Source: a bacterium 1XD42-54 | GTDB lineage: Bacteria > Bacillota > Clostridia > Lachnospirales > Lachnospiraceae | DNA: 64,000 nt | Reading direction: 5' to 3' | Assembly (NCBI GenBank): GCA_003612585.1 | Contig: RAZH01000003.1 | Span: 164,968 to 228,967, forward strand | Shown here: positions 1 through 64,000 of the stretch, piece after piece | Position numbering within the stretch: the stretch's first letter is position 1 | Layout of the letters: every line of letters begins with the position of its first letter | Program-made: the position numbers and the translations under genes | The notes under the pieces: generated by a model | Told to the model about the DNA's origin: nothing | The model's input: only the letters and a program-made list of their open reading frames with translations | Databases searched by the model: none

Positions 1-2
1 AG

Positions 3-662
3 CGGCTCGGACTTGTCAAAAAAGGCTGTTATGCGATTGCCTATAACGGCTCCCAGATCTACGATATCTATCATAAAAAAACTATATATGGAAGAACGCT
101 TTCCCGCGAGCTTGCCGCGCCAATCTTTGCGGAAGCTGCGAAACGCCAGCTTTATATCCAAACCTATAACGCCTCACATATTTTAACGGAGCACGACGGT
201 CCGGAACTACAGCATTATACAAAAACAATTTTGATTCCATACCATATTATAGAAAACATCAGCGATGCTCTGACAGAAGATCCCTATAAGTTAATCGCCA
301 TAGATCTGAATAACCACCAAAAGCTTCTCGATTTTCAAAAAGAGGTGCTTTCCAAATACGAAGGAACGCTGGACACCTTCTTTTCTGATGATGCTTTTCT
401 CGAGATAGTACCCACTGGGATATCCAAGGGTTTTGCCGTTCGCTGGATGTGTGATTATCTCGGAATTCCATTGGAGAATTCAGTTGCTGCCGGCGATGCA
501 CAAAACGATATCTCTATGATCGAAGCCGCCTGTGTAGGCGCTGTCATGTGCAATGCCTTCCCTGGTATTGCGGAGCATGGGAATTACATTACAAAAGCAG
601 ACAACAACCATGACGGTGTAGCAGAAATCATTCACCGCTTTATTTTAAAAGACACGCATTAA
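3..662 (+). CDS. HAD-superfamily (Cof-type) hydrolase, 5' truncated by window edge
   Basis: Frame 3 is open from the window start (RLGLVKKGCYAIAYNGSQIYDIY) into the listed ORF; contains KGFAVRWMCDYLGI and AAGDAQNDISMIEAACVGAVMCNA typical of Cof-type HAD phosphatases. Confidence 0.85.
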   Translation, partial: RLGLVKKGCYAIAYNGSQIYDIYHKKTIYGRTLSRELAAPIFAEAAKRQLYIQTYNASHILTEHDGPELQHYTKTILIPYHIIENISDALTEDPYKLIAIDLNNHQKLLDFQKEVLSKYEGTLDTFFSDDAFLEIVPTGISKGFAVRWMCDYLGIPLENSVAAGDAQNDISMIEAACVGAVMCNAFPGIAEHGNYITKADNNHDGVAEIIHRFILKDTH

Positions 663-706
663 AAAAGAGCTACCGCATACTTCGATTTGTGCGGTAGCTC
701 TTTTTT
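661..706. terminator. Rho-independent terminator (bidirectional-looking)
   Basis: aaaaaagagctaccgca...tgcggtagctctttttt hairpin directly after the HAD stop codon. Confidence 0.85.
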
Positions 707-790
707 CTACGCTAGCATCATCTGAGAATCTTCTCTATTAATGTCGCTTCGATTAATAAGTCTTTCTTCTAATAATGAGTTTTTCTTCTA

Positions 791-3700
791 TTAACGAGCC
801 TTTCTTCTCTTCAGGAATACAACCAGAAGAATGATAAACAACAGACAGGAAACTGCTGCAATCGCAACTACGATTCCGATTGGCGTCTCGTCGCCAGTCG
901 CAACACCTGCTGCCTTCGGAATTACTTTAAAAGTAACAGATTTTGTATCTGTTGTGCCATCAGCTGCCCAGTTGCTTCCATCAAAGATTTCTTTGTTGTA
1001 AGTCACCTTTAATGTATATTCCCCTGTCGCTTTAATCGTCATAGAAGTCGTATACGGAGAACCATCCCATGATCCCGTTACATTGCCGATCTGATAACCG
1101 CTCGGACGATAACGGTAATCACCCGGGTTCGGATTTGTATTTCCCATACCTGCACCGGAAGCTGTAAACTTGATGGATGCGCCGGTATAGTATTCACCGC
1201 CTGCCACAAGTTCCAGGATCTGATTGTTGTCCGGGGACGGACCATCCTTATACGTTGCCTTTGCTGTTACGTCACTTGCCGGCATCTCAAACGTGGTTTT
1301 CCATCTGGATGCATTTTCAAATTCAACATTACCGCTCGTGGCAACCCACTTATCAAACTCTTTACCACTTGCCGGATAATTGGAGCTGACCGTAGCCTTA
1401 TCTCCCATGTAGAAATATTTCTGGCTTCCGGTTCCATTTTCAACCGTCAGACGGTACTCTTTATATTTGTAATTTGCACTTACTGTAACGTCTGCCATCG
1501 GCATTGCAAAGGTTGTGGTTGCACTTGAAGCATTCGCCAGAGTCGCATTTCCGGAATCTACTTTCCAGTAATCAAATTCCATGCCCTTCGGCGCTTTGTC
1601 TGCGGTAATCGTAACATTGGTGCCACTGACTGCAGTCGTATAATTTGCAGAACCGTCATTGACTTTCACGTTATACTGAATTCCCTCATACTGTGCCTGG
1701 AAATTCAAGCTCTGGTTAATCGAAGCCAGGGTAAGTGACGAACTCTTCGCATCAAGTCCAAGCACAGCCGGATCAATCTCGGTTCCCTGTGCATCCCGGA
1801 TTATCCATCCTGTAAATGCCTGACCTGCCGGATTCGGATTTGCATTAATCAAAACTTCTTTATTAGCCTTTACAATATACTTGCTCGGATCTGCAGGATC
1901 ATGCTGAGACTCCTCGCTTACCAGTGTACCATTTGCCACCAATACGGTATAAGTAATATCTGAATATGTCGCGGTAATTGTCACCGGTCCACCCGGCATA
2001 TTAAATGTTGCCTTTGTACCAGTTGTTGTAAACTCCACATCCTTAATACCATTTGCACCGTCATCCCACTGTGCAACCCAGCCTGCAAACTGTTTTCCTG
2101 CCGGAACAGTACTTGCATCAAGCTCGATCTCCACAGCTGTGCCAACCGCATAAACACCTGTGTCTGATACCGGCGAAACTACTTTTCCGCCCGTTATTGT
2201 AATCGTGGTACTTGGCGCCGGGTCCGCATACTCTGCTTTAACGACTACGCCTTCCTCCGGCATGATAAAGGTAGCTGTCGTCTGGTTCGGGTCTGACATC
2301 TGAACATCTGCGCTGCTCGTCTCCCAGTTCTGGAATTCCAATCCTTCTTCGCCTTCAGCCTGAACAGTAACGGTATCTCCAGCTTTATAAAAACCGCTTC
2401 CCGTTCCGTTTTCAACGACAACTTCATATGTCTCATCATCAAGCTGCGGTGTCTCAGTAACAGCTTCTGTTTCCGTCTCAGTTGACTGTGTTTCCGGGCT
2501 TACTGTCTGTGCTTCTGTCTCAGGTGCCTGTGTTTCCGGGCTTACCGTCTGTTCTTCTGTCTCAGGTGCCTGTGTCTCCGGACTTACCGTCTGTGCTTCT
2601 GTCTCAGGTGCCTGTGTCTCCGGACTTACTGTCTGCTCCTCTGTCTCAGGTGCCTGCGTCTCCGGGCTTACTGTCTGCTCCTCTGTCTCAGGTGCCTGCG
2701 TCTCCGGAATTGCTGTCTGCTCTTCTGTTTCAGAACTTTCCGTCTCAGATACTTTAGTTGCATATGTGGCAGAAACAGTCACATCATTCTTTGGCATAAT
2801 AAATGTTGTCGTCTCTGACATAGGGTTCGTAAAAATGGAATCATTCCCGTCACCTGAGATCCAGCCTGTAAACTCCTGACCTTCCTCAGCTGCATTCGCT
2901 GTAACAGACACTTCTGTACCCTCTGTAAACCTGAGTGTACCGATTTCATCTCTCACGCCTGTTGTCTCATCATCCACTGAACCATTATTCACCATCACTG
3001 CATAATAGTCTACTGCTGCCGATGTCTCCGGTTCTGTTTCTGTCGCTGCTTCTGTCTGATCTGTATACGTATCAACCGGTGTATCTGCTCCAAGTGTAAT
3101 ATTCGGGTCCGTCCACTCATTCGCTGCCCCTATAGGCTCTCCTACAGGTGCTTCCGTTGCTGCCTCTGTCGGCTCTTCCACTGGCGCTTCTGTCGACACT
3201 TCGACCGGTGCTTCTGTCGGCTCTTCCACCGGTGCTTCTGTTGGCGCCTCTGTCGGCTCTTCTACTGAAACAGCTCCATAAGTCGCGGTAACTGTAGTCT
3301 TATGTTCCGGCATAGTGATCGTTGTCTCAGCGCTGGAAGCATCCGCAAAAGATACGTCCTCTGAAATCCAGCCTGTAAAGACCATGCCTTCTTCCGGTTC
3401 TGCCGCCTTGATTCTAATGATGTCATCTTTCTCATAGCATGCCACATCTTTGGAATCTGTGTCTTTATGATATTTGGATTCATCCGTGCCGTCGTCAAGG
3501 GCTGCAGTACCATTTTCCACTACCAGTACGTACCCTGCTTCTGTCAGTACAATCTCCGTATCTGACACAGACGCACTGTAAACGATTCCGCTGTCTGTAT
3601 TTGTCCAGCTGCCCGGATTCTCCGCTGATACATCGATTCCGTCCATCATCACAGGAAGCCATGCATTGACCAGCGAATCTTCCGGGAATAAAAGCTTCCC

Positions 3701-3811
3701 ATCCACTTCAGCCGCCTCAATCTGTACCTCCGCCAGCGCCTGCGATACCGGCAGGCATACCAGCAGACATGCCAGCATAACGCCTATGAAACCTTTTTGT
3801 CTTTTCTTCAT
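791..3811 (-). CDS. Large cell-surface protein with tandem InlB-B-type (Listeria-Bacteroides) repeats, PT/ET-rich linkers and C-terminal membrane anchor
   Basis: Start chosen at MKKRQKGFIGVMLACLLVCLPVSQALA (signal peptide). Repeated YxVxVxNG...F.GWxxxx....TTxTMPxxxVTVxATY modules; C-term GDETPIGIVVAIAAVSCLLFIILLVVFLKRRKAR. Confidence 0.8.
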   Translation of the reverse strand: MKKRQKGFIGVMLACLLVCLPVSQALAEVQIEAAEVDGKLLFPEDSLVNAWLPVMMDGIDVSAENPGSWTNTDSGIVYSASVSDTEIVLTEAGYVLVVENGTAALDDGTDESKYHKDTDSKDVACYEKDDIIRIKAAEPEEGMVFTGWISEDVSFADASSAETTITMPEHKTTVTATYGAVSVEEPTEAPTEAPVEEPTEAPVEVSTEAPVEEPTEAATEAPVGEPIGAANEWTDPNITLGADTPVDTYTDQTEAATETEPETSAAVDYYAVMVNNGSVDDETTGVRDEIGTLRFTEGTEVSVTANAAEEGQEFTGWISGDGNDSIFTNPMSETTTFIMPKNDVTVSATYATKVSETESSETEEQTAIPETQAPETEEQTVSPETQAPETEEQTVSPETQAPETEAQTVSPETQAPETEEQTVSPETQAPETEAQTVSPETQSTETETEAVTETPQLDDETYEVVVENGTGSGFYKAGDTVTVQAEGEEGLEFQNWETSSADVQMSDPNQTTATFIMPEEGVVVKAEYADPAPSTTITITGGKVVSPVSDTGVYAVGTAVEIELDASTVPAGKQFAGWVAQWDDGANGIKDVEFTTTGTKATFNMPGGPVTITATYSDITYTVLVANGTLVSEESQHDPADPSKYIVKANKEVLINANPNPAGQAFTGWIIRDAQGTEIDPAVLGLDAKSSSLTLASINQSLNFQAQYEGIQYNVKVNDGSANYTTAVSGTNVTITADKAPKGMEFDYWKVDSGNATLANASSATTTFAMPMADVTVSANYKYKEYRLTVENGTGSQKYFYMGDKATVSSNYPASGKEFDKWVATSGNVEFENASRWKTTFEMPASDVTAKATYKDGPSPDNNQILELVAGGEYYTGASIKFTASGAGMGNTNPNPGDYRYRPSGYQIGNVTGSWDGSPYTTSMTIKATGEYTLKVTYNKEIFDGSNWAADGTTDTKSVTFKVIPKAAGVATGDETPIGIVVAIAAVSCLLFIILLVVFLKRRKAR
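2487..2741 (-). repeat. About six tandem 42-bp units encoding (SPETQAPETEEQTV)n
   Basis: Repeating 'tgtctccggacttactgtctgctcctctgtctcaggtgcc' units with minor substitutions. Confidence 0.9.
3130..3262 (-). repeat. Proline/threonine-rich repeat encoding EAPTEAPVEEPTEAPVEVSTEAP
   Basis: Tandem near-identical codon blocks in the surface-protein ORF. Confidence 0.75.
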
Positions 3812-4032
3812 AATTACCCTTCCTCCCGTCTCCCTTTTCAAATATTTGTTTCGTCGCAGATGTCTGTATTTTTATCATCTGTGCACGTGAACGTTTTGGA
3901 TATCGTGATTATAGCACAGGCGGAAATAAAAGCAAAGGATGGTTTCCCGTATGTTTTCTTAAGACTTTTCTAAGAACCTCATTCCGCCGCATGTTCTATC
4001 ACATTTCCTTCAAAATTCACGATTTTTAAGTC

Positions 4033-4093
4033 AAAAAGAACCCCGCATAAAATATTCTTCCCCTGAAAAAATACCTTAAGCGGGATTCTTTTT
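4033..4093 (-). terminator. Rho-independent terminator downstream of rnpB
   Basis: Minus strand aaaagaatcccgct...gcggggttctttttg hairpin with U-run. Confidence 0.65.
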
Positions 4094-4096
4094 ATA

Positions 4097-4475
4097 AGCA
4101 GGACGATAAGCCGGGTTATGTCGTGAATGGTCATCTATCCAGACCTGCCGTTGCCGGCAGGTTCCAGCAACCTACCTGAAGCTGACGGGCCGCCATATGC
4201 TTCGTTTCGGTCTTGCTTCGGATGGGGTTTACATATGCCCCTCCCGTTACCGGGAGGGCGGTAGTCTCTTACACTGCCCTTCCACCCTTACCGGAGCCGC
4301 TTGCATGTTCCGTAAAACAGAATCCACAGCACTGCACCGGCGGTTCATTTCTGTTGCACTATCCTTAGAGTCGCCTCCACCGGACGTTATCCGGCATCCC
4401 TGCCCTGTGAAGCCCGGACTTTCCTCGTCTGGCACCTTTCGGCCTGCCAGCCGCGACCATTTATCCTACTTACAG
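4097..4475 (-). ncRNA. rnpB: RNase P RNA (bacterial)
   Basis: Minus strand contains GAGGAAAGTCCGGGCTTCACAGGGCAG, GGAGGCGACTCTAAGGATAGTGCAACAGAAA and 3' ACATAACCCGGCTTATCG, hallmark conserved regions of RNase P RNA. Confidence 0.95.
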
Positions 4476-4537
4476 TGGCATTCTACCACATCTTTTTTTA
4501 CTTTGCAAACTTTTCTATCGTGAAATATGTCACTCTT

Positions 4538-4909
4538 TTATCTCTGTATGCATGCAACAGCTGCTTCCCACTCTTTCTCTTTAAAACCTACCAGTACACA
4601 ATCCTGCGTAACCAGAATCGGGCGTTTCACTAACATCCCGTCCGTAGCCAGCAAATCCAGTTTTTCATCATCCGTCATGGACGGGAGGCGGTCCTTCAAC
4701 TTCATTTCTTTATACAAAATCCCGCTCGTATTAAAAAAACGTTTCAGTTCCAGACCACTTTTTTCATACCAGGCAGCAAGCTCCTCCTTGGATGGATTTT
4801 CCTGTTTGATATCCCTCAAATCATATGGTACCTTCTGTTCCTTCAACCAGTTTTCTGCTTTTTTACAGGTGCTACATTTCGGATAACATACAAATAAATT
4901 CATTTTCAC
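4538..4909 (-). CDS. ArsC/Spx-family protein
   Basis: CYPKCSTCKKAENWLKEQKVPYDLRDIKQENPSKEEL; ...RPILVTQDCVLVGFKE. Confidence 0.85.
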   Translation of the reverse strand: MKMNLFVCYPKCSTCKKAENWLKEQKVPYDLRDIKQENPSKEELAAWYEKSGLELKRFFNTSGILYKEMKLKDRLPSMTDDEKLDLLATDGMLVKRPILVTQDCVLVGFKEKEWEAAVACIQR

Positions 4910-4921
4910 ATTTGTCCTTTC

Positions 4922-6592
4922 TTACAGATCAAAACATCCTCCGCCTATAAACTCCCGAATCAGTGAATTATTCGGTATACTGTCGCTCGGTATCGGCAAA
5001 AAATAATCCAGAAATTTCAGCAGTCGTTTCGCTTCCTCATATTCTTTTTCCTCCGGGCTCACAGAAAACAGCAGCGGTTCCGCATACTGTTTTAAAACTG
5101 CCAGTTCATAAATCAAAGCTGAATTAAACATAATATCAGCCTCTTCCTGATACGGAAAAATATAGTTTTCTTCACCGCGGCGCACAGATGGCCACATTTC
5201 TATGGTTCGCCTTGCATCCGCTCCTCTTGTTCTTGCATCGCGCACAATCCGTCGCAGCAGCCTGCCGTCTGTCGTTGGGATGCGATTGTGCTCGTCAATG
5301 TTCAGCTGAGTGAGGGCACTGATATATATTTTAAATTTACTCGCTTTCGGCAGACGGTTTGTTAACCGGTCATTCAGACAGTGTATTCCCTCAATCAGCA
5401 AGATGTCGTTTTTCCCCAGTTTTTTATACTTTCCTTTATACTCCCGCTTTCCTGTTTTGAAATTAAAGCTTGGGAGCTCTACCGTCTTTCCTGCCAGCAG
5501 ATCTTCCATATCCTGATTCAGCTGCAAAATATCAATTGCTTCCAAACGCTCAAAATCCGGCTTGCCCTCTTCATCAAGCGGTGTCTTTTCCCTGTTTACA
5601 AAATAATCATCCGCTGCAATCGGATGCGGATGTAAACCATATACGGAGAGCTGCGTGGAAAGGCGGTGGGAAAAAGTTGTTTTTCCTGAAGAAGACGGCC
5701 CGGCAATCAATACGATCTTTTTTTCCGGAGAAGCCGCAATCTGAGCTGCCATCTCCGCAATCTTTTTCTCGTGATATGCCTCCTGAATCATAATCAAATC
5801 CTTGACCTTATTGTGCACAATATAATGGTTCAATGCACCGACTGTCGGAATTCCAAGCCGCGCTCCCCATTCCATGGATTCTTTCTGTACATGGAAAATC
5901 TTTAAGTCCGGTTTAAAAACAGGAAGCTTTTCCGGTTCATAACCGGACGGAAACAGCAGCACAAATCCGTCTAAAAACAGCTTCAGGTCAAAATGTTTCA
6001 GATAGGAGGTGTCCGGAAGCATATACCCATAAAAATAATCTTCAAACTTCTCCAGGCTGTAGAGATTAACCTTTGACGCCCGGCGATAGCGAAGCAGTTC
6101 GCTCTTATCATACATCCGGTACTCATTGAATTTCCGACGGGCCTCATATGTATTCTCCGTCTTTTTTTCAATTGGAAGCGCTGCTTTTGCGAGCTCCTGC
6201 ATGCTGTTTTTTACCTGGTCGAGAAATTCCTGCGTAAGCTTTACTTTTCCCTGCATCGTGCAGTAATAGCCGCCGTTTACTGCAAAATGAACGCCTACGC
6301 GATCAATCAGACTGTTATCACCAACCGTATGATAGATCGCTTTCAACATCATCAGAACCAGACTTCTCGCATACGTACTGTGCCCTGCCTTACTCTCCGT
6401 GGTTAAAAATTCCAGATGACATCCATCCGGCACTGTCTTGTGAAGCTCCCGAAGCCTGCCGTCACATCGTGCAAGTACAATCGGATATTTTTTATCCCTC
6501 TGATGCTGCCGAGCAATATCCAGATAACATACGCCATCTTCATAAACTTCCTGCACGTTATTTATCCAAACGGTAATTTTGCCGTTCTCCAT
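4922..6592 (-). CDS. Nucleoside (uridine) kinase-like protein with TGS/threonyl-tRNA-synthetase-like N-terminus
   Basis: P-loop IVLIAGPSSSGKTTFSHRLSTQL, DDYFVNREKTPLDEEGKPDFERLEAID; start at MENGKITVW. Confidence 0.85.
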   Translation of the reverse strand: MENGKITVWINNVQEVYEDGVCYLDIARQHQRDKKYPIVLARCDGRLRELHKTVPDGCHLEFLTTESKAGHSTYARSLVLMMLKAIYHTVGDNSLIDRVGVHFAVNGGYYCTMQGKVKLTQEFLDQVKNSMQELAKAALPIEKKTENTYEARRKFNEYRMYDKSELLRYRRASKVNLYSLEKFEDYFYGYMLPDTSYLKHFDLKLFLDGFVLLFPSGYEPEKLPVFKPDLKIFHVQKESMEWGARLGIPTVGALNHYIVHNKVKDLIMIQEAYHEKKIAEMAAQIAASPEKKIVLIAGPSSSGKTTFSHRLSTQLSVYGLHPHPIAADDYFVNREKTPLDEEGKPDFERLEAIDILQLNQDMEDLLAGKTVELPSFNFKTGKREYKGKYKKLGKNDILLIEGIHCLNDRLTNRLPKASKFKIYISALTQLNIDEHNRIPTTDGRLLRRIVRDARTRGADARRTIEMWPSVRRGEENYIFPYQEEADIMFNSALIYELAVLKQYAEPLLFSVSPEEKEYEEAKRLLKFLDYFLPIPSDSIPNNSLIREFIGGGCFDL

Positions 6593-6623
6593 GATACTCC
6601 CCCTCTTCTCAACAAACAATCCG

Positions 6624-7409
6624 TCAAACTACGATAAATGGTTCTCTTTCTTTTACTTCTTTGATCTTCAGATCCGGAAATGCCTCCCGCAATTCTTGCG
6701 CCATCTCAGGAACAAAAATATGTTCAATACCATAATGTCCCGCATCAATAACCGCCATTCCCTGATCCACTGCATCGAGACCGTCGTGATGGCCGATGTC
6801 TCCAGTCACCAGAAGATCCGCATTCGCCGCCAGCGCCGAACCGATCATACTTTTCCCAGAACCCGGTGATACTGCGACGCGTTTGATATCTTTATCCGGA
6901 CTTCCGAACAGCCTTACAGATTTTAATCCGAACGCTTTTTTGACATATTCGCAGTACGCTCCTGCCGTCATCTTCCCGGAAGCAATTCCAACGCTGCCGA
7001 TTCCGTAAACGCTTCCGTCATCCCGGATTCCTGTTATTTCCAGAATCTGTGTCTTTTTTAATTTAAGCGCTTTTTCCGCCAGCTCCGTCATCTTCAGAAC
7101 GTCATAATTCGTATGTATTGCATAGTGTGCAATACCATTTTCCACCATGGCAAGAATTTTCCGCCCTTGAAAATTTCCATCTGTGATATTCCTGATTCCT
7201 GAAAGCAAAAGCGGGTGATGGGTTACCAGAAGATCTGCTTCCCAGGAAATACATTCCTGAATCACATGGTCTGTCGCATCCAGCGCTATCATTACTTTTT
7301 TAACCGTATGGGAACTCTTTCCAACCTGAAGCCCTGGATTATCCCAGTTCATCGCATAAATTGACGGATAACGCTCTGCAAGTCTGTCAATTATTTTTTC
7401 CATTTTCAT
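6624..7409 (-). CDS. Nif3-like dinuclear metal center protein
   Basis: WDNPGLQVGKSS, LLVTHHPLLLSGIRN, HYAIHTNYD, VTGDIGHHDGLDAVDQGMAVIDAGHYGIE. Confidence 0.9.
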   Translation of the reverse strand: MKMEKIIDRLAERYPSIYAMNWDNPGLQVGKSSHTVKKVMIALDATDHVIQECISWEADLLVTHHPLLLSGIRNITDGNFQGRKILAMVENGIAHYAIHTNYDVLKMTELAEKALKLKKTQILEITGIRDDGSVYGIGSVGIASGKMTAGAYCEYVKKAFGLKSVRLFGSPDKDIKRVAVSPGSGKSMIGSALAANADLLVTGDIGHHDGLDAVDQGMAVIDAGHYGIEHIFVPEMAQELREAFPDLKIKEVKEREPFIVV

Positions 7410-7552
7410 ATTTTATGTCTCCTTATTTGTGTCTCCTGTGTTTTCTTTTTGTGTCTCCTTTTTATGTCGCTTTATTTCCTGTAAATCCTCTGCAACACTT
7501 TCAATCAGGGAACCAGCTTCTCCTTCCATAAAAATGCTGTGCTCTTTTCCTC

Positions 7553-8275
7553 TTATAAACTGGTAGCTTCTGTGTAAAGTGCCAGCACTTCCTCAATCAA
7601 CTCCACGGTTTCTGCAACCTCCTGCCGCCTGCGGGAAGCCCCCTCTCCTGATTGCCCGGCAAGCGCATCCTGTATCCGCCGATTCATCTGTCTTTCGCCC
7701 AGCAGAAACTCCTTCAAAACCGGGTGGCGAGCCTTTATGAGCAACGGACCAAATCTCAGCTGTGCCTCTGTCAACGGCGATGCCAGAACGTCCGTCTTCT
7801 CTCTTCGCACAGCCCGCAACATAGGATAAAACTTCTGTTCCTCACAGAGCATCTCCTCACTGACAATCTGCCAGCCCTCCTTTTCAATATATGCACGGAC
7901 AGCTCGAATATCTGACTGCGGCTGTAAAATCAGCTCTCTGCAACCCACAAGCTTTTCCCTGCCTTCTTCTAAAATACGCACCATAAGCGGGCCTCCCATG
8001 CCCGCAATTACAATACTTTCAGCCTCCCCACAGCGCAATGCGGCCAGCCCGTCAGAAAGCCTCGTCTCAATGACTGCTTCCAGGCCCGCCTCCTGAATAT
8101 GTCTCTGTGCTTTTCCCAGCGGCCCTCTGTTCACATCCATGGCGAGCGCACAGGGAATCTTTTTATTTGACACGAGATAAATCGGTATGTACGCGTGGTC
8201 GGTCCCAATATCCGCAAGGATACTGCCGGAAGTTACCATACCGGCAACCGTCCTCAGCCTTTTTGAAATTTGCAT
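7553..8275 (-). CDS. trmK: tRNA (adenine-N1)-methyltransferase TrmK-like
   Basis: MQISKRLRTVAGMVTSGSILADIGTDHAYIPIYL, GMGGPLMVRILEEG; start after AAGGAGG. Confidence 0.85.
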   Translation of the reverse strand: MQISKRLRTVAGMVTSGSILADIGTDHAYIPIYLVSNKKIPCALAMDVNRGPLGKAQRHIQEAGLEAVIETRLSDGLAALRCGEAESIVIAGMGGPLMVRILEEGREKLVGCRELILQPQSDIRAVRAYIEKEGWQIVSEEMLCEEQKFYPMLRAVRREKTDVLASPLTEAQLRFGPLLIKARHPVLKEFLLGERQMNRRIQDALAGQSGEGASRRRQEVAETVELIEEVLALYTEATSL

Positions 8276-8324
8276 ATGATAACCTCCTTTTTTAACGAAA
8301 ACGTATCCTGTCACCAAATTATTT

Positions 8325-9419
8325 TTATTCAAGATAATCCCGCAGCTTCCGGCTTCTGCTCGGATGGCGGAGCTTTCTCAGTGCCTTTGCCTCAATCTGC
8401 CGGATTCGCTCTCTTGTCACGTTAAATTCCCGTCCAACCTCCTCCAATGTTCTCGCACGCCCGTCCTCCAGGCCAAAACGCAGACAAAGCACGCGCTGTT
8501 CGCGCTGCGTCAGCGTCGAAAGCACTTCCACAAGCTGCTCCCGCAAAACCGTATAAGTTGCGGCCTCCGAAGGCACAGGAAGCCGGTCATCCCGTATAAA
8601 ATCGCTCAGATGACTATCCTCTTCCTCCCCGACCGGTGTTTCCAGTGAAACCGGTTCCATAGCGATATTCAGAATCTCCTGTACTTTCTGTACCGGCATA
8701 TGAAGCCTGTCCGCAATCTCCTCCGGTCTCGGTTCCCTTCCAAGCTCCTGCACAAGAGTACGCGAAGTACGCACCACACGATTCATCGTTTCCACCATGT
8801 GAACAGGAATCCGTATCGTCCGTGCCTGATCTGCAATAGAACGGGTAATTGCCTGGCGAATCCACCAGGTTGCATACGTACTGAATTTAAAGCCTTTCTG
8901 ATAATCGAATTTTTCCACAGCTTTTATCAGGCCAAGATTCCCCTCCTGAATCAGATCAAGAAGCTGCATCCCCCGGCCCGCATATTTTTTTGCTATACTG
9001 ACTACCAGACGCAGATTCGCTTCTGCAAGCTTTTCTCTGGCTGCCTCATCCCCGTTGCTCATACGCTTTGCCAGAAGAAGCTCATCTTCTGAGGAAAGAA
9101 GCGGTATCTTACCGATCTCCTTCAAATACATCCGCATCGGATCGTCCATAGAAATTCCGTCTGATAATTCTGTTTCCGGCTCATCCGGAAGTTCTTCCTC
9201 TTCCATCAGCAAAACCGGCTCGTCCGCAGGCAGCTTCTGCCCGATACTGATCCCTTTCGCTTCAAGATAATCCAGGACATGCTCATATTCTCCGGCACCT
9301 AACGCCTGACCACTTAAAAAATCCTGAATCTCTTCATATTCCAGCACATTTTGCTGTCCTTTTGCCTTTTCTATCAGTTCGTCAAGTTTCTTTGGTAGGT
9401 CGATTATCTGTGTGCCCAT
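8325..9419 (-). CDS. rpoD: RNA polymerase primary sigma factor
   Basis: [80 protein letters not shown]. Confidence 0.97.
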
Positions 9420-9488
9420 CTGATTCCCGCCTTTCCGGTTTGTCCGGGTATTGCTTTTCGTTGATTACTTAGCTATAGTCTGTCCGTG

Positions 9489-11249
9489 TTACAAAGAAAT
9501 ATGCAGCCTCCCCAACTCCTTCAGTCTTCTTTTTGCATCAATTAATTTCTGAAGCCCCACAATATCAGACGGATCAAGCGCAACGGTCTTTTTCTCAATC
9601 CCGTATTCCATCACCTTGTAGAGCGTTTCCTGAATTGCCTTTTCCTGTTCCTTTTCATTTTCCAGCGTAACCGCCGTATTAAAAAGCTGTGCAACGACCC
9701 GCTGTTGTTCCGGGTCTGTAAAATAATTCGTAATCCTGGCTGGATTCAGTTCTCCCTTTTCCAGCTGTTCATACAGCATAGAAGCCACCTTCTGATACAG
9801 CTCGTCCGAGAAATCCTCCGGGCGAACATAATTCGAAATCATGGAAAACAATGTAGGGTATTCGGTCAACCACGTCAGAATCAATCTCTGAGAAACCAGG
9901 ATACCATCCTCCTTTTCCGGGCGCTTCTGCTGCCTTACAGGAGCCTTTCGAACCGGAACACCCTGCATCAGTACATTCAAAACCATTTTCCGCATCCCTT
10001 CAAAGGAAATCTGAAAGCGTCCAGCGACAGCCTCAATATAATTTTCCCGCTCAAGCTCCAACTCAAATTCCGCAATTCTGGACGCCACAGCCTGAAAAAA
10101 TTTTGTTTTGCTGTCCGGGTCCTTCATATCATAGGATTTCTGCAAAATTGATAATTCAAACAGAAAACTGTTCTCTGCCGCGTCGATACGCTCCTGAAAT
10201 GCTTCCTGTCCGAGTGCCTTGATAAATTCATCAGGATCTTTGTACGGGTCCATATGAAGCACCCTGGCAGAAATCCCTGCTGTCTTCAAAAGTGGAATTG
10301 CCCGAAGCGCAGCCCGAATTCCCGCTTCATCGCTGTCATACGTCAGGATCACCTCATCTGTATACCGCTTTAAAAGAGAGGCATGCTGACTGGTAAGCGC
10401 TGTCCCAAGAGAAGCAACCGCATTCGTAAAACCGGCCTGATGCATGGAAATCACATCCATGTACCCCTCACAGACCAGAAGATACCGCTTTTTCGATGTC
10501 CTCGCGTAATTCAGGCCATACAGGTTCCGGCTTTTGTCAAAGATCACAGTCTCCGGCGAATTGAGATACTTCGGCTTACCATCGCCCATCACACGGCCTC
10601 CAAAACCGATCACCTTATTGTTCACATCCATAATCGGAAACATGACGCGGTTCCAGAATTTATCATACATCCCCTGTTTTTCATTTACCTGCATCAATCC
10701 GGATTCCTTTAAAAGCTGATCCGAAATACCCTGTTTTTTGAGATAACGGTACAGGGCATCACTGTACGGCCCGGCATATCCGATTCCGAACCGCTTTATG
10801 GTCTCATCGCTCAGACTCCTGTTTTTCAGATACTGCATTGCCTTTTCCCCCTGCTGCGTACGCAGAAGATAGCAAAAATATCTTGCAGCTGTCTTATTAA
10901 TCTCCCGCACAGCAGATTTTAAATCCTGCTGCCGTCTTTCTTCCCCTGTATATTCCTGCTCTGGAAGCGTAATGCCGGCCCGTTCAGCCAGCAGCTTCAG
11001 TGCCTCCGGAAACGTATAATTTTCGTATTCCATAATAAACGTAAACACATTTCCGCCTGCCCCGCAACCAAAACAGTAGTACATCTGCTTCCCCGGACTA
11101 ACGGAAAAGGAAGGCGATTTTTCATTGTGAAACGGACAGAGTCCGAAATAAGAGCTGCCTTTTCTCTGCAGCTTTACGTAGCCCGAAATCACATCTACAA
11201 TGTCATTTCTTGACCGCACTTCTTCTACAATTTCATCTGAATAATACAT
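9489..11249 (-). CDS. dnaG: DNA primase
   Basis: Zn-finger CPFHNEKSPSFSVSPGKQMYYCFGCGAGGN; TOPRIM VCEGYMDVISMHQAG; start at MYYSDEIVEEVRSRNDIVDVISGY. Confidence 0.97.
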   Translation of the reverse strand: MYYSDEIVEEVRSRNDIVDVISGYVKLQRKGSSYFGLCPFHNEKSPSFSVSPGKQMYYCFGCGAGGNVFTFIMEYENYTFPEALKLLAERAGITLPEQEYTGEERRQQDLKSAVREINKTAARYFCYLLRTQQGEKAMQYLKNRSLSDETIKRFGIGYAGPYSDALYRYLKKQGISDQLLKESGLMQVNEKQGMYDKFWNRVMFPIMDVNNKVIGFGGRVMGDGKPKYLNSPETVIFDKSRNLYGLNYARTSKKRYLLVCEGYMDVISMHQAGFTNAVASLGTALTSQHASLLKRYTDEVILTYDSDEAGIRAALRAIPLLKTAGISARVLHMDPYKDPDEFIKALGQEAFQERIDAAENSFLFELSILQKSYDMKDPDSKTKFFQAVASRIAEFELELERENYIEAVAGRFQISFEGMRKMVLNVLMQGVPVRKAPVRQQKRPEKEDGILVSQRLILTWLTEYPTLFSMISNYVRPEDFSDELYQKVASMLYEQLEKGELNPARITNYFTDPEQQRVVAQLFNTAVTLENEKEQEKAIQETLYKVMEYGIEKKTVALDPSDIVGLQKLIDAKRRLKELGRLHISL

Positions 11250-11266
11250 ATACTCCCCGCCTTCTG

Positions 11267-12274
11267 TTACCTCTGCCACGATTCCGGTACAAATAGCTCT
11301 TTGTATTTATGAATCGCATACGAATCTGTCATACCCGCAATATAATCGCACACCACCCGCTCTTGCGGCTCTCCTTTTTCCTGCTTCAAAAACCGATATT
11401 CTTCCGGAAGCTGTTCTGGGTATTCGTTATAATAGCGATACAATTCCTGAATCATACGAATCGCCTTATCTTCCTCTCCCTTAGCTGCCTCATTGCTGTA
11501 TACATGCCGGAACATAAACGCTCTCAGATACTTCATGGCTGATTCCATCCGATCAGACATAACGATCGCACCGCGGCCTTCACTGTGTTCCACCACATCG
11601 TGAATCAGCGTATTCAGACGCATCCTCGTGGTCTCACCCATAATCCGCCGGCTCTCCTCCGGAATATCCTCTTCCTGCAAAATACCGGCTCGCTCCGCAT
11701 CATCAATATCATGATTGATATAAGCGATTTTATCACAATACCGGACAATCTGTCCCTCCAGCGTATGCGGCGTCCCTGACGTACGGTGATTGCGAATCCC
11801 ATCGCGCACCTCCCAGGTCAGATTCAGTCCTTCCCCGCCTTTTTCCAGCAGCTCTACCACCCTTACACTCTGCTCAAAATGCGCAAAACCATAGGGACAA
11901 ACCGCTGCAAGAGCCCGTTCACCTGCATGTCCAAACGGAGTGTGCCCCAGATCATGTCCAAGTGCAATCGCATCCGCCAGATCTTCATTCAGTCGCAGCG
12001 CCTTTGCAATCGTTCTCGAAAGCTGCGCAACTTCCAGCGTATGCGTCAGTCTTGTCCGGTAATGGTCTCCTTCCGGTATTAAAAACACTTGTGTCTTCTG
12101 TTTTAGTCTCCGGAACGATTTACTGTGCAAAATCCTATCCCGGTCTCGCTGGAATACTGTACGGATATCGCAGGCCTCTTCTTCGACCTCCCGCCCCCGG
12201 GAATACCGGCTGAACGCTGCATAAGGGCTGAATACGGCAAGTTCCAGCTCTTCCGTTTTCTCACGTATCGTCAT
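11267..12274 (-). CDS. dgt: dGTP triphosphohydrolase-like HD-domain protein
   Basis: RDRDRILHSKSFRRLKQKTQVF, DHYRTRLTHTLEVAQLSRTIA, LGHDLGHTPFGHAGE. Confidence 0.9.
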   Translation of the reverse strand: MTIREKTEELELAVFSPYAAFSRYSRGREVEEEACDIRTVFQRDRDRILHSKSFRRLKQKTQVFLIPEGDHYRTRLTHTLEVAQLSRTIAKALRLNEDLADAIALGHDLGHTPFGHAGERALAAVCPYGFAHFEQSVRVVELLEKGGEGLNLTWEVRDGIRNHRTSGTPHTLEGQIVRYCDKIAYINHDIDDAERAGILQEEDIPEESRRIMGETTRMRLNTLIHDVVEHSEGRGAIVMSDRMESAMKYLRAFMFRHVYSNEAAKGEEDKAIRMIQELYRYYNEYPEQLPEEYRFLKQEKGEPQERVVCDYIAGMTDSYAIHKYKELFVPESWQR

Positions 12275-12303
12275 GGTTTTTTCACCTCTTTTATTATTAT
12301 ATT

Positions 12304-14643
12304 CTAAACAGGCGGTATTTTTCCATTATTTTTCAAATTTTTTTCAAATTTTTCATAATTTCCTGTGCTTTTTACAGCAAATGTCTTTCCGTCTGTCGTG
12401 ACAGAAACCGCGCCGCACTCTGCTGTCACAAAAATATCGTTTCCCGCATGCGAAAGCCTGTCTACGGTCTCCTGCGCCGGATGCCCATATGCATTATCCC
12501 TGCCACAGGAAATTACAGCAATTCGGGGCTGAACCCGCGCAAGAAGTTCCTGTCCGGATGCGCCCGCGGAACCGTGATGTCCCACCTTCAGAACATCCGC
12601 GTGCAAGTCCGCATCGGAAGCCGCAAGCCTGCGCTCTGCCTCCCCCTCCAGATCTCCTGTAAAAAGCATCCGGAATTGCCCGTAACTCAGCATCAGAACC
12701 ATAGAATCCTCATTCTTCTCTCCTGTAAGCATGCTTCTTTCCGGGGCCAGACATAACAACTGCCAGGCGTGGGCCGTACCTTCTCCCCCTGCTATTTTAC
12801 CTCCCGCTTCCATACGTGAAACCTTCAGTCCCTTTGCCCCTGCCATCTGCCGAAGTTCCAGAAAATCCGCCTGCCTGGCACACGGCGGCAGCACGATATG
12901 CTTCACAGAAATGCCATGTACATTTCTTCCACCGACTCCGACCTCATACGACGCAATATACTCGGCAATCCCGTTCATATGATCTTCATCCGCATGCGAC
13001 AGAAAAATATAATCAAGTTCCGCAATCCCATAATATTTCACAGCAGGTCCGATTACATATTCCCATATTTTATCTCTAGAAGAACTTCCTCCGTCAATCA
13101 GACAGTTTTCACCGGTCGGTAACTGTACCAGGGCGCAGTCTCCCTGTCCGACGTCCAGGCAATCAATCTGAAGACGCCGCCCCGGACGTACCGTCAGAAC
13201 TGCCAGACACACCAGTCCCGCGCAAAGCCAGATACTCCGCATCCCCCATTTTCCCAAACAATTCTTTTTCCTCCCACCTCGGGCTGTTTTCCGCGTATGA
13301 ACTTGAAAGATCTGACCGGTCAGCCAGACTACGCCAAGCAATACCATATAATAAACTACAATTCTCCACTTCTCAGGACGCCCCGTCACCCATACCGGTA
13401 CCGGCAGCCTCTGCTGAAACCGGCACAGCCACTCAAAACCAGACAGAAGATACCGGACAGGAGCGGCAAAAAACATACCGGCCGATACGGAAACCATACC
13501 AACGCACGCTGCAATCAATCCTGATGTCATTAGAATACCCATCAAAGGTACTACTACCAGATTTGCCACCACACTCCACGGCGATGCCTGATAGAAAAAA
13601 TACGCAGTAAATGGAAGGGTACCAAACCATACGGTCAGCGAAGTACCTACCGCTTTCCCTGCCATTCCCGTAATATGAGAAGATTTCAAAACAGCCCCAG
13701 TCACCACCGACAGGGTCAGCACTGCTGAAAACGACAGCAGAAACGATGCCTGGTACAAATTCCGACCGTCTCCGGCCACAAGAAGCAACGCTGCAACCGA
13801 AATTGCTGTCAGCATATCATAACTCCTTCCGCACACCTGCGCTCCAAGCCACACAAAAAACATGATACATGCTCTTCGAGCGGAAATGCTGAACCCGGAC
13901 ATAAAAAGATAAAAGGACAGGACTGCGGCAGAAAACAGTGCAGAACTTTGAAAGCTGCATCGAAACCTCCGCAAAAGCCGGAACCCTAACATACCAAGCA
14001 AGGAAATATGAAGTCCTGAAATCGCCAGGATATGTGAAATGCCGCCTTCCTGATACTGTTGTTTCCACTCGCGTTCCATCCAGTTTTTTTCACCCAGACT
14101 GATCGCGGAAATTGTCCTCGCTGCACGATCCGGCAGTATTTGACAGTAAGATTCCCTAAGTGCCGCCCGCATCTGGTGTGCCCATAATACAGGACCCGAA
14201 GACTTTTTCTCAACAAAAAGAATTTTTGCACGTCTTAACTGCCCCACCGTATTTTGTGCCCAATAATAGGCTTTTGCATCAAATTCACCCGGATTTGCAG
14301 CGTCGTCATAGCTCCGGAATTCCCCTTTAACGCAGACGATGTCCCCGGGCTGTATTTCCGTATATTCTGTTGTAAATATGAGATTTAAATCAGATAGCAA
14401 AGATATAACAGAATTTTTCTTATTTTGAATACTCAGATGATTCACAGACAGGCGTATACCTGTAGATAACTTTTCACACTTGCTCACCGTTCCCCGGATC
14501 ATAACTGTTCCGCTTTGCCCCTGCGCCTTCAGCAAAGCTTCCGCTGCTTGATCCGGGAAACCGCGGCTGCAGTTTCCCGTTTCACACAGCAAGAACAGAA
14601 ACAGCAGAACAGCTGTGCAAAATACGCTCAGCGCTCTTTTCAA
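12304..14643 (-). CDS. comEC: ComEC/Rec2 family competence protein
   Basis: GGISHILAISGLHISLLG, multi-TM core, C-term metallo-beta-lactamase-like domain DVGQGDCALVQLPTGENCLIDGG / LSHADEDHMNGI. Confidence 0.95.
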   Translation of the reverse strand: MKRALSVFCTAVLLFLFLLCETGNCSRGFPDQAAEALLKAQGQSGTVMIRGTVSKCEKLSTGIRLSVNHLSIQNKKNSVISLLSDLNLIFTTEYTEIQPGDIVCVKGEFRSYDDAANPGEFDAKAYYWAQNTVGQLRRAKILFVEKKSSGPVLWAHQMRAALRESYCQILPDRAARTISAISLGEKNWMEREWKQQYQEGGISHILAISGLHISLLGMLGFRLLRRFRCSFQSSALFSAAVLSFYLFMSGFSISARRACIMFFVWLGAQVCGRSYDMLTAISVAALLLVAGDGRNLYQASFLLSFSAVLTLSVVTGAVLKSSHITGMAGKAVGTSLTVWFGTLPFTAYFFYQASPWSVVANLVVVPLMGILMTSGLIAACVGMVSVSAGMFFAAPVRYLLSGFEWLCRFQQRLPVPVWVTGRPEKWRIVVYYMVLLGVVWLTGQIFQVHTRKTARGGRKKNCLGKWGMRSIWLCAGLVCLAVLTVRPGRRLQIDCLDVGQGDCALVQLPTGENCLIDGGSSSRDKIWEYVIGPAVKYYGIAELDYIFLSHADEDHMNGIAEYIASYEVGVGGRNVHGISVKHIVLPPCARQADFLELRQMAGAKGLKVSRMEAGGKIAGGEGTAHAWQLLCLAPERSMLTGEKNEDSMVLMLSYGQFRMLFTGDLEGEAERRLAASDADLHADVLKVGHHGSAGASGQELLARVQPRIAVISCGRDNAYGHPAQETVDRLSHAGNDIFVTAECGAVSVTTDGKTFAVKSTGNYEKFEKNLKNNGKIPPV

Positions 14644-14667
14644 ACTGTCACTCCTTTATATTCTTTC

Positions 14668-15663
14668 TCAGGCGGCAGTCTCCTCCGTCTGCATGGAGCT
14701 CTGTTCAATATACGAACGGTTCATCATAAAAACCTGATTCAGATCAACTGTATTCCAGAACAACACATCACTGTCTCCGTTGATCTCGAACTTCACACCG
14801 GAAATACCATCGCACGTATCACAGATCGAATTGACAACTGCATACAGCACAACTGTGGCATCCGGCGGATTCTCTGACGGCATATTGTTCACGCTCTCGT
14901 CAAAGTTGATCGTACAGATTCCATTTTGAATGTATACATTCTGAATCCGCACGTCGCTTCCAAGGACTGCCTTATGTCCTGATTCCTCGGGACCCGCAAG
15001 AAGCTGCTCAACTACCACGCGTTCCTGTACCATATTACTGGAATAATGCAGGCTCCGCGTCTCCTTCACAAGCTTCTCTCCGTCGCTGTCCGCAAAATAC
15101 AGAATCAGGGTTGCATATTGATAGGAATTGATTCCACCCTCTTTTGTATCAATGAAGGAATTGGCATCCATCGGCTGTACCAGTTCTCCGGCTGTATCCT
15201 TCAGCTGTTCTTTATTTACCGTAATCATAACCTTTGCAACACCGGGAACCTGAGAAAAGGTCTTAACCACCGCCGCACGCAAAAGTACTTCCTGCGTATT
15301 GCTCAGCTTATAGTATTCCCCAGAAAAATCAATACGCAGCGCGTCAATACCACGCTCATAACCATTCACCGCCACGCCCTCTGCAAATACACTCATCAAT
15401 CCCGAGGAACCCACAGGCGGATTCTGAAGCTGTCCGAGCAGCTCGTCCATCATCTCCTCAAACGTCTGCGCCTGCGGATAATAGTCGGACTCCGCAAGCC
15501 GTGTTCCGGCCTGATTGACATAATATAATTTATAACTGTTCTCCTTCTCCTGCTTTTTCCCACAGCCCCAAAGCACAAATAGAAATACTGCAAACAGAAG
15601 CAGAAGCTTTCTTTTTCTTTTCACCAAATGCCTCCCGTCATCATAGACCGTTTCCTGTATCAC
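14668..15663 (-). CDS. GerMN-domain lipoprotein
   Basis: Lipobox-like LFVLWGCGKK; two GerMN-like repeats (LYYVNQAGTRLAESDY... ; LYFADSDGEKLVKETRSLHYS). Confidence 0.8.
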   Translation of the reverse strand: MIQETVYDDGRHLVKRKRKLLLLFAVFLFVLWGCGKKQEKENSYKLYYVNQAGTRLAESDYYPQAQTFEEMMDELLGQLQNPPVGSSGLMSVFAEGVAVNGYERGIDALRIDFSGEYYKLSNTQEVLLRAAVVKTFSQVPGVAKVMITVNKEQLKDTAGELVQPMDANSFIDTKEGGINSYQYATLILYFADSDGEKLVKETRSLHYSSNMVQERVVVEQLLAGPEESGHKAVLGSDVRIQNVYIQNGICTINFDESVNNMPSENPPDATVVLYAVVNSICDTCDGISGVKFEINGDSDVLFWNTVDLNQVFMMNRSYIEQSSMQTEETAA

Positions 15664-17101
15664 GGTACATATTTCAGCGGGATACGCACCGTAAAGGTGG
15701 TTCCCTCCCCTTCTTTGCTGTACACCTTGATCGCACCGTGATGCATGAGAACAGCACTCCGTGTGATTGCGAGTCCCAATCCGGTCCCTCCGATTTCTCT
15801 GGAATGGGATTTATCAACCCGGTAAAAACGTTCAAATATATGCTCCTGGTCAGATTCCGGAATTCCCATGCCGGAATCTTCCACCTTTACATAGAAATAT
15901 TTGCTGTCAATATTCAGGGAAACATGCACCCAGCCGTCTTCCTTATTATATTTAATCCCGTTCTCAACAAGGTTCGACAACGCCAGCGTCAGCTTTGTCT
16001 CATCCACTTCCGCCAGAATCGGCTTAAAGCTTTCAAGCACCAGATCAATATTCTGTTTTGCGGCAATCGGGCGCAGACGCTTCAAAATCAGTTCAATCAG
16101 CTGATTGATATTGGTTTCCTTAATATTCACGTCAGAAGATCGCTTGTCCATCTTCACAAGAGACAGTAGATCTGTAATAATCTTGTTCTCTCTGTCGATC
16201 TCTTCCGCAATATCGCCCATAAATTCCTGATAGAGCTCTGCCGGAACATCCTTTTGCGCCAGCAGAGAATCAGCCAGTACTTTCATAGAAGTAATCGGCG
16301 TCTTGAGCTCATGCGAGACATTGGAAACAAACTCCTGCCGCGATTCTTCCTGAATCTTGAGCCGCTTCAGCATACGATTATATGCCTCGGCAAGCATCTG
16401 TGTTTCCGTGTACTCCGGAATGGAAATTCCTTCGTCATCAATCACGTTTCCCTGCATACCTTCCAGAGAACGTGTAATCTTTCCGAATGGCTTTGTCAGA
16501 ACCCTCGCCACATAATAAGCAGCCGCCAGAATCAGAATGGTAATCACGACCTGCAAAATCAGAACCGTGTTACTCAGCGCATCCTTACCATCCTTCACAT
16601 CCTGCGTTGACAGGCTGACGATCATAATTCCTTCTGTAGACTTTGTATCCGGATTTTTCACCGGAAGCGTCAGTTCCAGAAATTCATTTTCTTCATTGTA
16701 ATTTGTCGAATCGGTGCCAAGAAAACACTGGAGCACCTCCTCTGAAATAATCACTTTGTCCTCATCAATCTCATAAGTATCCCGGACAATGCGAAAGCTG
16801 CTGTTTACAATTATCACTCTGCCGTTATAAATGCTCGCAAGCTGTACAAGCTGCTTATCAACCTGCTGGCTTGTCGAAACATTTCTAATATAACCGGAAC
16901 TTCCGACCTGATCCACAATCTGCTGGCATTGGCTCTGAATCAGCGCACTTTTCTGCTCAATAGACTGTGTTTCATAATTCTCTAAGATTACGTATTTCAT
17001 CAGAAAGATCGGAATCATACCTACAAGCAGCACAATGACAAAAATCCGTGTACGCAGACTTTTAAAATGTCCACGGAGCCTTTCCTTAATGCTGGAAATA
17101 A
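15660..17101 (-). CDS. Sensor histidine kinase (HAMP, HisKA, HATPase); 5' boundary uncertain
   Basis: FVSNVSHELKTPITSMKVLADSLL, LSNLVENGIKYNKEDG, DSGMGIPESDQEHIFERFYRVDKSHSREIGGTGLGLAI; listed ORF overlaps the regulator gene, so start is approximate. Confidence 0.9.
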
Positions 17102-17775
17102 TAACCCACTCCCCACTTCGTATGTACGTATTTTGGTTCACTCGGATTTGCTTCGATCTTCTCGCGCAGTCTCCGAATGTGGACATCCACGGTCCGGACA
17201 TCACCCGGATACTCATAGCCCCACACAATATTCAGAAGATTTTCTCTGCTGTATACTTTATTCGGATTAAAAACAAGCAGCTCTAGGACATCAAATTCCT
17301 TTGCTGTCAGGTTGACCTCCTTGCCTGCTATGCTGACTCTTCTGCCCTCACAGTCAATGGCCAGATCCCCGACCTCTACGATCTTGCCTTTCGGCTCCGA
17401 TGCAGTCTTCTGCGAAGTCCTGCGGATAATTGCCTTCAGCCGGGCCTTTACTTCAAGAATATTAAACGGCTTCGTGATATAATCATCGGCGCCATACTCA
17501 AGTCCCATAATCTTATCCATATCATCGCCTTTTGCCGTCAGCATGACAATCGGTACATCCGAAAACTCCCGGATCTGCTGGCAGACCTCAAGCCCGTCAA
17601 GTTTCGGCAGCATCAGATCCAGCAGAATAATGTCATATTCTTTCTCCTTCGCCATCTGGACTGCCTCTTCGCCATCGTATGCACAGTCCACCTCCATATC
17701 ATCCTGCTCCAGACTGAACCGGATTCCTTTCACAATCAGCTTCTCATCGTCTACTACCAAAACTCTTTTACTCAT
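17086..17775 (-). CDS. OmpR/PhoB-family response regulator (WalR-like)
   Basis: VLVVDDEKLIVKGIRFSLEQ, DIILLDLMLPKLDG, winged helix DVRTVDVHIRRLREKIEANPSEPKYVHTKWGVGYYF. Confidence 0.93.
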   Translation of the reverse strand: MSKRVLVVDDEKLIVKGIRFSLEQDDMEVDCAYDGEEAVQMAKEKEYDIILLDLMLPKLDGLEVCQQIREFSDVPIVMLTAKGDDMDKIMGLEYGADDYITKPFNILEVKARLKAIIRRTSQKTASEPKGKIVEVGDLAIDCEGRRVSIAGKEVNLTAKEFDVLELLVFNPNKVYSRENLLNIVWGYEYPGDVRTVDVHIRRLREKIEANPSEPKYVHTKWGVGYYFQH

Positions 17776-17794
17776 GGTTTCACTCCTTCACTGC

Positions 17795-18457
17795 CTATAC
17801 CGTAATCTGATCCTTTATTTTCGAAAATACAGCCTGCTTAATTCCCGGAATTTGCCGAATCTCCTCGATAGAAGAAAAAGCTCCGTGCTCCGCCCGGTAC
17901 TGCACAACTGCCTGAGCTTTTGCTTCCCCAATTCCCGGAAGCGTCATCAGCTCATCCACATCTGCCGTATTCAGATTTACCTTACCCTGCTCCTGCGTTT
18001 TCCCGCCTGTACTTCCATCTGGCCAAAGCTCGGCCAGATCACAAACGGTACCCTCTCCCCGAACGTCCTTTATCTTCCGGGTCTCTTCTTTTGTATACAC
18101 ATACAGCTGCTGACCATCCTGCATGGGACTGGCCTGATTCAGCCATGTCTCGTCTGCCTCCGGCAAAAAACCGCCTGCCAGCTCCACTGCCTCAAAAATC
18201 CGCATTCCGTCATACAGGGGATATACGCCCGGCCGCGATACTGCCCCGCAGACATATACATATCCGGAATAACCCTGTGTCTGCTTCTCGCTGTCAGTCT
18301 CCGTATATGACATTTCCGTCTCTGTCGTATGAAGCCATTCGGTTTCCAGCCCGGCTTCATACACCTCATGCCTGCCTCTGCATCCAGTCAGACAATAAAA
18401 TAACACAAACAATAGGACTGCTGCCAGCCCCCTTCTTTTTTTCTGCATATAATCCAT
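17795..18457 (-). CDS. comEA: ComEA-like helix-hairpin-helix DNA-binding protein
   Basis: SLBB-like GYVYVCGAVSRPGVYPL and (HhH)2 KVNLNTADVDELMTLPGIGEAKAQAVVQYRAEHGAFSSIEEIRQIPGI. Confidence 0.9.
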   Translation of the reverse strand: MDYMQKKRRGLAAVLLFVLFYCLTGCRGRHEVYEAGLETEWLHTTETEMSYTETDSEKQTQGYSGYVYVCGAVSRPGVYPLYDGMRIFEAVELAGGFLPEADETWLNQASPMQDGQQLYVYTKEETRKIKDVRGEGTVCDLAELWPDGSTGGKTQEQGKVNLNTADVDELMTLPGIGEAKAQAVVQYRAEHGAFSSIEEIRQIPGIKQAVFSKIKDQITV

Positions 18458-18528
18458 GCAGCCTGCACTGCCGGTTTCCCTTACACCTCTATATTTTAAC
18501 GAAAAAGTAAAAAATTTGCAATGACTTT

Positions 18529-20661
18529 TTAAAATTTTCTGCCTGTAAACACCGCGACAGACCGCGGACGCATGATAAATTCACTGGCAATTCTCGTCTC
18601 TGTTCCTTCCGGATAGAAATATCTGCCCTGCCCGTCCCCCCAGGTATTCACGCTCAGATACCAGGAACCATTTGTTTTCAGAACCGGAAGCGTAATTCGG
18701 ACATCCTCCCAGTACGTATTGATTGCTACATATACGAGGTCATCCTCGCCCTTTTTCCTATTGTATCCGGCAAAGCTCAACGCAAATGTGCGGGCATCCG
18801 GCGCAATGCTCAGCTTCTCCGCCTGCGTATCATGTATACGCACCGGTTCCATCCCGCAAACGGCATCCGGAAGCCTTTTCCGGATCGCCGGATGTGCTTT
18901 CCGATACGCAATCATAAAACGGAAAAACTCAAACAATTCACGGTTTTTTTCAAACAACGACCAGTCAAGCCAGGAGATCTCATTATCCTGACAGTAACAG
19001 TTGTTATTGCCGTACTGTGTATTCCCGAATTCATCACCTGAGAGAAACATCGGTGTTCCGCGGCTGCACATTAAAACCGCGCACGCATTGCGTATCATAC
19101 GGCGGCGCAGTGTCTGAACTTCCGTATTCGACGTCTCTCCCTCTTCGCCACAGTTCCAGCTTCGGTTGTTATTGCTGCCGTCCGTATTATTCCATCCATT
19201 GTTCCAGTTATGTTTTTCGTTATAAGCGTACAGGTCATACAGAGTAAAACCGTCATGGCAGGTCAGGAAATTCACACAGGAATTGTATCCGGCATAGCTT
19301 CCTCCATCATCCAGATGGAATCCTCCATAGAGATCCTCCGAGCCCGCAATGCTCCAGGCAGCCGGATGGGCTTCCCAGTTGTCGCCCTTTAAAAATCCAC
19401 GAATCGTATCCCGGTACCTGCCGTTCCATTCCGCCCACCGGCGGCTTGCCGGAAAGCTTCCCACCTGATACATGCCGCCTGCATCCCAGGCTTCTGCGAT
19501 CAGCTTCACATTTGCCAGCACCGGATCATACGCCAGACTTTTCAGAAGCGGCGGATTGTTCATCGGTGAACCGTCTGTATTTCTGCCCAGAATACTCGCA
19601 AGATCAAACCGGAATCCATCTACTCGGTAACTGACCGTCCAGTATCTCAGGCATTCCAGAATCATTTGCTGCACAATCGGATGATTGCAGTTCAAGGTAT
19701 TGCCACAACCGCTGAAATTATAATAATTCCCGTCCGGTGTCAGCATATAATAAATCCGGTTGTCAAACCCTTTAAAGCTGAAGGTAGGCCCCATTTCATT
19801 GCCCTCTGCCGTATGATTGAACACGACATCCAAAATGACTTCTATTCCGTTTTTATGAAGCTCCCGAATCAGTTCCTTCAGCTCCGTGCCTTCCTGATTA
19901 TACTCCTCCGAAGCCGTATAGCTCGTGTTGGGCGCAAAAAAGCTGATGGTATTATAGCCCCAGTATTCCAAAAGCTTTTTACCATTCACCTCTCTGGAAT
20001 TTCGCGTCTCATCAAATTCAAAAATCGGCATCAGTTCTACCGCATTAATTCCAAGTTCCTTGAGATAAGGGATTTTCTCCATCAGACCGGCAAATGTTCC
20101 ACGATGGGCAACACCGGAAGAAGCATGCTTCGTAAACCCGCGGACATGCAGTTCATATATAATCAGATCGCTCAGCTCTCTTTTGGACTGCGGCATATCT
20201 CCCCAGTCAAAAACATCCTGCACGACTCTGGCATGATAGCTGTGTGACGGCTGTTCCCCCCAGATTCGCTGCCCTGCCACTGCTCTCGCATAGGGATCAA
20301 GCAGAACCTCTGTTTTTTGAAACATCAGGCCTTTTTTCGGTTCATTGGGACCGTCCACACGGTACGCGTATTCAAACTCTTCTATATTCAGTCCAAAAAC
20401 AATCATCGAATAGACATCCCCGATCCGGTATGTCTCAGGAAACGGCAGAACCGCATACGGTTCATCCTCTTTTTTATGGAAAAGCAACAGCTCGACAGAC
20501 GTTCCGTCATGCGTATGCACTGTAAAATTCACGCCCCCCGGAAGCGCAGTCGCTCCATTGACATCAAACATTCCCGGCCTCACCGGAAATCCCTCAATCT
20601 CTCCCATCGGGCTTACTGAGACTGGAAAATCCAGCCTTGATTTGTGACTGTAAAACTTCAA
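18529..20661 (-). CDS. glgX: Glycogen debranching enzyme / isoamylase-type GH13
   Basis: GITVHTHDGTSVELLLF CBM48-like start; VILDVVFNHTAEGNEMGPTFSFKG, YRVDGFRFDLASILGR, LIAEAWDAGG, FLTCHDGFTLYDL. Confidence 0.92.
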   Translation of the reverse strand: MKFYSHKSRLDFPVSVSPMGEIEGFPVRPGMFDVNGATALPGGVNFTVHTHDGTSVELLLFHKKEDEPYAVLPFPETYRIGDVYSMIVFGLNIEEFEYAYRVDGPNEPKKGLMFQKTEVLLDPYARAVAGQRIWGEQPSHSYHARVVQDVFDWGDMPQSKRELSDLIIYELHVRGFTKHASSGVAHRGTFAGLMEKIPYLKELGINAVELMPIFEFDETRNSREVNGKKLLEYWGYNTISFFAPNTSYTASEEYNQEGTELKELIRELHKNGIEVILDVVFNHTAEGNEMGPTFSFKGFDNRIYYMLTPDGNYYNFSGCGNTLNCNHPIVQQMILECLRYWTVSYRVDGFRFDLASILGRNTDGSPMNNPPLLKSLAYDPVLANVKLIAEAWDAGGMYQVGSFPASRRWAEWNGRYRDTIRGFLKGDNWEAHPAAWSIAGSEDLYGGFHLDDGGSYAGYNSCVNFLTCHDGFTLYDLYAYNEKHNWNNGWNNTDGSNNNRSWNCGEEGETSNTEVQTLRRRMIRNACAVLMCSRGTPMFLSGDEFGNTQYGNNNCYCQDNEISWLDWSLFEKNRELFEFFRFMIAYRKAHPAIRKRLPDAVCGMEPVRIHDTQAEKLSIAPDARTFALSFAGYNRKKGEDDLVYVAINTYWEDVRITLPVLKTNGSWYLSVNTWGDGQGRYFYPEGTETRIASEFIMRPRSVAVFTGRKF

Positions 20662-20743
20662 AACAAATCCTCCTGTCAGCGTTTTTTGCTGCCACTGATT
20701 ATAGGAGTATTCCCGAACCCCGTCAACCTTTTTTCCATCACAT

Positions 20744-21172
20744 TTACCATTTAAAAATCACGATCCCGACAATTGAGATCGCCATCCCAATCACCTTACG
20801 CCACTCAAGCGGCTCTTTCTCCACACCAAACATCCCGAACAGCTCAATCAAATACGCAATGATCAGCTGTGCCACAACGATCAGCATCGCCGCACGGGCC
20901 GGTCCAAGCGAACTCATTGCTTTTACCACTGTCACCGTAATAAACGCGCCGATCACACCGGAAAGCAGCATATATTTATGCTCCACCTGCGCAAGTGACA
21001 TCAGATTCGTCCGGTCCGTAATCAGCCACGCCCCCAGACAGACCAGCAGCGCCGTAAACTGCACAAAAGCAGACGATACCCATAGGCTCGTCTGCTTCGT
21101 CACTTCTGTATTAAAGACTCCCTGCACGCTCATCAGCGCACCAGACAATAATGCAATCAGAATTCCCCACAT
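20744..21172 (-). CDS. DMT-superfamily (DUF606/YdcZ-like) membrane protein
   Basis: Four hydrophobic segments; GILIALLSGALMSVQGVFNTEVTK, GPARAAMLIVVAQLIIAYLIE. Confidence 0.75.
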   Translation of the reverse strand: MWGILIALLSGALMSVQGVFNTEVTKQTSLWVSSAFVQFTALLVCLGAWLITDRTNLMSLAQVEHKYMLLSGVIGAFITVTVVKAMSSLGPARAAMLIVVAQLIIAYLIELFGMFGVEKEPLEWRKVIGMAISIVGIVIFKW

Positions 21173-21253
21173 ATACCTTCCGTCCTTTCAATGAAATAAA
21201 TCATATTTAACATCGAAAGTATATGCATATTTGTCAAAATCTATACACGGCAC

Positions 21254-22441
21254 TCAAAACGACTGCTCGAGGCGCTTCACCATCTCATCAATATCCGCTT
21301 TTTCAATCACAAGCGGCGGCACCAGCCGAAGCACATCGCTTCCTGCGCTGAGTACGATCAGCCCGTTCTCCAGCGCCTTCTTTACAATCTCTCCGACCGG
21401 CCGGCCAGTCACAACAAGCCCCTGCATAAATCCTCTTCCCCGCCTCGCCGCAAGGAAATTATACCTGGCAGTCAGCTCGTCCAGCTTTGCCTCAAAATAC
21501 GGTGTCAGCTCCTTTACATGCGCAATGATGTCAAGTGTTTCAAACAGATCAAACACTCTGGAAACAGCAGCGCAGGCCAGCGGATTCCCACCATACGTCG
21601 TTCCATGATCTCCCGGGACAAGAGAAGCCTTGGCTGTCTTTTCATTCAATACGAAAGCTCCCACCGGAATACCACAGCCAAGCGCCTTGGCACACGTCAT
21701 GACGTCCGGTTTGGTTCCGTACTGCTGCCATGCAAACCAGCTTCCGGTCCGTCCCATTCCACACTGTATCTCATCCAGAATCAGCAGGATATCCTTTTCA
21801 TCGCAAAGCTTTCTCACTCCGTCCATAAATTCCTGAGATGCCGGATAAATGCCGCCCTCGCCCTGCACCGGCTCCAGAAGGATTGCACACGTCTTATCTG
21901 TAACCTGCGCTTTCACGCTTTCCAGATCATTAAAATCAGCAAACCGAATGCCTCCGATCAACGGCTTAAACGCCTCCTGATAATGGGGGTTCCCCGTCAC
22001 TGAAAGTGCTCCCATACTCCTTCCATGGAAGGAATGGTTCATCGCAATAATCTCATGATCTGTACTTCCGTCTTTCAGATAAGCATATTTTCTGGCAACT
22101 TTGATCGCACCCTCAATTGCTTCTGTTCCGCTGTTTGTAAAAAAAACCTTATCCAGCCCGCTCACCTTTACGAGCTTTTCCGCCGCTTCCATAAGTGGCG
22201 GGTTATAGAACAGATTTGAAGTATGGATTACCTTTGAGATCTGATCCTTCAGAGCTTCCTCATATTCTCTGTTGCCGTATCCAAGCGCAAACACTGCAAT
22301 GCCGGCGCCAAAATCCAGGTACCTCTTTCCTTCTACATCTTCAAGGTACACCCCTTCGCCCTTCTCAAAAACAACTGGGAAACGATTGTAGGTGTGGAGC
22401 ACGCTCTGCTCCGTCCGATCCATATATTCCTTACTTTTCAT
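21254..22441 (-). CDS. argD: Acetylornithine aminotransferase
   Basis: Class III aminotransferase motifs FTNSGTEAIEGAIKVARKYA, LILDEIQCGMGRTG, in arg operon. Confidence 0.95.
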   Translation of the reverse strand: MKSKEYMDRTEQSVLHTYNRFPVVFEKGEGVYLEDVEGKRYLDFGAGIAVFALGYGNREYEEALKDQISKVIHTSNLFYNPPLMEAAEKLVKVSGLDKVFFTNSGTEAIEGAIKVARKYAYLKDGSTDHEIIAMNHSFHGRSMGALSVTGNPHYQEAFKPLIGGIRFADFNDLESVKAQVTDKTCAILLEPVQGEGGIYPASQEFMDGVRKLCDEKDILLILDEIQCGMGRTGSWFAWQQYGTKPDVMTCAKALGCGIPVGAFVLNEKTAKASLVPGDHGTTYGGNPLACAAVSRVFDLFETLDIIAHVKELTPYFEAKLDELTARYNFLAARRGRGFMQGLVVTGRPVGEIVKKALENGLIVLSAGSDVLRLVPPLVIEKADIDEMVKRLEQSF

Positions 22442-22506
22442 AATTTAACATCTCCATTTTCTCTGACGTGCAGTTCGCTCCGCTTCGTTTGCAAACGTCC
22501 GCTCCG

Positions 22507-23430
22507 TCATTCTCTTATTTTGCACGTCTCATTGTTTTCCGAATAGTAGCGTTCTTCGGTGTCGCCGATAATGGCCGTACCGATTCCTTTATTGGTGAAA
22601 AATTCCAGAAGAAGGCAATGCGCAATTCTTCCATCCAGAATATGCACCCTTGAAACTCCTGCCTCGATTGCTGCAATGCAGTTCTGAAGCTTTGGAAGCA
22701 TACCGCCGCCCACATTGCCGCTCTTTAAAAATCCTTTTGCTTCCGGTATTGTCAGCTCACTAATCAGTGACGAGCGGTCAAGCGGATCACGGTAGACTCC
22801 TTCGATATCGGTCAGGAACGCCAGCTTTGCGGCCTTCACTGCGGTCGCAATCGCACAGGCTGCATCGTCTGCATTGACATTGTAGGAATTAAAACTGCTG
22901 TCAAAGCCTACAGGACAGATAACCGGGACAAAATCATTATCAAGCAGTGTATCAAGCAGTCCGGTATTTACCGTTTTTACCTCGCCTACAAAGCCGATAT
23001 CCTTATCTCCGGCCAGCTTCCTGTCCACCCGCAGGATTCCGCCGTCCTTGCCGCTGATTCCAACCGCTTTCAGGCCCAAATTCTGCATCATGGACACCAG
23101 ATCCTTATTGATCTTATTTAACACCATCTCCACAATTTCCATCGTCGGCTTGTCCGTTACGCGAAGCCCGTTGATAAAATTTGTTTCCAGACCGATTTTA
23201 TTAATCCAGCGGGTAATTTCTTTTCCACCACCATGTACGACGATCGGTCTGAAACCGATCAGCTTCAGAAGCGCAACATCCCGTATCACGCTCTGCTTCA
23301 GCTCCTGATCAATCATAGCGCTTCCGCCATATTTTACCACAATCGTTTTCCCATGAAAACGGCGGATATAAGGCAGCGCCTCAATAAGGACATTCGCCTT
23401 TTCCACCCACAACTCCATTGTTGATTCCAT
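22507..23430 (-). CDS. argB: Acetylglutamate kinase
   Basis: [67 protein letters not shown]. Confidence 0.97.
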
Positions 23431-23446
23431 ATTTCTTCCCTACCTT

Positions 23447-24676
23447 TCACGAACGGTAATCCGCATTGATTTTCACATAATCATATGTCAGATCACAGCC
23501 CCACGCCGTCGCATGGGCATCTCCCATTTTGATATCCGCAACAGCCGTTACTTCCTTCTCCGAAAGAATTTTCGTCGCTTCCTCTTCGCTGTAATCTGTC
23601 GCCACGCCATTTTCAATAATTTTCACCCTGCCTGCTGCGCTTTGAAAATACAGGTCTACCTTTTCCGGATCGAACTGCGCACCGGAATAACCCATCGCAC
23701 ACAGAATACGCCCCCAGTTTGCATCATGGCCGAAAATTGCCGCCTTTGTCAGGCTTGAAGTCACAATGGATTTACTGAGAATCACTGCCTGCTCTTTACT
23801 CTCAGCGCCTGTGACCTGCACTTCAAAGAGGGCTGTCGCTCCTTCTCCGTCTGCCGCCATCTGCTTCGCCAGATACGTATTCACTGTATTCAGCGCCTCA
23901 CAGAATTTCTGATAGTCCTCTCCTTCTGAGACAATTTCAGGATTTCCTGCCAGACCATTTGCCAGAAGCAGACACGTATCGTTTGTCGAGGTGTCTCCAT
24001 CCACAGAAACCATATTGTAGGTATCCCGGATGTCAGCGCTCAGCGCCTTCTGCAAAAGCTCCTGTGAAATGGCTGCATCTGTTGTCACAAAGCTCAGCAT
24101 CGTACACATATTCGGATGAATCATACCAGAGCCCTTGCACATACCGCCCACTGTAACTGTTTTTCCCGCAATCTCCACACAAACCGCGATCTCCTTTTTC
24201 ACGGTGTCTGTCGTCATAATCGCCTCTGCTGCAAGCGTCCCCGCAGCCTCACTGCCCTCGAGCAGCGGCCGCATCGCTTCAATGCCGGCTTCGATCTTAT
24301 CAATCGGTATCTGTTTGCCGATCACACCAGTTGAGGCAACCAGTACCTGGTTTTCTTCTATTCCAAACAAAGAAGCTGCTTTCTGCGCCGTCTCACGGCA
24401 ATAGCGCATCCCTTCTTCACCGGTGCAGGCATTGGCCACGCCACTGTTCACAACAACCGCATGTGCCGTTTTATTTCCGTATACAATCTGCTGGTCCCAT
24501 TTTACCGGAGCCGCCTTTACAAGATTTGTCGTAAAGGTTCCCGCAACCGCACACTGCGCTGCGCTGTAGATCATCGCCATATCCTTGCGTTTCTTTTTGA
24601 TTCCCGCTGCAATTCCGATTGCCTGAAATCCCTGTGCCGCAGTAACGCCGCCGCTTCTTTTTGTAACCTGAGCCAT
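23447..24676 (-). CDS. argJ: Bifunctional ornithine acetyltransferase / N-acetylglutamate synthase
   Basis: SGVANACTGEEG, GMCKGSGMIHPNMCTMLSFVTTDA, SVDGDTSTNDTCLLLANG, ATAWGCDLTYDYVKINADYRS. Confidence 0.97.
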   Translation of the reverse strand: MAQVTKRSGGVTAAQGFQAIGIAAGIKKKRKDMAMIYSAAQCAVAGTFTTNLVKAAPVKWDQQIVYGNKTAHAVVVNSGVANACTGEEGMRYCRETAQKAASLFGIEENQVLVASTGVIGKQIPIDKIEAGIEAMRPLLEGSEAAGTLAAEAIMTTDTVKKEIAVCVEIAGKTVTVGGMCKGSGMIHPNMCTMLSFVTTDAAISQELLQKALSADIRDTYNMVSVDGDTSTNDTCLLLANGLAGNPEIVSEGEDYQKFCEALNTVNTYLAKQMAADGEGATALFEVQVTGAESKEQAVILSKSIVTSSLTKAAIFGHDANWGRILCAMGYSGAQFDPEKVDLYFQSAAGRVKIIENGVATDYSEEEATKILSEKEVTAVADIKMGDAHATAWGCDLTYDYVKINADYRS

Positions 24677-24797
24677 ATCTGAATGTTCCTCCTCTTATCT
24701 GAAAATATTGTACATCAATCTTCTTTATATTTCCTGCATCCTCTGTGCACGCGGCACAGAGTTCTCCATACGCAGAAGATATAAAAACAGCCCTGTA

Positions 24798-25844
24798 TTA
24801 TGGGAAGATCGGCGCCTGATAAAGTCCCTCTGCCTCATCCAGGCCAAAAAGGAGATTCATATTCTGTACGGCTTGGCCTGCGGCGCCTTTTACAAGGTTG
24901 TCCATCGCACCCATCATAATGATTCTGTTTGTTCTTGGGTCAATCTTAAAATTAACATCCACATAATTGCTGCCCTCCACCCATCTTGTCTGTGGACAGA
25001 CATTCTCCGGTAAAACACGGACAAAACGTTCCTTCTCGTAATACTTGTCATAAACGGCCTTTACTTCCTCATACGTCACATTCTTTTTCAAAGATGCATA
25101 TGCCGTAACCAAAATTCCACGATTCATCGGAACCAAATGGGGGGTAAAGTTCAGCGTCACATGTTCGCCTGATGCATATCCAAGCTGCTCTTCAATCTCC
25201 GGTGTATGGCGATGCCCCGCTACCCCGTACGCCTTGATATTTTCATTTACCTCACAGTAAAGGTTATCCGTCTTGGCACCGCGTCCTGCTCCGGAGGTTC
25301 CTGATTTTGCATCAATAATCACCGTTGACAGGTCAATCAGCCCTTCTTTTGCCAGCGGATAAATGGATAAGATGCTGCAAGTCGGATAACAGCCAGGATT
25401 GGCGATCAGACGCGCTGTTTTAATTTTTTCCCGATTTATCTCACACAGGCCATAGACCGCTTCTTCCAGATACTGCGGCGCCTGATGCTTTATTTTATAC
25501 CATTCTTCATAGACTGCTACATCTTTCAGTCGGAAATCCGCACTTAAGTCAATTACTTTCGTACTGGAAAGAATTCTTTCATTTATAAAAGAAGCACACA
25601 ACCCCTGTGGTGTTGCCGTAAAAATCACATCCGCCTTTGCTGCAAGCTCTTCCATATTATCATCCATGCATGTTGCATCCACAAGCTGAAACATATTTTG
25701 ATAAATAGACGCATAGCTCTGATCCACATAACTTCGTGAGCCATACCAGACAATTTCCGCTTCTTTATGTCCAAGGAGCAGCCGCACCAGCTCTGCACCG
25801 GCATACCCCGTTGCTCCGATAATCCCTACTTTGATCATTTCCAA
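24798..25844 (-). CDS. argC: N-acetyl-gamma-glutamyl-phosphate reductase
   Basis: IIGATGYAGAELVRLLLGH, ANPGCYPT, AKSGTSGAGR, GHRHTPEIEEQL, VPMNRGIL. Confidence 0.97.
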   Translation of the reverse strand: MEMIKVGIIGATGYAGAELVRLLLGHKEAEIVWYGSRSYVDQSYASIYQNMFQLVDATCMDDNMEELAAKADVIFTATPQGLCASFINERILSSTKVIDLSADFRLKDVAVYEEWYKIKHQAPQYLEEAVYGLCEINREKIKTARLIANPGCYPTCSILSIYPLAKEGLIDLSTVIIDAKSGTSGAGRGAKTDNLYCEVNENIKAYGVAGHRHTPEIEEQLGYASGEHVTLNFTPHLVPMNRGILVTAYASLKKNVTYEEVKAVYDKYYEKERFVRVLPENVCPQTRWVEGSNYVDVNFKIDPRTNRIIMMGAMDNLVKGAAGQAVQNMNLLFGLDEAEGLYQAPIFP

Positions 25845-25922
25845 AGTCCTCCCTCAAATCTTTTTAACTTTCCCTATCATATACCAACGAAAAAAAGTTG
25901 TAAAGAACTTTCGCACCGCATA

Positions 25923-25951
25923 ATTATACATTATTTATGAATATTATTCAA
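25923..25951 (-). promoter_or_regulatory. Sigma-A-type promoter for argCJBD with overlapping ARG-box-like palindrome
   Basis: Minus strand TTGAAT-17 nt-TATAAT; palindrome TGAATATTATTCA (25938..25950) overlaps the -35. Confidence 0.7.
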
Positions 25952-25988
25952 GTCTTTTCTGCATATTATACAAAACCAATTTTCTCTA

Positions 25989-26017
25989 TTGCATATTTAT
26001 GATGTTTGCGGTATACT
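25989..26017 (+). promoter_or_regulatory. Sigma-A-type promoter for argG with ARG-box-like half sites
   Basis: TTGCAT-17 nt-TATACT; TTGCATATTTATG overlaps the -35. Confidence 0.65.
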
Positions 26018-26034
26018 TGCAGACGAATAGGGTC

Positions 26035-26078
26035 CTCAGGGATGCCCCATACGGCCAAACAAGGCTGCATTGCCTGAG
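26035..26078 (+). promoter_or_regulatory. Structured 5' leader hairpin of argG
   Basis: CTCAGG/CCTGAG, ATGC/GCAT and GGCC/GGCT nested helices. Confidence 0.6.
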
Positions 26079-26142
26079 AAAATAAAAGGAACACGAAAAA
26101 CCTGGTTTTATAAAATCATTTGGTACTGAGGAGGATTTCATT

Positions 26143-27375
26143 ATGAAAGAAAAAGTAATTCTGGCTTATTCCGGCGGTCTGGACACAACAGCGCTGATTC
26201 CGTGGCTGAAGGAGACCTTTGATTATGAAGTAATCTGCTGCTGCATCAACTGTGGGCAGGGTAATGAACTGGAAGGCCTCGATGAACGCGCAAAGCTTTC
26301 CGGCGCTTCCAAATTATATATTGAAGATATTGTAGACGAATTCTGTGATGACTTTATCATGCCATGCGTAAAGGCCGGCGCTGTTTATGAGCATAAATAT
26401 CTGCTCGGCACCTCCATGGCGCGTCCAGTTATCGCAAAGCGCCTTGTGGAAATCGCCCGCAAGGAAGGCGCTACCACCATCTGCCACGGCGCAACAGGAA
26501 AAGGAAACGATCAGATCCGTTTTGAACTTGGCATCAAGGCTCTGGCCCCGGATCTCAAAATTATCGCACCATGGCGTATGACCGATGTCTGGACCATGCA
26601 GTCCCGTGAGGATGAGATTGAATTCTGTAAACAGCACGGCATCAACCTCCCGTTCGACGCCAGCCAGAGCTACAGCCGCGACCGTAATCTGTGGCACATC
26701 AGCCATGAAGGCCTGGAGCTTGAAGATCCGGCGAACGAGCCGAACTATGACCACATGCTCGTGCTCAGCGTCACCCCGGAAAAAGCCCCGGATCAGGGTG
26801 AATACATCACCATGACGTTCGAAGCAGGTGTTCCGAAGACGTTAAACGGCAAAGAGATGAAAGTTTCTGAAATTATCTCTGAGCTGAATGTGCTTGGTGG
26901 AAAACACGGCATCGGTATTGTTGATATCGTCGAAAACCGCGTAGTGGGCATGAAATCCCGCGGCGTTTATGAAACGCCGGGCGGAACCATCCTCATGGAA
27001 GCACACGACCAGCTCGAGGAGCTGATCCTTGACCGCGAAACACTTGAGACAAAGAAAAAACTGGGCAGCCAGTTCGCCCAGGTCGTATACGAAGGAAAAT
27101 GGTTCACCCCGCTGCGCGAAGCAATTCAGGCATTCGTGGAATCCACGCAGCAATACGTGACCGGAGAAGTAAAATTCAAGCTGTACAAAGGCAATATCAT
27201 CAAAGCCGGAACGACTTCTCCATACAGCCTCTACAATGAGTCTCTCGCTTCTTTCACAACCGGAGATCTCTACGACCACCACGACGCAAGCGGATTCATC
27301 ACACTGTTCGGCCTTCCGCTGAAGGTTCGGGCCATGAAGCTTGCTGAGGCAAAGACACAGAAGGCAGATAAATAA
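26143..27375 (+). CDS. argG: Argininosuccinate synthase
   Basis: VILAYSGGLDTTALIPWLKE, GATGKGNDQIRFELG, FDASQSYSRDRNLWHISHEG. Confidence 0.97.
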   Translation: MKEKVILAYSGGLDTTALIPWLKETFDYEVICCCINCGQGNELEGLDERAKLSGASKLYIEDIVDEFCDDFIMPCVKAGAVYEHKYLLGTSMARPVIAKRLVEIARKEGATTICHGATGKGNDQIRFELGIKALAPDLKIIAPWRMTDVWTMQSREDEIEFCKQHGINLPFDASQSYSRDRNLWHISHEGLELEDPANEPNYDHMLVLSVTPEKAPDQGEYITMTFEAGVPKTLNGKEMKVSEIISELNVLGGKHGIGIVDIVENRVVGMKSRGVYETPGGTILMEAHDQLEELILDRETLETKKKLGSQFAQVVYEGKWFTPLREAIQAFVESTQQYVTGEVKFKLYKGNIIKAGTTSPYSLYNESLASFTTGDLYDHHDASGFITLFGLPLKVRAMKLAEAKTQKADK

Positions 27376-27746
27376 TAAAAGGCATGATTCACGGACTTTC
27401 TATTTTCATTACCATGAATCAAACGCCAAATCAGGCAGGGGATATCCCTGCCTGATTTTATATTTTTCTGATTTGTTACAATCACTTTATCTCCCTGGAT
27501 TACATAAAAGACAGAATAGTTATCTACCAACAGCCGTCTCATCTCTTTGTTCTGTTCCGGCTCCGATTCCACAATATGGATTCTCTCATCCAATGTATCC
27601 AATGTTAATATAGCATCTGCAATCCGGTTGTATTGATTTATTGCGTTTTCCGGTGACTGAAGGACATAAGCAATGTGATTATATAGTTGATCCATATCAG
27701 TCAACGCTTCATTTGTAATCTCAACCGTATATCGCTTCATAATCAA
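27270..27746 (-). CDS. RelE/ParE-family toxin with abnormal C-terminal read-through
   Basis: KRYTVEITNEALTDMDQLYNHIAYVLQSPENAINQYNRIADAI...YSVFYVIQGDKVIVTN; ORF continues through the argG terminator and into the argG 3' end. Confidence 0.75.
   Translation of the reverse strand: MIMKRYTVEITNEALTDMDQLYNHIAYVLQSPENAINQYNRIADAILTLDTLDERIHIVESEPEQNKEMRRLLVDNYSVFYVIQGDKVIVTNQKNIKSGRDIPCLIWRLIHGNENRKSVNHAFYYLSAFCVFASASFMARTFSGRPNSVMNPLASWWS
27428..27464 (+). terminator. Rho-independent terminator after argG
   Basis: AAATCAGGCAGGG-gatat-CCCTGCCTGATTT followed by tatattttt. Confidence 0.85.
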
Positions 27747-28027
27747 TGATTCTCCCTGAATTTTGCAAATGCCTCTGCTGCATTCTGTACTCTTCCTGCC
27801 GCTATATCATTGTATCCCTTTTCCAGTTTCTGATGGATTTCTTCTGTTGTCATAGCATCTGCATAAATGGATGCCGGCGCTTTTGGTAAAGAAACAGAAA
27901 ATGGAATTCCACCAGTAAGAGAAATCTGGTTTAAATACATATCAATGGCCGTTGACATGGGGACACCTAACTGAGATAATACTTTTTCTGCCCGTTCTTT
28001 GACCGTTGGATTTACTCTTAAATTCAA
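27743..28027 (-). CDS. RelB/DinJ-family antitoxin (5' end possibly frameshifted)
   Basis: NLRVNPTVKERAEKVLSQLGVPMSTAIDMYLNQISLTGGIPFSVSLP is a classic DinJ N-terminus; overlaps the toxin start by 4 nt. Confidence 0.85.
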   Translation of the reverse strand: MNLRVNPTVKERAEKVLSQLGVPMSTAIDMYLNQISLTGGIPFSVSLPKAPASIYADAMTTEEIHQKLEKGYNDIAAGRVQNAAEAFAKFRENH

Positions 28028-28206
28028 TATTGGTGTTTTTCCATGATCACACCTCCTCGCTTCTGATATTGTAACGCTTTTGTCATTACAATTTAACCGA
28101 AAACTTTCCCTTTTTTAAACATCCATCAGCTGTTCCATGCCAACTTGTTTTTCTGTCGGATTCCTTTTCTCCAAAGGCAATATACGATAAAGCATTTGTC
28201 AAGTGA

Positions 28207-29511
28207 TCAGTTTATCATTGTCAGAATCTCTCTTGGATTCACCCGCATAATCCTCACACACGATAAAACTGTCACAATCACGCAGAAAATCATGCCCCCC
28301 GCTCCTGCTGTAATGACGCTTCCTGCCCGTAAGCCTGCACCCGGAAGTTCCAACACCTCTGCAAGGATGCGGACTCCCCCGTACACAAACGGAACGCAGA
28401 GAATCAGACTGCATAAATAAACAAGAAGATTTTCCGCCATCAGTCTGCCCACTATCTGTCTCTTTGAAAAGCCCAGTGAAAGAAGGATTCCGATTTCTCC
28501 CGTACGTTCCTGATTCCACATGGTCAGGACAATGACCAGTATAATTAGCCCAAGGAGAAGAACTGCAATCAGCATAGCAGAAAGAATACGGTTCATCTGC
28601 GTAAGAGGCGCTGCGCTGCGGTCATAATCCGCGCTGTTCGTGTTGATGAAGTAACTGTCCCAGTGATAGCCCGGAATGGATATCACGTTCTCAAGGCTGG
28701 CATCCAGAAGCGCCGGATCCTCCAGCTGCAAAATAAGTCCGTTCGTATACTGCCGCTCAGTCTGCCAGACCTCCTCTGCCACCTGCATTCCGCTTGCTTC
28801 ATCTACATAGATGTAGTTGGAAAGAATCTCCGGCTCCGCCCTTTGCGGGGAAGCATTATCTGCCTCAGGCGCAACGGTAAAAATTCCCACGATCTCAAAG
28901 CGATATGTATTTCCCACACCTGCGCGCGCCCTCATGACGATTTCATCCGTCACGGTTCCGGTTATGGTATCTCCTATCTTCAGGCCGTTCGCCTCTGCCA
29001 GATACTCAGAAATCACCGCTTTTTCCGTATCTCCGCTCTCTATCGCACGGCCCTTCGCCAGTTCCAGCTTTCCATCCGTAAACTCCCTGGCAAGGGCGCT
29101 TTCTGTGCACGCAACCATTCTTGCCGTCCGGGCGGCTTCCGTTCCTTCTGCTGTAAATTTCCCGGGGCATAAAAAGAGCTCCTTCATGGAGAGGTAAAAC
29201 GTATTGATTCCGGTCCATTTCTCAGGCTCCACTACCTGCACGACACTCCCTGCAAGCTCCGGCGTCACAACGTTCTCCTCATCAAACGTACACTCCACGG
29301 TCACGCAGGCAAAAAACTGCCTGCGCAGCTCTGTAAGTGAATCCTGTACTGCTGCTGTCAGCGTAATCCCCGAAAGCACAAGCACCAAAAGAAGAAAGAA
29401 AATTGCAGTAAGAACAGCGGTTCTGGATTTTTTTCTTTTCAAATACAGGACTGCATGCCCCAGAACCAATTTTTTATGATCTGTTTTATGAGTTTTATGA
29501 TCTGTTTTCAT
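28207..29511 (-). CDS. FtsX-like ABC transporter permease
   Basis: N-terminal TM plus MacB-like periplasmic region, C-term WNQERTGEIGILLSLGFSKRQIVGRLMAENLLVY; start at MKTDHKTHK overlaps upstream ATPase stop. Confidence 0.88.
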   Translation of the reverse strand: MKTDHKTHKTDHKKLVLGHAVLYLKRKKSRTAVLTAIFFLLLVLVLSGITLTAAVQDSLTELRRQFFACVTVECTFDEENVVTPELAGSVVQVVEPEKWTGINTFYLSMKELFLCPGKFTAEGTEAARTARMVACTESALAREFTDGKLELAKGRAIESGDTEKAVISEYLAEANGLKIGDTITGTVTDEIVMRARAGVGNTYRFEIVGIFTVAPEADNASPQRAEPEILSNYIYVDEASGMQVAEEVWQTERQYTNGLILQLEDPALLDASLENVISIPGYHWDSYFINTNSADYDRSAAPLTQMNRILSAMLIAVLLLGLIILVIVLTMWNQERTGEIGILLSLGFSKRQIVGRLMAENLLVYLCSLILCVPFVYGGVRILAEVLELPGAGLRAGSVITAGAGGMIFCVIVTVLSCVRIMRVNPREILTMIN

Positions 29512-30142
29512 CAGCCGCTTCCTTTGCCACAAAATGTTTGTCCTGAAACTCGCAGAGCACATCCGCCTCCTGCGCAAGGGCAGAGGAATGCGTTACCATA
29601 ATCACACACCGCCCCTCCTCATGGGCGCTTTTTTTCAAAAGCGCAAGAATGTCCTTTGCCGTATCCTCGTCAAGGTTTCCCGTCGGTTCATCAGCCAGAA
29701 GAATGGGCTTATTGCTGGCAATTCCCCTCGCAATAGCCACTCTTTGCTGCTGGCCGCCGGAAAGCTTTAAAACATTTCTGTCCCACAGTTCTTTTGAAAG
29801 CCCTACCTTTTCCAAAGCTTCCTCCACCGGAAGCTTTGCGGTGAGCGCCACATTTTCCTTAACTGTCATATATTCAATCAGATTATACCCCTGGAAAATG
29901 AAGGCCGCATGGTCCTGCCTGTGCCGGTCAAGGCCATATTCCCGGATATCTGTCCCGTTATAAAGGATTTTTCCTTTTCTGGGACTATCGAGCCCTCCGA
30001 GCAAAGAAAGCATCGTCGTTTTTCCGCATCCCGACTTTCCCAGAATCGCATACAGCTTTCCTTGTTCAAAATCAAGATTTACGTCCTCCAAAACGGTATT
30101 ATAATCCGTGTAAGAATACATCATATCAACAATCTGCAGCAT
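29495..30142 (-). CDS. ABC transporter ATP-binding protein (LolD/MacB-like)
   Basis: ILGKSGCGKTTMLSLLGGL, LSGGQQQRVAIARGI, ILLADEPTGNLDEDT. Confidence 0.93.
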   Translation of the reverse strand: MLQIVDMMYSYTDYNTVLEDVNLDFEQGKLYAILGKSGCGKTTMLSLLGGLDSPRKGKILYNGTDIREYGLDRHRQDHAAFIFQGYNLIEYMTVKENVALTAKLPVEEALEKVGLSKELWDRNVLKLSGGQQQRVAIARGIASNKPILLADEPTGNLDEDTAKDILALLKKSAHEEGRCVIMVTHSSALAQEADVLCEFQDKHFVAKEAADENRS

Positions 30143-31835
30143 TTTCCCGCCTCCTGTTCTGCTTTTTCCTTTTACTGCTTTTCTCTCTTATCGCTTTTCT
30201 TTCTTCTATCTTTCCATTTCTTATTTCGTATATTTTATCGCAGTTTTCCACGTATTTCAATTGATGGGTAATCAGAATTACCAGTTTGTCTCCCAGCAGT
30301 TCCAAACCCTCTGTGAAAAACCATTCCTCTGATTCATGATCAAAATTTGACGTACATTCATCAAAAATCAGCACAGGCGCCAGATGAAGCATTGCCCGTA
30401 GAAAGGCAAGCTTCTGTTTTTCTCCGCCGGACACGTTTGTCCCGCTCACACCGATCACAGTATCAAGCCCCTGCGGAAAATGTGCCAGCAGCTCTTCCAT
30501 TCCGGTCTCGCGAAATACGGCCTTCAGCTCCTCGTCTGTGTATCTGCCCTCATAATCCAGATTCTCCCGGACTGTCTCCTGAAAAAGATAAGGAAACTGA
30601 GACACCACAGAAAACAAAGCTCGGTACTCCTCAAGGTTAATCGCTCTGCTGTTTTTTCCATTTACCAGAACTTCGCCGCTGTCAGGCTCGTAAAAGCGAA
30701 GCAAAAGCTGAATCAGTGTGCTTTTTCCGCTTCCATTGTCTCCCACAACCGCAACCCGCTGTCCGCGGCGCAGCTGCATGGACGCATTTCTGATAACCGG
30801 CTTTTTTCCATATCCAAAACAAACCCTCTGTAATTCCAGGGTACGAAATTCCTGTTCCAGCTTACTGCCCCAAATCTGCTCTGTATCAAGATTCCAGAAT
30901 TCGTTCAGTCTTTTAAAAGAAGGGCGTATCTGCGCAACAATCATTTTTATATTCATCAGCATCGAAATCGGTCCTGTCACATTTCCGCTGTAAGAAATAA
31001 ATGCCAGTACACTTCCCATACTCATAGAACCGTTACAGACAAAATATCCGCCCAGAAGATAATAAATTCCCGTCATAATCCCCTGTATTCCAGCCTCCGC
31101 AGAAGAATGAAAAATATCCAGCATATTTATTTTCTGCTGCCCGCACAAAAGCTTTTCTTTCCGGCATGAAAACTGTTTTTCCTCTTTCTGATACCGGTTC
31201 TGAAGCTTTATTTCACGTATCCCGCTGATCCGGTCCGATATCCACGCATGAAAGCTCTGGTTCTCCTGAATATAGTTTTGAAACTGCTCCTCCTTCTTTT
31301 TACTCAAAATATGTAAAAATACAAATTTCACAGGAACACATACCAAAATACAAAGCGCCATTTTCCAGTTAATAAAAAACAGCCCAATCAGTCCGCTGAC
31401 GATACGGAGCGAATACGTAAACAGATACAGAACACCTTTATCAAGAAGTACGCCCGCACTTTCAATATCCGTATTTAACTGATGAATCAGCTCCGTACTG
31501 TTTTGTTTTGTAAACTGGCCTATTTTCAGACGAAGCACCTTTTGAAACGCCTGGACATGCAGCGTATGGAGCACATCATTGCGTACCCTTAAAAGCAACC
31601 AGTCCTGAAGCGCTTCCAGCCCCTGGACTGCCAGAATCAAAATAATCAACAGGCACGCATAGCCTACAACCCGTCCATATTCTCTTTGAAGCAGCCCTTC
31701 ATCCGTCAGCTTCTGCAAAATAAGCGGATGAAAAAAGCTTTCTGCCATACACAGAAGACAGGCGCCCGCGATCAGGACAAGGGCCGCCGTATGTTTCTTC
31801 ATGATCTGTAAAATCTGTATTATTACACTCTTCAT
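30126..31835 (-). CDS. ABC exporter (fused TMD-NBD), no C39 peptidase domain
   Basis: TM half followed by VAVVGDNGSGKSTLIQLLLRFY, VSGGEKQKLAFLRAMLHLAPVLIFDECTSNFD. Confidence 0.9.
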   Translation of the reverse strand: MKSVIIQILQIMKKHTAALVLIAGACLLCMAESFFHPLILQKLTDEGLLQREYGRVVGYACLLIILILAVQGLEALQDWLLLRVRNDVLHTLHVQAFQKVLRLKIGQFTKQNSTELIHQLNTDIESAGVLLDKGVLYLFTYSLRIVSGLIGLFFINWKMALCILVCVPVKFVFLHILSKKKEEQFQNYIQENQSFHAWISDRISGIREIKLQNRYQKEEKQFSCRKEKLLCGQQKINMLDIFHSSAEAGIQGIMTGIYYLLGGYFVCNGSMSMGSVLAFISYSGNVTGPISMLMNIKMIVAQIRPSFKRLNEFWNLDTEQIWGSKLEQEFRTLELQRVCFGYGKKPVIRNASMQLRRGQRVAVVGDNGSGKSTLIQLLLRFYEPDSGEVLVNGKNSRAINLEEYRALFSVVSQFPYLFQETVRENLDYEGRYTDEELKAVFRETGMEELLAHFPQGLDTVIGVSGTNVSGGEKQKLAFLRAMLHLAPVLIFDECTSNFDHESEEWFFTEGLELLGDKLVILITHQLKYVENCDKIYEIRNGKIEERKAIREKSSKRKKQNRRRENAADC

Positions 31836-32923
31836 AAATCTTCTCCGCCCAGCATCCGGATCAATGTCCTGCAGATATCCGTTTCCACTGCGGAAGATGC
31901 ACGCAGCGTGCAGGCCAGTCTTCCTTCTGCATAAAAATCTATTTTTTCCCTTCTGCAGTAAACTTCTGCATCGTAAAAAAAGTGTTCTTTTTCCATTTCC
32001 TCCTTCTCATAGACAGAGAGCAGCAACGAAACATCAAGATAGCGGTCCATTTTGTTCAGCAATTCTTCGCGTGAACCACTATAATGGTTTCTCCCAAATA
32101 TCTGAAATCCTTTTCCAAAATCCTCTTCCACGAGAGCGGCGGCCTCAAGGCTGAATTTTTCTGCGAATATGCGGACTAGCTTTTCTGTTTCAAAAATCTC
32201 TTCCCGGTTCACAACAGCAACCATCGGGCTTTCAAGAGGTTTGCCCCAGCCTTTTCTTGCAAAGTCCGCAAAAGAAAGCTCAGACTCAGGCGCCCATTCG
32301 TCTGCCTGTCCGTTTTCCTTTTTCCTGAGCCGCCGGATCAGATTTCCGGCTGCCACAGGCACCGCGTAACTATTTCCTTTCCAAATACCCTTTTTATTAG
32401 GTCCGACTTCCGTGTTTGCCACGTATATTTTCTGTAAAATCTCGTGATACACAGCCCTGCATTCTCCTGGTTTCAGCAAATGATTCCAGTCCATTGCCGT
32501 GCAGATTACATTCGGATAGGCGCCCGGAAGCGTCATCTTTCCGTCATTGCTCAGAGACGCCACGACAGTGATTTCTTTTTCCTGTATCTGCTCCATGACC
32601 GGATCCAAGATTTCTGCATCGGAAAGCCGCACCGTTCCAAGACTCAGGCAGATCAGATCCGCCTCCTCTTCTATACAGCATTCCAGTGCTTTCCGCAAAT
32701 CTCTGACAGATAACGGCGACTCCCAGCTTTTTGCGATACGTACATCGAGAATATCATACCCGTCCGCACATTGTTCCAGAAGTCTCGCACAGTCTGTTCC
32801 ATGCCCGCCTGTCGGCATTTCAGACCCGCCGGTTTTCGCATCCGGAAAAATTATCTTTTGAACCCTCTGTGGGTGCAGAAGCGCCCGTCTGTCAATCCCT
32901 TCGTCTACGATAGCCACTCTCAT
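31832..32923 (-). CDS. Subtilisin-like (S8) serine peptidase, no signal peptide
   Basis: VAIVDEGID (Asp), GGHGTDCARLL (His), VVASLSNDG (Asn), GNSYAVPVAAG (Ser) in correct order. Confidence 0.82.
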   Translation of the reverse strand: MRVAIVDEGIDRRALLHPQRVQKIIFPDAKTGGSEMPTGGHGTDCARLLEQCADGYDILDVRIAKSWESPLSVRDLRKALECCIEEEADLICLSLGTVRLSDAEILDPVMEQIQEKEITVVASLSNDGKMTLPGAYPNVICTAMDWNHLLKPGECRAVYHEILQKIYVANTEVGPNKKGIWKGNSYAVPVAAGNLIRRLRKKENGQADEWAPESELSFADFARKGWGKPLESPMVAVVNREEIFETEKLVRIFAEKFSLEAAALVEEDFGKGFQIFGRNHYSGSREELLNKMDRYLDVSLLLSVYEKEEMEKEHFFYDAEVYCRREKIDFYAEGRLACTLRASSAVETDICRTLIRMLGGEDL

Positions 32924-32941
32924 GTTCTTTTACCCTCCATA

Positions 32942-34450
32942 CTATTCTATCATAGACAGTACTCTGATTGGTTCCAGCTTCAGCGTTTTCTTTATCGCTT
33001 CGTTAACACTATAATAAACGATCAGAAGCATCATAGCAAATACAAGTAAAGCAGTCTTCACCTCCACCCTGGTTGTCAGCTCCTTCGGCGGTTCTACTCC
33101 TGTCCTCTGATTTCTCGACATCTCCGCCACCTTGCTGTTTTCTCCACGAGCAATCGCCGCTTCTATTTCTTTTTCTGTATAAACCTTCTGCTCTCCTCCC
33201 TTGTTTACTGCTCCATATATTTGGTTTCCAATCCCTGGCGTGACTGCCAGGCTCACGATAAGAGCAAAGAAAAATGCGGTAAGTCCAAGCGCCAGATGCT
33301 CCCCTAAAAACTGCTTTCTGATCTCTTTTCCCGTGATTCCAAGAGACATCAGAATACCAGCCTCCCGCTTGCGCCTTTTCATCGAATGCAGGATTACCAG
33401 CATCAGAAGCAAAACGCCCGATGTCACTATAACTACAAGACAGACCGCCATAATTATTTTTAGTGTCCGCAAAGGCTTTACTGCCTGACTGTACAGACCA
33501 TCATCCTTCACGAGTTCATAATACTTCCAGTCTATCCAGTCAAGTTGTCTTACCTGCTCCATGACCTCGTCAAGTTCTGCCGGATTTTCCACAAAAAACT
33601 GGCTTGCACTCAGATAATATGGACGCCCAATTATCTCATCCAGCGCACGCCCGGCTTCATTGTCTGTAATCACCCAGTTTTCCAGAATGTCTATTTCTTC
33701 TGTATATTGAGTGACCGTCTGCTGGTAAGTCAATTCAAAAAATCCTACAATCTCCGTCTCTACTGACCCCAGTGATTCAATCGGATATTTCGCACGTACG
33801 TTCAAAGAATGAAGGTCAATTTTCAGCGTATCGCCCAGTTTTAAATGATTTCTTTTGGCAAAGTTTTCTGAAATAATGCATTTAAATGCATCGTCCGGCG
33901 TAATATGGCGGCCTTGGGTGAGCCGGAATGCACCGTTATAAAACTGGTCAAAATGACAGCTGTTCCTGGTATGATAAGTATACGTTATATACATCATATT
34001 TTTAGTCTCTTCTGGATCATAGGGCAAATGATGCTCATGCGTTGTAAAATAATTGTAACTCCATGCGTGATAGCCCGGAACCAGCTCATACTCATACAGC
34101 ATCACATCAGCTCTGCTCCCTGCCTCATAATCTGTAATCCCTTCCACTTCTTCTGTGATTCTGCGCACCATCGCTTCATCCACATTTGGACCAATATAAG
34201 TCCGTACAGGACTATCCATCCCTTCAATCGCACGGTCTTCCCACTGGTTCATATCATTTTTATCGGGCGTAAGTCCAATGCTGAAGCTTGTGCCGTACGT
34301 CCTTTCAATTGCTGAGATCGTATCCCTGGATGTATTGTAAATTGATACAGATACCAGCATAAAAAAAAGAAGAAAAAACAGTATTCCCAGTAAAAACATA
34401 TTGCTCTTTTTCCGGAATAACGATAATAATATTCGTTTTTTTTCTTTCAT
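32942..34450 (-). CDS. FtsX-like ABC transporter permease
   Basis: N-terminal TM, large extracytoplasmic domain, SMKRRKREAGILMSLGITGKEIRKQFLGEHLALGLTAFFFALIVSLAVTPGIG. Confidence 0.88.
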   Translation of the reverse strand: MKEKKRILLSLFRKKSNMFLLGILFFLLFFMLVSVSIYNTSRDTISAIERTYGTSFSIGLTPDKNDMNQWEDRAIEGMDSPVRTYIGPNVDEAMVRRITEEVEGITDYEAGSRADVMLYEYELVPGYHAWSYNYFTTHEHHLPYDPEETKNMMYITYTYHTRNSCHFDQFYNGAFRLTQGRHITPDDAFKCIISENFAKRNHLKLGDTLKIDLHSLNVRAKYPIESLGSVETEIVGFFELTYQQTVTQYTEEIDILENWVITDNEAGRALDEIIGRPYYLSASQFFVENPAELDEVMEQVRQLDWIDWKYYELVKDDGLYSQAVKPLRTLKIIMAVCLVVIVTSGVLLLMLVILHSMKRRKREAGILMSLGITGKEIRKQFLGEHLALGLTAFFFALIVSLAVTPGIGNQIYGAVNKGGEQKVYTEKEIEAAIARGENSKVAEMSRNQRTGVEPPKELTTRVEVKTALLVFAMMLLIVYYSVNEAIKKTLKLEPIRVLSMIE

Positions 34451-34511
34451 AATTTATTGAAAAATACAACAGCGGCGACTTTTATTTATTCTTTACTGTA
34501 AATTTACATCA

Positions 34512-34694
34512 TCACTCGTAATTTGATACCTTAACATTTTTTCTTGAATCATTTACCAACTTCAAATATGCAGTATAATTCTCCGTATGTGCATCCCAAC
34601 ACGCACAGCTCACGCCCTCACACGGACACCAGCAAACAGACATTGCTAAAACACTATTACTTTTTCTTTCGTAGTTCTTTTTCAGTTTTCTCAT
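34512..34694 (-). CDS. Cys-rich putative RiPP precursor peptide
   Basis: MRKLKKNYERKSNSVLAMSVCWCPCEGVSCACWDAHTENYTAYLKLVNDSRKNVKVSNYE; RBS GGAGGTAACAGG-ATG; directly in the radical SAM operon. Confidence 0.8.
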   Translation of the reverse strand: MRKLKKNYERKSNSVLAMSVCWCPCEGVSCACWDAHTENYTAYLKLVNDSRKNVKVSNYE

Positions 34695-34756
34695 CCTGTT
34701 ACCTCCAATCGCAATAATATTTCTTTGCCCTGTTACACGCCGCCGCTATTGTACTT

Positions 34757-35026
34757 TTACCCCTCCTCTCTGATTTTTTCTGCGATACCCTTGACTGTAA
34801 AAAATTCAAAGGTTTCTATTGCAATCATTTCTGCCAAATTAACCTGGAATCTTCTTTCGATCTCCTGTATCACATATAACCAGTCTACCACAGGAATTCC
34901 CAACGTATCATCCAAAAGATTGAGTTCTCTGTCATTTACATGAATCCCTGTATAGTTTTCTACAATGCTCTGCACTGTTTCTTCAATTTCCTCTATATTT
35001 ATCCTATTTTTATCTTCCATATTCAC
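34757..35026 (-). CDS. Acyl-carrier-protein-related protein of a peptide maturation system
   Basis: NRINIEEIEETVQSIVENYTGIHV...IPVVDWLYVIQEIERRFQVNLAEMIAIETFEFFTVKGIAEKI has ACP-like helical pattern; 11 nt from the radical SAM gene. Confidence 0.78.
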   Translation of the reverse strand: MNMEDKNRINIEEIEETVQSIVENYTGIHVNDRELNLLDDTLGIPVVDWLYVIQEIERRFQVNLAEMIAIETFEFFTVKGIAEKIREEG

Positions 35027-35037
35027 GCCTCTTTCTT

Positions 35038-37203
35038 TTAAACGACCTCTGTATTTTCTTCTAATCTTTCCAAAAGCTTATCCATTTCCTTTTCAAAATC
35101 CTGGCTGTCCTCCCAAAGACAGACCAGTTGCGCCTGCTTCTCTGTATTTTTCAGGACAACGGAATCTTCATCAAAACACAGATAATCCGCTTTCCTTGTC
35201 TCCGGATCCAGTTTCATGTAATGCGGGCTGACACAGAAAAAATCCACCGGGAACTGATATTTGCCCATACAGCTTTCTTTCATATAGGCAAGATATGCAT
35301 CCCTTCGCTCTGCATCCATTTTGCACACGTTATAATACAGGTTGAAAATCGCAGCATCCACATCCAAAGCACGGGAAACTACTGCCAAAAGTTCTCCAAA
35401 ATGAAAATGCTCCTTTTCGCTTACCGGGAACATTCCCCCCGGAATCTCCACTACTACAATATCCGGATTTTCTCTGTCGCAAAGCTCTTTCACATACTTA
35501 TTTAGATTCAGAACTTTCTTTTCAAAGCCTTCTGCTTGGTCCAGGAAAAAGTCCGGAAGCTTCCTGTTACCTGCATTGCATACCGCCGGGTCAACGCCAA
35601 TGCCCAAGACCTGATATCCCTTTGTCCGGATAAATTCGCAGGCTCTGGCAAATGTCGCCGCTTTTGAACACTGTTCCCCCTGGCCAAGCACCACAAGAAC
35701 GGGAATCTCTAATTTTTCCATGCCATAATGCGGAAGTTCTTCTGCCTGAAATGGCTGTTCAGGCTCCGGCACAGCCCTCTTCTCTTCTTTCCTGTCCTTG
35801 TTTTCCTTCTGGCACTCATTAATCACACAATATTCATACAATTCATTGACAAATGTCTGTCTGCTCTTTTGACAGATTTCTAATTTTTTCTCTGCCGTTA
35901 CAAAGCTCTCTTTGTCCCCGCCTTCAATTCTCGCAACACATATTTCACAATTCTGCAGGGCAGGGCAGTTGATGCACTGTTTTTCCGTTAAACGCCCAAG
36001 GTTCAAAATCGGCTCCATTTTAGGAATACACAGTCCCTCATCCACATTTCCAATCGAAAAAGCGGATTCATTTTCTACTACCTTTTCACATGGATAAAAT
36101 GTCCCGTCAACAGACACAAAAATTTTTCGCATTCCCGGTATGCACGGCCCTCCATGATGTACAGACTTTCTCATATACCTTCCTTTTTTGAGTCCATCGA
36201 AAAATTTCTGTTTCATTACACAGGTAGTTCTGAACATCTGGTCTACCTGTTTCTCTTCCAGCATGCCTGCAAGGTACATCAAGGCTTTGAGATACATGTA
36301 TTTTCTGTTTAACCGGAAAGCGTTTTGATAATGAACCCATTCCTGATTTTTCAGATTTGTCTCTTCTACTTCATGATACTGTACCGCATGCTTCGGAATC
36401 AGCTCTGTGTGATCAAAAAATTCTGTTATCTTTTTCAAATCCACTTTGGGATTTAAGGTAATCATAAAGCCGAGATTTTTCCAGAATTCATAATCCTGCT
36501 CTTTTATAACAGCAATATTTTTCATAATCGTATCAAAAGAGCCTTTTCCTGTCCGGAATTTTCTGTTTTGGTCATGCTCTTCTTTCGGGCCGTCCAGACT
36601 TATATGAACAGTAAACTGATTTTCCGAAAGGAATTTCACCACCGACGGAGTCAGAAGCGTCCCGTTTGTTGTCATTGTAAAGGTATATTTTCTTTCACCC
36701 ATGCACTTTTTTATGTAAGAAACGCATTCCCGTATCAGTCCGATTTCCAGAAGAGGTTCCCCGCCATAAAAGGAAAAACACATCTCCCCGATCTCGCTGG
36801 AATGGCTAATAGCATAATCAATCGCCTTTTTGGCTGTCTCAAAAGTCATTTTCTTATCACAGTGTTCTCTTGTGAAATAGTTTCCGGAATATGCGCAGTA
36901 TGCACACCGGAGGTTACACTGCTGAGTCACCTGCAAAACAACCTGCCGTACCCTGCACTTTGCATAATGCTCCAGAAAATCTGTATCCGGGTGGCGGATC
37001 TCCTCCACAACATTCTCCTCCAGGATTCCCATATCACAAAATCTCTGCAACGCAGGGCAATGCTCCTGATCTGTTTTCCCCTGCTCATAAGCACGAAACT
37101 CTTCGAAGCTCTCTCTGTCAACAGGAATGACAGTATGTGTATTCCTGTCATAAATATAAGTTCCTCCGCATGTTTCTATTGTTTTTATAATGACCTTTTT
37201 CAT
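35038..37203 (-). CDS. Radical SAM/SPASM peptide maturase fused to a second C-terminal peptide-maturation domain
   Basis: CNLRCAYC; FYGGEPLLE; SPASM-like Cys cluster CxxCPALQNCEIC; C-terminal about 240 aa starts PVLVVLGQGEQCSKAATFARACEFIRTKGYQVLGIGVDP; RBS GGAGGAGG before MKKVIIKTIETCGG. Confidence 0.88.
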   Translation of the reverse strand: MKKVIIKTIETCGGTYIYDRNTHTVIPVDRESFEEFRAYEQGKTDQEHCPALQRFCDMGILEENVVEEIRHPDTDFLEHYAKCRVRQVVLQVTQQCNLRCAYCAYSGNYFTREHCDKKMTFETAKKAIDYAISHSSEIGEMCFSFYGGEPLLEIGLIRECVSYIKKCMGERKYTFTMTTNGTLLTPSVVKFLSENQFTVHISLDGPKEEHDQNRKFRTGKGSFDTIMKNIAVIKEQDYEFWKNLGFMITLNPKVDLKKITEFFDHTELIPKHAVQYHEVEETNLKNQEWVHYQNAFRLNRKYMYLKALMYLAGMLEEKQVDQMFRTTCVMKQKFFDGLKKGRYMRKSVHHGGPCIPGMRKIFVSVDGTFYPCEKVVENESAFSIGNVDEGLCIPKMEPILNLGRLTEKQCINCPALQNCEICVARIEGGDKESFVTAEKKLEICQKSRQTFVNELYEYCVINECQKENKDRKEEKRAVPEPEQPFQAEELPHYGMEKLEIPVLVVLGQGEQCSKAATFARACEFIRTKGYQVLGIGVDPAVCNAGNRKLPDFFLDQAEGFEKKVLNLNKYVKELCDRENPDIVVVEIPGGMFPVSEKEHFHFGELLAVVSRALDVDAAIFNLYYNVCKMDAERRDAYLAYMKESCMGKYQFPVDFFCVSPHYMKLDPETRKADYLCFDEDSVVLKNTEKQAQLVCLWEDSQDFEKEMDKLLERLEENTEVV

Positions 37204-37306
37204 GTGTTCCTCCTCCAAAAAGTAATTTGCTGTCCCAGAGTTTCATCCTTACATTTTATCTGATTCAAACCATGTTTATTAATGATATTTTTTATTATTA
37301 GCTTAT

Positions 37307-37335
37307 ATTTTAACATCGTCTCAAATTGAAGTCAA
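37307..37335 (-). promoter_or_regulatory. Sigma-A-type promoter of the radical SAM operon
   Basis: Minus strand TTGACT-17 nt-TAAAAT about 100 nt upstream of the maturase start. Confidence 0.65.
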
Positions 37336-37368
37336 CTTTTATATCCGTCTCTGCACAATCGAGTAGTG

Positions 37369-37651
37369 GAATGGCCAGAAGCCAGTTTCTCAAACCACAA
37401 AAAGAAAAAATACGCAAAAGCACAGATTTCGGTAAAATCTATTGACGCGAAATATAACATTAGATATAATCCAAAACAAAAAAAGTCCGGTCTCGTTTAT
37501 GATATGCCCTTGAAAGACTATTTATAAAGAATACCGCCGGAGAAAACCGGGCAAAAGGAATCTCTCTTGCCAATGATATTTGCAGAAATTATCGCCGTGA
37601 AGGATTGTTTTTTGATGAAATACTCGACAAGATGAAGAACGAAGGGCAATA
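37369..37651 (+). pseudogene. Decayed ORF fragments upstream of the Fic module
   Basis: Frame 1 EWPEASFSNHKKKKYAKAQISVKSIDAKYNIRYNPKQKKSGLVYDMPLKDYL*; then another frame KNTAGENRAKGISLANDICRNYRREGLFFDEILDKMKNEGQ*. Confidence 0.45.
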
Positions 37652-38065
37652 ATGGACGGGTTACAGCTAAAGTTATGTGATATTCAAGGCAGACTGTTTG
37701 AGTTATCTGCCGAAAAGAAGTATGACAGTGCCGCTTTTGTGAAGGCATTTATGACATCCGACACCGCAAAGGCGCTTGACTCCGATTATAACCGGATGCA
37801 GTGGGCAGGTGAAGAATATCTGCTTGAGGAAATTGTGTCTGCCGCAAGCAGTTCATTAATCTCAGGCGGAGAAATATACTCCACTGATATTCTGTACTGG
37901 ATTGGCTACCTCTACCGCTATTGGCATTATTACAGCGGAGAAGACAGCGCAAAAATATATAAACAGGCCCCCGTTGAAACAATGAAACGCAACTATATGA
38001 TATTTCACACAATGGATCCTGTTCTGGCTATCGAGGATTTAAAAGAGATTCATAATCAAACATGA
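37652..38065 (+). CDS. Small protein encoded directly upstream of Fic (candidate antitoxin/partner)
   Basis: 137-aa ORF, 15 nt from the Fic ORF; no family recognised with confidence. Confidence 0.6.
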   Translation: MDGLQLKLCDIQGRLFELSAEKKYDSAAFVKAFMTSDTAKALDSDYNRMQWAGEEYLLEEIVSAASSSLISGGEIYSTDILYWIGYLYRYWHYYSGEDSAKIYKQAPVETMKRNYMIFHTMDPVLAIEDLKEIHNQT

Positions 38066-38080
38066 GGATGGAGGTGCGAT

Positions 38081-38689
38081 ATGGCACTTGAAAATAAATT
38101 GGGGCTGACCAGTTCTGCCGATCTTGCCCGTGAGGAAGAACGGATCAGCAAGAAAAAGGCTGCGGAACTTTTTGAAAAAGGAATTCTTGATAAATTAGAA
38201 GCTGGAAAGTTTTCTGCGCTCAAGGCTATTCATAAATATCTATTCGACGAAATTTACGACTTTGCCGGAAAAATCAGAACAGTAAACATTGCAAAAGGCA
38301 GTTTCCGTTTTGCCCCGGTGGTGTACTTGGAAGCGGCACTTGAAAACATTGATAAGATGCCGCAATCAACTTTTGATGAGATTGTAGAAAAGTATGTTGA
38401 AATGAATATCGCCCACCCATTTCGGGAAGGTAACGGACGCAGCGCCCGTATTTGGCTGGATCTGATTTTCAAAACCGAGCTTCACAGGGTCGTTGACTGG
38501 AGCAAGGTAGATAAAGAAGATTATCTTCTTGCTATGGAGCGTAGCCCGATTAAGGATATTGAAATCAAACACCTGCTGAAAAACGCCCTGACGGATGACA
38601 TCAATAGCCGTGAAATCTATATGAAGGGCATCGACCATAGCTACTACTATGAGGGTTATACATCCTTTAAGACAGAGGAAACGCTTTAA
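38081..38689 (+). CDS. Fic-domain protein
   Basis: HPFREGNGRSARIW matches the Fic HPFx[DE]GNGR signature; FDEIYDFAGKIRTVNIAKG. Confidence 0.93.
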   Translation: MALENKLGLTSSADLAREEERISKKKAAELFEKGILDKLEAGKFSALKAIHKYLFDEIYDFAGKIRTVNIAKGSFRFAPVVYLEAALENIDKMPQSTFDEIVEKYVEMNIAHPFREGNGRSARIWLDLIFKTELHRVVDWSKVDKEDYLLAMERSPIKDIEIKHLLKNALTDDINSREIYMKGIDHSYYYEGYTSFKTEETL

Positions 38690-39336
38690 TCAGCGTTTCC
38701 TAAAGGACAAAGCCGCCCTTCCTCCAGCTCATACACACGGTCACACAGGACTTCGATATCCTCCCTGTTATGGCTCGCCAGCAAAATCACCTTTCCCTTT
38801 TCTTTCATTTTCAAAAAAAGAGTCCGCATCTGGGCAACTCCCGCCTTATCCAGACCGTTCATCGGCTCGTCCAGTATCAGAATTGGCGGATCCTCCATGA
38901 TCGCCTGGGCGATCGCAAGCCTCTGCTTCATTCCAAGCGAATAAGTCCCTACATGTTTTCTGGAAGAAGGCTCAAGGCCTACTGTTTCCATCACCGACCG
39001 AAGATATATGCGGTTCATCTTATTACGGATTCCATATAAAAATTCGAGATTTTTCAGTCCACTTTTATTTCTCAAAAATGCCGGTTCTTCTATGATAATT
39101 CCAATTTTTCCACTGATATCATCCACCCTGGCATCATCGCAGGAGATTTCGATTGTACCTGAATCCGGCTGCAAAAAGCCACAGATACACTTGAACAATA
39201 CACTTTTTCCACATCCGTTATACCCAACAAATCCTACAATTTCCCCCGATTTACAGGTAAATGTCACATCCTGTAATACTTTATTATCCCGAAAAGACTT
39301 TTGCAGATTTTCTACTCTGATTGAAACTTCTTTCAT
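38686..39336 (-). CDS. ABC transporter ATP-binding protein
   Basis: GFVGYNGCGKSVLFKCICG, YSLGMKQRLAIAQAI, ILILDEPMNGLD; start at MKEVSIRVENLQKSF. Confidence 0.9.
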   Translation of the reverse strand: MKEVSIRVENLQKSFRDNKVLQDVTFTCKSGEIVGFVGYNGCGKSVLFKCICGFLQPDSGTIEISCDDARVDDISGKIGIIIEEPAFLRNKSGLKNLEFLYGIRNKMNRIYLRSVMETVGLEPSSRKHVGTYSLGMKQRLAIAQAIMEDPPILILDEPMNGLDKAGVAQMRTLFLKMKEKGKVILLASHNREDIEVLCDRVYELEEGRLCPLGNAD

Positions 39337-40205
39337 TCCGTTTCTCCATTCCATTTGAACTGATTTCGATGTACTCCCAATGATGCGATTCCAATGGCTG
39401 CAACAATATAGGCCAAACTCAGGCCAAAAACTACCGTAACAGGCGGCATAGCTGCATAGATATAATTTTTTGTAAAAAACAGCCCGGTCTGCAGCCAGGA
39501 CACCGGCGAGATCATATGCAACCAATAAAAATTATGTATGCCGAATGCCTGTGAACTAAATGGCAGAACAGCCAGAAATCCGACACACGTCAGAGCTACT
39601 GTCCTTCCAAAACAAAGACCAATCCCAAAAAGCAGGAAACCAAGCAATGTAAACACCAAACTATCCAGCCCAAATGCAAGAAGCGCTGCCTGCCATCCGT
39701 CTATCTGCTGAAGAAACGAATAGCTCAGGCCAAATGTTACATCGAACTCCTGCGCTGCATTTGTGAGGGACAGCGTATGGAGCATTTTGCCCCAGGAAAC
39801 CGTCCAGTCAATACGCGGAAGCTGATGCAGCAGTCCCATCAAAAACAAAGAGAGCGTAAAACTAAAACTACTTACCAGGATACTTCCCCGCTGTGCTGCC
39901 GCCCAGCGTCTTTTGCCCACCCGAATCATCTGATACATTCCGTTCCGGTTCAGGTAAGGCGCTCCGGAAAAAAGATAGACTGCTCCCAATCCTACGGCCG
40001 CACACATAAAATCATTTGTCATAACGCTTAAGATAAACCATGGAGAAGCCGGGTAATCAAGTCCCTTTACTGCACGTGCAAGACCCATATAATCTAAGTC
40101 CATTGCCCCAAACAGTAAAATCAATAAAATCCCGGTTCTCATCTGAAAAAAACGATGACGATAGAGCTGAAATGTATACTGAAGCTGTCGCCAGAACTTA
40201 CCCAT
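39333..40205 (-). CDS. ABC-type membrane protein (permease)
   Basis: Multi-TM protein between ATPase and a second membrane ORF; start at MGKFWRQLQ. Confidence 0.65.
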   Translation of the reverse strand: MGKFWRQLQYTFQLYRHRFFQMRTGILLILLFGAMDLDYMGLARAVKGLDYPASPWFILSVMTNDFMCAAVGLGAVYLFSGAPYLNRNGMYQMIRVGKRRWAAAQRGSILVSSFSFTLSLFLMGLLHQLPRIDWTVSWGKMLHTLSLTNAAQEFDVTFGLSYSFLQQIDGWQAALLAFGLDSLVFTLLGFLLFGIGLCFGRTVALTCVGFLAVLPFSSQAFGIHNFYWLHMISPVSWLQTGLFFTKNYIYAAMPPVTVVFGLSLAYIVAAIGIASLGVHRNQFKWNGETE

Positions 40206-40980
40206 TCCGTACCCTCCTTTCCACGCTTTTGCAAATGGCGGTCCCAATCAGAACAGATAAAAAAACTCCCAAAAGGAAAATAGCAGCTACTGTCAGCTTA
40301 TCATTTCCGAGTGCATTATAGTTAATCAGGAAAAAATGATCCGGATCCATCAGATATTTTCCACTTCCAAACACAACACTGATTCTGCGGATCAGATGAT
40401 GTGCCATCACCGGAAATGCCAGGACAAGCAACCCATTGGTAGTATACAGGGAAACCAACGCTGCCAAAAGCGCCAAAACAACCGCCCATACACCCTGGCA
40501 TATACTGTGTATCCACAAATACATAAAATAATTTCCGTTTTCAAGCAGTCCGGTGAAACCTCCAAACACAGATAACATCTCCAGTTCTCCGACACCAGCC
40601 TCCCACGGATATCGGCAGCGCAGCAGAAAAATATAGAGCATACGGCCAAATACCATTGAAATCTCCGCCGACACGGCAATCCATATACATTTTGAAATCA
40701 CATAATTTATGGCTTTTCCCCTGGTCAGCGCATATTTTATGTAGCCCTGTTCCATATCCTCCGCAAAACATCGCCCATACGCCAAGGTAGTAAACAGATA
40801 CACCAGAACTGTTGCATTGCTTCCCCAAACCCGGTAAAAACTGCGCAGCACTGAAACCCTAACCTCTGAAAACTGCTCTGCTCCCAACAAATGCACTACA
40901 CATACCCCTATGATTGCTAAAAGCATCTGCCACGAGCCGAAACATCGGTACAGATCCGTTCTCCAATATCTCGTTTTCAT
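40198..40980 (-). CDS. ABC-2-like membrane protein (permease)
   Basis: Multi-TM; AYGRCFAEDMEQGYIKYALTRGKAINYVISKCIWI resembles ABC-2 permeases. Confidence 0.68.
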   Translation of the reverse strand: MKTRYWRTDLYRCFGSWQMLLAIIGVCVVHLLGAEQFSEVRVSVLRSFYRVWGSNATVLVYLFTTLAYGRCFAEDMEQGYIKYALTRGKAINYVISKCIWIAVSAEISMVFGRMLYIFLLRCRYPWEAGVGELEMLSVFGGFTGLLENGNYFMYLWIHSICQGVWAVVLALLAALVSLYTTNGLLVLAFPVMAHHLIRRISVVFGSGKYLMDPDHFFLINYNALGNDKLTVAAIFLLGVFLSVLIGTAICKSVERRVRNG

Positions 40981-42059
40981 GCAACAATCTCCTTTCCGGA
41001 AACTGCATCTACCAGCATTGTGATTGTATATTCCCCTTCATCTGATTTTTCTGTAACATGGAAAAGCCAGGCCGGAATCGTAAAATAATCCCTCTCCTTT
41101 TCTCCCTGAACCACCGTCTGATATAAAGTGGCATCCATCACAAGATAATCCACCTCGTTCAAAATCGCATTGTATTTATCCGCAACAGTTGCCGTAATCT
41201 GAGAAAAATCTTTCAATTGCAACGTCTCTTCTTCCGCTTTAAACCTAAAATAGTAATCAACCTGCAGGTCCTCCAAGCCTCTGCGTGACCAGAGCACACG
41301 GATCGGTGCATTCATATCATTATTATCCGGAAACACATATTTGTGATAAACCGGAAGCCCCTGCCACGTCTGATGCATTACATAATAATATGCATCATCC
41401 TCTCTAGTCCAGGATTCTTTGTAATACTCACTGGTAATATTCCCCGTATGATCCTCCCATACTTCCTTTTCTTCCATCAAAGTATGCGGCAAGGTAAAGC
41501 CTGAAACAAGACATCCTTCCGTCGTTATTCCGATTTTTTGCAAGGTTTCCCTTACTGCATCCAGAGCCTCATTTGCTGACATCCCGTCCAGATCTTCTTT
41601 CCCTACATATTCTTCCGGCAAATTATCACGATCATCATAGTGTATAGCCGCACGGTAATAGTATGCGTCTGGCGTATTATACACCACACTTCCGCCAGCT
41701 GATAAATTGTAAAAATCCTCTGTCAGCAAATGAAAATACCCCGGCTCTCCCTCACCACCTTTTTCTTCTACCTTCTCCTTTATCTTCTTTTCTTCCAAGC
41801 CATCCAGAAAAACAGCTTTTACTGTCTCTACATCCGGAAGCTGAAGCTGCACGCGGCCCGCCTTTAAATTTTCCAGCTGCACGCCGTCCGCTATCTCAAG
41901 CCCAGCATCAAATGTAACCTTTTCTATCGTATTTTCATAATGTTCCGGGAACTCACAAATTTCCTGTATAACATCTTCAGCTTGTCTTGGACGGCCTGTA
42001 CAGCCGCCCAGCAATAATACTGATCCTATAAGTAATAATTTCAAATATTTTCTAGTCAT
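40977..42059 (-). CDS. Lipoprotein of unknown function
   Basis: MTRKYLKLLLIGSVLLLGGCTG lipobox; overlaps the permease start. Confidence 0.75.
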   Translation of the reverse strand: MTRKYLKLLLIGSVLLLGGCTGRPRQAEDVIQEICEFPEHYENTIEKVTFDAGLEIADGVQLENLKAGRVQLQLPDVETVKAVFLDGLEEKKIKEKVEEKGGEGEPGYFHLLTEDFYNLSAGGSVVYNTPDAYYYRAAIHYDDRDNLPEEYVGKEDLDGMSANEALDAVRETLQKIGITTEGCLVSGFTLPHTLMEEKEVWEDHTGNITSEYYKESWTREDDAYYYVMHQTWQGLPVYHKYVFPDNNDMNAPIRVLWSRRGLEDLQVDYYFRFKAEEETLQLKDFSQITATVADKYNAILNEVDYLVMDATLYQTVVQGEKERDYFTIPAWLFHVTEKSDEGEYTITMLVDAVSGKEIVA

Positions 42060-42071
42060 ACTAGTCTCCGA

Positions 42072-42470
42072 TTATGGTGTATAAGCTCCTGTCAGCTGAA
42101 CTCTGGGACCATATCCATTCAAATATTCACCTTCCATATAATAAAGCTCGCCATGTGGTACTGTAGTGTTATACGCTGCTGATTGTGTAGCTCCAACAAT
42201 AATCATCGTCCCATAAGGAGTATAGTATTGATTCGGCTTATATAAATGTTTTGATTTTGCTATTATCAATGTACTCGAATCTGATGAACTATACCCAGTT
42301 ACATAAAAGTAATTGTCCTGGTCATATGGATTCTTCTCTGCCCTTTTTGAAATAGGATCGGGAGAGCTCCCTCCCATCGTAATATTAAACGATACAGTTT
42401 GGGCCATTACTGTCATTGACATGGTCAAAAGTCCAATAATTGTTAAAATAGCAAAAATTTTTTTCTTCAT
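42072..42470 (-). CDS. Small secreted protein, unknown function
   Basis: MKKKIFAILTIIGLLTMSMTVMAQ signal peptide; first gene of the transporter operon. Confidence 0.7.
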   Translation of the reverse strand: MKKKIFAILTIIGLLTMSMTVMAQTVSFNITMGGSSPDPISKRAEKNPYDQDNYFYVTGYSSSDSSTLIIAKSKHLYKPNQYYTPYGTMIIVGATQSAAYNTTVPHGELYYMEGEYLNGYGPRVQLTGAYTP

Positions 42471-42635
42471 GTTTTACCTCCCTCGCTCATTCGTCTTTTC
42501 TGTTAATTACTTCTTTTTCTAGCATATTTTACACCATTGGTTTCATTCTCCTTTCTTTTTAATAGTAATATTTTTTATTAGTTGCGAATATTCTAATAGT
42601 TTTTCTTGAATTTGTTAGCAGCTGATATTTTTTAT

Positions 42636-42664
42636 TGACACTTTTCCCTATTTATTATAAAATT
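42636..42664 (+). promoter_or_regulatory. Sigma-A-type promoter upstream of blaI-like gene
   Basis: TTGACA-17 nt-TAAAAT. Confidence 0.65.
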
Positions 42665-42694
42665 TAAGAAAAACTGATTGGAGGTGAACCTTTT

Positions 42695-43093
42695 GTGAAA
42701 AAGAAATTCGCACTGACTCCCAGCGAAGAGCGTGTCATGGAACTTTTGTGGCAGAAAAAACGTCCCATGACCAGTGTGGAATTAGCGGAGCATGCGGAAG
42801 AAGAGCAATGGAAAAGCAGTTATGTCTATATCCTGATCCGTTCTCTTTTGAAAAAAGGCATGATCGAAGTCTGTGGATCTGTCCAATATGCGTCTCAGTA
42901 TGCAAGACAGTTTCGCCCGCTTCTCACCAAAGAAGAATATGCTGCAAAGCTGGCTCTGTCCCTTAATCTGAATTCCAGCTCTGTCTCAAAGGTAGCTGTT
43001 GCACTGGCTGAGGGAGCTTCCGCAGATTCTGAACAGATCATTGCGCAGCTTGAAGATATGATTCAGCAGCTTCGCCAGAAAGCGGAGGAATAG
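42695..43093 (+). CDS. BlaI/MecI-family transcriptional repressor (GTG start)
   Basis: LTPSEERVMELLWQKKRPMTSVELAEHAEEEQWKSSYVYILIRSLLKKGMIEV. Confidence 0.88.
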   Translation: MKKKFALTPSEERVMELLWQKKRPMTSVELAEHAEEEQWKSSYVYILIRSLLKKGMIEVCGSVQYASQYARQFRPLLTKEEYAAKLALSLNLNSSSVSKVAVALAEGASADSEQIIAQLEDMIQQLRQKAEE

Positions 43094-43096
43094 CGT

Positions 43097-44269
43097 ATGG
43101 GATTTACATTCTGGTCATTCCTTGTTGCACTGGCATGGTGCAGTATATTTATTCTCGCTCTGACTCTGTTTCGAAAACACGTTACACTATCCGGGAAGCA
43201 TGGGGCCTTTGCTTTGATTTTGGTGTGCATACTGTGCATTTTACGCATGTTTCTCTCATATGATTTTTCTTTCAGTACGGGAATTCCTATTCGTGGTGTG
43301 TATGCTATATTTTCTGACTTTATGTTAAATACTACATCCACATTTGATTTCTTTGCAATTTCCCCCTGGGAAATGTTTTTAATCATATGGGGACTGGGCG
43401 CTGCCGCAATGCTGTTTCGCTTTTTTATACAGTACCACGCTTACACCAAAAGCCTTCGTCCATTATCTTCCTGCCAGTCAGAGCAGGTGCAAACAGTCTC
43501 CTCGTCGGTTTTACATGACTTCGGAATGAAAATAAATTGCAGTATTCTGTGCATTCCCGAGTTGCACATGCCGGGCGGAATCGGAGTTTTCCACAAAAAA
43601 ATCCTTTTGCCTGATTACAATTACTCAGATGAGGAGCTCTACTTCATACTGGCGCATGAATACTGTCACTTTCGAAACGGTGATCTGCTCCTGAAATATA
43701 TGATTCACATTTGCTGCTGTCTGCTGTGGTGGTTCCCGCCCATACGTCTGCTGCAAAAACAGATCATGCAGGCAACTGAGATCCGATGCGATATGACAGT
43801 TTCCGAACATTTATCCCGGCCATTCAGGATTCGGTATATGGATGTTCTAGTACAAAGTATGAAGCGTGCCAGTCAAAAAGATGGACACAGAACCGATTTG
43901 CCGTATATCATGACATTATCCGAGACTGCATCTAAAAGTACCATGGTCGAACGCTTTAAGATTCTGTCAAAAGCTCCAAAAACTAAAACAGGATCACGCA
44001 ATACGATCCTGTTCGCAATTATTATGTGTATCTTCTTTTTTGCTTCCTATCTGTACCTTCCGCTTCCATCGTATGAAACGCCTATGGAGGAAATCGAAGG
44101 GCATGGAGGCACATACATTGACCCGGAGCTGTCCTGGTTATACATAAAAGATGGAAACTATTACCTGGTAATCAACGGTTCAGATACCGTACAAGTTGAT
44201 GAAACTATAGGACTTCCTGTCTATATAGGAGCCGGTGTACCCATTAAGGAGGACTCTTATGAAAAATAG
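43097..44269 (+). CDS. BlaR1/MecR1-like M56 metallopeptidase membrane protein
   Basis: HExxH-like YFILAHEYCHFRNGDLLLKYMIHICCCLLWWFPPIRLLQKQIMQATEIRCD. Confidence 0.88.
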   Translation: MGFTFWSFLVALAWCSIFILALTLFRKHVTLSGKHGAFALILVCILCILRMFLSYDFSFSTGIPIRGVYAIFSDFMLNTTSTFDFFAISPWEMFLIIWGLGAAAMLFRFFIQYHAYTKSLRPLSSCQSEQVQTVSSSVLHDFGMKINCSILCIPELHMPGGIGVFHKKILLPDYNYSDEELYFILAHEYCHFRNGDLLLKYMIHICCCLLWWFPPIRLLQKQIMQATEIRCDMTVSEHLSRPFRIRYMDVLVQSMKRASQKDGHRTDLPYIMTLSETASKSTMVERFKILSKAPKTKTGSRNTILFAIIMCIFFFASYLYLPLPSYETPMEEIEGHGGTYIDPELSWLYIKDGNYYLVINGSDTVQVDETIGLPVYIGAGVPIKEDSYEK

Positions 44270-44522
44270 AACAACCACAAACAAACTCAAACAGACTGTT
44301 CGTGCATTTGTGCTTGCCGCATCGCTTTTTTCTGCGATTTCTGCTGGAGCGGCACCATTAAAAGCCCAGGTTTTCCACCCAACCTCTGATTCTTCAATAT
44401 CAATACAGGCAACCGACAAAATTGTTATCAAAACACGTTTCTATAATGGGAAACAGCAATACCGCCGCTGGAATGAAACAAAAGCCTGCTGGGTTGACCC
44501 TGACTGGATTGACATAGGTTAA
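44259..44522 (+). CDS. Small secreted protein
   Basis: Signal peptide VRAFVLAASLFSAISAGAAPLKAQ; overlaps blaR1-like stop; RBS aaggagg. Confidence 0.7.
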   Translation: MKNRTTTNKLKQTVRAFVLAASLFSAISAGAAPLKAQVFHPTSDSSISIQATDKIVIKTRFYNGKQQYRRWNETKACWVDPDWIDIG

Positions 44523-44561
44523 GTGTATCTCTATAACTAAACAAAAATTAATCTCTGACAT

Positions 44562-44602
44562 AAAAAGTACCGGCTCCATTTTCAAAATGCCCGGTACTTT
44601 TT
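44562..44602. terminator. Bidirectional Rho-independent terminator between convergent genes
   Basis: AAAAAGTACCGG...CCGGTACTTTTT. Confidence 0.85.
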
Positions 44603-44623
44603 CTATCCACAATTTTCTCAAAT

Positions 44624-45397
44624 CTACTGCCGAATCGCCTCTTTCATCCTCCTGACATATTCCCCGATATACTCCGGCGCTTCTTTCCCATGCTCTTCGA
44701 GCAGCCTGACAATCGCAGATCCCACAATCACTCCGTCGGAAAGCCCTGCCATCTGTTTCGCCTGCTCTGGCGTTGAAATGCCGAATCCAATCGCGCAGGG
44801 AACGTCTGTGTTCTGGCGCACCATCTGCACCATGGAAACCAGGTCTGTCTCGATTTCATTTCTTACCCCGGTTACGCCGAGGCTCGATACAAGGTACAAA
44901 AAGCCTTCTGCTTCCCTCGCGATCATTGCAACCCGTCCTTCTGACGTCGGCGCAATCAGGGAAATCAGATCAACGCCATATTTACGGCATTCCGGAAGAA
45001 ATTCCTCACGTTCTTCGAATGGCAGATCCGGAAGGATCAGTCCATCTATCCCAACCTGACTGCACGTAGAAATAAATCGCTCGCTGCCGTAGGAAAATAC
45101 AACGTTCGCATACGTCATAAACACCATCGGGATTTTCACATCACGGCGGAGCTCCCTCACAAAATCAAAAATCCGGTCCGTCGTCACACCGCCTGCAAGC
45201 GCGCGGATATTCGCGGCCTGTATCACCGGGCCTTCCGCTGTGGGGTCTGAAAAGGGAATACCGAGTTCAATCAGGTCTGCCCCGTTTTCCGCTGCTGCAC
45301 GCACGGCTGCTGCCGTTGTCTCAAGATCCGGATCTCCACACGTAATGAATGCGATAAATGCTTTTCCGTTTTTAAATGCTTCTCTGATGTTACTCAT
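44624..45397 (-). CDS. trpA: Tryptophan synthase alpha chain
   Basis: [46 protein letters not shown]. Confidence 0.97.
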
Positions 45398-46580
45398 GGA
45401 TATCCTCCCCTCTGTAGCGCGCAATGGCCGCACAATCCTTATCTCCTCTTCCTGAAACGGTAATTACAATAATTTTATCCTGCTCCATGGTTGGCGCCAG
45501 CTTTCTCGCATAAGCAACCGCGTGCGCAGACTCGATGGCCGGAATAATCCCTTCTGTCTTTGAAAGATATTCAAAAGCCTCCACCGCCTCATCATCCGTG
45601 ACCGGAACATACTCTGCCCTTCCGATATCGTAAAGGTGGGCGTGCTCCGGACCCACGCCCGGATAGTCTAGCCCTGCGGAAATTGAATAAACCGGGGCAA
45701 TCTGGCCATATTCATCCTGGCAGAAATAGGATTTCATGCCATGGAAAATTCCGAGTTTTCCGGTATTCACGGTAGCTGCCGTCTCCCACGTATCAATCCC
45801 GCGTCCGGCCGCCTCACAGCCGATCAGCCGCACGCCTTCGTCCTCAATAAAATGATAAAAGCTGCCGATTGCATTGGAACCGCCTCCGACGCAGGCCACA
45901 ACGGCATCCGGAAGCCGCCCTTCCTTTTCCAGAATCTGTTCCTTGATCTCTTTTGAGATTACAGCCTGAAAATCGCGCACAATCGTCGGGAACGGGTGTG
46001 GCCCCATCACGGAACCCAGACAATAATGGGTATCTGCAATCCGGTTCGTCCACTCGCGCATTGCCTCTGAAACCGCGTCCTTCAGCGTAGCCGTGCCTGC
46101 CTTTACCGGAACCACCTCTGCGCCCAGAAGACGCATCCGGTATACATTAAGCGCCTGGCGGATTGTATCTTCCTCCCCCATAAACACCACGCATTCCATT
46201 CCCATCAGCGCTGCGGCTGTCGCCGTCGCAACGCCGTGCTGTCCTGCTCCCGTCTCGGCAATCAGTCTCTTTTTTCCCATCTTTTTGGCAAGCAGCGCCT
46301 GGCCGAGCACGTTGTTAATCTTGTGGGCGCCTGTATGGTTCAAATCCTCACGCTTCAGATAAATTTTCGCCCCGCCCAGGTCCTTCGTCATTTTCTCCGC
46401 GTAGTAAAGCCTTGACGGACGGCCTGCATAGTTGTTAAACAGCTCCGTCAGCTCCCGGTTAAACTCCGGGTCCACTTTATACTTATTATATGCCTCTTCC
46501 AGCTCAATCACAGCATTCATCAGCGTCTCCGGAATATACTGCCCCCCGTGAATGCCAAAACGTCCTTTTGGATTTGTCAT
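45390..46580 (-). CDS. trpB: Tryptophan synthase beta chain
   Basis: [61 protein letters not shown]. Confidence 0.98.
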
Positions 46581-47200
46581 CTTCTCTCGTCCTTTCCGGC
46601 AGCGGCTCTCACGGCTGCTGCAAACTTTCTCATCTTTTCTCTGTCTTTTACGCCGTTTGTCTCAATCCCTGAACTGACGTCAACCGCATATGGATGCAAA
46701 GCCCGTACCGCTTCCTCTGCATTCTCTGCATTCAGGCCTCCGGCCAGGAAATACGGCCTTTTCACACCTGCAAGCACGTTCCAGTCAAATGTCTGCCCTG
46801 TTCCGCCTCCCGCAGAATCAAATAAAATAAAATCTGCCTGGCTGTTCTTTGCCTTTCTGACTGTTTCCCCGCTGTCTGCGTCAAAGGCCTGTATCACCGG
46901 CTTATCTGTTTTTGCCCTAAGGGCTTCCAGATAGCTCTCATCCTCATTTCCATGCAGCTGTGCTATATCAATCACACCTTCCTGCAACAGCCGCGCTATA
47001 AAATCCGGCTCTTCCTTCACAAACACACCCACTGCAAGGATATCAGGATGTAAAAGAGCTTTCAGGGCCGCCGCCTTTTTTTCATCCACATACCGGCGGC
47101 TCTTCGGAGCAAACACGAAACCGATATAATCCGGCATCAGCTCATTGGCTGCCGCAATATCGCAGGCTCTGGAAAGCCCGCAGAATTTAATCCTTGTCAT
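46577..47200 (-). CDS. trpF: Phosphoribosylanthranilate isomerase
   Basis: [49 protein letters not shown]. Confidence 0.95.
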
Positions 47201-48012
47201 AACGAATCCTGCCTTTTCCCTCCAGTCCTATCAGGCGCCCCTTTCAGCTCGGCAAGCTTCGCTGCCTTATCCTCTGCCCGCATGAGTGTCTCCCCGATCA
47301 GCACTGCATCCGTACCCGCTTCCCTGAGGGCTCTGATATCGTCTGCATCGCGGATTCCGCTTTCTGACACATAAATCACTTCCGGCGGAATCAGGCTGCG
47401 AAGCCTTCTGCTGTTGTCTGTATTTACCGTAAAATCCCTGAGATTCCGGTTATTGACACCAATTACTCTTGCCCCCGCCCGCACAGCGGTTTCCACCTCC
47501 GTCTCGTCGTGAGCTTCAACCAGAGCAGACAGGCCCAGTTCATCACAGATATGGATATATTCCCGGATCTGCGCCTCCTCAAGAATGGAACAGATCAGCA
47601 GCACTGCCGATGCACCCAGCAGCTTTGCTTCATATATCATATACGAGTCCACCGTAAAATCCTTCCGCAGGCAGGGTATCTGCACCGCCTCTGCAATTTC
47701 CCTCAAATAGGCATCACTCCCCAGAAACCACCGCGGTTCCGTGAGCACGGAAATGCAATCCGCCCCCGCCGCCTCGTACTCCCTGGCAATCGGAAGATAC
47801 GGAAAATTTTCTGCAATGATCCCTTTTGAAGGCGATGCCTTTTTACATTCACAGATAAACGCCATATCCCCCTTCTTCAGAGCACGCTCAAAAGCAAAGT
47901 TCCCGCGTTTCATCGCCATTGCCTGCCTTCGCAGTTCATCCTGCGGTATCTTTTTCTGAGCCAGGGCCACGCGCTCCTTCGCGTGATCTGCAAGCTGATC
48001 CAGTATTGTCAT
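47197..48012 (-). CDS. trpC: Indole-3-glycerol-phosphate synthase
   Basis: FICECKKASPSKGII, YEAAGADCISVLTEPRWFLGS, GVNNRNLRDFTVNTDNS, VSESGIRDADDI. Confidence 0.97.
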   Translation of the reverse strand: MTILDQLADHAKERVALAQKKIPQDELRRQAMAMKRGNFAFERALKKGDMAFICECKKASPSKGIIAENFPYLPIAREYEAAGADCISVLTEPRWFLGSDAYLREIAEAVQIPCLRKDFTVDSYMIYEAKLLGASAVLLICSILEEAQIREYIHICDELGLSALVEAHDETEVETAVRAGARVIGVNNRNLRDFTVNTDNSRRLRSLIPPEVIYVSESGIRDADDIRALREAGTDAVLIGETLMRAEDKAAKLAELKGAPDRTGGKRQDSL

Positions 48013-48022
48013 AGTTCCTCCT

Positions 48023-49042
48023 TTATTCCCGGTTGCTGACCTCAATGAGTTTTTCCAGCACAGCCGCTGCTTTCCCTGAATCAATCAATTCTCCTGCCAG
48101 CAAAACCCCATCCTTCAGCGTTTCCGCTTTGCCGCACAGATAAAGGGCAGCGCCTGCATTCATCAGCACAGCGTTTCGCCTAGGGCCCTGCTCGCCATTT
48201 AAAACCGAACGCGTAATTCCTGCATTCTCATCCGGCGTACCTCCCACGAGATCTTCTTTGCGGCAGCGTTCGAAACCGAAGTCTTCCGGTGCAATCACAT
48301 AAGACCTGAACCATCCGTCTTTAAATTCACAGATCTTCGTCGGCGCGCTCATTGAGATTTCGTCCAGTTTATCCTGCCCGTATACTACCATTCCCCGCTT
48401 CACGCCAAGATTGATCAACACCTGAGCCAGTGTCTCCACCAGATATTCATCGTACACGCCAAGCAGCTGAATGTCCGGGCTTCCCGGATTTGTCAACGGC
48501 CCCAGGATATTGAACACTGTACGGAAACCGAGTTCTTTCCGGATCGCTCCGACGTATTTCATCGACGTATGATATTTCTGTGCAAAGAAGAAACACATCC
48601 CTGCTTCTTTTAAAAGCTCCACACATTTGTCCGGATCCTGATCAATCTTTACGCCAAGGGCCTCCAGACAGTCTGCTGTTCCGCACTTTGAAGAGGCTGC
48701 CCGGTTCCCGTGCTTTGCCACTTTAATGCCGCCGGCCGCCGCCACAAGAGCTGACGTTGTGGAGATATTAAAGCTGTGCGCATTATCTCCGCCTGTGCCG
48801 ACAATCTCAAACAGCTCCATTCCCGTCTCAACCTTCACTGCATGCGCCCGCATTGCCGCAGCGCATCCTGCAATCTCGTCTGTCGTCTCGGCCCTCGCGC
48901 TCTTTGTCGACAATGCTGCAAGAAATGCTGCATTCTGTGTGGGTGTGGTTTCTCCGCTCATGATTTCATTCATCACACAGTATGCCTCGTCATACGTAAG
49001 GTCTTGCTTATTCACGATTTTTACGATTGCTTCCTTTATCAT
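48023..49042 (-). CDS. trpD: Anthranilate phosphoribosyltransferase
   Basis: [63 protein letters not shown]. Confidence 0.97.
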
Positions 49043-49104
49043 GCCAATGCCCCTTTCTGATCTTGAATAATAGAAAATGATAGAATCGAAATATCAACCA
49101 CGCG

Positions 49105-49686
49105 TCACTTCTTCTGTGATGATAGATTTATAAAATTTTTAAGCATCTGTTTTCCTTCCGGCGTCATAATAGATTCCGGATGAAACTGTACCCCGAAAAT
49201 CGGATATTCCCGGTGCATAACTGCCATCACTTCACCCTCCGGTGTCACGGCTGTCACCTTCAGTTCCTCCGGCAGCGTCGCCGGGTCTACAGCGAGTGAA
49301 TGATACCGCGCTACCAACGGCTCTTCCGGACATCCTGCAAAAAGCGGGCAATCCGGCTTAAAACGAATCCTGGACTGTTTTCCATGCATCAGCCTGCCTG
49401 CATACGTGACTGTAGCGCCAAAGGCCGCACAGATCGCCTGATGGCCCAGGCACACACCCAGAAGCGGAATATTCCTGCCCAGTGCCTTTACCGACTCTAC
49501 AAGAATCCCGGCGTCCTCCGGCCTGCCCGGCCCCGGTGAAAGAATGATGTGATCCGGCTGCAGTGCGGCGATCTCCCGAACCGTCAGTTCATCGTTTCGA
49601 ATCACCCGGATATCCGGATTAATCTCTCCTGCAAGCTGGAACAAATTGTAGGAAAAGCTGTCATAATTATCAATCAGTAAAATCAT
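49105..49686 (-). CDS. trpG: Anthranilate synthase component II (glutamine amidotransferase)
   Basis: MILLIDNYDSFSYNL, LSPGPGRPEDAG, PLLGVCLGHQAICAAFG, GVQFHPESIMTPEG. Confidence 0.96.
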   Translation of the reverse strand: MILLIDNYDSFSYNLFQLAGEINPDIRVIRNDELTVREIAALQPDHIILSPGPGRPEDAGILVESVKALGRNIPLLGVCLGHQAICAAFGATVTYAGRLMHGKQSRIRFKPDCPLFAGCPEEPLVARYHSLAVDPATLPEELKVTAVTPEGEVMAVMHREYPIFGVQFHPESIMTPEGKQMLKNFINLSSQKK

Positions 49687-51149
49687 AGCTCTCCCTCCCC
49701 TGCAAGCTGCAGTGCATACAAAACAGCCTTTGCTTTGTTCATGCATTCCTCAAATTCTTTCTCCGGTACCGAGTCTGCCACAATCCCGGCGCCGCTGCGT
49801 ACAAATACTTTTCCGTTTTTACGGTATGCAATGCGGATTGCAATACACGTATCCATATTTCCGGTAAAGTCAATGTAACCAATCGCTCCGCCATATATCC
49901 CTCGCTTATTCTTTTCCAGTTCCCCGATCAGCTGGCATGCCCGGATCTTCGGCGCTCCGGAAAGCGTGCCGGCCGGAAGCACTGCCTCCACGGCATCCAG
50001 CGCGTCAAACTCTGCCCGAATCTGCCCTCTCACCGTTGAACCGATATGCATCACATGCGAATAGCGTTCAATCGAATGCAATTTTTCCACCTGTACAGAC
50101 CCGAATTCACTGATCTTTCCAAGGTCATTCCGTCCGAGGTCAACCAGCATGTTATGCTCTGCAAGCTCCTTTTCGTCTGAAAGCAGCCCCGCCTCAAGCA
50201 TTCGGTCCTCTTCGTCTGTCTTTCCCCTTGGCCGCGTCCCCGCAAGAGGAAATGTGTGCAGCACTCCGTCCTCCAGTTTCACCAGCGTCTCCGGGGAAGC
50301 GCCTGCTATCTCTACATCCGTCCCGGAAAAATAAAACATATACGGGGAAGGATTCATGGTCCTCAAAATCCGATAGGTATTAAAAAGGCTTCCCTCAAAC
50401 GGTGCGCTCAGACAATTGGAAAGCACAATCTGGAAAATATCTCCCTCCCGGATGTAATGCTTCGCCTTCTCTACCATATCGCAGTACGCCTCTTTTCCAA
50501 ACAGAGGCTTTACCTCCCCCATCAGACGTCCGCCCGGCTCCTTTTTCTTCTGGCCGCTGCGCAGAAGCGTACACAGCTGTTCCAGTTCCATCACAGCTTT
50601 GTGATATCCGGTCTCGGGTTCTTCCAGGGACATATTTACAATCAAAATGATCTTCTGCCGGAAATTGTCAAAAGCAATTACCTTGTCAAACAACATCAGA
50701 TCCATATCTTTAAATGCTTCCGCATCTTCCACATTCCGCTTTACAGACGGCTCACTGTAGCTGAGATAATCATAAGAAAAATATCCCACAAGTCCGCCGG
50801 TAAAAGAGGGAAGATAAGAAAACCGGGGACTTTTGTAATCTTCCAGAAGCTGCCGCAAAAATACAGACGGGTTCTCTGTCCTGATTTTTATACTACCTGC
50901 CTTTATCTCGCCATCCGTACACGTGACCTCAAGCTTTGGATCAAAGCCCATAAACGTATAGCGTCCCCATTTTTCATTTTCTGCAACAGATTCCAGCATA
51001 TAGCAATGGGTTGATACATTTTTCAATATCCGCATCGCCTCTATTGGCGTACAGATATCGGAAAGAATCTCGCAGCTCACCGGTAATACTTTGTAAGATT
51101 CAAGCGCTGCAATCCGCTTTACTTCTTCCAGTTCAGGTAAAATTTTCAT
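49683..51149 (-). CDS. trpE: Anthranilate synthase component I
   Basis: EVTC..., FQIVLSNCLSAPFEG, AGTRPRGKTDEEDRMLE, AGTLSGAPKIRACQLIGELEKNKRGIYGGAIGYIDF, RSGAGIVADSVPEKEFEECMNKAKA. Confidence 0.97.
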   Translation of the reverse strand: MKILPELEEVKRIAALESYKVLPVSCEILSDICTPIEAMRILKNVSTHCYMLESVAENEKWGRYTFMGFDPKLEVTCTDGEIKAGSIKIRTENPSVFLRQLLEDYKSPRFSYLPSFTGGLVGYFSYDYLSYSEPSVKRNVEDAEAFKDMDLMLFDKVIAFDNFRQKIILIVNMSLEEPETGYHKAVMELEQLCTLLRSGQKKKEPGGRLMGEVKPLFGKEAYCDMVEKAKHYIREGDIFQIVLSNCLSAPFEGSLFNTYRILRTMNPSPYMFYFSGTDVEIAGASPETLVKLEDGVLHTFPLAGTRPRGKTDEEDRMLEAGLLSDEKELAEHNMLVDLGRNDLGKISEFGSVQVEKLHSIERYSHVMHIGSTVRGQIRAEFDALDAVEAVLPAGTLSGAPKIRACQLIGELEKNKRGIYGGAIGYIDFTGNMDTCIAIRIAYRKNGKVFVRSGAGIVADSVPEKEFEECMNKAKAVLYALQLAGEGEL

Positions 51150-51241
51150 TCCTCTGACCGCTCCCTTCTGCAAATCATAAACGTCTGCCAGAGGTTTTTA
51201 TCGCATGGGAGACGAATATTCCTTTCTTCTCCGTGTGCAAT

Positions 51242-51324
51242 CGAGTAGGGAAGATTTATCTTCCCTTACTCGCCGTGCGGGGCGCATGCCGTGAAACGGC
51301 TAATTTCCATATGCGCCCCTGCAC
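51242..51324. repeat. Palindromic multi-hairpin element in the trp leader
   Basis: CGAGTAGGGAAGAT..ATCTTCCCTTACTCG followed by GTGCGGGGCGCATG[CCGTGAAACGG]..CATATGCGCCCCTGCAC. Confidence 0.7.
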
Positions 51325-51326
51325 AT

Positions 51327-51637
51327 AAAAAAATCCCTGACAGAACAGCTCTCAAAAAAGCTTCTGTCAAGGACGAATAATCTTCATATCCGCGGTGCCA
51401 CCTTGAATTCACGGAACCTCCGTGCCCTTAGCAGGATACCTATATATCCCCGGCAACTGACGTATGCCCAACACGTTGCAGAATACTTTACCAATCCATG
51501 AATTTCTCTTATTTTTCAATCCGGCATTTGTTCTGCACCCTCAGCGGTCCATTTGACAGTCCGTTTCTCACCCGGTTCTCAGCATCCCAGGCTCTCTGTA
51601 AAGTCCTTTACTGCCTTTATCTCCGCTTCAACAGTTT
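51327..51637 (-). promoter_or_regulatory. T-box leader, tryptophan-specific by context and candidate UGG specifier
   Basis: Minus strand ATTCAAGGTGGCACCGCGG T-box sequence, terminator CTTGACAGAAGC..GCTGTTCTGTCAGGGATTTTTTT; candidate specifier in GTCAAATGGACCGCTGAGG. Confidence 0.92.
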
Positions 51638-51642
51638 AAAAC

Positions 51643-51671
51643 ATTCTACTATTTCATACCATGTTTGTCAA
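51643..51671 (-). promoter_or_regulatory. Sigma-A-type promoter of trp operon
   Basis: Minus strand TTGACA-17 nt-TAGAAT. Confidence 0.7.
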
Positions 51672-51823
51672 GAAAATATATTTAAAATGCACGAAAAAAT
51701 AGTGCAAAACTGCCTCTCTCCATTGCCTGCCGCATTTCGAACCAAACCCTTTTCCGCATAAAATCTTACATTTCGTGCAGACTATTTTCCAAAACAGATC
51801 ATTAGCTGTAAAAAGGAGCTCCT

Positions 51824-52993
51824 ATGTTAATCATCAACGGACGTATTTATACAATGACCAGAGAAAATCCTGTCATAGACTGCGGCTATCTTCGGACAAA
51901 CGGATCTAAAATCACAGAAACAGGGACCATGGACGAACTGCCAAAAGAACTTCTGCATAAATCGTCTCTGATTGATGCAAAAGGTGGCTGGGTGCTTCCA
52001 GGTCTCATTGAAGCGCACTGCCATATCGGTATCACAGAAGAAAAACAGGGGCTCATTGCAGATGACTGCAACGAACAGACGAATCCATCTACTGCGTCAC
52101 TGCGTGCAATTGACGCAGTGAATCCCATGGACCCTGCCTTTCATGATGCCATCTGTGCAGGGATTACCACAGTCATGACAGGGCCAGGAAGCGCAAATGT
52201 AATCGGCGGGCAGTCTGTCCTAATGAAAACCCAGGGACGCTGTGTAGATCAGATGATCCTTCTCGCTCCGGCTGCCATGAAAACAGCGCTCGGAGAAAAT
52301 CCGAAAACTGCTTACGGTGATCAGGGCAGCTTTCCCTCAACACGCATGGGATCTGCCGCCCTGTTGCGCCGGACTCTGTCAAATGCGCGTGCCTATTATG
52401 ATCAGAAGAAGAAACACTGTCTCACAGAAACCGATTTTTCTCTTGAAGCATGGATTCCTGTGCTTGACCGGAAAATTCCCATGAAGGTCCATGTCCACCG
52501 GGCAGACGACATCCTGACCGCCATCCGCATCGCCCGTGAATTCGATCTTGATATCACCATCGACCACGGCACGGAAAGCCACCTGATTGCAGATCTGATC
52601 AAAGACTCCGGTTTTCCTGTCATTGTCGGTCCAGGCCTCACCTCCCGCTCCAAGCTAGAAGTCCGGTACCTTGATTTTAAAACCGCAGGTATTCTGCAGA
52701 AGGCCGGTGTCACGATTGCGCTTACCACCGACCACCCGGTATCGCTCATCCAGTATCTCCCACTCTGCGCCGGTCTTGCCGTAAAAGCAGGCCTCCCACT
52801 GCTGGAAGGCCTGCGCGCTATCACCTCCGGTCCCGCCAAAATCTGCCGCGCCGAAGACCGCATCGGGACACTTGAACCCGGCAAAGACGCCGATATTGCG
52901 ATTTTTTCCGGAAATCCGATGGAGGTTTTCACCAAAACACTGTACACCATCATCGACGGTGCAATTGTCTACCAAAATCAGAATAAGCCCTAA
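51824..52993 (+). CDS. Amidohydrolase-family protein (imidazolonepropionase-like)
   Basis: LIDAKGGWVLPGLIEAHCHIG, TDHPVSL, GTLEPGKDADIAIFSGNPMEVFTK. Confidence 0.88.
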   Translation: MLIINGRIYTMTRENPVIDCGYLRTNGSKITETGTMDELPKELLHKSSLIDAKGGWVLPGLIEAHCHIGITEEKQGLIADDCNEQTNPSTASLRAIDAVNPMDPAFHDAICAGITTVMTGPGSANVIGGQSVLMKTQGRCVDQMILLAPAAMKTALGENPKTAYGDQGSFPSTRMGSAALLRRTLSNARAYYDQKKKHCLTETDFSLEAWIPVLDRKIPMKVHVHRADDILTAIRIAREFDLDITIDHGTESHLIADLIKDSGFPVIVGPGLTSRSKLEVRYLDFKTAGILQKAGVTIALTTDHPVSLIQYLPLCAGLAVKAGLPLLEGLRAITSGPAKICRAEDRIGTLEPGKDADIAIFSGNPMEVFTKTLYTIIDGAIVYQNQNKP

Positions 52994-55005
52994 GAAACCT
53001 CGAACACATACAATTCATGCAGAGCCCTTGTGGCGCTGATATACCGAAATGCAATAAAAAAGTCATTCTTTCGGTCTCCACCCACCACAAATACCTGGTC
53101 AAATTCCAGACCTTTTGCCTGATAAAAGGTTGTAACTGTAATGCCTTTTTGAAAAGCAGTACTGTCACGGTCAATGTAGAAAACCGAGTTCTCCCGCTCT
53201 TTCAGATAAGCAAAACATGCTTTTGCATCCGCCTCTGTCATAGTCAGAACTGCCGCTGTTTCATACCCTTCTTCTCCAAGCGCACTGCAGCGCAGTACCT
53301 CCTCCATTGCCTCCTCCATTGAGGAAAAACCACTCTCTGTCACCGGCTTTCCATGTCTTTTCAGATATTCAATACCGGTAAGCCCTGTCAGCTTTTGCGC
53401 GTAGGAAGCGATTTCGATTGTGTTGCGGTAACTCTTATTCAGCTCAATACACCGCACTGTCCTTCCATAAATCTCCGGAAGGAAACGCTGCACGTCCTTT
53501 GCTCCCCCGTCAACGGTCTGCGCACGATCACCCAGAATCGTCATGCTACAGGAAAACATCTGTCCCAGGATGACATATTGTAAATAAGAGTAATCTTGCA
53601 TTTCATCAATCACAAGGTGGCGGATATTTTTGCGGTTTCCGGCTCCCGAAAGCCGCTGCTTCAAATACAGAATCGGATAGACGTCCTCATACTCCAGTAT
53701 TCTCTGCTCCCGCGGCGCCCATTCCAGCACCGGCAACCCCTGTTCCTCCAGAAACCAGTTGTAAATTTTGTAGATGTCGGTCGTTACATACAGACCCATA
53801 AAACGTTCCCTCAGCTGCTCCAACGCTTCTTCCGCAAGGGTCTTACCACGCAGTGTTTCATATTCATCCACAAAATAATCCATGAGCGCTTCCATTCGCT
53901 TCAGAAGCGGTGTATCCAGAAACTTGTAATAAAAAAGTCTCGTAAGCTCCTCGGCGCTTTTTCCGAATCCTCGGTATTCGATCTCTGCAAAATCCACCAG
54001 TCGATCTTCCAGTTCAATCAAAAATCCTTCCACTGCCTGCATATACTGTTTTGACTGTTTCCACTCATAGTTTTCGGATTTTCCATGACGAATCTGATGC
54101 TCAATATAATGATAACGGTCTTCACAGTCGGATGCCACATCCTGCAACTCCCGATATGCAAACAGATCAAAGCTCATTTCCTGAATATTTTCTTCTCCCA
54201 GCTCCGGAAGCACATGTGAAATATAGTCCGAAAATACGCTGTTTGGAGACAGTACCAGGACGTTAGATGACCTGAGCCGGTCCCGGTCATGATACAGGAG
54301 ATAAGCAATCCGGTGCAGTGCAATCGAAGTCTTCCCGCTGCCTGCGGCTCCCTGAATCACCAGAATCCGATCCTTTGTATTGCGGATAATTGCATTTTGT
54401 TCCTTCTGGATTGTCCGGACAATATTTTTCAGCTGCGTGTCGCTGTTCGCCCCGAGCTCCTGCTTGAGAATATCATCGTCGATTTTCGTATCACTTTCAA
54501 ACTCATATATCATCCGGCCCTCCCGGATTTTATACTGCCATTTGGAAAGGATTTCTCCCTCTAACCGCCCTCCCGGTGCTTCATAGGAAGCCGCGCCTTT
54601 ATCATAATCATAAAACAGCCCACTAACCGGTGCTCGCCAGTCATAGATCAGAGGTACACGCCCCGTTTTTTCTGAAAAATTCCCCAGTCCGATATAAAAA
54701 TGCTCCGGCTCCTCCTCATCCTCGTACACAAAATCCACACGGCCAAAAAACGGGGACTCCAGCAGTCGTTTCATGCGCCGATACATCCTCTGATTTTCCG
54801 TATTCGCATTGACCTGTGCCAGAAGCGCCTTTTGATTATCAAAATTTTCATACCCATACTGGTCCATTTCCGTATAATTTTCCCAGTAATAGTCATGCAT
54901 ATGTTCAATATCCTTCTGCACTTCCCGGATTTTTGCTCCGATCTCCTGAATCCGTTCTTTTAAAATGCCTGTCACAAATGTAAGATACTCGGTTCCTCTG
55001 CTCAT
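52990..55005 (-). CDS. helD: UvrD/HelD-type superfamily 1 helicase
   Basis: IYDWRAPVSGLFYDY, ILVIQGAAGSGKTSIALHRIAYLLY, HLVIDEMQDYSYLQY, GITVTTFYQAKGLEFDQVFV. Confidence 0.88.
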   Translation of the reverse strand: MSRGTEYLTFVTGILKERIQEIGAKIREVQKDIEHMHDYYWENYTEMDQYGYENFDNQKALLAQVNANTENQRMYRRMKRLLESPFFGRVDFVYEDEEEPEHFYIGLGNFSEKTGRVPLIYDWRAPVSGLFYDYDKGAASYEAPGGRLEGEILSKWQYKIREGRMIYEFESDTKIDDDILKQELGANSDTQLKNIVRTIQKEQNAIIRNTKDRILVIQGAAGSGKTSIALHRIAYLLYHDRDRLRSSNVLVLSPNSVFSDYISHVLPELGEENIQEMSFDLFAYRELQDVASDCEDRYHYIEHQIRHGKSENYEWKQSKQYMQAVEGFLIELEDRLVDFAEIEYRGFGKSAEELTRLFYYKFLDTPLLKRMEALMDYFVDEYETLRGKTLAEEALEQLRERFMGLYVTTDIYKIYNWFLEEQGLPVLEWAPREQRILEYEDVYPILYLKQRLSGAGNRKNIRHLVIDEMQDYSYLQYVILGQMFSCSMTILGDRAQTVDGGAKDVQRFLPEIYGRTVRCIELNKSYRNTIEIASYAQKLTGLTGIEYLKRHGKPVTESGFSSMEEAMEEVLRCSALGEEGYETAAVLTMTEADAKACFAYLKERENSVFYIDRDSTAFQKGITVTTFYQAKGLEFDQVFVVGGDRKNDFFIAFRYISATRALHELYVFEVS

Positions 55006-55056
55006 ATTTTCTGTTCCCTCATGATTATTTCTGCATTTCCTTTCACGCTTATGCTT

Positions 55057-56604
55057 TTATTCCGGTTCTTTCAGCAATACCAGTCCCTGCCCTGTAAGTA
55101 AATATCTGCTGCTGCACACCTCTTCGATGTATTTTCTGTCATGAGAAATGCTGATAATTGCTCCCTGATACGCCTTTAATATCTCACGGATTACAGGCCC
55201 GGAAAGGGGTGAAAAATTCCGCGTCGGCTCGTCGAGAAGCAAAACGTTTGCACCGGACATGCTCATCCTCAGCAGCAGTACCTTCGCCTTTTGTCCGCCG
55301 GACAGCTCTTTCATAGGATGCTCCATTTCATCCGTTGTATACCTCATTGCTCCAAGATAAGTACGCGCTTTCGTTCGGTCCTCTCTGCTGCCAGATGGCG
55401 CAAGATACTCAATCGGTGTCTGTTCCATTTCTAGCAAGTCCTCGTAATTCTGCGGCATATAAGCCACCGAAATATCCTTCCGGCCGAGCAGTTCCCGGGC
55501 AATGCGTTTTAACAGTGTCGTCTTTCCTGTTCCGTTTGTTCCGATAATACAGACCTTCTCCGGCCCTCTTACCCGTAAGGAAATATGCTCTGCCAAAATT
55601 GTGCCGTTTTTCTCCGCCTGCAGACGCTCCAGATATAAATCCAATACCATTTTCCCGGAAGGTAAAGAGGTTCCCTCACTCATCTTCAGGAAAACAGCCC
55701 GTTCCTCCTCGGGCATCTGTGTCATCGCCACGGCTTCCCGCTCATAACGACGCTCCATAGATTTCACTGCCTTCATTTTTTTCTTCAGAAGCTGACCGCC
55801 GTGCGGGTCCTGACGTGATATGTTGCGCTGCTCGTGTTCTACTCTTTGTTGAATTCTGCGAAATTTCTCCTGCCGGATCTCTTCCTGACGCCTGTCGTTT
55901 TTTGCCTCCCGTTCCTGCGTCTCAAACTGTGACGCCCGCTGCGACAGATATGTCTGATAATCGGTACGTACGATTGTATAACGGCAGACCGTTTTTCTGC
56001 GGATTTGCTCTATATGAATGATCACATTCGCCGTCCGTTCCAGCAGCGTCTCGTCATGTGAAATATACAGTACACTCTGCTGCGTACGAAGAATCAGCTC
56101 TTCCAGCCACTCAAGCGTCTCTGTATCCAGGTCATTTGTCGGCTCATCCAAAAGCAATATGGTTGGTTCCGCCATCAGAATCCGTGCCAACTGCACCTTG
56201 ATCTTTTCCCCACCGGAAAGCGTTTTCATTTTCTGTTCCCTATAAAAAAAGTCCGGATTCATCCTGAGTCTTCCTGCCATCTGTGCAAGTGACTTTGGAT
56301 TCTGCATAAAAAACAGTGGCTCCTCACAGAAAAATTCATATACGCTTTTTTCTTTTTCTTCTACGGGAAGCTCCTGCGGCAAATATCCAATCCTCTCTCC
56401 CCTGCAAATCCGTTCACCTACCGTCTCTACATACGACTCAACCAGCAGCGGATCTGCAATCCATTTCAGCAGCGTTGATTTACCGTTTCCCTCTTCCCCG
56501 ATAATGGCCGCTTTTTCCCCTTTCTGTAAGGTAAACGAAAAATCGTCCAAAATCGTTCTCAAATCTTTTTTGTGTACAATATTTAAGTTCTTAATCTGCA
56601 GCAT
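55057..56604 (-). CDS. ABC-F family ATPase (possible antibiotic-resistance/ribosome-protection subtype)
   Basis: Two NBDs: IIGEEGNGKSTLLKWIA / LSGGEKIKVQLARIL / LLDEPTNDLDTETLEWLEELIL and IIGTNGTGKTTLLKRIA / LSGGQKAKVLLLRM; no TM segments. Start at MLQIKN (an alternative ATG is 6 nt upstream). Confidence 0.9.
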   Translation of the reverse strand: MLQIKNLNIVHKKDLRTILDDFSFTLQKGEKAAIIGEEGNGKSTLLKWIADPLLVESYVETVGERICRGERIGYLPQELPVEEKEKSVYEFFCEEPLFFMQNPKSLAQMAGRLRMNPDFFYREQKMKTLSGGEKIKVQLARILMAEPTILLLDEPTNDLDTETLEWLEELILRTQQSVLYISHDETLLERTANVIIHIEQIRRKTVCRYTIVRTDYQTYLSQRASQFETQEREAKNDRRQEEIRQEKFRRIQQRVEHEQRNISRQDPHGGQLLKKKMKAVKSMERRYEREAVAMTQMPEEERAVFLKMSEGTSLPSGKMVLDLYLERLQAEKNGTILAEHISLRVRGPEKVCIIGTNGTGKTTLLKRIARELLGRKDISVAYMPQNYEDLLEMEQTPIEYLAPSGSREDRTKARTYLGAMRYTTDEMEHPMKELSGGQKAKVLLLRMSMSGANVLLLDEPTRNFSPLSGPVIREILKAYQGAIISISHDRKYIEEVCSSRYLLTGQGLVLLKEPE

Positions 56605-56683
56605 ATACATTCCCCCTGTCGTCTGCCTGCAACGCCATATCCTGCCAGATTTTTTATTGTATCGGACAAGTCCCAATACGACA

Positions 56684-56711
56684 AAAAATCTGCTTCCGTA
56701 TCCGAAAACAG
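56684..56711 (-). terminator. Leader terminator of the ABC-F gene (attenuator)
   Basis: Minus strand CTGTTTTCG-GATA-CGGAAGCAG-ATTTTTT. Confidence 0.75.
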
Positions 56712-56959
56712 ACCCCTGCACAAAAAGAACCCTCTATCATTCATATAGCAAAAGGCTCCGAATGTCCAGTCCATCGTCTTTTCCAACGATATCGTCTATT
56801 TGGCATACACAAACAACACCTGCCGCGCAGGCATCTAAAACTGTTTGTCTGTTTCCAACCAAATAAGACTATCTGAACATTTCCTCACCCGTCCGTGCCT
56901 AACAAGGCACGTGCCTTTCTTTTCTCATTTCTATCACTTCTGTGATACAAGCGTTTGCC

Positions 56960-56988
56960 ATTATATCATATGTATTCCGTAAACGCAA
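56960..56988 (-). promoter_or_regulatory. Sigma-A-type promoter of ABC-F gene
   Basis: Minus strand TTGCGT-17 nt-TATAAT. Confidence 0.65.
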
Positions 56989-57143
56989 TATATTTCCAAT
57001 CATACGCGGAAAATCGCAGAAAATATAGGACTTTCGCCTAAAATTCAAAATAGTGTTGATTTTTGCTCCGAAATCTGTTTATCTATTATAGTAAAACGAA
57101 ATGATATTGAAAACCAATCATATTTTAGAGCGAGGTACACAAC

Positions 57144-58007
57144 ATGAAGCCTATCAAAGAAGGAAAAGTCCGCGAGATTTATGACAACGGCAACAGTCTG
57201 ATTATGGTGGCAACGGACCGTATCAGCTGTTTTGACGTTATCCTGAAAAATGCAGTAACTAAAAAGGGAACAGTTCTGACACAGATGTCCCGGTTCTGGT
57301 TTGATCTGACAAAGGATATTCTTCCAAATCATATGATTTCCACAGATGTAAACGATATGCCGGAATTTTTCCGTACAGCGGAATTTGATGGCAACAGTAT
57401 GATGTGCAGGAAGCTGAACATGCTTCCGATCGAATGCATCGTCCGTGGTTATATCACCGGAAGCGGCTGGGCCAGCTACCAGAAAGACGGCACCGTATGC
57501 GGCATCAAATTACCGGAAGGGTTAAAAGAGTCTGATAAGCTGCCAGAGCCAATCTATACACCGTCCACAAAGGCTGAAATCGGCGACCACGACGAAAATA
57601 TCTCTTATGAACAGAGTATCGCCCATCTTGAAAAATATTTTCCGGGCAAAGGCGAGGAGTACGCTGCAAAGCTTCGCGACTGTACCATCGCTCTCTATAA
57701 AAAATGCGCGGACTATGCAAGAAGCCGCGGCATCATCATTGCAGATACAAAATTTGAATTCGGTCTCGATGAAGACGGAAACATCGTAATCGGCGACGAA
57801 ATGCTGACGCCGGACAGTTCCCGTTTCTGGCCTGCAGATGAGTACGAGCCGGGGCACGGCCAGCCCTCCTTTGACAAACAGTTCGCCCGCGACTGGCTCA
57901 AAGCCAATCCGGACAATGATTGGACGCTCCCGGATGATATCGTTGAAAAGACGATTGGGAAATATCTCCAGGCATATGAAATGCTGACCGGAGAGAAGCT
58001 CGTATAA
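57144..58007 (+). CDS. purC: SAICAR synthase
   Basis: EGKVREIYDNGNSLIMVATDRISCFDVIL, ECIVRGYITGSGWASY, IIIADTKFEFGLDEDGNIVIGDEMLTPDSSRFW. Confidence 0.97.
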   Translation: MKPIKEGKVREIYDNGNSLIMVATDRISCFDVILKNAVTKKGTVLTQMSRFWFDLTKDILPNHMISTDVNDMPEFFRTAEFDGNSMMCRKLNMLPIECIVRGYITGSGWASYQKDGTVCGIKLPEGLKESDKLPEPIYTPSTKAEIGDHDENISYEQSIAHLEKYFPGKGEEYAAKLRDCTIALYKKCADYARSRGIIIADTKFEFGLDEDGNIVIGDEMLTPDSSRFWPADEYEPGHGQPSFDKQFARDWLKANPDNDWTLPDDIVEKTIGKYLQAYEMLTGEKLV

Positions 58008-58049
58008 TTAAAATAAAAATATAAAAAGAACAGAAAATTCTTCTTAAAA

Positions 58050-58106
58050 ATTGCCGCACAACAGATCTGAACCATTCAGAATCCTTGTTGTGCGGCAGTT
58101 TTTTCT
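58050..58106. terminator. Rho-independent terminator after purC
   Basis: TTGCCGCACAAC...GTTGTGCGGCAGTTTTTT. Confidence 0.8.
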
Positions 58107-58311
58107 ACTCTTCTGTATAAACGATTTCCGACTCTTCTTTTAACTGCGCGAGGCGTTCCTCCATCCTCGCGTTCGCCTTCTCTGCATAAATCTCACTTCG
58201 AAGCGCCTCGGCCAGATCCTCTGAAAGCTCCACCACGCCCTCAGGAACGTCCTTCAAATAAGATTGATGTGCCAGACGCTCTGAAACATATTGAAATTCC
58301 GAAACTGACAC
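58105..58311 (-). pseudogene. ORF with C-terminal tail of an unidentified protein, probably truncated
   Basis: GVVELSEDLAEALRSEIYAEKANARMEERLAQLKEESEIVYTEE; its 5' part overlaps the opposite-strand kinase fragment. Confidence 0.4.
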
Positions 58312-58538
58312 TTCAGCCTCTTGTAGAAAATGCGCTGAACCACGGCTACGACGGCATAAACGTACTCTGCATCCTTTCTGTCACAGGAAAAATCCGCAAT
58401 GAGCAGCTGATTCTTGAAATTTGTGATAATGGCACCGGATTTTCTGATGAAATTCTGCAGAACCTCCGCCAGCAAATCAATGATATTAATTCCGGCAAAG
58501 GTTCCATAGAAATTTCTCAAGGATGTAACCGGCTCTGA
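58255..58538 (+). pseudogene. 3' fragment of a YesM/LytS-type sensor histidine kinase
   Basis: NKIDVPDALKHIEIPKLTLQPLVENALNHGYDGI ... ICDNGTGFSDE without DHp, HAMP or sensor regions upstream. Confidence 0.75.
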
Positions 58539-58546
58539 AATCCCTC

Positions 58547-59542
58547 CTATATTTTTTCAATCCCCATCATGCTCACAATAATGCTTGCAAAGAAAAACAG
58601 CAGGAACCATACAGAGGTAATTGTATATAGATAATATTTTTTATTTTCTAAGCAAAGTCCGACTTTTTCCTTCACCTGTTTTCGCTCTTTTATCAAAACG
58701 AAAACGGCAAGCATGAAAAATACTAGTATAATTCCCCATAAGATACAGGCCTGCATGGACTGTGGTAATTCTTTTATCATCTGAGTCAGCACCTGGCTAA
58801 ACAAACAGTTATTTATAATATGCAAGAAGATAGACCATCTTATGGAATAATTCATCGCCACATAGCCTAAAACCAAACCTGCAAACATCGCGAACACAGA
58901 TTGAACCGGCTTCTGATGCATTATCCCAAAGAAAACGGAAGATACCACAATAGCGAAAGATCTCCCGTATTTTTCCAAGCTGCGCATTACAAATCCTCGA
59001 TAAATCAATTCTTCGACAATCGGCCCTATCAGGCTGACATAAAAGAACATCATTATGGTCAGGCCGGCAGAAGATGCTATCATTTTTCCGCCTGCTGCCG
59101 TATATCCAAATTGATTTAATCCTAACTCTAGCACGATATACAACAGATTGTTCGGCAGCTGGATTCCCATAAAAATAATTGCGCACTTAAAAAACGAATG
59201 CACATTCATTGGCTGACATTTCCCAAAAAGCTGTGCAAAAGACACCTTTTTTCTCATAAACAACCAAACAGTCAAAACGCCCAGCAAGCTAAACAACAGA
59301 TATTCCATACCACTTTTGGCTACTGTTTCCCAGAATTCATTATCTTCTATCACTTTATCCAAAAACTGCGTGGCATCTGAAATATCGGATTTCATCATTG
59401 CAGCAATCAGACGTACAACTATGCTGACAGTGAAAACCACCATCATAATAAGTGAATTTACAATGCCCGTAACAGAAATTCTGTTTATGTCTGATTTTAG
59501 CTGTTTTTTAGGAGCTTCATTTTCAGTATACATTTCTCTCAA
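58547..59542 (-). CDS. CPBP/CAAX-type intramembrane protease
   Basis: GPIVEELIYRGFVMRSLEKYGRSFAIVVSSVFFGIMHQ and FLHIINN motifs in multi-TM protein. Confidence 0.87.
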   Translation of the reverse strand: MREMYTENEAPKKQLKSDINRISVTGIVNSLIMMVVFTVSIVVRLIAAMMKSDISDATQFLDKVIEDNEFWETVAKSGMEYLLFSLLGVLTVWLFMRKKVSFAQLFGKCQPMNVHSFFKCAIIFMGIQLPNNLLYIVLELGLNQFGYTAAGGKMIASSAGLTIMMFFYVSLIGPIVEELIYRGFVMRSLEKYGRSFAIVVSSVFFGIMHQKPVQSVFAMFAGLVLGYVAMNYSIRWSIFLHIINNCLFSQVLTQMIKELPQSMQACILWGIILVFFMLAVFVLIKERKQVKEKVGLCLENKKYYLYTITSVWFLLFFFASIIVSMMGIEKI

Positions 59543-59642
59543 CCTCAGAATTTCAATCTGTCGCTTTGTTAATCAGCCCCGTGTTTTTCTTCAGGCCTTT
59601 TCATGACTGTTACCTGTCATATAGGTTTGCTTTTGAAATTTG

Positions 59643-60554
59643 CTATTCCTGAACAGCCCCGATCAGATCTCTGATGCATGACACCTTCTGCTGTCTCATA
59701 TATTCTTCCATCCCGTCAATGATCTCAATCGTCGCCATCGGATTCCGGAAATTTGCCGTTCCGACTGCCACAGCCGTTGCCCCGGCTAGTATAAATTCCA
59801 GCGCATCCTCAGCTGTCTCAATGCCGCCCATGCCAATAATCGGAACAGACACCGCCTGTGCTGTCTGATAGACCATACGCACAGCAATCGGATGTACCGC
59901 CGGTCCTGATACGCCGCCTGTTTTATTTGCAATCGCAAAGCTTCTGCGATTTACATCAATTTTCATTCCGGTCAGCGTATTAATCATGGAAATCGCATCT
60001 GCGCCTCCTGCCTCTGCCGCGCGCGCAATCTCCGTAATATCCGTTACATTCGGGCTCAACTTCATGATCACCGGCTGCTTTGCATGACGCTTTATTTCTT
60101 TTGTAATTTCCTCTACAGCCTTGGGGTCCTGACCGAACGAAATCCCTCCGCATTTTACGTTGGGACAGGAAATATTGATCTCCAGCATGTCAGTACGAGC
60201 TTCATCTGCCAGCCTTTCCACTACCTCACAGTATTCCTCTGTCGTATGTCCGCAGACATTCACGATCACTTTCGTATCATACTGCTCCAGAAACGGCAGG
60301 TCTCTCTGACAAAACGTATCTATCCCCGGATTTTGCAGACCGATTGCATTCATCATTCCACCGCGAATTTCTGCAATCCGCGGTGTCTGATTGCCCGGCC
60401 ACGGCACATTTGCCACACCCTTTGTCACCACCGCGCCAAGTCTCGAAAGGTCCACAAAATCACTGTATTCCATTCCGGACCCAAAAGTCCCGGAAGCCGT
60501 CATCACCGGATTTTTTAATTCTACACCGGCTATGTTTACTCTCATATCTCCCAT
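59643..60554 (-). CDS. pyrD: Dihydroorotate dehydrogenase (class 1B)
   Basis: NPVMTASGTFGSGMEY, NISCPNVKCGGISFGQDP, VIMKLSPNVTDI, GGIETAEDALEFILAGATAVAVGTA. Confidence 0.95.
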   Translation of the reverse strand: MGDMRVNIAGVELKNPVMTASGTFGSGMEYSDFVDLSRLGAVVTKGVANVPWPGNQTPRIAEIRGGMMNAIGLQNPGIDTFCQRDLPFLEQYDTKVIVNVCGHTTEEYCEVVERLADEARTDMLEINISCPNVKCGGISFGQDPKAVEEITKEIKRHAKQPVIMKLSPNVTDITEIARAAEAGGADAISMINTLTGMKIDVNRRSFAIANKTGGVSGPAVHPIAVRMVYQTAQAVSVPIIGMGGIETAEDALEFILAGATAVAVGTANFRNPMATIEIIDGMEEYMRQQKVSCIRDLIGAVQE

Positions 60555-60608
60555 ACATTCTCTCCTGTTCCCTGTCTCCTTACGGCATCTTCCCGCAAAT
60601 TATCGTAT

Positions 60609-61388
60609 CTAAAGCTCAATGTCTTCTGCTCGGAACACAGGGCCCTCTTTACAAATACGTTTGTTATGCACCTTCGAATGCGCGTCAACCTCTTTGGAAC
60701 CGCAGACGCAAGCCAGACATGCGCCAATCCCACAGGCCATTTTTTCTTCCATGGACACCCAACACTCAATCTCATTTTTCTCTGCATATGCTTTGATCGC
60801 ACGAAGCATCGGTGCTGGTCCACAGGCAAAAATCACATCTGCATGAAGTCCATGTTCCCTGATACAGTCAAGTACGTTTCCCTTTGTTCCGGCGCTGCCG
60901 TCCTCCGTTGCCACATAAAACATGCCGTGGGCTTTCAGTTCATCGGTTAAAAACAATTCATCCCGATAGCCTGCTACCACCTGCACCTCACCTTCAAGCT
61001 CCTTTGCAAGCTGAACCATCGGCGGAATCCCGATTCCTCCTCCGATCAGAAATGCCTTTTTTCCCTGTTTACACCGCTCCAACGGAAATCCGTTTCCAAG
61101 CGGCCCCAGCACGTCAAGACAATCCCCTGCCTTGCACTGGCTGAATTCTTCCGTCCCTTTGCCCGCTACGCGGTATACAATGCGAAGCCTGCCTTTCTCT
61201 TTATCTGTTTCACAAATACTGATCGGACGCGGAAGAATCCGCCCGGAATCATTGCTGTAAACAGAAATAAACTGCCCCGGCACAGCATATGCTGCAATCT
61301 TTTCTGTCTGAATCCACATGCTGAAAATCTGTGCTGCGATCTGCTCCTGAGAGAGTACGACTGCCTGTTCTCTGAATTTTTCTGCCAT
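60609..61388 (-). CDS. pyrK: Dihydroorotate dehydrogenase electron-transfer subunit
   Basis: RPISICETDKEKGRLRIVYRV, GGGIGIPPMVQLAKEL, MEEKMACGIGACLACVC. Confidence 0.94.
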   Translation of the reverse strand: MAEKFREQAVVLSQEQIAAQIFSMWIQTEKIAAYAVPGQFISVYSNDSGRILPRPISICETDKEKGRLRIVYRVAGKGTEEFSQCKAGDCLDVLGPLGNGFPLERCKQGKKAFLIGGGIGIPPMVQLAKELEGEVQVVAGYRDELFLTDELKAHGMFYVATEDGSAGTKGNVLDCIREHGLHADVIFACGPAPMLRAIKAYAEKNEIECWVSMEEKMACGIGACLACVCGSKEVDAHSKVHNKRICKEGPVFRAEDIEL

Positions 61389-61439
61389 TCTATGCTCCTG
61401 CCTCCGCGGGCATTGTAAGCCCGTCTTTCGTATCTGTTT

Positions 61440-62366
61440 TTACCTGTTCTGCAATGCGTGGTTGATATCTTCAATCATATCAATCACAGCCTGGCGGCTT
61501 GCCTGTGCAAAATGCTCTGCTCCAAATTTTGCATATTTTTCCTGTTTGTAAGCTGCAATAATTCCTCGTGAAGAATTCACAATAGCACCCAGTCCGTCCT
61601 CATTAAAATAGTGTACCAGGTCTGCTGCCTTTCCTCCCTGTGCACCGTATCCCGGCACAAGAATAAAGGACTTCGGCATCACCTTACGCAGTACCTTGCC
61701 CATTTCCGGATAGGTTGCGCCTACAACAGCGCCAACATAACTGTAATCCTCTCCCATACAGGATTCTGCCCACTCAGCTACCTTTTCGCCCACCAACTCA
61801 TACAGGGGCTTTCCGTCCACTAACCGGTCCTGAAACTCTCCGCTCGACGGATTTGAAGTTTTTACCAGAATAAACAATCCCTTTTTCTCTTTCTGGCACA
61901 CTTCGAGAAATGGTTTAATTCCGTCCGTTCCAAGATATGGATTTACCGTCGCAAAATCTTCCCCAAACGGCGTCAGAACCTGGCTTCCAACCTGCACATT
62001 CCCAAGATGTGCCGCTGCATAGGCGGCTGAAGTAGAGCCGATGTCACCGCGCTTCACATCGCCGATCACAACAAGCCCTTTCTCTTTACAGTAATCAACG
62101 GTCTTTTTAAATGCCTGAAGCCCAGGTATGCCAAACTGTTCATACATCGCAATCTGCGGCTTTACAGCCGGAATCAAATCACAAGTTTCATCTACAATCG
62201 CCTTGTTAAACTGCCAGATCGCTTCCGCCGCCCCTTCCAGCGTCTCTCCATACTCTGCAAACGCTTCTTTTACAATCGGTTCTGGCACAAAACCCATCAT
62301 TGGATCTAGGCCTACCACAATCGGTGCATTCGTTTTTTTCATGTTTTCAATTAATTTCTGTATCAT
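61440..62366 (-). CDS. pyrF: Orotidine 5'-phosphate decarboxylase (type 2)
   Basis: IVVGLDPMMGFVP, VIGDVKRGDIGSTSAAYA, LVKTSNPSSGEFQD, GYGAQGGKAAD. Confidence 0.94.
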   Translation of the reverse strand: MIQKLIENMKKTNAPIVVGLDPMMGFVPEPIVKEAFAEYGETLEGAAEAIWQFNKAIVDETCDLIPAVKPQIAMYEQFGIPGLQAFKKTVDYCKEKGLVVIGDVKRGDIGSTSAAYAAAHLGNVQVGSQVLTPFGEDFATVNPYLGTDGIKPFLEVCQKEKKGLFILVKTSNPSSGEFQDRLVDGKPLYELVGEKVAEWAESCMGEDYSYVGAVVGATYPEMGKVLRKVMPKSFILVPGYGAQGGKAADLVHYFNEDGLGAIVNSSRGIIAAYKQEKYAKFGAEHFAQASRQAVIDMIEDINHALQNR

Positions 62367-62426
62367 AACTGTCCTCCGTTTTGTTTCTAATCGAATTTTC
62401 TGTTGTATTGTTATTATTGCTTTATT

Positions 62427-63233
62427 TTATGTTTTACATCTTTTTCTTTTATTCAATGTACCCTGTACATACGCTCTCCCATATTTCCACAGACCGTTTA
62501 CCGCATAGGTGCAGAACAAAATGGCAGCGCCAATAACTGAAAAACCTGCATACCGGTACGCCCGGTACGTCATCTCTGCGGATTTCAACTTATTGCCCGA
62601 TTTTCCGTCTGACGTCAGCCGATATTTCAAAAGGGGCTCATTTATCGCTGCTGCCCACCTGTATTTTTTTAAAATCCCAAGCCATGCAATGTAATCCTCA
62701 TGGCTGTCCTCGTGTTGCATCGGAAACTCCCGCGCCACATCGGTTCTTACTAAAACAGAAGAACAGTTAATGCAGTTGTGCAACAAAAGCATCCGGTACG
62801 TGATATGCTCTGAAACCCCGATTACGCGCCCGGTTCCTTTTCCTTCCGGCGTTATCAGCTCTCTCCCCGTCGCACACAGTACCACCTGCCCGTCCTTCAT
62901 CCTGGCAAGCTGCTTTGTCAGCTTGTCCTTTTCCCACCAGTCATCTGCGTCCAAAAATGCAACATATACGCCGCGTGCCAGGGAAACACCACGATTCCTT
63001 GTCGCCGCTGCTCCAAGGTTTTTCTCGTTTTTCAGATAACGAATCCTTGGTTCCCTGCGATACGTTTCCATAATTGCATCCAGATCATCTGGCGAACAGT
63101 CATTCAGAACAAGAACCTCCAATGCCACATCCTGTATCAGCGCAGAATCAATCGCATGACAGATCGTCTCTGCACAACCATACGCAGGAATAATTACAGA
63201 TACAAGTACGTCATCCTGCTCCTTATTTCCCAT
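62427..63233 (-). CDS. Family 2 glycosyltransferase
   Basis: VSVIIPAYGCAETICHAIDSALIQ, LVLNDCSPDDLDAIM, NLGAAATRNRGVSLARGVYVAFLDADDWW. Confidence 0.93.
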   Translation of the reverse strand: MGNKEQDDVLVSVIIPAYGCAETICHAIDSALIQDVALEVLVLNDCSPDDLDAIMETYRREPRIRYLKNEKNLGAAATRNRGVSLARGVYVAFLDADDWWEKDKLTKQLARMKDGQVVLCATGRELITPEGKGTGRVIGVSEHITYRMLLLHNCINCSSVLVRTDVAREFPMQHEDSHEDYIAWLGILKKYRWAAAINEPLLKYRLTSDGKSGNKLKSAEMTYRAYRYAGFSVIGAAILFCTYAVNGLWKYGRAYVQGTLNKRKRCKT

Positions 63234-63990
63234 AAGCTGACCTCTTTTGTTTCTTCCTATTCACAGATTTTTTCTGATCTGTCTCCTGTTTTTTAATACA
63301 GACAGGGGGTTCTTCTTCGTTCCCCGACTTTTCTTTCTCGAAAACGGCATCCCCGGCTTCTGTCTGCACAGTCGTATTCACAGAAGCCGCGGTTTTCTGC
63401 CACTGCTCTACACCCTCGGTATTTTCTTTCTGAAACAGAATTTTTACCGTTGTCGCAATGAGCTGCAAATCAAGAACAAAGGAATAATTTTCTATATAGG
63501 TCAAATCCAGCTTCAGCTTATCATACGGGGTCGTGTTATATTTGCCGTATACCTGTGCATAACCGGTCAGTCCTGCTTTTACCTTCAGGCGATAAGAAAA
63601 CTCCGGAATTTCTTTTGCATATTCCGCCGCAATCTCGGGACGCTCCGGCCTTGGCCCGACAAGCGACATATCTCCTTTTATAATGTTCAGAAACTGAGGC
63701 AGCTCATCAAAATGTATGTTGCGCAATACTTTTCCTACCGGAGTCACCCGGCTGTCACCCTTCATGGCCAACCTTGCTCCCTGCTTTTCTGAATCCACAC
63801 GCATACTGCGGAACTTGTAAACCATAAATATCTTTCCGTCCTTGGTCAACCGCTCCTGCTTGTAAAATACTGGGCCACCATCATACGCTTTGATCAAAAC
63901 CGCGATCAGCAAAAAGACCGGTGACAGAACTGCAAACATGAAAGTAGAACAAATCACATCAAAAATGCGTTTGATCACCTGCTTTTCCAC
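63223..63990 (-). CDS. Bacterial sugar transferase (undecaprenyl-phosphate glycosyl-1-phosphate transferase type); may extend past window edge
   Basis: KRIFDVICSTFMFAVLSPVFLLIAVLIK, YKFRSMRVDSEK, LRNIHFDELPQFLNIIKGDMSLVGPRPERPE, VKAGLTGYAQVYGKYN. Confidence 0.92.
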   Translation of the reverse strand: MEKQVIKRIFDVICSTFMFAVLSPVFLLIAVLIKAYDGGPVFYKQERLTKDGKIFMVYKFRSMRVDSEKQGARLAMKGDSRVTPVGKVLRNIHFDELPQFLNIIKGDMSLVGPRPERPEIAAEYAKEIPEFSYRLKVKAGLTGYAQVYGKYNTTPYDKLKLDLTYIENYSFVLDLQLIATTVKILFQKENTEGVEQWQKTAASVNTTVQTEAGDAVFEKEKSGNEEEPPVCIKKQETDQKKSVNRKKQKRSAYGK

Positions 63991-64000
63991 CGTCAGTCCG

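What the first reader, a model, noticed from the sequence alone, without database searches (positions are those of the whole stretch)
34512..34694. 60-aa Cys-rich precursor peptide with an unusual C-W-C-P-C-E-G-V-S-C-A-C-W core
The ORF has a strong RBS (GGAGGTAACAGG-ATG), a basic N-terminal leader-like region (MRKLKKNYERKSNSVLAMS), then five Cys in 11 residues bracketed by two Trp, then a polar tail. Five Cys is odd, so not all can be in disulfides; thioether links or metal binding are possible. The Cys block is central rather than C-terminal, so the follower might also be removed. It may be a divergent CLI_3235-like or Clo7bot-like peptide, but I could not assign a family by eye.
Basis: partly seen in the sequence, partly recalled or inferred. 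Interest (0 to 1): 0.82.

Follow-up and report, generated by a model that had tools for sequence, protein, structure and literature searches.

The report
Divergent CLI_3235-type Cys-rich peptide precursor
A Lachnospiraceae bacterium carries a small cysteine-rich peptide gene inside a nearly complete, already known type of peptide-antibiotic (RiPP) gene cluster; the peptide is a typical if divergent member, and the more unusual points are its fused maturase and a carrier-protein look-alike that has lost its carrier residue.

Summary
The ORF is real (34512..34694, minus strand, 60 aa, GGAGG seven bases before ATG). It is the precursor of a CcpM-type radical-SAM peptide cluster of the CLI_3235 kind. 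NCBIfam TIGR04065 hits it at E 5e-4, below its cut-off (20.2 of 26 bits). A profile built from 27 precursors beside other CcpM genes, without the window's own, ranks it first at E 1.3e-5 against 1476 window ORFs and 1000 shuffles. Its first Cys at residue 21, Cys block at 21-32 and basic 19-aa leader are typical; odd Cys counts are common (15 of 29). The neighbours form an eight-gene same-strand set: CcpM (504.3 bits, cut-off 500) fused to part of TIGR04066, a TIGR04069-like acyl-carrier relative, FtsX permease, QhpE-like S8 protease with intact triad, ABC exporter, and an ATPase/FtsX pair. Probable mechanism: CcpM cross-links core Cys, the S8 protease removes the leader, the exporter secretes a bacteriocin. 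The chemistry is not shown here, nor for SacP23, the one tested relative found. Unusual: the maturase fusion, loss of the phosphopantetheine Ser in 23 of 25 'carrier' relatives, and a sharp divergence step inside the precursor gene between two species. A divergent variant of a known kind; modest interest.

The parts
34512..34694 (-). Precursor peptide, 60 aa (leader 1-19 = 34638-34694; Cys core 20-33 = 34596-34637; tail 34-60 = 34515-34595)
   Evidence: TIGR04065 20.2 bits; own profile E 1.3e-5; ortholog in L097. Leader/core/tail borders are inferred from the family alignment.
34702..34706 (-). Ribosome-binding site GGAGG, 7 bases before the precursor ATG
   Evidence: read directly from the sequence
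35038..37203 (-). Radical SAM/SPASM maturase CcpM (residues 1-464) fused to the C-terminal two thirds of a TIGR04066 protein (residues about 466-721)
   Evidence: TIGR04068 504.3 bits, cut-off 500; TIGR04066 140 bits, cut-off 200; CxxxCxxC and the 7 SPASM Cys conserved; fusion compared with relatives
34757..35026 (-). Acyl-carrier-related protein (TIGR04069-like), Val at the phosphopantetheine Ser position
   Evidence: TIGR04069 25.6 bits, cut-off 70; family profile matches PDB ACPs at about 1e-8; Ser column
32942..34450 (-). MacB-type FtsX permease, probable immunity or export
   Evidence: PF02687 46.6 bits; duplicated in L097
31832..32923 (-). Subtilisin-like (S8) protease, QhpE-like, intact D7/H41/S185 triad, no strongly hydrophobic segment; probable leader peptidase
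   Evidence: PF00082; NF049966 QhpE E 4e-23, below cut-off; triad in 17 of 17 relatives
30126..31835 (-). ABC exporter (membrane + ATPase domains, no C39 peptidase domain)
   Evidence: PF00664 and PF00005
29495..30142 (-). ABC ATPase of the lactococcin-972-export/MacB type
   Evidence: TIGR03608 179.3 bits, cut-off 254.85
28207..29511 (-). Second MacB-type FtsX permease (start codon uncertain; frame open to 29577)
   Evidence: PF02687 46.2 bits

Best explanation
The 60-aa ORF encodes the precursor of a CLI_3235-type Cys-rich RiPP. The basic 19-aa leader is bound by the CcpM radical SAM/SPASM enzyme, helped by its fused TIGR04066 domain and by an acyl-carrier-like protein that carries no phosphopantetheine and therefore acts as a docking or folding partner. 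CcpM uses SAM-derived radicals and two auxiliary Fe-S clusters to join core Cys sulfurs to carbon atoms of neighbouring residues (thioethers). The cytoplasmic QhpE-like S8 protease then removes the leader, and perhaps the polar tail goes too; the ABC exporter secretes the product. The FtsX/ATPase genes most likely give self-immunity. Shown: the gene set, family scores, catalytic residues, and the loss of the carrier Ser. Inferred: cross-link chemistry, order of steps, partner role of the carrier-like protein, tail removal, bacteriocin activity and immunity.
For: TIGR04065 match; profile without the window's own sequences ranks it first at E 1.3e-5; same leader and Cys block position in 29 precursors beside CcpM genes. 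CcpM above its cut-off with radical SAM and SPASM Cys conserved. S8 triad invariant in 17. G082 (L112) has the same gene set, maturase 40% identical, with a precursor in the same place and FtsX, exporter, S8 and ATPase genes. The relative SacP23 cluster has CcpM, TIGR04066, TIGR04069, S8 protease and ABC exporter, and gives a secreted, heat-stable, antibacterial peptide (PMC10731318). The Qhp system shows the logic radical-SAM cross-link, then subtilisin-like leader removal, then ABC export (PMC7876137).
Against: The precursor and the two accessory families fall below their curated cut-offs. No product, expression or cross-link is known here, and the thioethers of SacP23 were not proven. The nearly identical core in L097 is no proof of selection, because the DNA up to that point is only about 3% divergent. 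Among the nearest other maturases the Cys count is 3-5 (L112, L135, L136), so individual Cys positions are not strictly conserved.
Confidence: 0.8

Rival explanations
1. CcpM makes one particular bond other than the generic thioether assumed above: Cys-to-alpha-carbon only (sactipeptide), Cys-to-beta/gamma-carbon (ranthipeptide), or a carbon-carbon cross-link involving Trp22 or Trp33.
For: The nearest other maturase models are of mixed chemistry: lachnocin, RumMC (sactipeptide), PapB (ranthipeptide), QHNDH maturase. The core holds C30-A-C-W-D34, a Cys-x3-Asp spacing, and Glu26.
Against: No family feature singles out one acceptor: Asp/Glu are absent from many of the 29 cores, and 13 of the 29 precursors have no Trp at all. 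Most cores are dominated by alternating Cys.
Confidence: 0.35
2. The Cys block is a metal-binding or redox site without cross-links; the maturase acts elsewhere.
For: Dense Cys-x-Cys pairs are also usual in metal-binding peptides (general knowledge).
Against: Precursors of this layout were found beside CcpM-type SPASM enzymes in more than 20 loci, a family reported to sit next to Cys-rich peptides (PMC7343975); no metal transporter or regulator gene is in the set.
Confidence: 0.08
3. The product is a signalling or host-interaction peptide rather than a bacteriocin.
For: No killing assay exists here; FtsX/MacB transporters also serve export of signals (general knowledge).
Against: The MacB/FtsX genes beside the precursor look like self-protection; SacP23 kills Gram-positive bacteria (PMC10731318). 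No receptor or regulator gene seen in the set.
Confidence: 0.3
4. Spurious ORF inside an intergenic stretch.
For: Short, and short Cys-rich ORFs also occur by chance.
Against: Strong ribosome-binding site, family profile match far above shuffles, conserved place and start in a second species.
Confidence: 0.02

Closest known systems
CLI_3235 family bacteriocin precursors (TIGR04065) with CcpM (TIGR04068), TIGR04066 and TIGR04069
   Same: Leader M(K/R)KL..K....S(V/I)xA, Cys block starting near residue 21, polar tail; CcpM over cut-off; all accessory families present in some form
   Different: Precursor 20.2 of 26 bits, TIGR04069 25.6 of 70, TIGR04066 140 of 200 and shortened and fused to CcpM; added FtsX/ATPase genes
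SacP23 of Paenibacillus polymyxa #23 (PMC10731318)
   Same: 61-aa precursor with 19-aa leader; CcpM, TIGR04066, TIGR04069, S8 protease, ABC exporter
   Different: Separate TIGR04066 gene; an additional sigma-24-like gene; no FtsX pair listed; its structure is also undetermined
Qhp maturation system (QhpD radical SAM, QhpE protease, QhpF exporter; PMC7876137)
   Same: Logic of leader-dependent radical-SAM cross-linking, subtilisin-like leader removal in the cytoplasm, ABC export; the S8 protein resembles QhpE (E 4e-23) and the maturase matches the QHNDH maturase model (E 3e-45)
   Different: Substrate is an enzyme subunit, not a small Cys-rich peptide; both matches are far below the Qhp cut-offs, so this is analogy, not membership
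G082 locus L112 (same family, other genus)
   Same: Same gene set, maturase 40% identical, FtsX, exporter, S8 and ATPase genes present
   Different: TIGR04066 is a separate gene; core is CYSCVVYDC with 3 Cys

Membership tests
CLI_3235 precursor (TIGR04065) | Curated HMM cut-off of 26 bits | tested here: not met
   20.2 bits, E 5e-4, residues 1-33
CLI_3235 precursor (TIGR04065) | Match to a profile of precursors found beside CcpM genes | tested here: met
   E 1.3e-5 with window and ortholog left out; best shuffle 0.1
CLI_3235 precursor (TIGR04065) | Basic leader followed by Cys-rich core near residue 21 | tested here: met
   First Cys 21, last 32; family first Cys 18-24 in 28 of 29
CLI_3235 precursor (TIGR04065) | CcpM maturase in the same gene set | tested here: met
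   TIGR04068 504.3 bits, cut-off 500
CcpM (TIGR04068) | CxxxCxxC and SPASM Cys | tested here: met
   C96, C100, C103 and C354, C372, C410, C413, C419, C422 invariant, C444 nearly so
TIGR04066 maturation protein | Curated cut-off 200 bits, separate protein of about 360 aa | tested here: not met
   140 bits, positions 94-361 only, fused to CcpM
TIGR04069 acyl-carrier-related protein | Curated cut-off 70 bits | tested here: not met
   25.6 bits, E 1.3e-5; groups with the other loci's TIGR04069 proteins by iterative profile
Functional acyl carrier protein | Ser for phosphopantetheine | tested here: not met
   Val in the window; Ser in only 2 of 25 relatives
Ranthipeptide or sactipeptide | Thioether from Cys to a beta/gamma carbon or to an alpha carbon | not testable with these tools
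   Needs MS/MS or NMR of the product
Clo7bot | Match to a family model | tested here: not met
   No NCBIfam model other than TIGR04065 hit at E up to 1
QhpE protease | Curated cut-off 165 bits | tested here: not met
   81.9 bits

The most novel reading that the evidence does not exclude
CcpM-type systems use an acyl carrier protein fold that has lost its phosphopantetheine Ser as a fixed structural partner of the maturase, together with a TIGR04066 domain that here is fused to it: a RiPP maturation complex whose 'carrier' carries nothing and instead presents or shapes the substrate.
Probability: 0.4. Interest if true: 0.55.

Novelty: new variant of a known kind. Interest (0 to 1): 0.35.

Why it matters
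CLI_3235/CcpM clusters are annotated in Clostridia, Lachnospiraceae and Paenibacillus, yet no product structure was found in the papers I could search and the roles of TIGR04066 and TIGR04069 are unassigned. The fusion ties TIGR04066 to the maturase step, which argues against the published guess that it is an immunity protein, and the lost Ser argues against the reading that an acyl carrier modifies the peptide (both in PMC10731318). Both can be tested directly with this compact cluster.

Tried and rejected
PDB and Pfam profiles of TIGR04066 gave no reliable match; 2 of 20 members show a weak DUF1611 P-loop hit, best E 0.005. A scan of genome contigs with the maturase found only the near-identical locus L030, apparently the same contig as L097. 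IMG/VR gave one CcpM/TIGR04066 pair (L146) with no precursor detected. A viral scan with the TIGR04066 alignment could not run. Metal binding and a chance ORF were considered and set aside (rivals). Conservation of the five Cys in L097 was considered as proof of selection and rejected, because the upstream DNA is too similar to tell. A PDB search with a canonical ACP in the alignment was biased and was repeated without it.

Full report
What is there. On the minus strand, genes run in one direction without large gaps: 37203-35038 (721 aa), 35026-34757 (89 aa), 34694-34512 (the 60-aa ORF), 34450-32942, 32923-31832, 31835-30126, 30142-29495 and about 29511-28207. The ORF has GGAGG seven bases before its ATG. 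A sigma-70-like site with TG before the second hexamer lies at 37335-37307, about 100 bases before the maturase, but such sites are only modestly enriched in this stretch.

Family of the peptide. NCBIfam hits the ORF with one model only, TIGR04065 (CLI_3235 precursor), at 20.2 bits against a cut-off of 26. I collected CcpM-type loci from the same genus, family and order and read the short Cys-rich ORFs beside them. They share a basic leader of the type M(K/R)KL.K....S(V/I)xA(Y/F), then a Cys block, then a Ser/Thr/Asn-rich tail. A profile from 27 of them, leaving out the window and its ortholog, finds the ORF at E 1.3e-5; the best of 1000 shuffles of the same residues scores 0.1 and the best other window ORF 0.11. 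In 28 of 29 precursors the first Cys is at residue 18-24; the number of Cys varies from 3 to 8 and is odd in 15. So the layout that looked odd by eye (central Cys block, odd number, follower) is the family rule.

The maturase. The first 464 residues score 504.3 bits against TIGR04068 (CcpM), just over the cut-off of 500. C96, C100, C103 (radical SAM cluster) and C354, C372, C410, C413, C419, C422 are invariant, and C444 nearly so, in 19 relatives, which fits two auxiliary SPASM clusters. In the window and in L097 the same reading frame continues into the C-terminal two thirds of TIGR04066 (positions 94-361). In nearly all other loci TIGR04066 is a separate gene of about 340-380 aa; L090 has a different, full-length fusion of 835 aa. 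Two different fusions suggest that the two proteins act together. The fold of TIGR04066 remains open.

The 'carrier'. An iterative profile search puts 34757-35026 together with similar proteins in nearly all the other CcpM loci. Without any canonical ACP in the alignment, the family profile still matches solved ACPs at about 1e-8. At the Ser that carries phosphopantetheine the window has Val; the 25 family members have Pro 6, Ala 6, Val 5, Asp 3, Leu 2, Ser 2, Thr 1. The window has no Ser near that site. It can hardly be an acyl carrier; a docking role is my inference.

Protease and transport. The S8 protein keeps its triad in all 17 relatives aligned and has no strongly hydrophobic segment. 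Its best NCBIfam match is QhpE, below cut-off. QhpE removes the leader of the QhpD-cross-linked QhpC before ABC export (PMC7876137), a well-studied system of the same logic. The ABC exporter has no peptidase domain, so the S8 protein is the natural leader peptidase. FtsX permeases and a lactococcin-972-type ATPase complete the set; among the other loci only L112 has the whole combination, with some of these genes near L107, L139 and L140.

Two species compared. L097 (genome G243, same genus; also L030) has the maturase at 98.2% aa identity and the ACP-like protein at 96.6%, but the precursor at 75% and FtsX at 82.7%. The split is sharp: leader 0 of 57 bases differ, core 1 of 42, tail 31 of 81; dS is about 0.10-0.13 upstream and 0.56-0.59 in FtsX. 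The step lies a few codons after the last Cys. L097 carries two FtsX copies in tandem, and the window copy is about as far (82.7% and 84.2% nt) from each as they are from one another (83.3%). The likeliest reading is a recombination or copy-exchange border just behind the core, in a locus with tandem FtsX paralogues, on top of weak constraint on the tail. It also means that the nearly identical core in L097 cannot be used as proof of selection on the Cys.

Distribution. Only 2 of 47 genomes of the genus have a CcpM over the cut-off, and 8 of 392 sampled genomes of the order do. The cluster is sporadic, as is usual for bacteriocin clusters. It is flanked by RelB/ParE-like and Fic genes.

Literature. 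SacP23 of Paenibacillus polymyxa (PMC10731318) is the only tested relative that I found: the cluster expressed in Bacillus subtilis gives a secreted antibacterial peptide of 3404 Da against 4455 predicted, with a blocked N-terminus; thioethers were assumed, not shown. A CcpM/TIGR04066/TIGR04069/S8/ABC cluster in Roseburia intestinalis was reported without an obvious precursor (PMC4573289). The library holds open-licence papers only, so a later structure in a subscription journal could have been missed.

Verdict. A divergent relative, below three curated cut-offs but clear by profile and by setting, of the CLI_3235/CcpM kind of RiPP cluster. It works, most probably, by radical-SAM thioether formation, S8 leader removal and ABC export. 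The fused maturase and the Ser-less carrier fold are the points worth a specialist's time.

Noticed in passing
L097:14252-15760 and L097:15799-16135: Two FtsX permease genes in tandem behind the precursor, where the window has one; all three copies are about equally different from each other.
   Followed up: partly
L090:311-538, 2485-2706, 5810-6046 and 3096-5603: One CcpM fused to full-length TIGR04066 (835 aa) with three precursor genes around it.
   Followed up: partly
window 27273-28027 and 37652-38689: The cluster is flanked by a RelB/ParE-like toxin-antitoxin pair on one side and a 137-aa ORF plus Fic/DOC protein on the other.
   Followed up: no
window 38686-42470: A second same-strand set with an ABC ATPase (38686-39525), ORFs 39333-42059 with no Pfam match, and a 132-aa protein with a signal-like start (42072-42470); purpose unknown.
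   Followed up: no
L146:202-2697: An IMG/VR contig with a CcpM-like gene and a TIGR04066 gene next to an ORF (3226-3690) that by eye resembles a phage terminase small subunit; no precursor detected.
   Followed up: partly
L083 to L142, TIGR04069-like genes: The carrier Ser is missing in 23 of 25 TIGR04069 relatives, so the loss is a family trait, not a peculiarity of the window.
   Followed up: yes

Follow-up and report, generated by a model that had tools for sequence, protein, structure and literature searches.

What is the domain that follows a radical SAM peptide maturase within one 721-aa protein, and what could it contribute there? The gene in question lies in the window, i.e., the whole stretch of 64,000 nucleotides that was analysed. 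The initial annotation, made from the letters only, described a radical SAM maturase joined to a second peptide-maturation domain, proposed the separately encoded TIGR04066-type protein as the source of that domain, and argued that the two would act together on the precursor.

Architecture of the fusion gene

The gene and its parts are located as follows.

35038..37203, reverse strand: fusion gene, CcpM radical SAM/SPASM maturase plus C-terminal half of TIGR04066 (721 aa)
35812..37188, reverse strand: CcpM radical SAM/SPASM domain, aa 6–464 (TIGR04068, 504 bits; Pfam Radical_SAM)
36895–36918, reverse strand: CNLRCAYC, aa 96–103, within the CcpM domain
35938–36153, reverse strand: SPASM-like Cys region, aa ~351–422, within the CcpM domain
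35710..35811, reverse strand: charged linker, aa 465–498 (its charged stretch taken from aa 463 on), between the CcpM domain and the second domain
35041..35709, reverse strand: C-terminal half of TIGR04066 with a DUF1611_C-like P-loop fold, aa 499–721 (~223 aa)
35656–35685, reverse strand: degenerate P-loop GQGEQCSKAA, in the second domain

Translation starts with the ATG at 37203, which has a strong ribosome site (GGAGGAGG). The TIGR04068 profile matched the protein with 504.3 bits over positions 2–459 of 462 (curated cut-off 500 bits). The first part thus scores above the cut-off over the whole model and carries both the CxxxCxxC motif and the SPASM-like cysteines, as a CcpM protein should. 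The CNLRCAYC motif, the Cys cluster, the distinct domain after a charged linker, and the degenerate P-loop-like turn had all been recognized by the initial annotation. A RiPP-recognition-like start had also been proposed; no Pfam RRE/PqqD match was found there, and TIGR04068 itself does span that region.

The C-terminal part was matched by TIGR04066 with 140 bits (E 9e-41, profile positions 94–361). This is under the full-length cut-off of 200 bits, as expected because the N-terminal part of the family is missing. Separate profiles of the two TIGR04066 halves located only the C-terminal half in the fusion (aa 499–721); the C-half profile included the window sequence, and the independent evidence is the TIGR04066 model itself. 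Judged by these matches, the second domain is a homolog of the C-terminal half of TIGR04066 and no full member of the family. The proposed TIGR04066 partnership was therefore right, with the addition that only one half of the partner is present.

The N-terminal ~140 residues of TIGR04066, a Rossmann-like half, were detected by the half-profile neither in the fusion nor in the window ORFs, and a genome-wide search with the N-terminal-half profile gave no match. The tail of the S8 protease encoded nearby (31832–32923) has roughly the right length and was considered as a new location of this half. This was rejected: the profile comparison gave a probability of about 0.1%, and in closely related clusters the same kind of short S8 tail accompanies a TIGR04066 that is complete and encoded on its own.

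Another species of this genus also encodes the 721-aa protein, with 98% identity; the fusion junction is therefore real and not an assembly error. Separate translation of the second domain from an internal ATG was also considered and dropped, since no ribosome site was found ahead of that codon.

Known CcpM proteins, such as SacD of the Paenibacillus SacP23 cluster and that of the Roseburia cluster, share the whole first domain with its CxxxCxxC and SPASM-like cysteines, but they are ~460–550 aa long and end before the second domain, whereas the window protein continues into the TIGR04066 half. The C-terminal ~220 residues of TIGR04066 proteins (e.g., SacE) are those matched by this half. In both of these clusters, CcpM and TIGR04066 are separate genes (PMC10731318, PMC4573289), and normally TIGR04066 is the next gene after ccpM.

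Frequency and origin of the fusion

At E ≤ 1e-100, 61 distinct CcpM loci were collected: 21 from the family sample, 11 new ones from the order, 28 new ones from the class (one of them a fragment), and one more from the genus. CcpM was free-standing in 58 of the 61 loci and fused in three. The survey of fused and split forms called for earlier thus showed that the fusion is far from universal, and neither of the two papers found on such clusters, which report separate genes, gives a precedent for a CcpM–TIGR04066 fusion. The three fused loci represent two independent events, and the window-type event is present in two species of one genus. In the 45 further genomes sampled from this genus, nothing CcpM-like was matched apart from generic radical SAM proteins. 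A scan of the whole collection with the fused domain returned a single close relative (L035, which carries the same fused protein), because such a scan reaches close relatives only.

The third fusion (L064) comes from a 61%-complete genome that belongs to the same order but to another family. Here, a complete TIGR04066 is joined to CcpM through an 18-base tandem repeat; the array (4436–4553 of that locus, 6.7 copies) is in frame and forms the linker. In the free-standing loci that could be read, TIGR04066 directly follows CcpM, and the two genes often share 4 bases; in L045, the one exception, it lies 1.6 kb away. Every CcpM genome had a TIGR04066 match in the family sample (15/15) and in the class sample (14/14). 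Co-occurrence, adjacency, and two independent fusions support the earlier suggestion that maturase and partner probably act together on the precursor.

Separate trees were made for the CcpM and TIGR04066 portions. In both, the window fusion stood beside L042 and L049, and L064 beside L067; each fusion therefore descends from a neighbouring pair of its own. The congruent trees support an origin in which the window fusion would have arisen in place from an overlapping ccpM–TIGR04066 pair, with loss of the N-terminal half of the partner. The retained C-terminal half would then carry the function needed together with CcpM, and the lost half would be dispensable or replaced by CcpM.

Over the whole gene, the two fused genomes differ by 40 synonymous and 13 non-synonymous changes, and the frame is open throughout. 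For this one genome pair, the CcpM part had a dN/dS of about 0.05 and the fused half one of about 0.10 (15 synonymous and 6 non-synonymous changes), the latter value indicating purifying selection on the fused half.

A DUF1611/DgcN-like fold in TIGR04066

The AlphaFold model of the fused domain had a pLDDT of 85.6. Its closest structural neighbours were 2g0t (Z 16.7, rmsd 3.5, 176 aligned residues), the DUF1611 protein 2obn (Z 16.1, rmsd 3.4, 187 aligned), and the D-glutamate N-acetyltransferase DgcN, 7xrj (Z 14.6, rmsd 3.6, 184 aligned). Other P-loop proteins followed from Z 13.8 down, a clear margin for 2g0t and 2obn and a small one for DgcN. The model of a complete standalone TIGR04066 (pLDDT 92.5) gave Z scores of 24.5, 24.1, and 20.4 against 2g0t, 2obn, and 7xrj over ~303 of 369 residues, with the next neighbour at Z 14.7, and Foldseek with this model agreed on the DUF1611-type neighbours. 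For the fused domain, Foldseek ranked SRP GTPases first; this assignment was set aside in favour of DUF1611, which came first with the second aligner and also when the full-length model was used.

Sequence profiles agree in part. The window protein had no match to Pfam PF07755, and two of 37 standalone TIGR04066 proteins matched it at E < 0.01. TIGR04066 modules that are fused to S8 proteases reached 46 bits against Pfam DUF1611_C (cut-off 25), and a profile built from these fusions matched 2g0t at 3e-10. From the Z scores and these S8-linked matches, we conclude that TIGR04066 is, on modelled structure and profile evidence, a diverged DUF1611/DgcN fold. Standalone TIGR04066 shares the two-domain fold of DUF1611/DgcN (PF17396 plus PF07755; 2g0t, 2obn, 7xrj), and the window fusion shares the C-terminal P-loop domain. 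We regard it as nearly certain that the second domain is the C-terminal half of TIGR04066 with this fold; the unrelated fold that would have spoken against the earlier reading was not observed.

The likeness seen is one of fold; the sequence motifs have degenerated and identity is 8–13%. The 2g0t motifs GTD..VGK.TT, TGQTG, and EGQGS..HP are largely replaced in TIGR04066 and in the fusion. Of 59 members, 50 retain the P-loop Lys and nine lack it; it has been lost in members of one family, including the L064 fusion. The residue after this Lys is Phe, not Ser/Thr, in 50/59, and the Gly ahead of it is replaced.

The module also occurs on proteases. S8 protease–TIGR04066 fusions of about 560–615 aa are found in other clusters (L050, L051, L052, L053, L054), and those of L050–L053 lie near maturases of the lachnocin type (825 bits) or of the TIGR04463/Clo7bot-like type. 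DUF1611 folds are thus associated with more radical SAM peptide systems than those of CcpM. In these proteins, the module is complete and sits on the protease, whereas in the window half a module sits on the maturase; most of them also have a better-preserved P-loop, GTSxxQGKFT. In CcpM clusters, a degenerate version of the module is present in the S8 tails that are long (hhalign probability 94%, E 1e-7). For the short S8 tail encoded in the window, homology to the module was not demonstrable by profile comparison.

The peptide cluster and the possible role of the module

The genes listed below are all downstream of the fusion gene and on the same strand.

34757..35026, reverse strand: acyl-carrier-related small protein, TIGR04069-like (25.6 bits), without the phosphopantetheine serine
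34512..34694, reverse strand: precursor peptide of 60 aa, TIGR04065/CLI_3235-like (20.2 bits), core MSVCWCPCEGVSCACW
32942..34450, reverse strand: FtsX/MacB-type permease, export or immunity (profile match)
31832..32923, reverse strand: S8 subtilase, QhpE-like, triad D7/H41/S185, ~160-aa tail, likely the leader protease
30126..31835, reverse strand: ABC exporter, MsbA-like (profile match)
29495..30142, reverse strand: ABC ATPase, lactococcin-972-exporter type (profile match)
28207..29577, reverse strand: second FtsX/MacB-type permease (profile match)

The 60-aa Cys-rich peptide scored under the TIGR04065 cut-off of 26 bits; its leader style and position are those of the precursors of other CcpM clusters. 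With known CcpM clusters, the window has in common a putative CLI_3235-type precursor, an ACP-related protein, an S8 protease, and an ABC exporter, and the neighbourhood of the fusion gene is probably a CLI_3235-type peptide cluster. An assignment as Clo7bot was rejected, as Clo7bot (TIGR04334) is a different maturase. The carrier serine was present in two of 51 ACP-like relatives, and since it is missing in the window protein, an acyl-carrier role of this small gene was rejected. Among the sampled clusters, the nearest relative (L049) is made up of these gene families too, with CcpM and TIGR04066 separate; its permease is one long gene, and the order of exporter and protease is swapped relative to the window.

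Some further observations were made in and around the cluster. Between the two fused species, the precursor genes (34512–34694 in the window, 14008–14187 in L069) are nearly identical in leader and Cys core; the tail after the core is hypervariable, and dN over the gene is 0.17. Synonymous divergence between the two species (window 32942–37203) is about 0.10 in the fusion and ACP-like genes and jumps to 0.59 in the permease next to them, as though a recent exchange had replaced the front part of the cluster. A RelB/DinJ antitoxin and ParE-type toxin pair (27270–28027) lies at the cluster end. At 37652–38689, an NmFic-type protein adenylyltransferase (316 bits) is encoded with a 137-aa ORF without family match ahead of it. 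The region 38686–44269 holds genes for ABC transporters, for a likely lipoprotein of 360 aa, and for a secreted protein of 132 aa that matched no family; it adjoins a BlaI/M56 (BlaR1-like) pair on the opposite strand and has the appearance of a second locus for peptide export or immunity.

The gene is best explained as a predicted two-part maturase for a Cys-rich CLI_3235-type peptide. By analogy with its family, the CcpM part would bind the precursor and perform the radical SAM chemistry. For the second module, we put at about even chances a role as a non-hydrolysing docking or hand-over piece holding CcpM, the precursor, and the S8 leader protease together. Its degenerate P-loop would at most bind a phosphate-bearing ligand or partner, NTP hydrolysis would have been lost or never acquired, and the fusion would fix the contact between CcpM and the module. 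The main counter-argument is that most members conserve the P-loop Lys, which a pure scaffold does not require; furthermore, the S8 tail in the window is not demonstrably homologous to the module, and the evidence of selection comes from one genome pair. Docking is favoured over catalysis by an NTPase or acyltransferase because the P-loop has degenerated and the carrier serine is missing from the ACP-like partner.

A DgcN-like acyltransferase that caps or acylates the peptide from acyl-CoA or a carrier-bound acyl group, with the fusion channelling the peptide, appears unlikely. The N-acetyltransferase DgcN (7xrj) is among the closest solved structures, the P-loop Lys is mostly kept, and an ACP-like gene is usually nearby, but the replaced DUF1611 motifs, the missing N-terminal half of the fused form, the rarity of the carrier serine, and the loss of the Lys in one family, the other fusion included, all speak against it. 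Still less probable is a working P-loop NTPase driving a conformational or activation step, like the SIMIBI NTPases in metal and cofactor maturation: the SIMIBI-type fold and the widely kept Lys would suit it, but Ser/Thr is lacking after the Lys, the preceding Gly is replaced (GQGEQCSKAA in the window), and nine members have no Lys at all. In the SacP23 paper, TIGR04066 is likened to a proton-ATPase subunit and suggested, without a supporting test, to give immunity (PMC10731318); neither the likeness nor the role is supported here. Protection of the producer, or regulation, is very improbable for a protein translationally coupled to and fused with the modifying enzyme in a cluster that has permeases of its own. 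The rarity of the architecture and the deleted N-terminal half could suggest an assembly artefact or a decaying pseudogene; with a 98% identical protein in two genomes, the excess of synonymous changes, and the open frame, we consider the chance of this negligible.

Tentatively, and with rather less confidence than in docking, the DUF1611/DgcN fold may serve radical SAM peptide pathways as a movable module, not recognised so far, that forms a physical bridge between the maturase and the leader protease. Such a module is found free, on the maturase (two events), on the protease, and in degenerate form in protease tails; the modified peptide would be passed on inside a single complex.

In the two samples, no CcpM genome is without TIGR04066, a protein that one paper called an immunity protein. 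A natural fusion that retains one half of it gives the fold of TIGR04066 and indicates which half is needed. The fusion is also a single polypeptide with maturase and partner at a fixed ratio, so that reconstituting this large family of gut and clostridial peptides in vitro should be easier to attempt.

Follow-up and report, generated by a model that had tools for sequence, protein, structure and literature searches.

A leader with a predicted micro-ORF-controlled attenuator of the VmlR kind before an ABC-F gene of a Lachnospiraceae bacterium, and its relatives before other genes

Background

Detailed knowledge of antibiotic-induced attenuators comes from a few model genera. The leader of Bacillus subtilis vmlR carries a three-codon uORF (MIN) within SL-1, an anti-antiterminator, followed by the pause hairpin SL-2 and the terminator SL-3, and ribosomes stalled by lincomycin shift the leader RNA to the antiterminator form (PMC9226507). 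Micro-ORF-sensing attenuation before Firmicutes ABC-F genes has also been described for clostridial cplR (uORF MR[I/M]) and for Listeria monocytogenes lmo0919/vgaL, and Lsa-family and VmlR2 genes have micro-ORFs as well, MAGN in lsaA and MK[L/Q] in vmlR2 (PMC10201436). In Streptomyces, are5sc and tiaA (MLV and MVGDDDISG) combine a micro-ORF with a terminator and an antiterminator, and lincosamide, streptogramin A and pleuromutilin drugs stall ribosomes there on the start codon (PMC12421871).

The leader described here precedes an ABC-F gene in a 64,000-nucleotide stretch of a Lachnospiraceae genome, the whole of which we call the window, and it resembles each of these systems in part. As in vmlR, a predicted three-codon micro-ORF lies inside the first stem and the parts follow in the same order (PMC9226507), a candidate pause hairpin comes with TTNTTT, the 5' arm of the terminator is shared with an antiterminator from the first stem, and the gene behind the leader is an ABC-F from the same broad group, with VmlR2 as its nearest structure. 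It is set apart from the vmlR leader, as that leader has been described in print, by a AAAGAAAGG box and a hairpin (P0) that precede the Shine-Dalgarno sequence; unlike in vmlR, the micro-ORF ends in Arg-stop with its stop beginning the stem, and the leader occurs in Lachnospiraceae before several unrelated genes. The terminator stem of cplR contains the Shine-Dalgarno sequence of the gene, whereas here a variable spacer separates terminator and gene (PMC10201436). The are5sc and tiaA leaders, unlike ours, are actinobacterial (PMC12421871), and the published uORF consensus of lsaA and vmlR2 differs from M-x-x-R* (PMC10201436), while the leader family described here is common to Lsa-family genes and other ABC-Fs. 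The working principle is already published for VmlR, and also for CplR, VmlR2, LsaA and Are5sc; the leader family itself is previously undescribed, in that the openly readable literature searched gave no description of the Lachnospiraceae leader or of its use before several gene families.

Results and Discussion

The ABC-F gene and its leader

The features of the locus, in the order in which they are transcribed, are as follows.

56960..56988, minus strand: promoter, with a -35 of TTGCGT (56988-56983), a 17 nt spacer and an extended -10, TG-A-TATAAT (-10 at 56965-56960)
56894..56922, minus strand: AAAGAAAGG box (56922-56914) and hairpin P0 (CGTGCCT-TGTT-AGGCACG, 56911-56894); the match to search model R1 starts at 56922
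56883..56889, minus strand: Shine-Dalgarno sequence GGTGAGG of the micro-ORF, conserved in alignments
56869..56880, minus strand: micro-ORF ATG TTC AGA TAG (Met-Phe-Arg-stop, MFR*), conserved across leaders
56859..56873, minus strand: 5' arm of P1, the putative anti-antiterminator, overlapping the last micro-ORF codons (from pair counts and folding)
56847..56858, minus strand: segment UUGGAAACAGAC in the P1 loop, a putative lineage-specific antiterminator with 12 contiguous pairs to the terminator 5' arm at 56713-56702
56788..56808, minus strand: 3' arm of P1 (56803-56788) and the predicted family-wide antiterminator strand GUAUGCCAAAUAGAC (56808-56794)
56727..56758, minus strand: hairpin P2 (from folding), then TTCTTT (56729-56724), which fits the NusG pause motif TTNTTT; a candidate site for pausing
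56683..56713, minus strand: intrinsic terminator, TCTGTTTTCG-GATA-CGGAAGCAGA (56712-56689) with a U-tract (56688-56683)
56647..56693, minus strand: genome-specific inverted repeat, taken for an antiterminator in an earlier note on this DNA; not conserved, and 3' of the U-tract
55057..56604, minus strand: ABC-F gene, 515 aa, related to the ribosome-protection ABC-Fs, with VmlR2 (8BUU) the nearest among solved structures

The ABC-F protein has two ABC domains and its closest relatives are ARE-ABCFs; its best PDB match is VmlR2/ExpZ 8BUU, and in profile comparison the Vga model outscores the Uup and EttA models. It scores 314 bits against NCBI NF000355 (ribosomal protection-like ABC-F), below the cut-off of 380, and by sequence it is akin to the ribosome-protection group while lying outside this curated family; the gene is a putative ribosome-protection gene. 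No close relatives of the gene were found on plasmids. The start at 56604 that the earlier note had given is borne out by the ORF, agrees with relatives and has AGGGGGA upstream; a longer in-frame GTG start at 56721 was rejected because it lies inside the terminator region. The promoter named in the same note is also present, with a perfect -10 preceded by TG and a -35 that matches at only three of six positions. Its -10 region and the sequence 3' of it are conserved in the closest relative, L021 (ABC-F 83% identical), and transcription would be expected to start near 56953, within a stretch of about 350 nt between promoter and gene.

This leader is far more structured than chance, folding at -121.7 kcal/mol against -92.4 kcal/mol for shuffled sequences (z = -6.5, 0/100 shuffles as low). 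Loci were collected from 100 relatives, and many share a conserved layout: AAAGAAAGG, P0, GGTGAGGAA, a micro-ORF that is 2-4 codons long, P1 with a loop of variable sequence, P2 with U-rich sequence, and the terminator. P0 lies between the box and the Shine-Dalgarno sequence in 80 of 81 leaders and is small and covarying, with 46 different stem pairs. The micro-ORF, mostly M-x-x-R*, has a Shine-Dalgarno sequence in the 89 distinct leaders; its frame is kept, its length changes by whole codons, and its second and third codons differ from leader to leader (MIIR, MSSR, MRTR, MYRR). Arg-stop ends 86 of the 89, a share somewhat inflated by a search pattern that favoured Arg, Lys and Asn endings, and exceptions are known (MLN*, MIF*, MTI*). 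It may be pairing within P1, and not the peptide, that conserves the Arg codon and the stop. Rfam gave no family match above gathering score for the leader, only weak matches at chance level. Two more distant ABC-F relatives (L006 and L045) have leaders with a micro-ORF, a long stem and a terminator in which sequence similarity to the family is not visible, and these are possibly parallel inventions.

Conservation and covariation of the switch

RNAalifold returned no structure for the mixed alignment (A3) because two leader types register differently in it, and the stems were therefore named by hand and their pairs counted. The types are distinguished by their switch core, GTATGCCGAATTAGATTATC with TCTGTTTTCGGATAC in type I and GTGTACGCTTAAATTAGATTATC with TCTATTTTGCGTATGC in type II. 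P1 is a long stem whose 5' arm starts within the last micro-ORF codons (GATAR...) and overlaps the micro-ORF stop; 86% and 97% of its cells are paired, and its covariation score was reached by 1/500 and 0/500 shuffles. The terminator hairpin with six U, which the earlier note had already recognised, is paired in 95.9% of cells in type I, where 7 of 12 pairs have changed on both sides (0/500 shuffles as high), and in type II it is conserved with little two-sided change.

The pairing between the 3' arm of P1 and the 5' arm and loop of the terminator (56713-56698 in the window), which we take as the antiterminator, is possible in 86% and 95.5% of cells, compared with at most 57% and 71% for slid controls. 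Within each type there is little two-sided change and shuffles are not exceeded, so that the covariation of this pairing is mainly between leader types. The comparison of leaders with each other is what decides: each leader's own duplex averages -15.6 kcal/mol, against -14.6 kcal/mol for partners permuted within type (n = 86; 0/5000 permutations as low) and -13.3 kcal/mol for partners permuted overall among the 86, in a test that ignores ancestry, which inflates the result, such that the p-values are not to be taken literally. Across the 89 distinct leaders, P1 arms are in general better matched to their own terminator than to others. Compensating exchanges include CCGAA/UUCGG to CCUAA/UUAGG in L142 and L143 and CUGAAUCAGAC/GUCUGAUUUGG in L007 and L008, and leaders with fully changed sequence keep the pairing, among them L142, L182 as GUUACCAAAU/AUUUGGUGAC and L178 as GUGUUGGAA/UUCCAACAC. 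The family therefore has an antiterminator strand that lies 5' of the terminator 5' arm, overlaps it in pairing and is sequestered in the anti-antiterminator; the arrangement is weaker in the window than in the family, and in the window alone the family-wide pairing is moderately better than shuffled (40/500 as low).

Folding was also modelled for transcripts of 42 leaders that end just 3' of the terminator loop, with a ribosome masked at set codons. Median antiterminator pairing was 0.12 in the free transcript, 0.60 with the ribosome on the start codon and 0.80 with it on the last sense codon, and a control mask placed further upstream gave 0.14; masking the last micro-ORF codon raised the pairing in 37 of the 42. 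TTNTTT stands just 5' of the terminator in 25 of the 42 leaders, where 8.3 would be expected, and in 19 of 23 of type I. For the window with a stalled ribosome the model picks the 12-bp pairing of 56858-56847 with 56713-56702, which in forced-pair energies is 7-8 kcal/mol better than the family-wide antiterminator and is equalled by 3/1000 shuffles. As a family feature this P1-loop antiterminator was unsupported (own-versus-cross p = 0.29 and 0.64), and it was kept only for the close relatives of the window. The window leader in full length, modelled at equilibrium, prefers the terminator even when a ribosome is stalled on it (0.98), and the switch must therefore be kinetic, with the order of synthesis mattering. 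Order of synthesis matters in other attenuators too.

Proposed mechanism

We consider it very probable that the leader is a transcription attenuator of the VmlR kind under micro-ORF control. The reading draws on comparative sequence evidence, namely the conserved architecture, the micro-ORF, the covariation of P1 and the terminator, the matching of antiterminator strands to their own partners and the association with ABC-F genes. When no drug is present, ribosomes would translate MFR* and depart, P1 would fold and tie up the strand that is able to pair with the terminator 5' arm, and the terminator would form about 80 nt 5' of the ABC-F gene and end transcription. In the presence of drug, a ribosome stalled on the first micro-ORF codons would cover the 5' arm of P1, and the freed strand would pair with the terminator 5' arm once this is transcribed, blocking the terminator and letting the polymerase enter the ABC-F gene. 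For most relatives this strand would be the 3' arm of P1, and in the source genome the stronger 12-bp pairing of the P1 loop may serve instead or as well. The pause-like hairpin and its TTNTTT motif, ahead of the terminator, would leave time for the decision between the two folds. Stalling on the micro-ORF and induction of the window ABC-F by drug are both predicted, and the length of the micro-ORF, the presence of the leader before Lsa-family genes as well and the VmlR2-like protein together point to a pleuromutilin, lincosamide or streptogramin A (PLSA) as the probable inducer.

Alternative readings

The earlier note had proposed a probably drug-inducible attenuator with a leader peptide and mutually exclusive hairpins before the ABC-F gene, and in this outline comparative evidence supports it well; the two parts that it named for the mechanism do not hold. 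It placed stalling on a 9-codon ORF, MRKERHVPC*, and had a downstream repeat, ATACAATAAAAAATCTG, pair with the 3' arm and U-run of the terminator. The letters of both are there, and those of the downstream pairing are complementary (12 contiguous pairs, where shuffles average 7.9), but ATACAATAAAAAATCTG is made only after the U-tract, when the polymerase has passed or been released, and so it cannot prevent termination there or be a textbook antiterminator. That sequence 3' of a U-tract cannot act as an antiterminator corrects a common error. The repeat is absent from the 35 other genomes searched and from the L021 leader, which aligns with the window at 91% over 309 nt through the terminator, the next match starting 39 nt later; the stretch left without alignment is exactly where ATACAATAAAAAATCTG falls, and covariation that holds for the terminator and P1 is not seen for the downstream pairing. 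The 9-codon ORF has no Shine-Dalgarno sequence, its stop TAG reads CAG in L021, other relatives have no ATG at its position, and its bases are those of the conserved AAAGAAAGG box and structural hairpin. We rejected both parts on the position after the U-tract, the genome-specific repeat and the lost stop, and leave this version next to no credence. Overlooked at that time were the micro-ORF ATG TTC AGA TAG, the anti-antiterminator stem P1 and the upstream antiterminator pairing. The segment 56693-56647, a near-palindrome immediately 3' of the terminator, is single-copy in the source genome.

Control might instead be mainly translational, with read-through RNA hiding the ABC-F Shine-Dalgarno sequence and stalling on the micro-ORF exposing it, as in CplR. 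A translational layer is present in VmlR and CplR (PMC9226507, PMC10201436), and in some relatives the U-run is able to pair with the purine-rich Shine-Dalgarno region. The terminator, however, lies 80 nt 5' of the start in the window and 25-190 nt in relatives, a spacer that is not conserved, so that no shared sequestering hairpin is seen, and we hold this reading to be quite unlikely. A ligand-binding riboswitch or a tRNA or amino-acid attenuator, which a structured, conserved leader with a terminator would also suggest, is more improbable still: Rfam has no match for it, the Shine-Dalgarno sequence and micro-ORF overlap the switch stem, the targets are ABC-F and efflux-type genes and not metabolic ones, the P1 loop, in contrast to the core of an aptamer, is variable both in sequence and in length, and the variable second and third micro-ORF codons are unlike those of an amino-acid attenuator. 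There is somewhat more to be said for arrest at the Arg codon or at termination, caused by a particular drug class such as macrolides, in place of arrest on the start codon, since a modelled ribosome with the stop codon in its A site gives stronger antiterminator pairing (0.80 vs 0.60) and nearly all micro-ORFs end in Arg. Yet AGA-TAA/TAG also begins the P1 stem, where GATAR pairs with YTATC, which explains the Arg without a peptide effect; Arg/Lys endings were favoured by the search pattern and have the exceptions MLN, MIF and MTI; and the peptide is too short for a drug that acts in the tunnel. PLSA drugs, moreover, are known to stall ribosomes on the start codons of the VmlR and Are5sc micro-ORFs (PMC9226507, PMC12421871), and we regard the Arg or termination site as unlikely, with VmlR-like attenuation from the start of the micro-ORF as the preferred reading.

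Distribution and target genes

Genomes were searched for the leader with R1, a model of 124 positions that has a single match in the window (76.2 bits, E 7e-15). In the family itself, 52 of 396 sampled genomes (about one in eight) had a match, as did 28 of 295 from the order (seven of the 28 outside the family), 8 of 341 from the class and 4 of 399 from the phylum, one of these marginal. Three matches were set aside as chance, with no matching gene or leader: L184, L185 and that in G1078 (E 0.005), the only phylum-level match outside the order. At L179 (E 9e-5) the micro-ORF and stem are present and a clear antiterminator was not seen.

Among the 89 distinct leaders, 61 precede an ABC-F of the window type, 20 one of the Lsa family and 4 a Vga/Msr-like ABC-F. 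Three genomes (G173, G279 and G1113) have leaders before both a window-type ABC-F and an Lsa gene, and two more (G581 and G652) before a window-type ABC-F, a Vga-like ABC-F and an MFS transporter. A DJ-1/PfpI gene stands behind the leader in two further genomes (L153, E 7e-11; L182, E 0.006), the second of which, despite its E value, stands before a gene of that same family and has an antiterminator that is perfect, and in one genome a gene assigned by inspection as a GNAT-like acetyltransferase does so (L178, E 6e-5). Proteins of the target ABC-F classes share only about 25% identity and the leaders can still be aligned, and the simplest reading is therefore that new genes have captured the leader. 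The leader tree requires no fewer than 8 changes of ABC-F class, when 2 could have sufficed, although the tree has few columns and weak forks, and its well-supported forks alone force fewer changes. We consider it reasonably likely, with less assurance than for the attenuator itself, that the leader family is a mobile cassette for sensing translation inhibitors in Lachnospirales, set in front of three or more ABC-F lineages and, in some genomes, of MFS, DJ-1/PfpI and GNAT genes, and forming a multi-gene regulon without a protein regulator.

If this is true, the genes behind the leader, those for DJ-1/PfpI and GNAT proteins included, are candidates for new antibiotic-response or resistance genes. 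Because R1 recognises the leader by sequence, the leader could serve as bait: ribosome-targeting drugs probably induce any gene that follows it, however that gene is annotated. Coordinated changes in micro-ORF stem, antiterminator and terminator amount to a natural mutant series for the control of polymerase by a stalled ribosome.

Several single loci deserve mention. The MFS transporters of G652 and G581 follow relatives of the leader (L172 and L174, respectively); the micro-ORF of L174 is longer, MSSVVFA*, and the transporter behind it shows a weak match to models of Mef-type macrolide efflux, and for these reasons L174 may sense a different drug. The possible link of DJ-1/PfpI genes to translation inhibitors, raised by L153 and L182 in two separate genomes, is unexpected. 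The divergent leader L178 (about 160-360) has the micro-ORF MTI* and a perfect antiterminator of its own. At L131 a leader with a decayed terminator lies beside a transposase-like gene, without an ABC-F, and is apparently a relic after insertion. A stretch of 2142 bp that includes leader and ABC-F is identical in L065-L068 and L206, from records labelled Ezakiella, Clostridium, Eubacterium and G1382, which reflects either recent transfer or binning contamination. Within the window, the sole Rfam match is an RNase P RNA (class A) at 4091-4472 on the minus strand.
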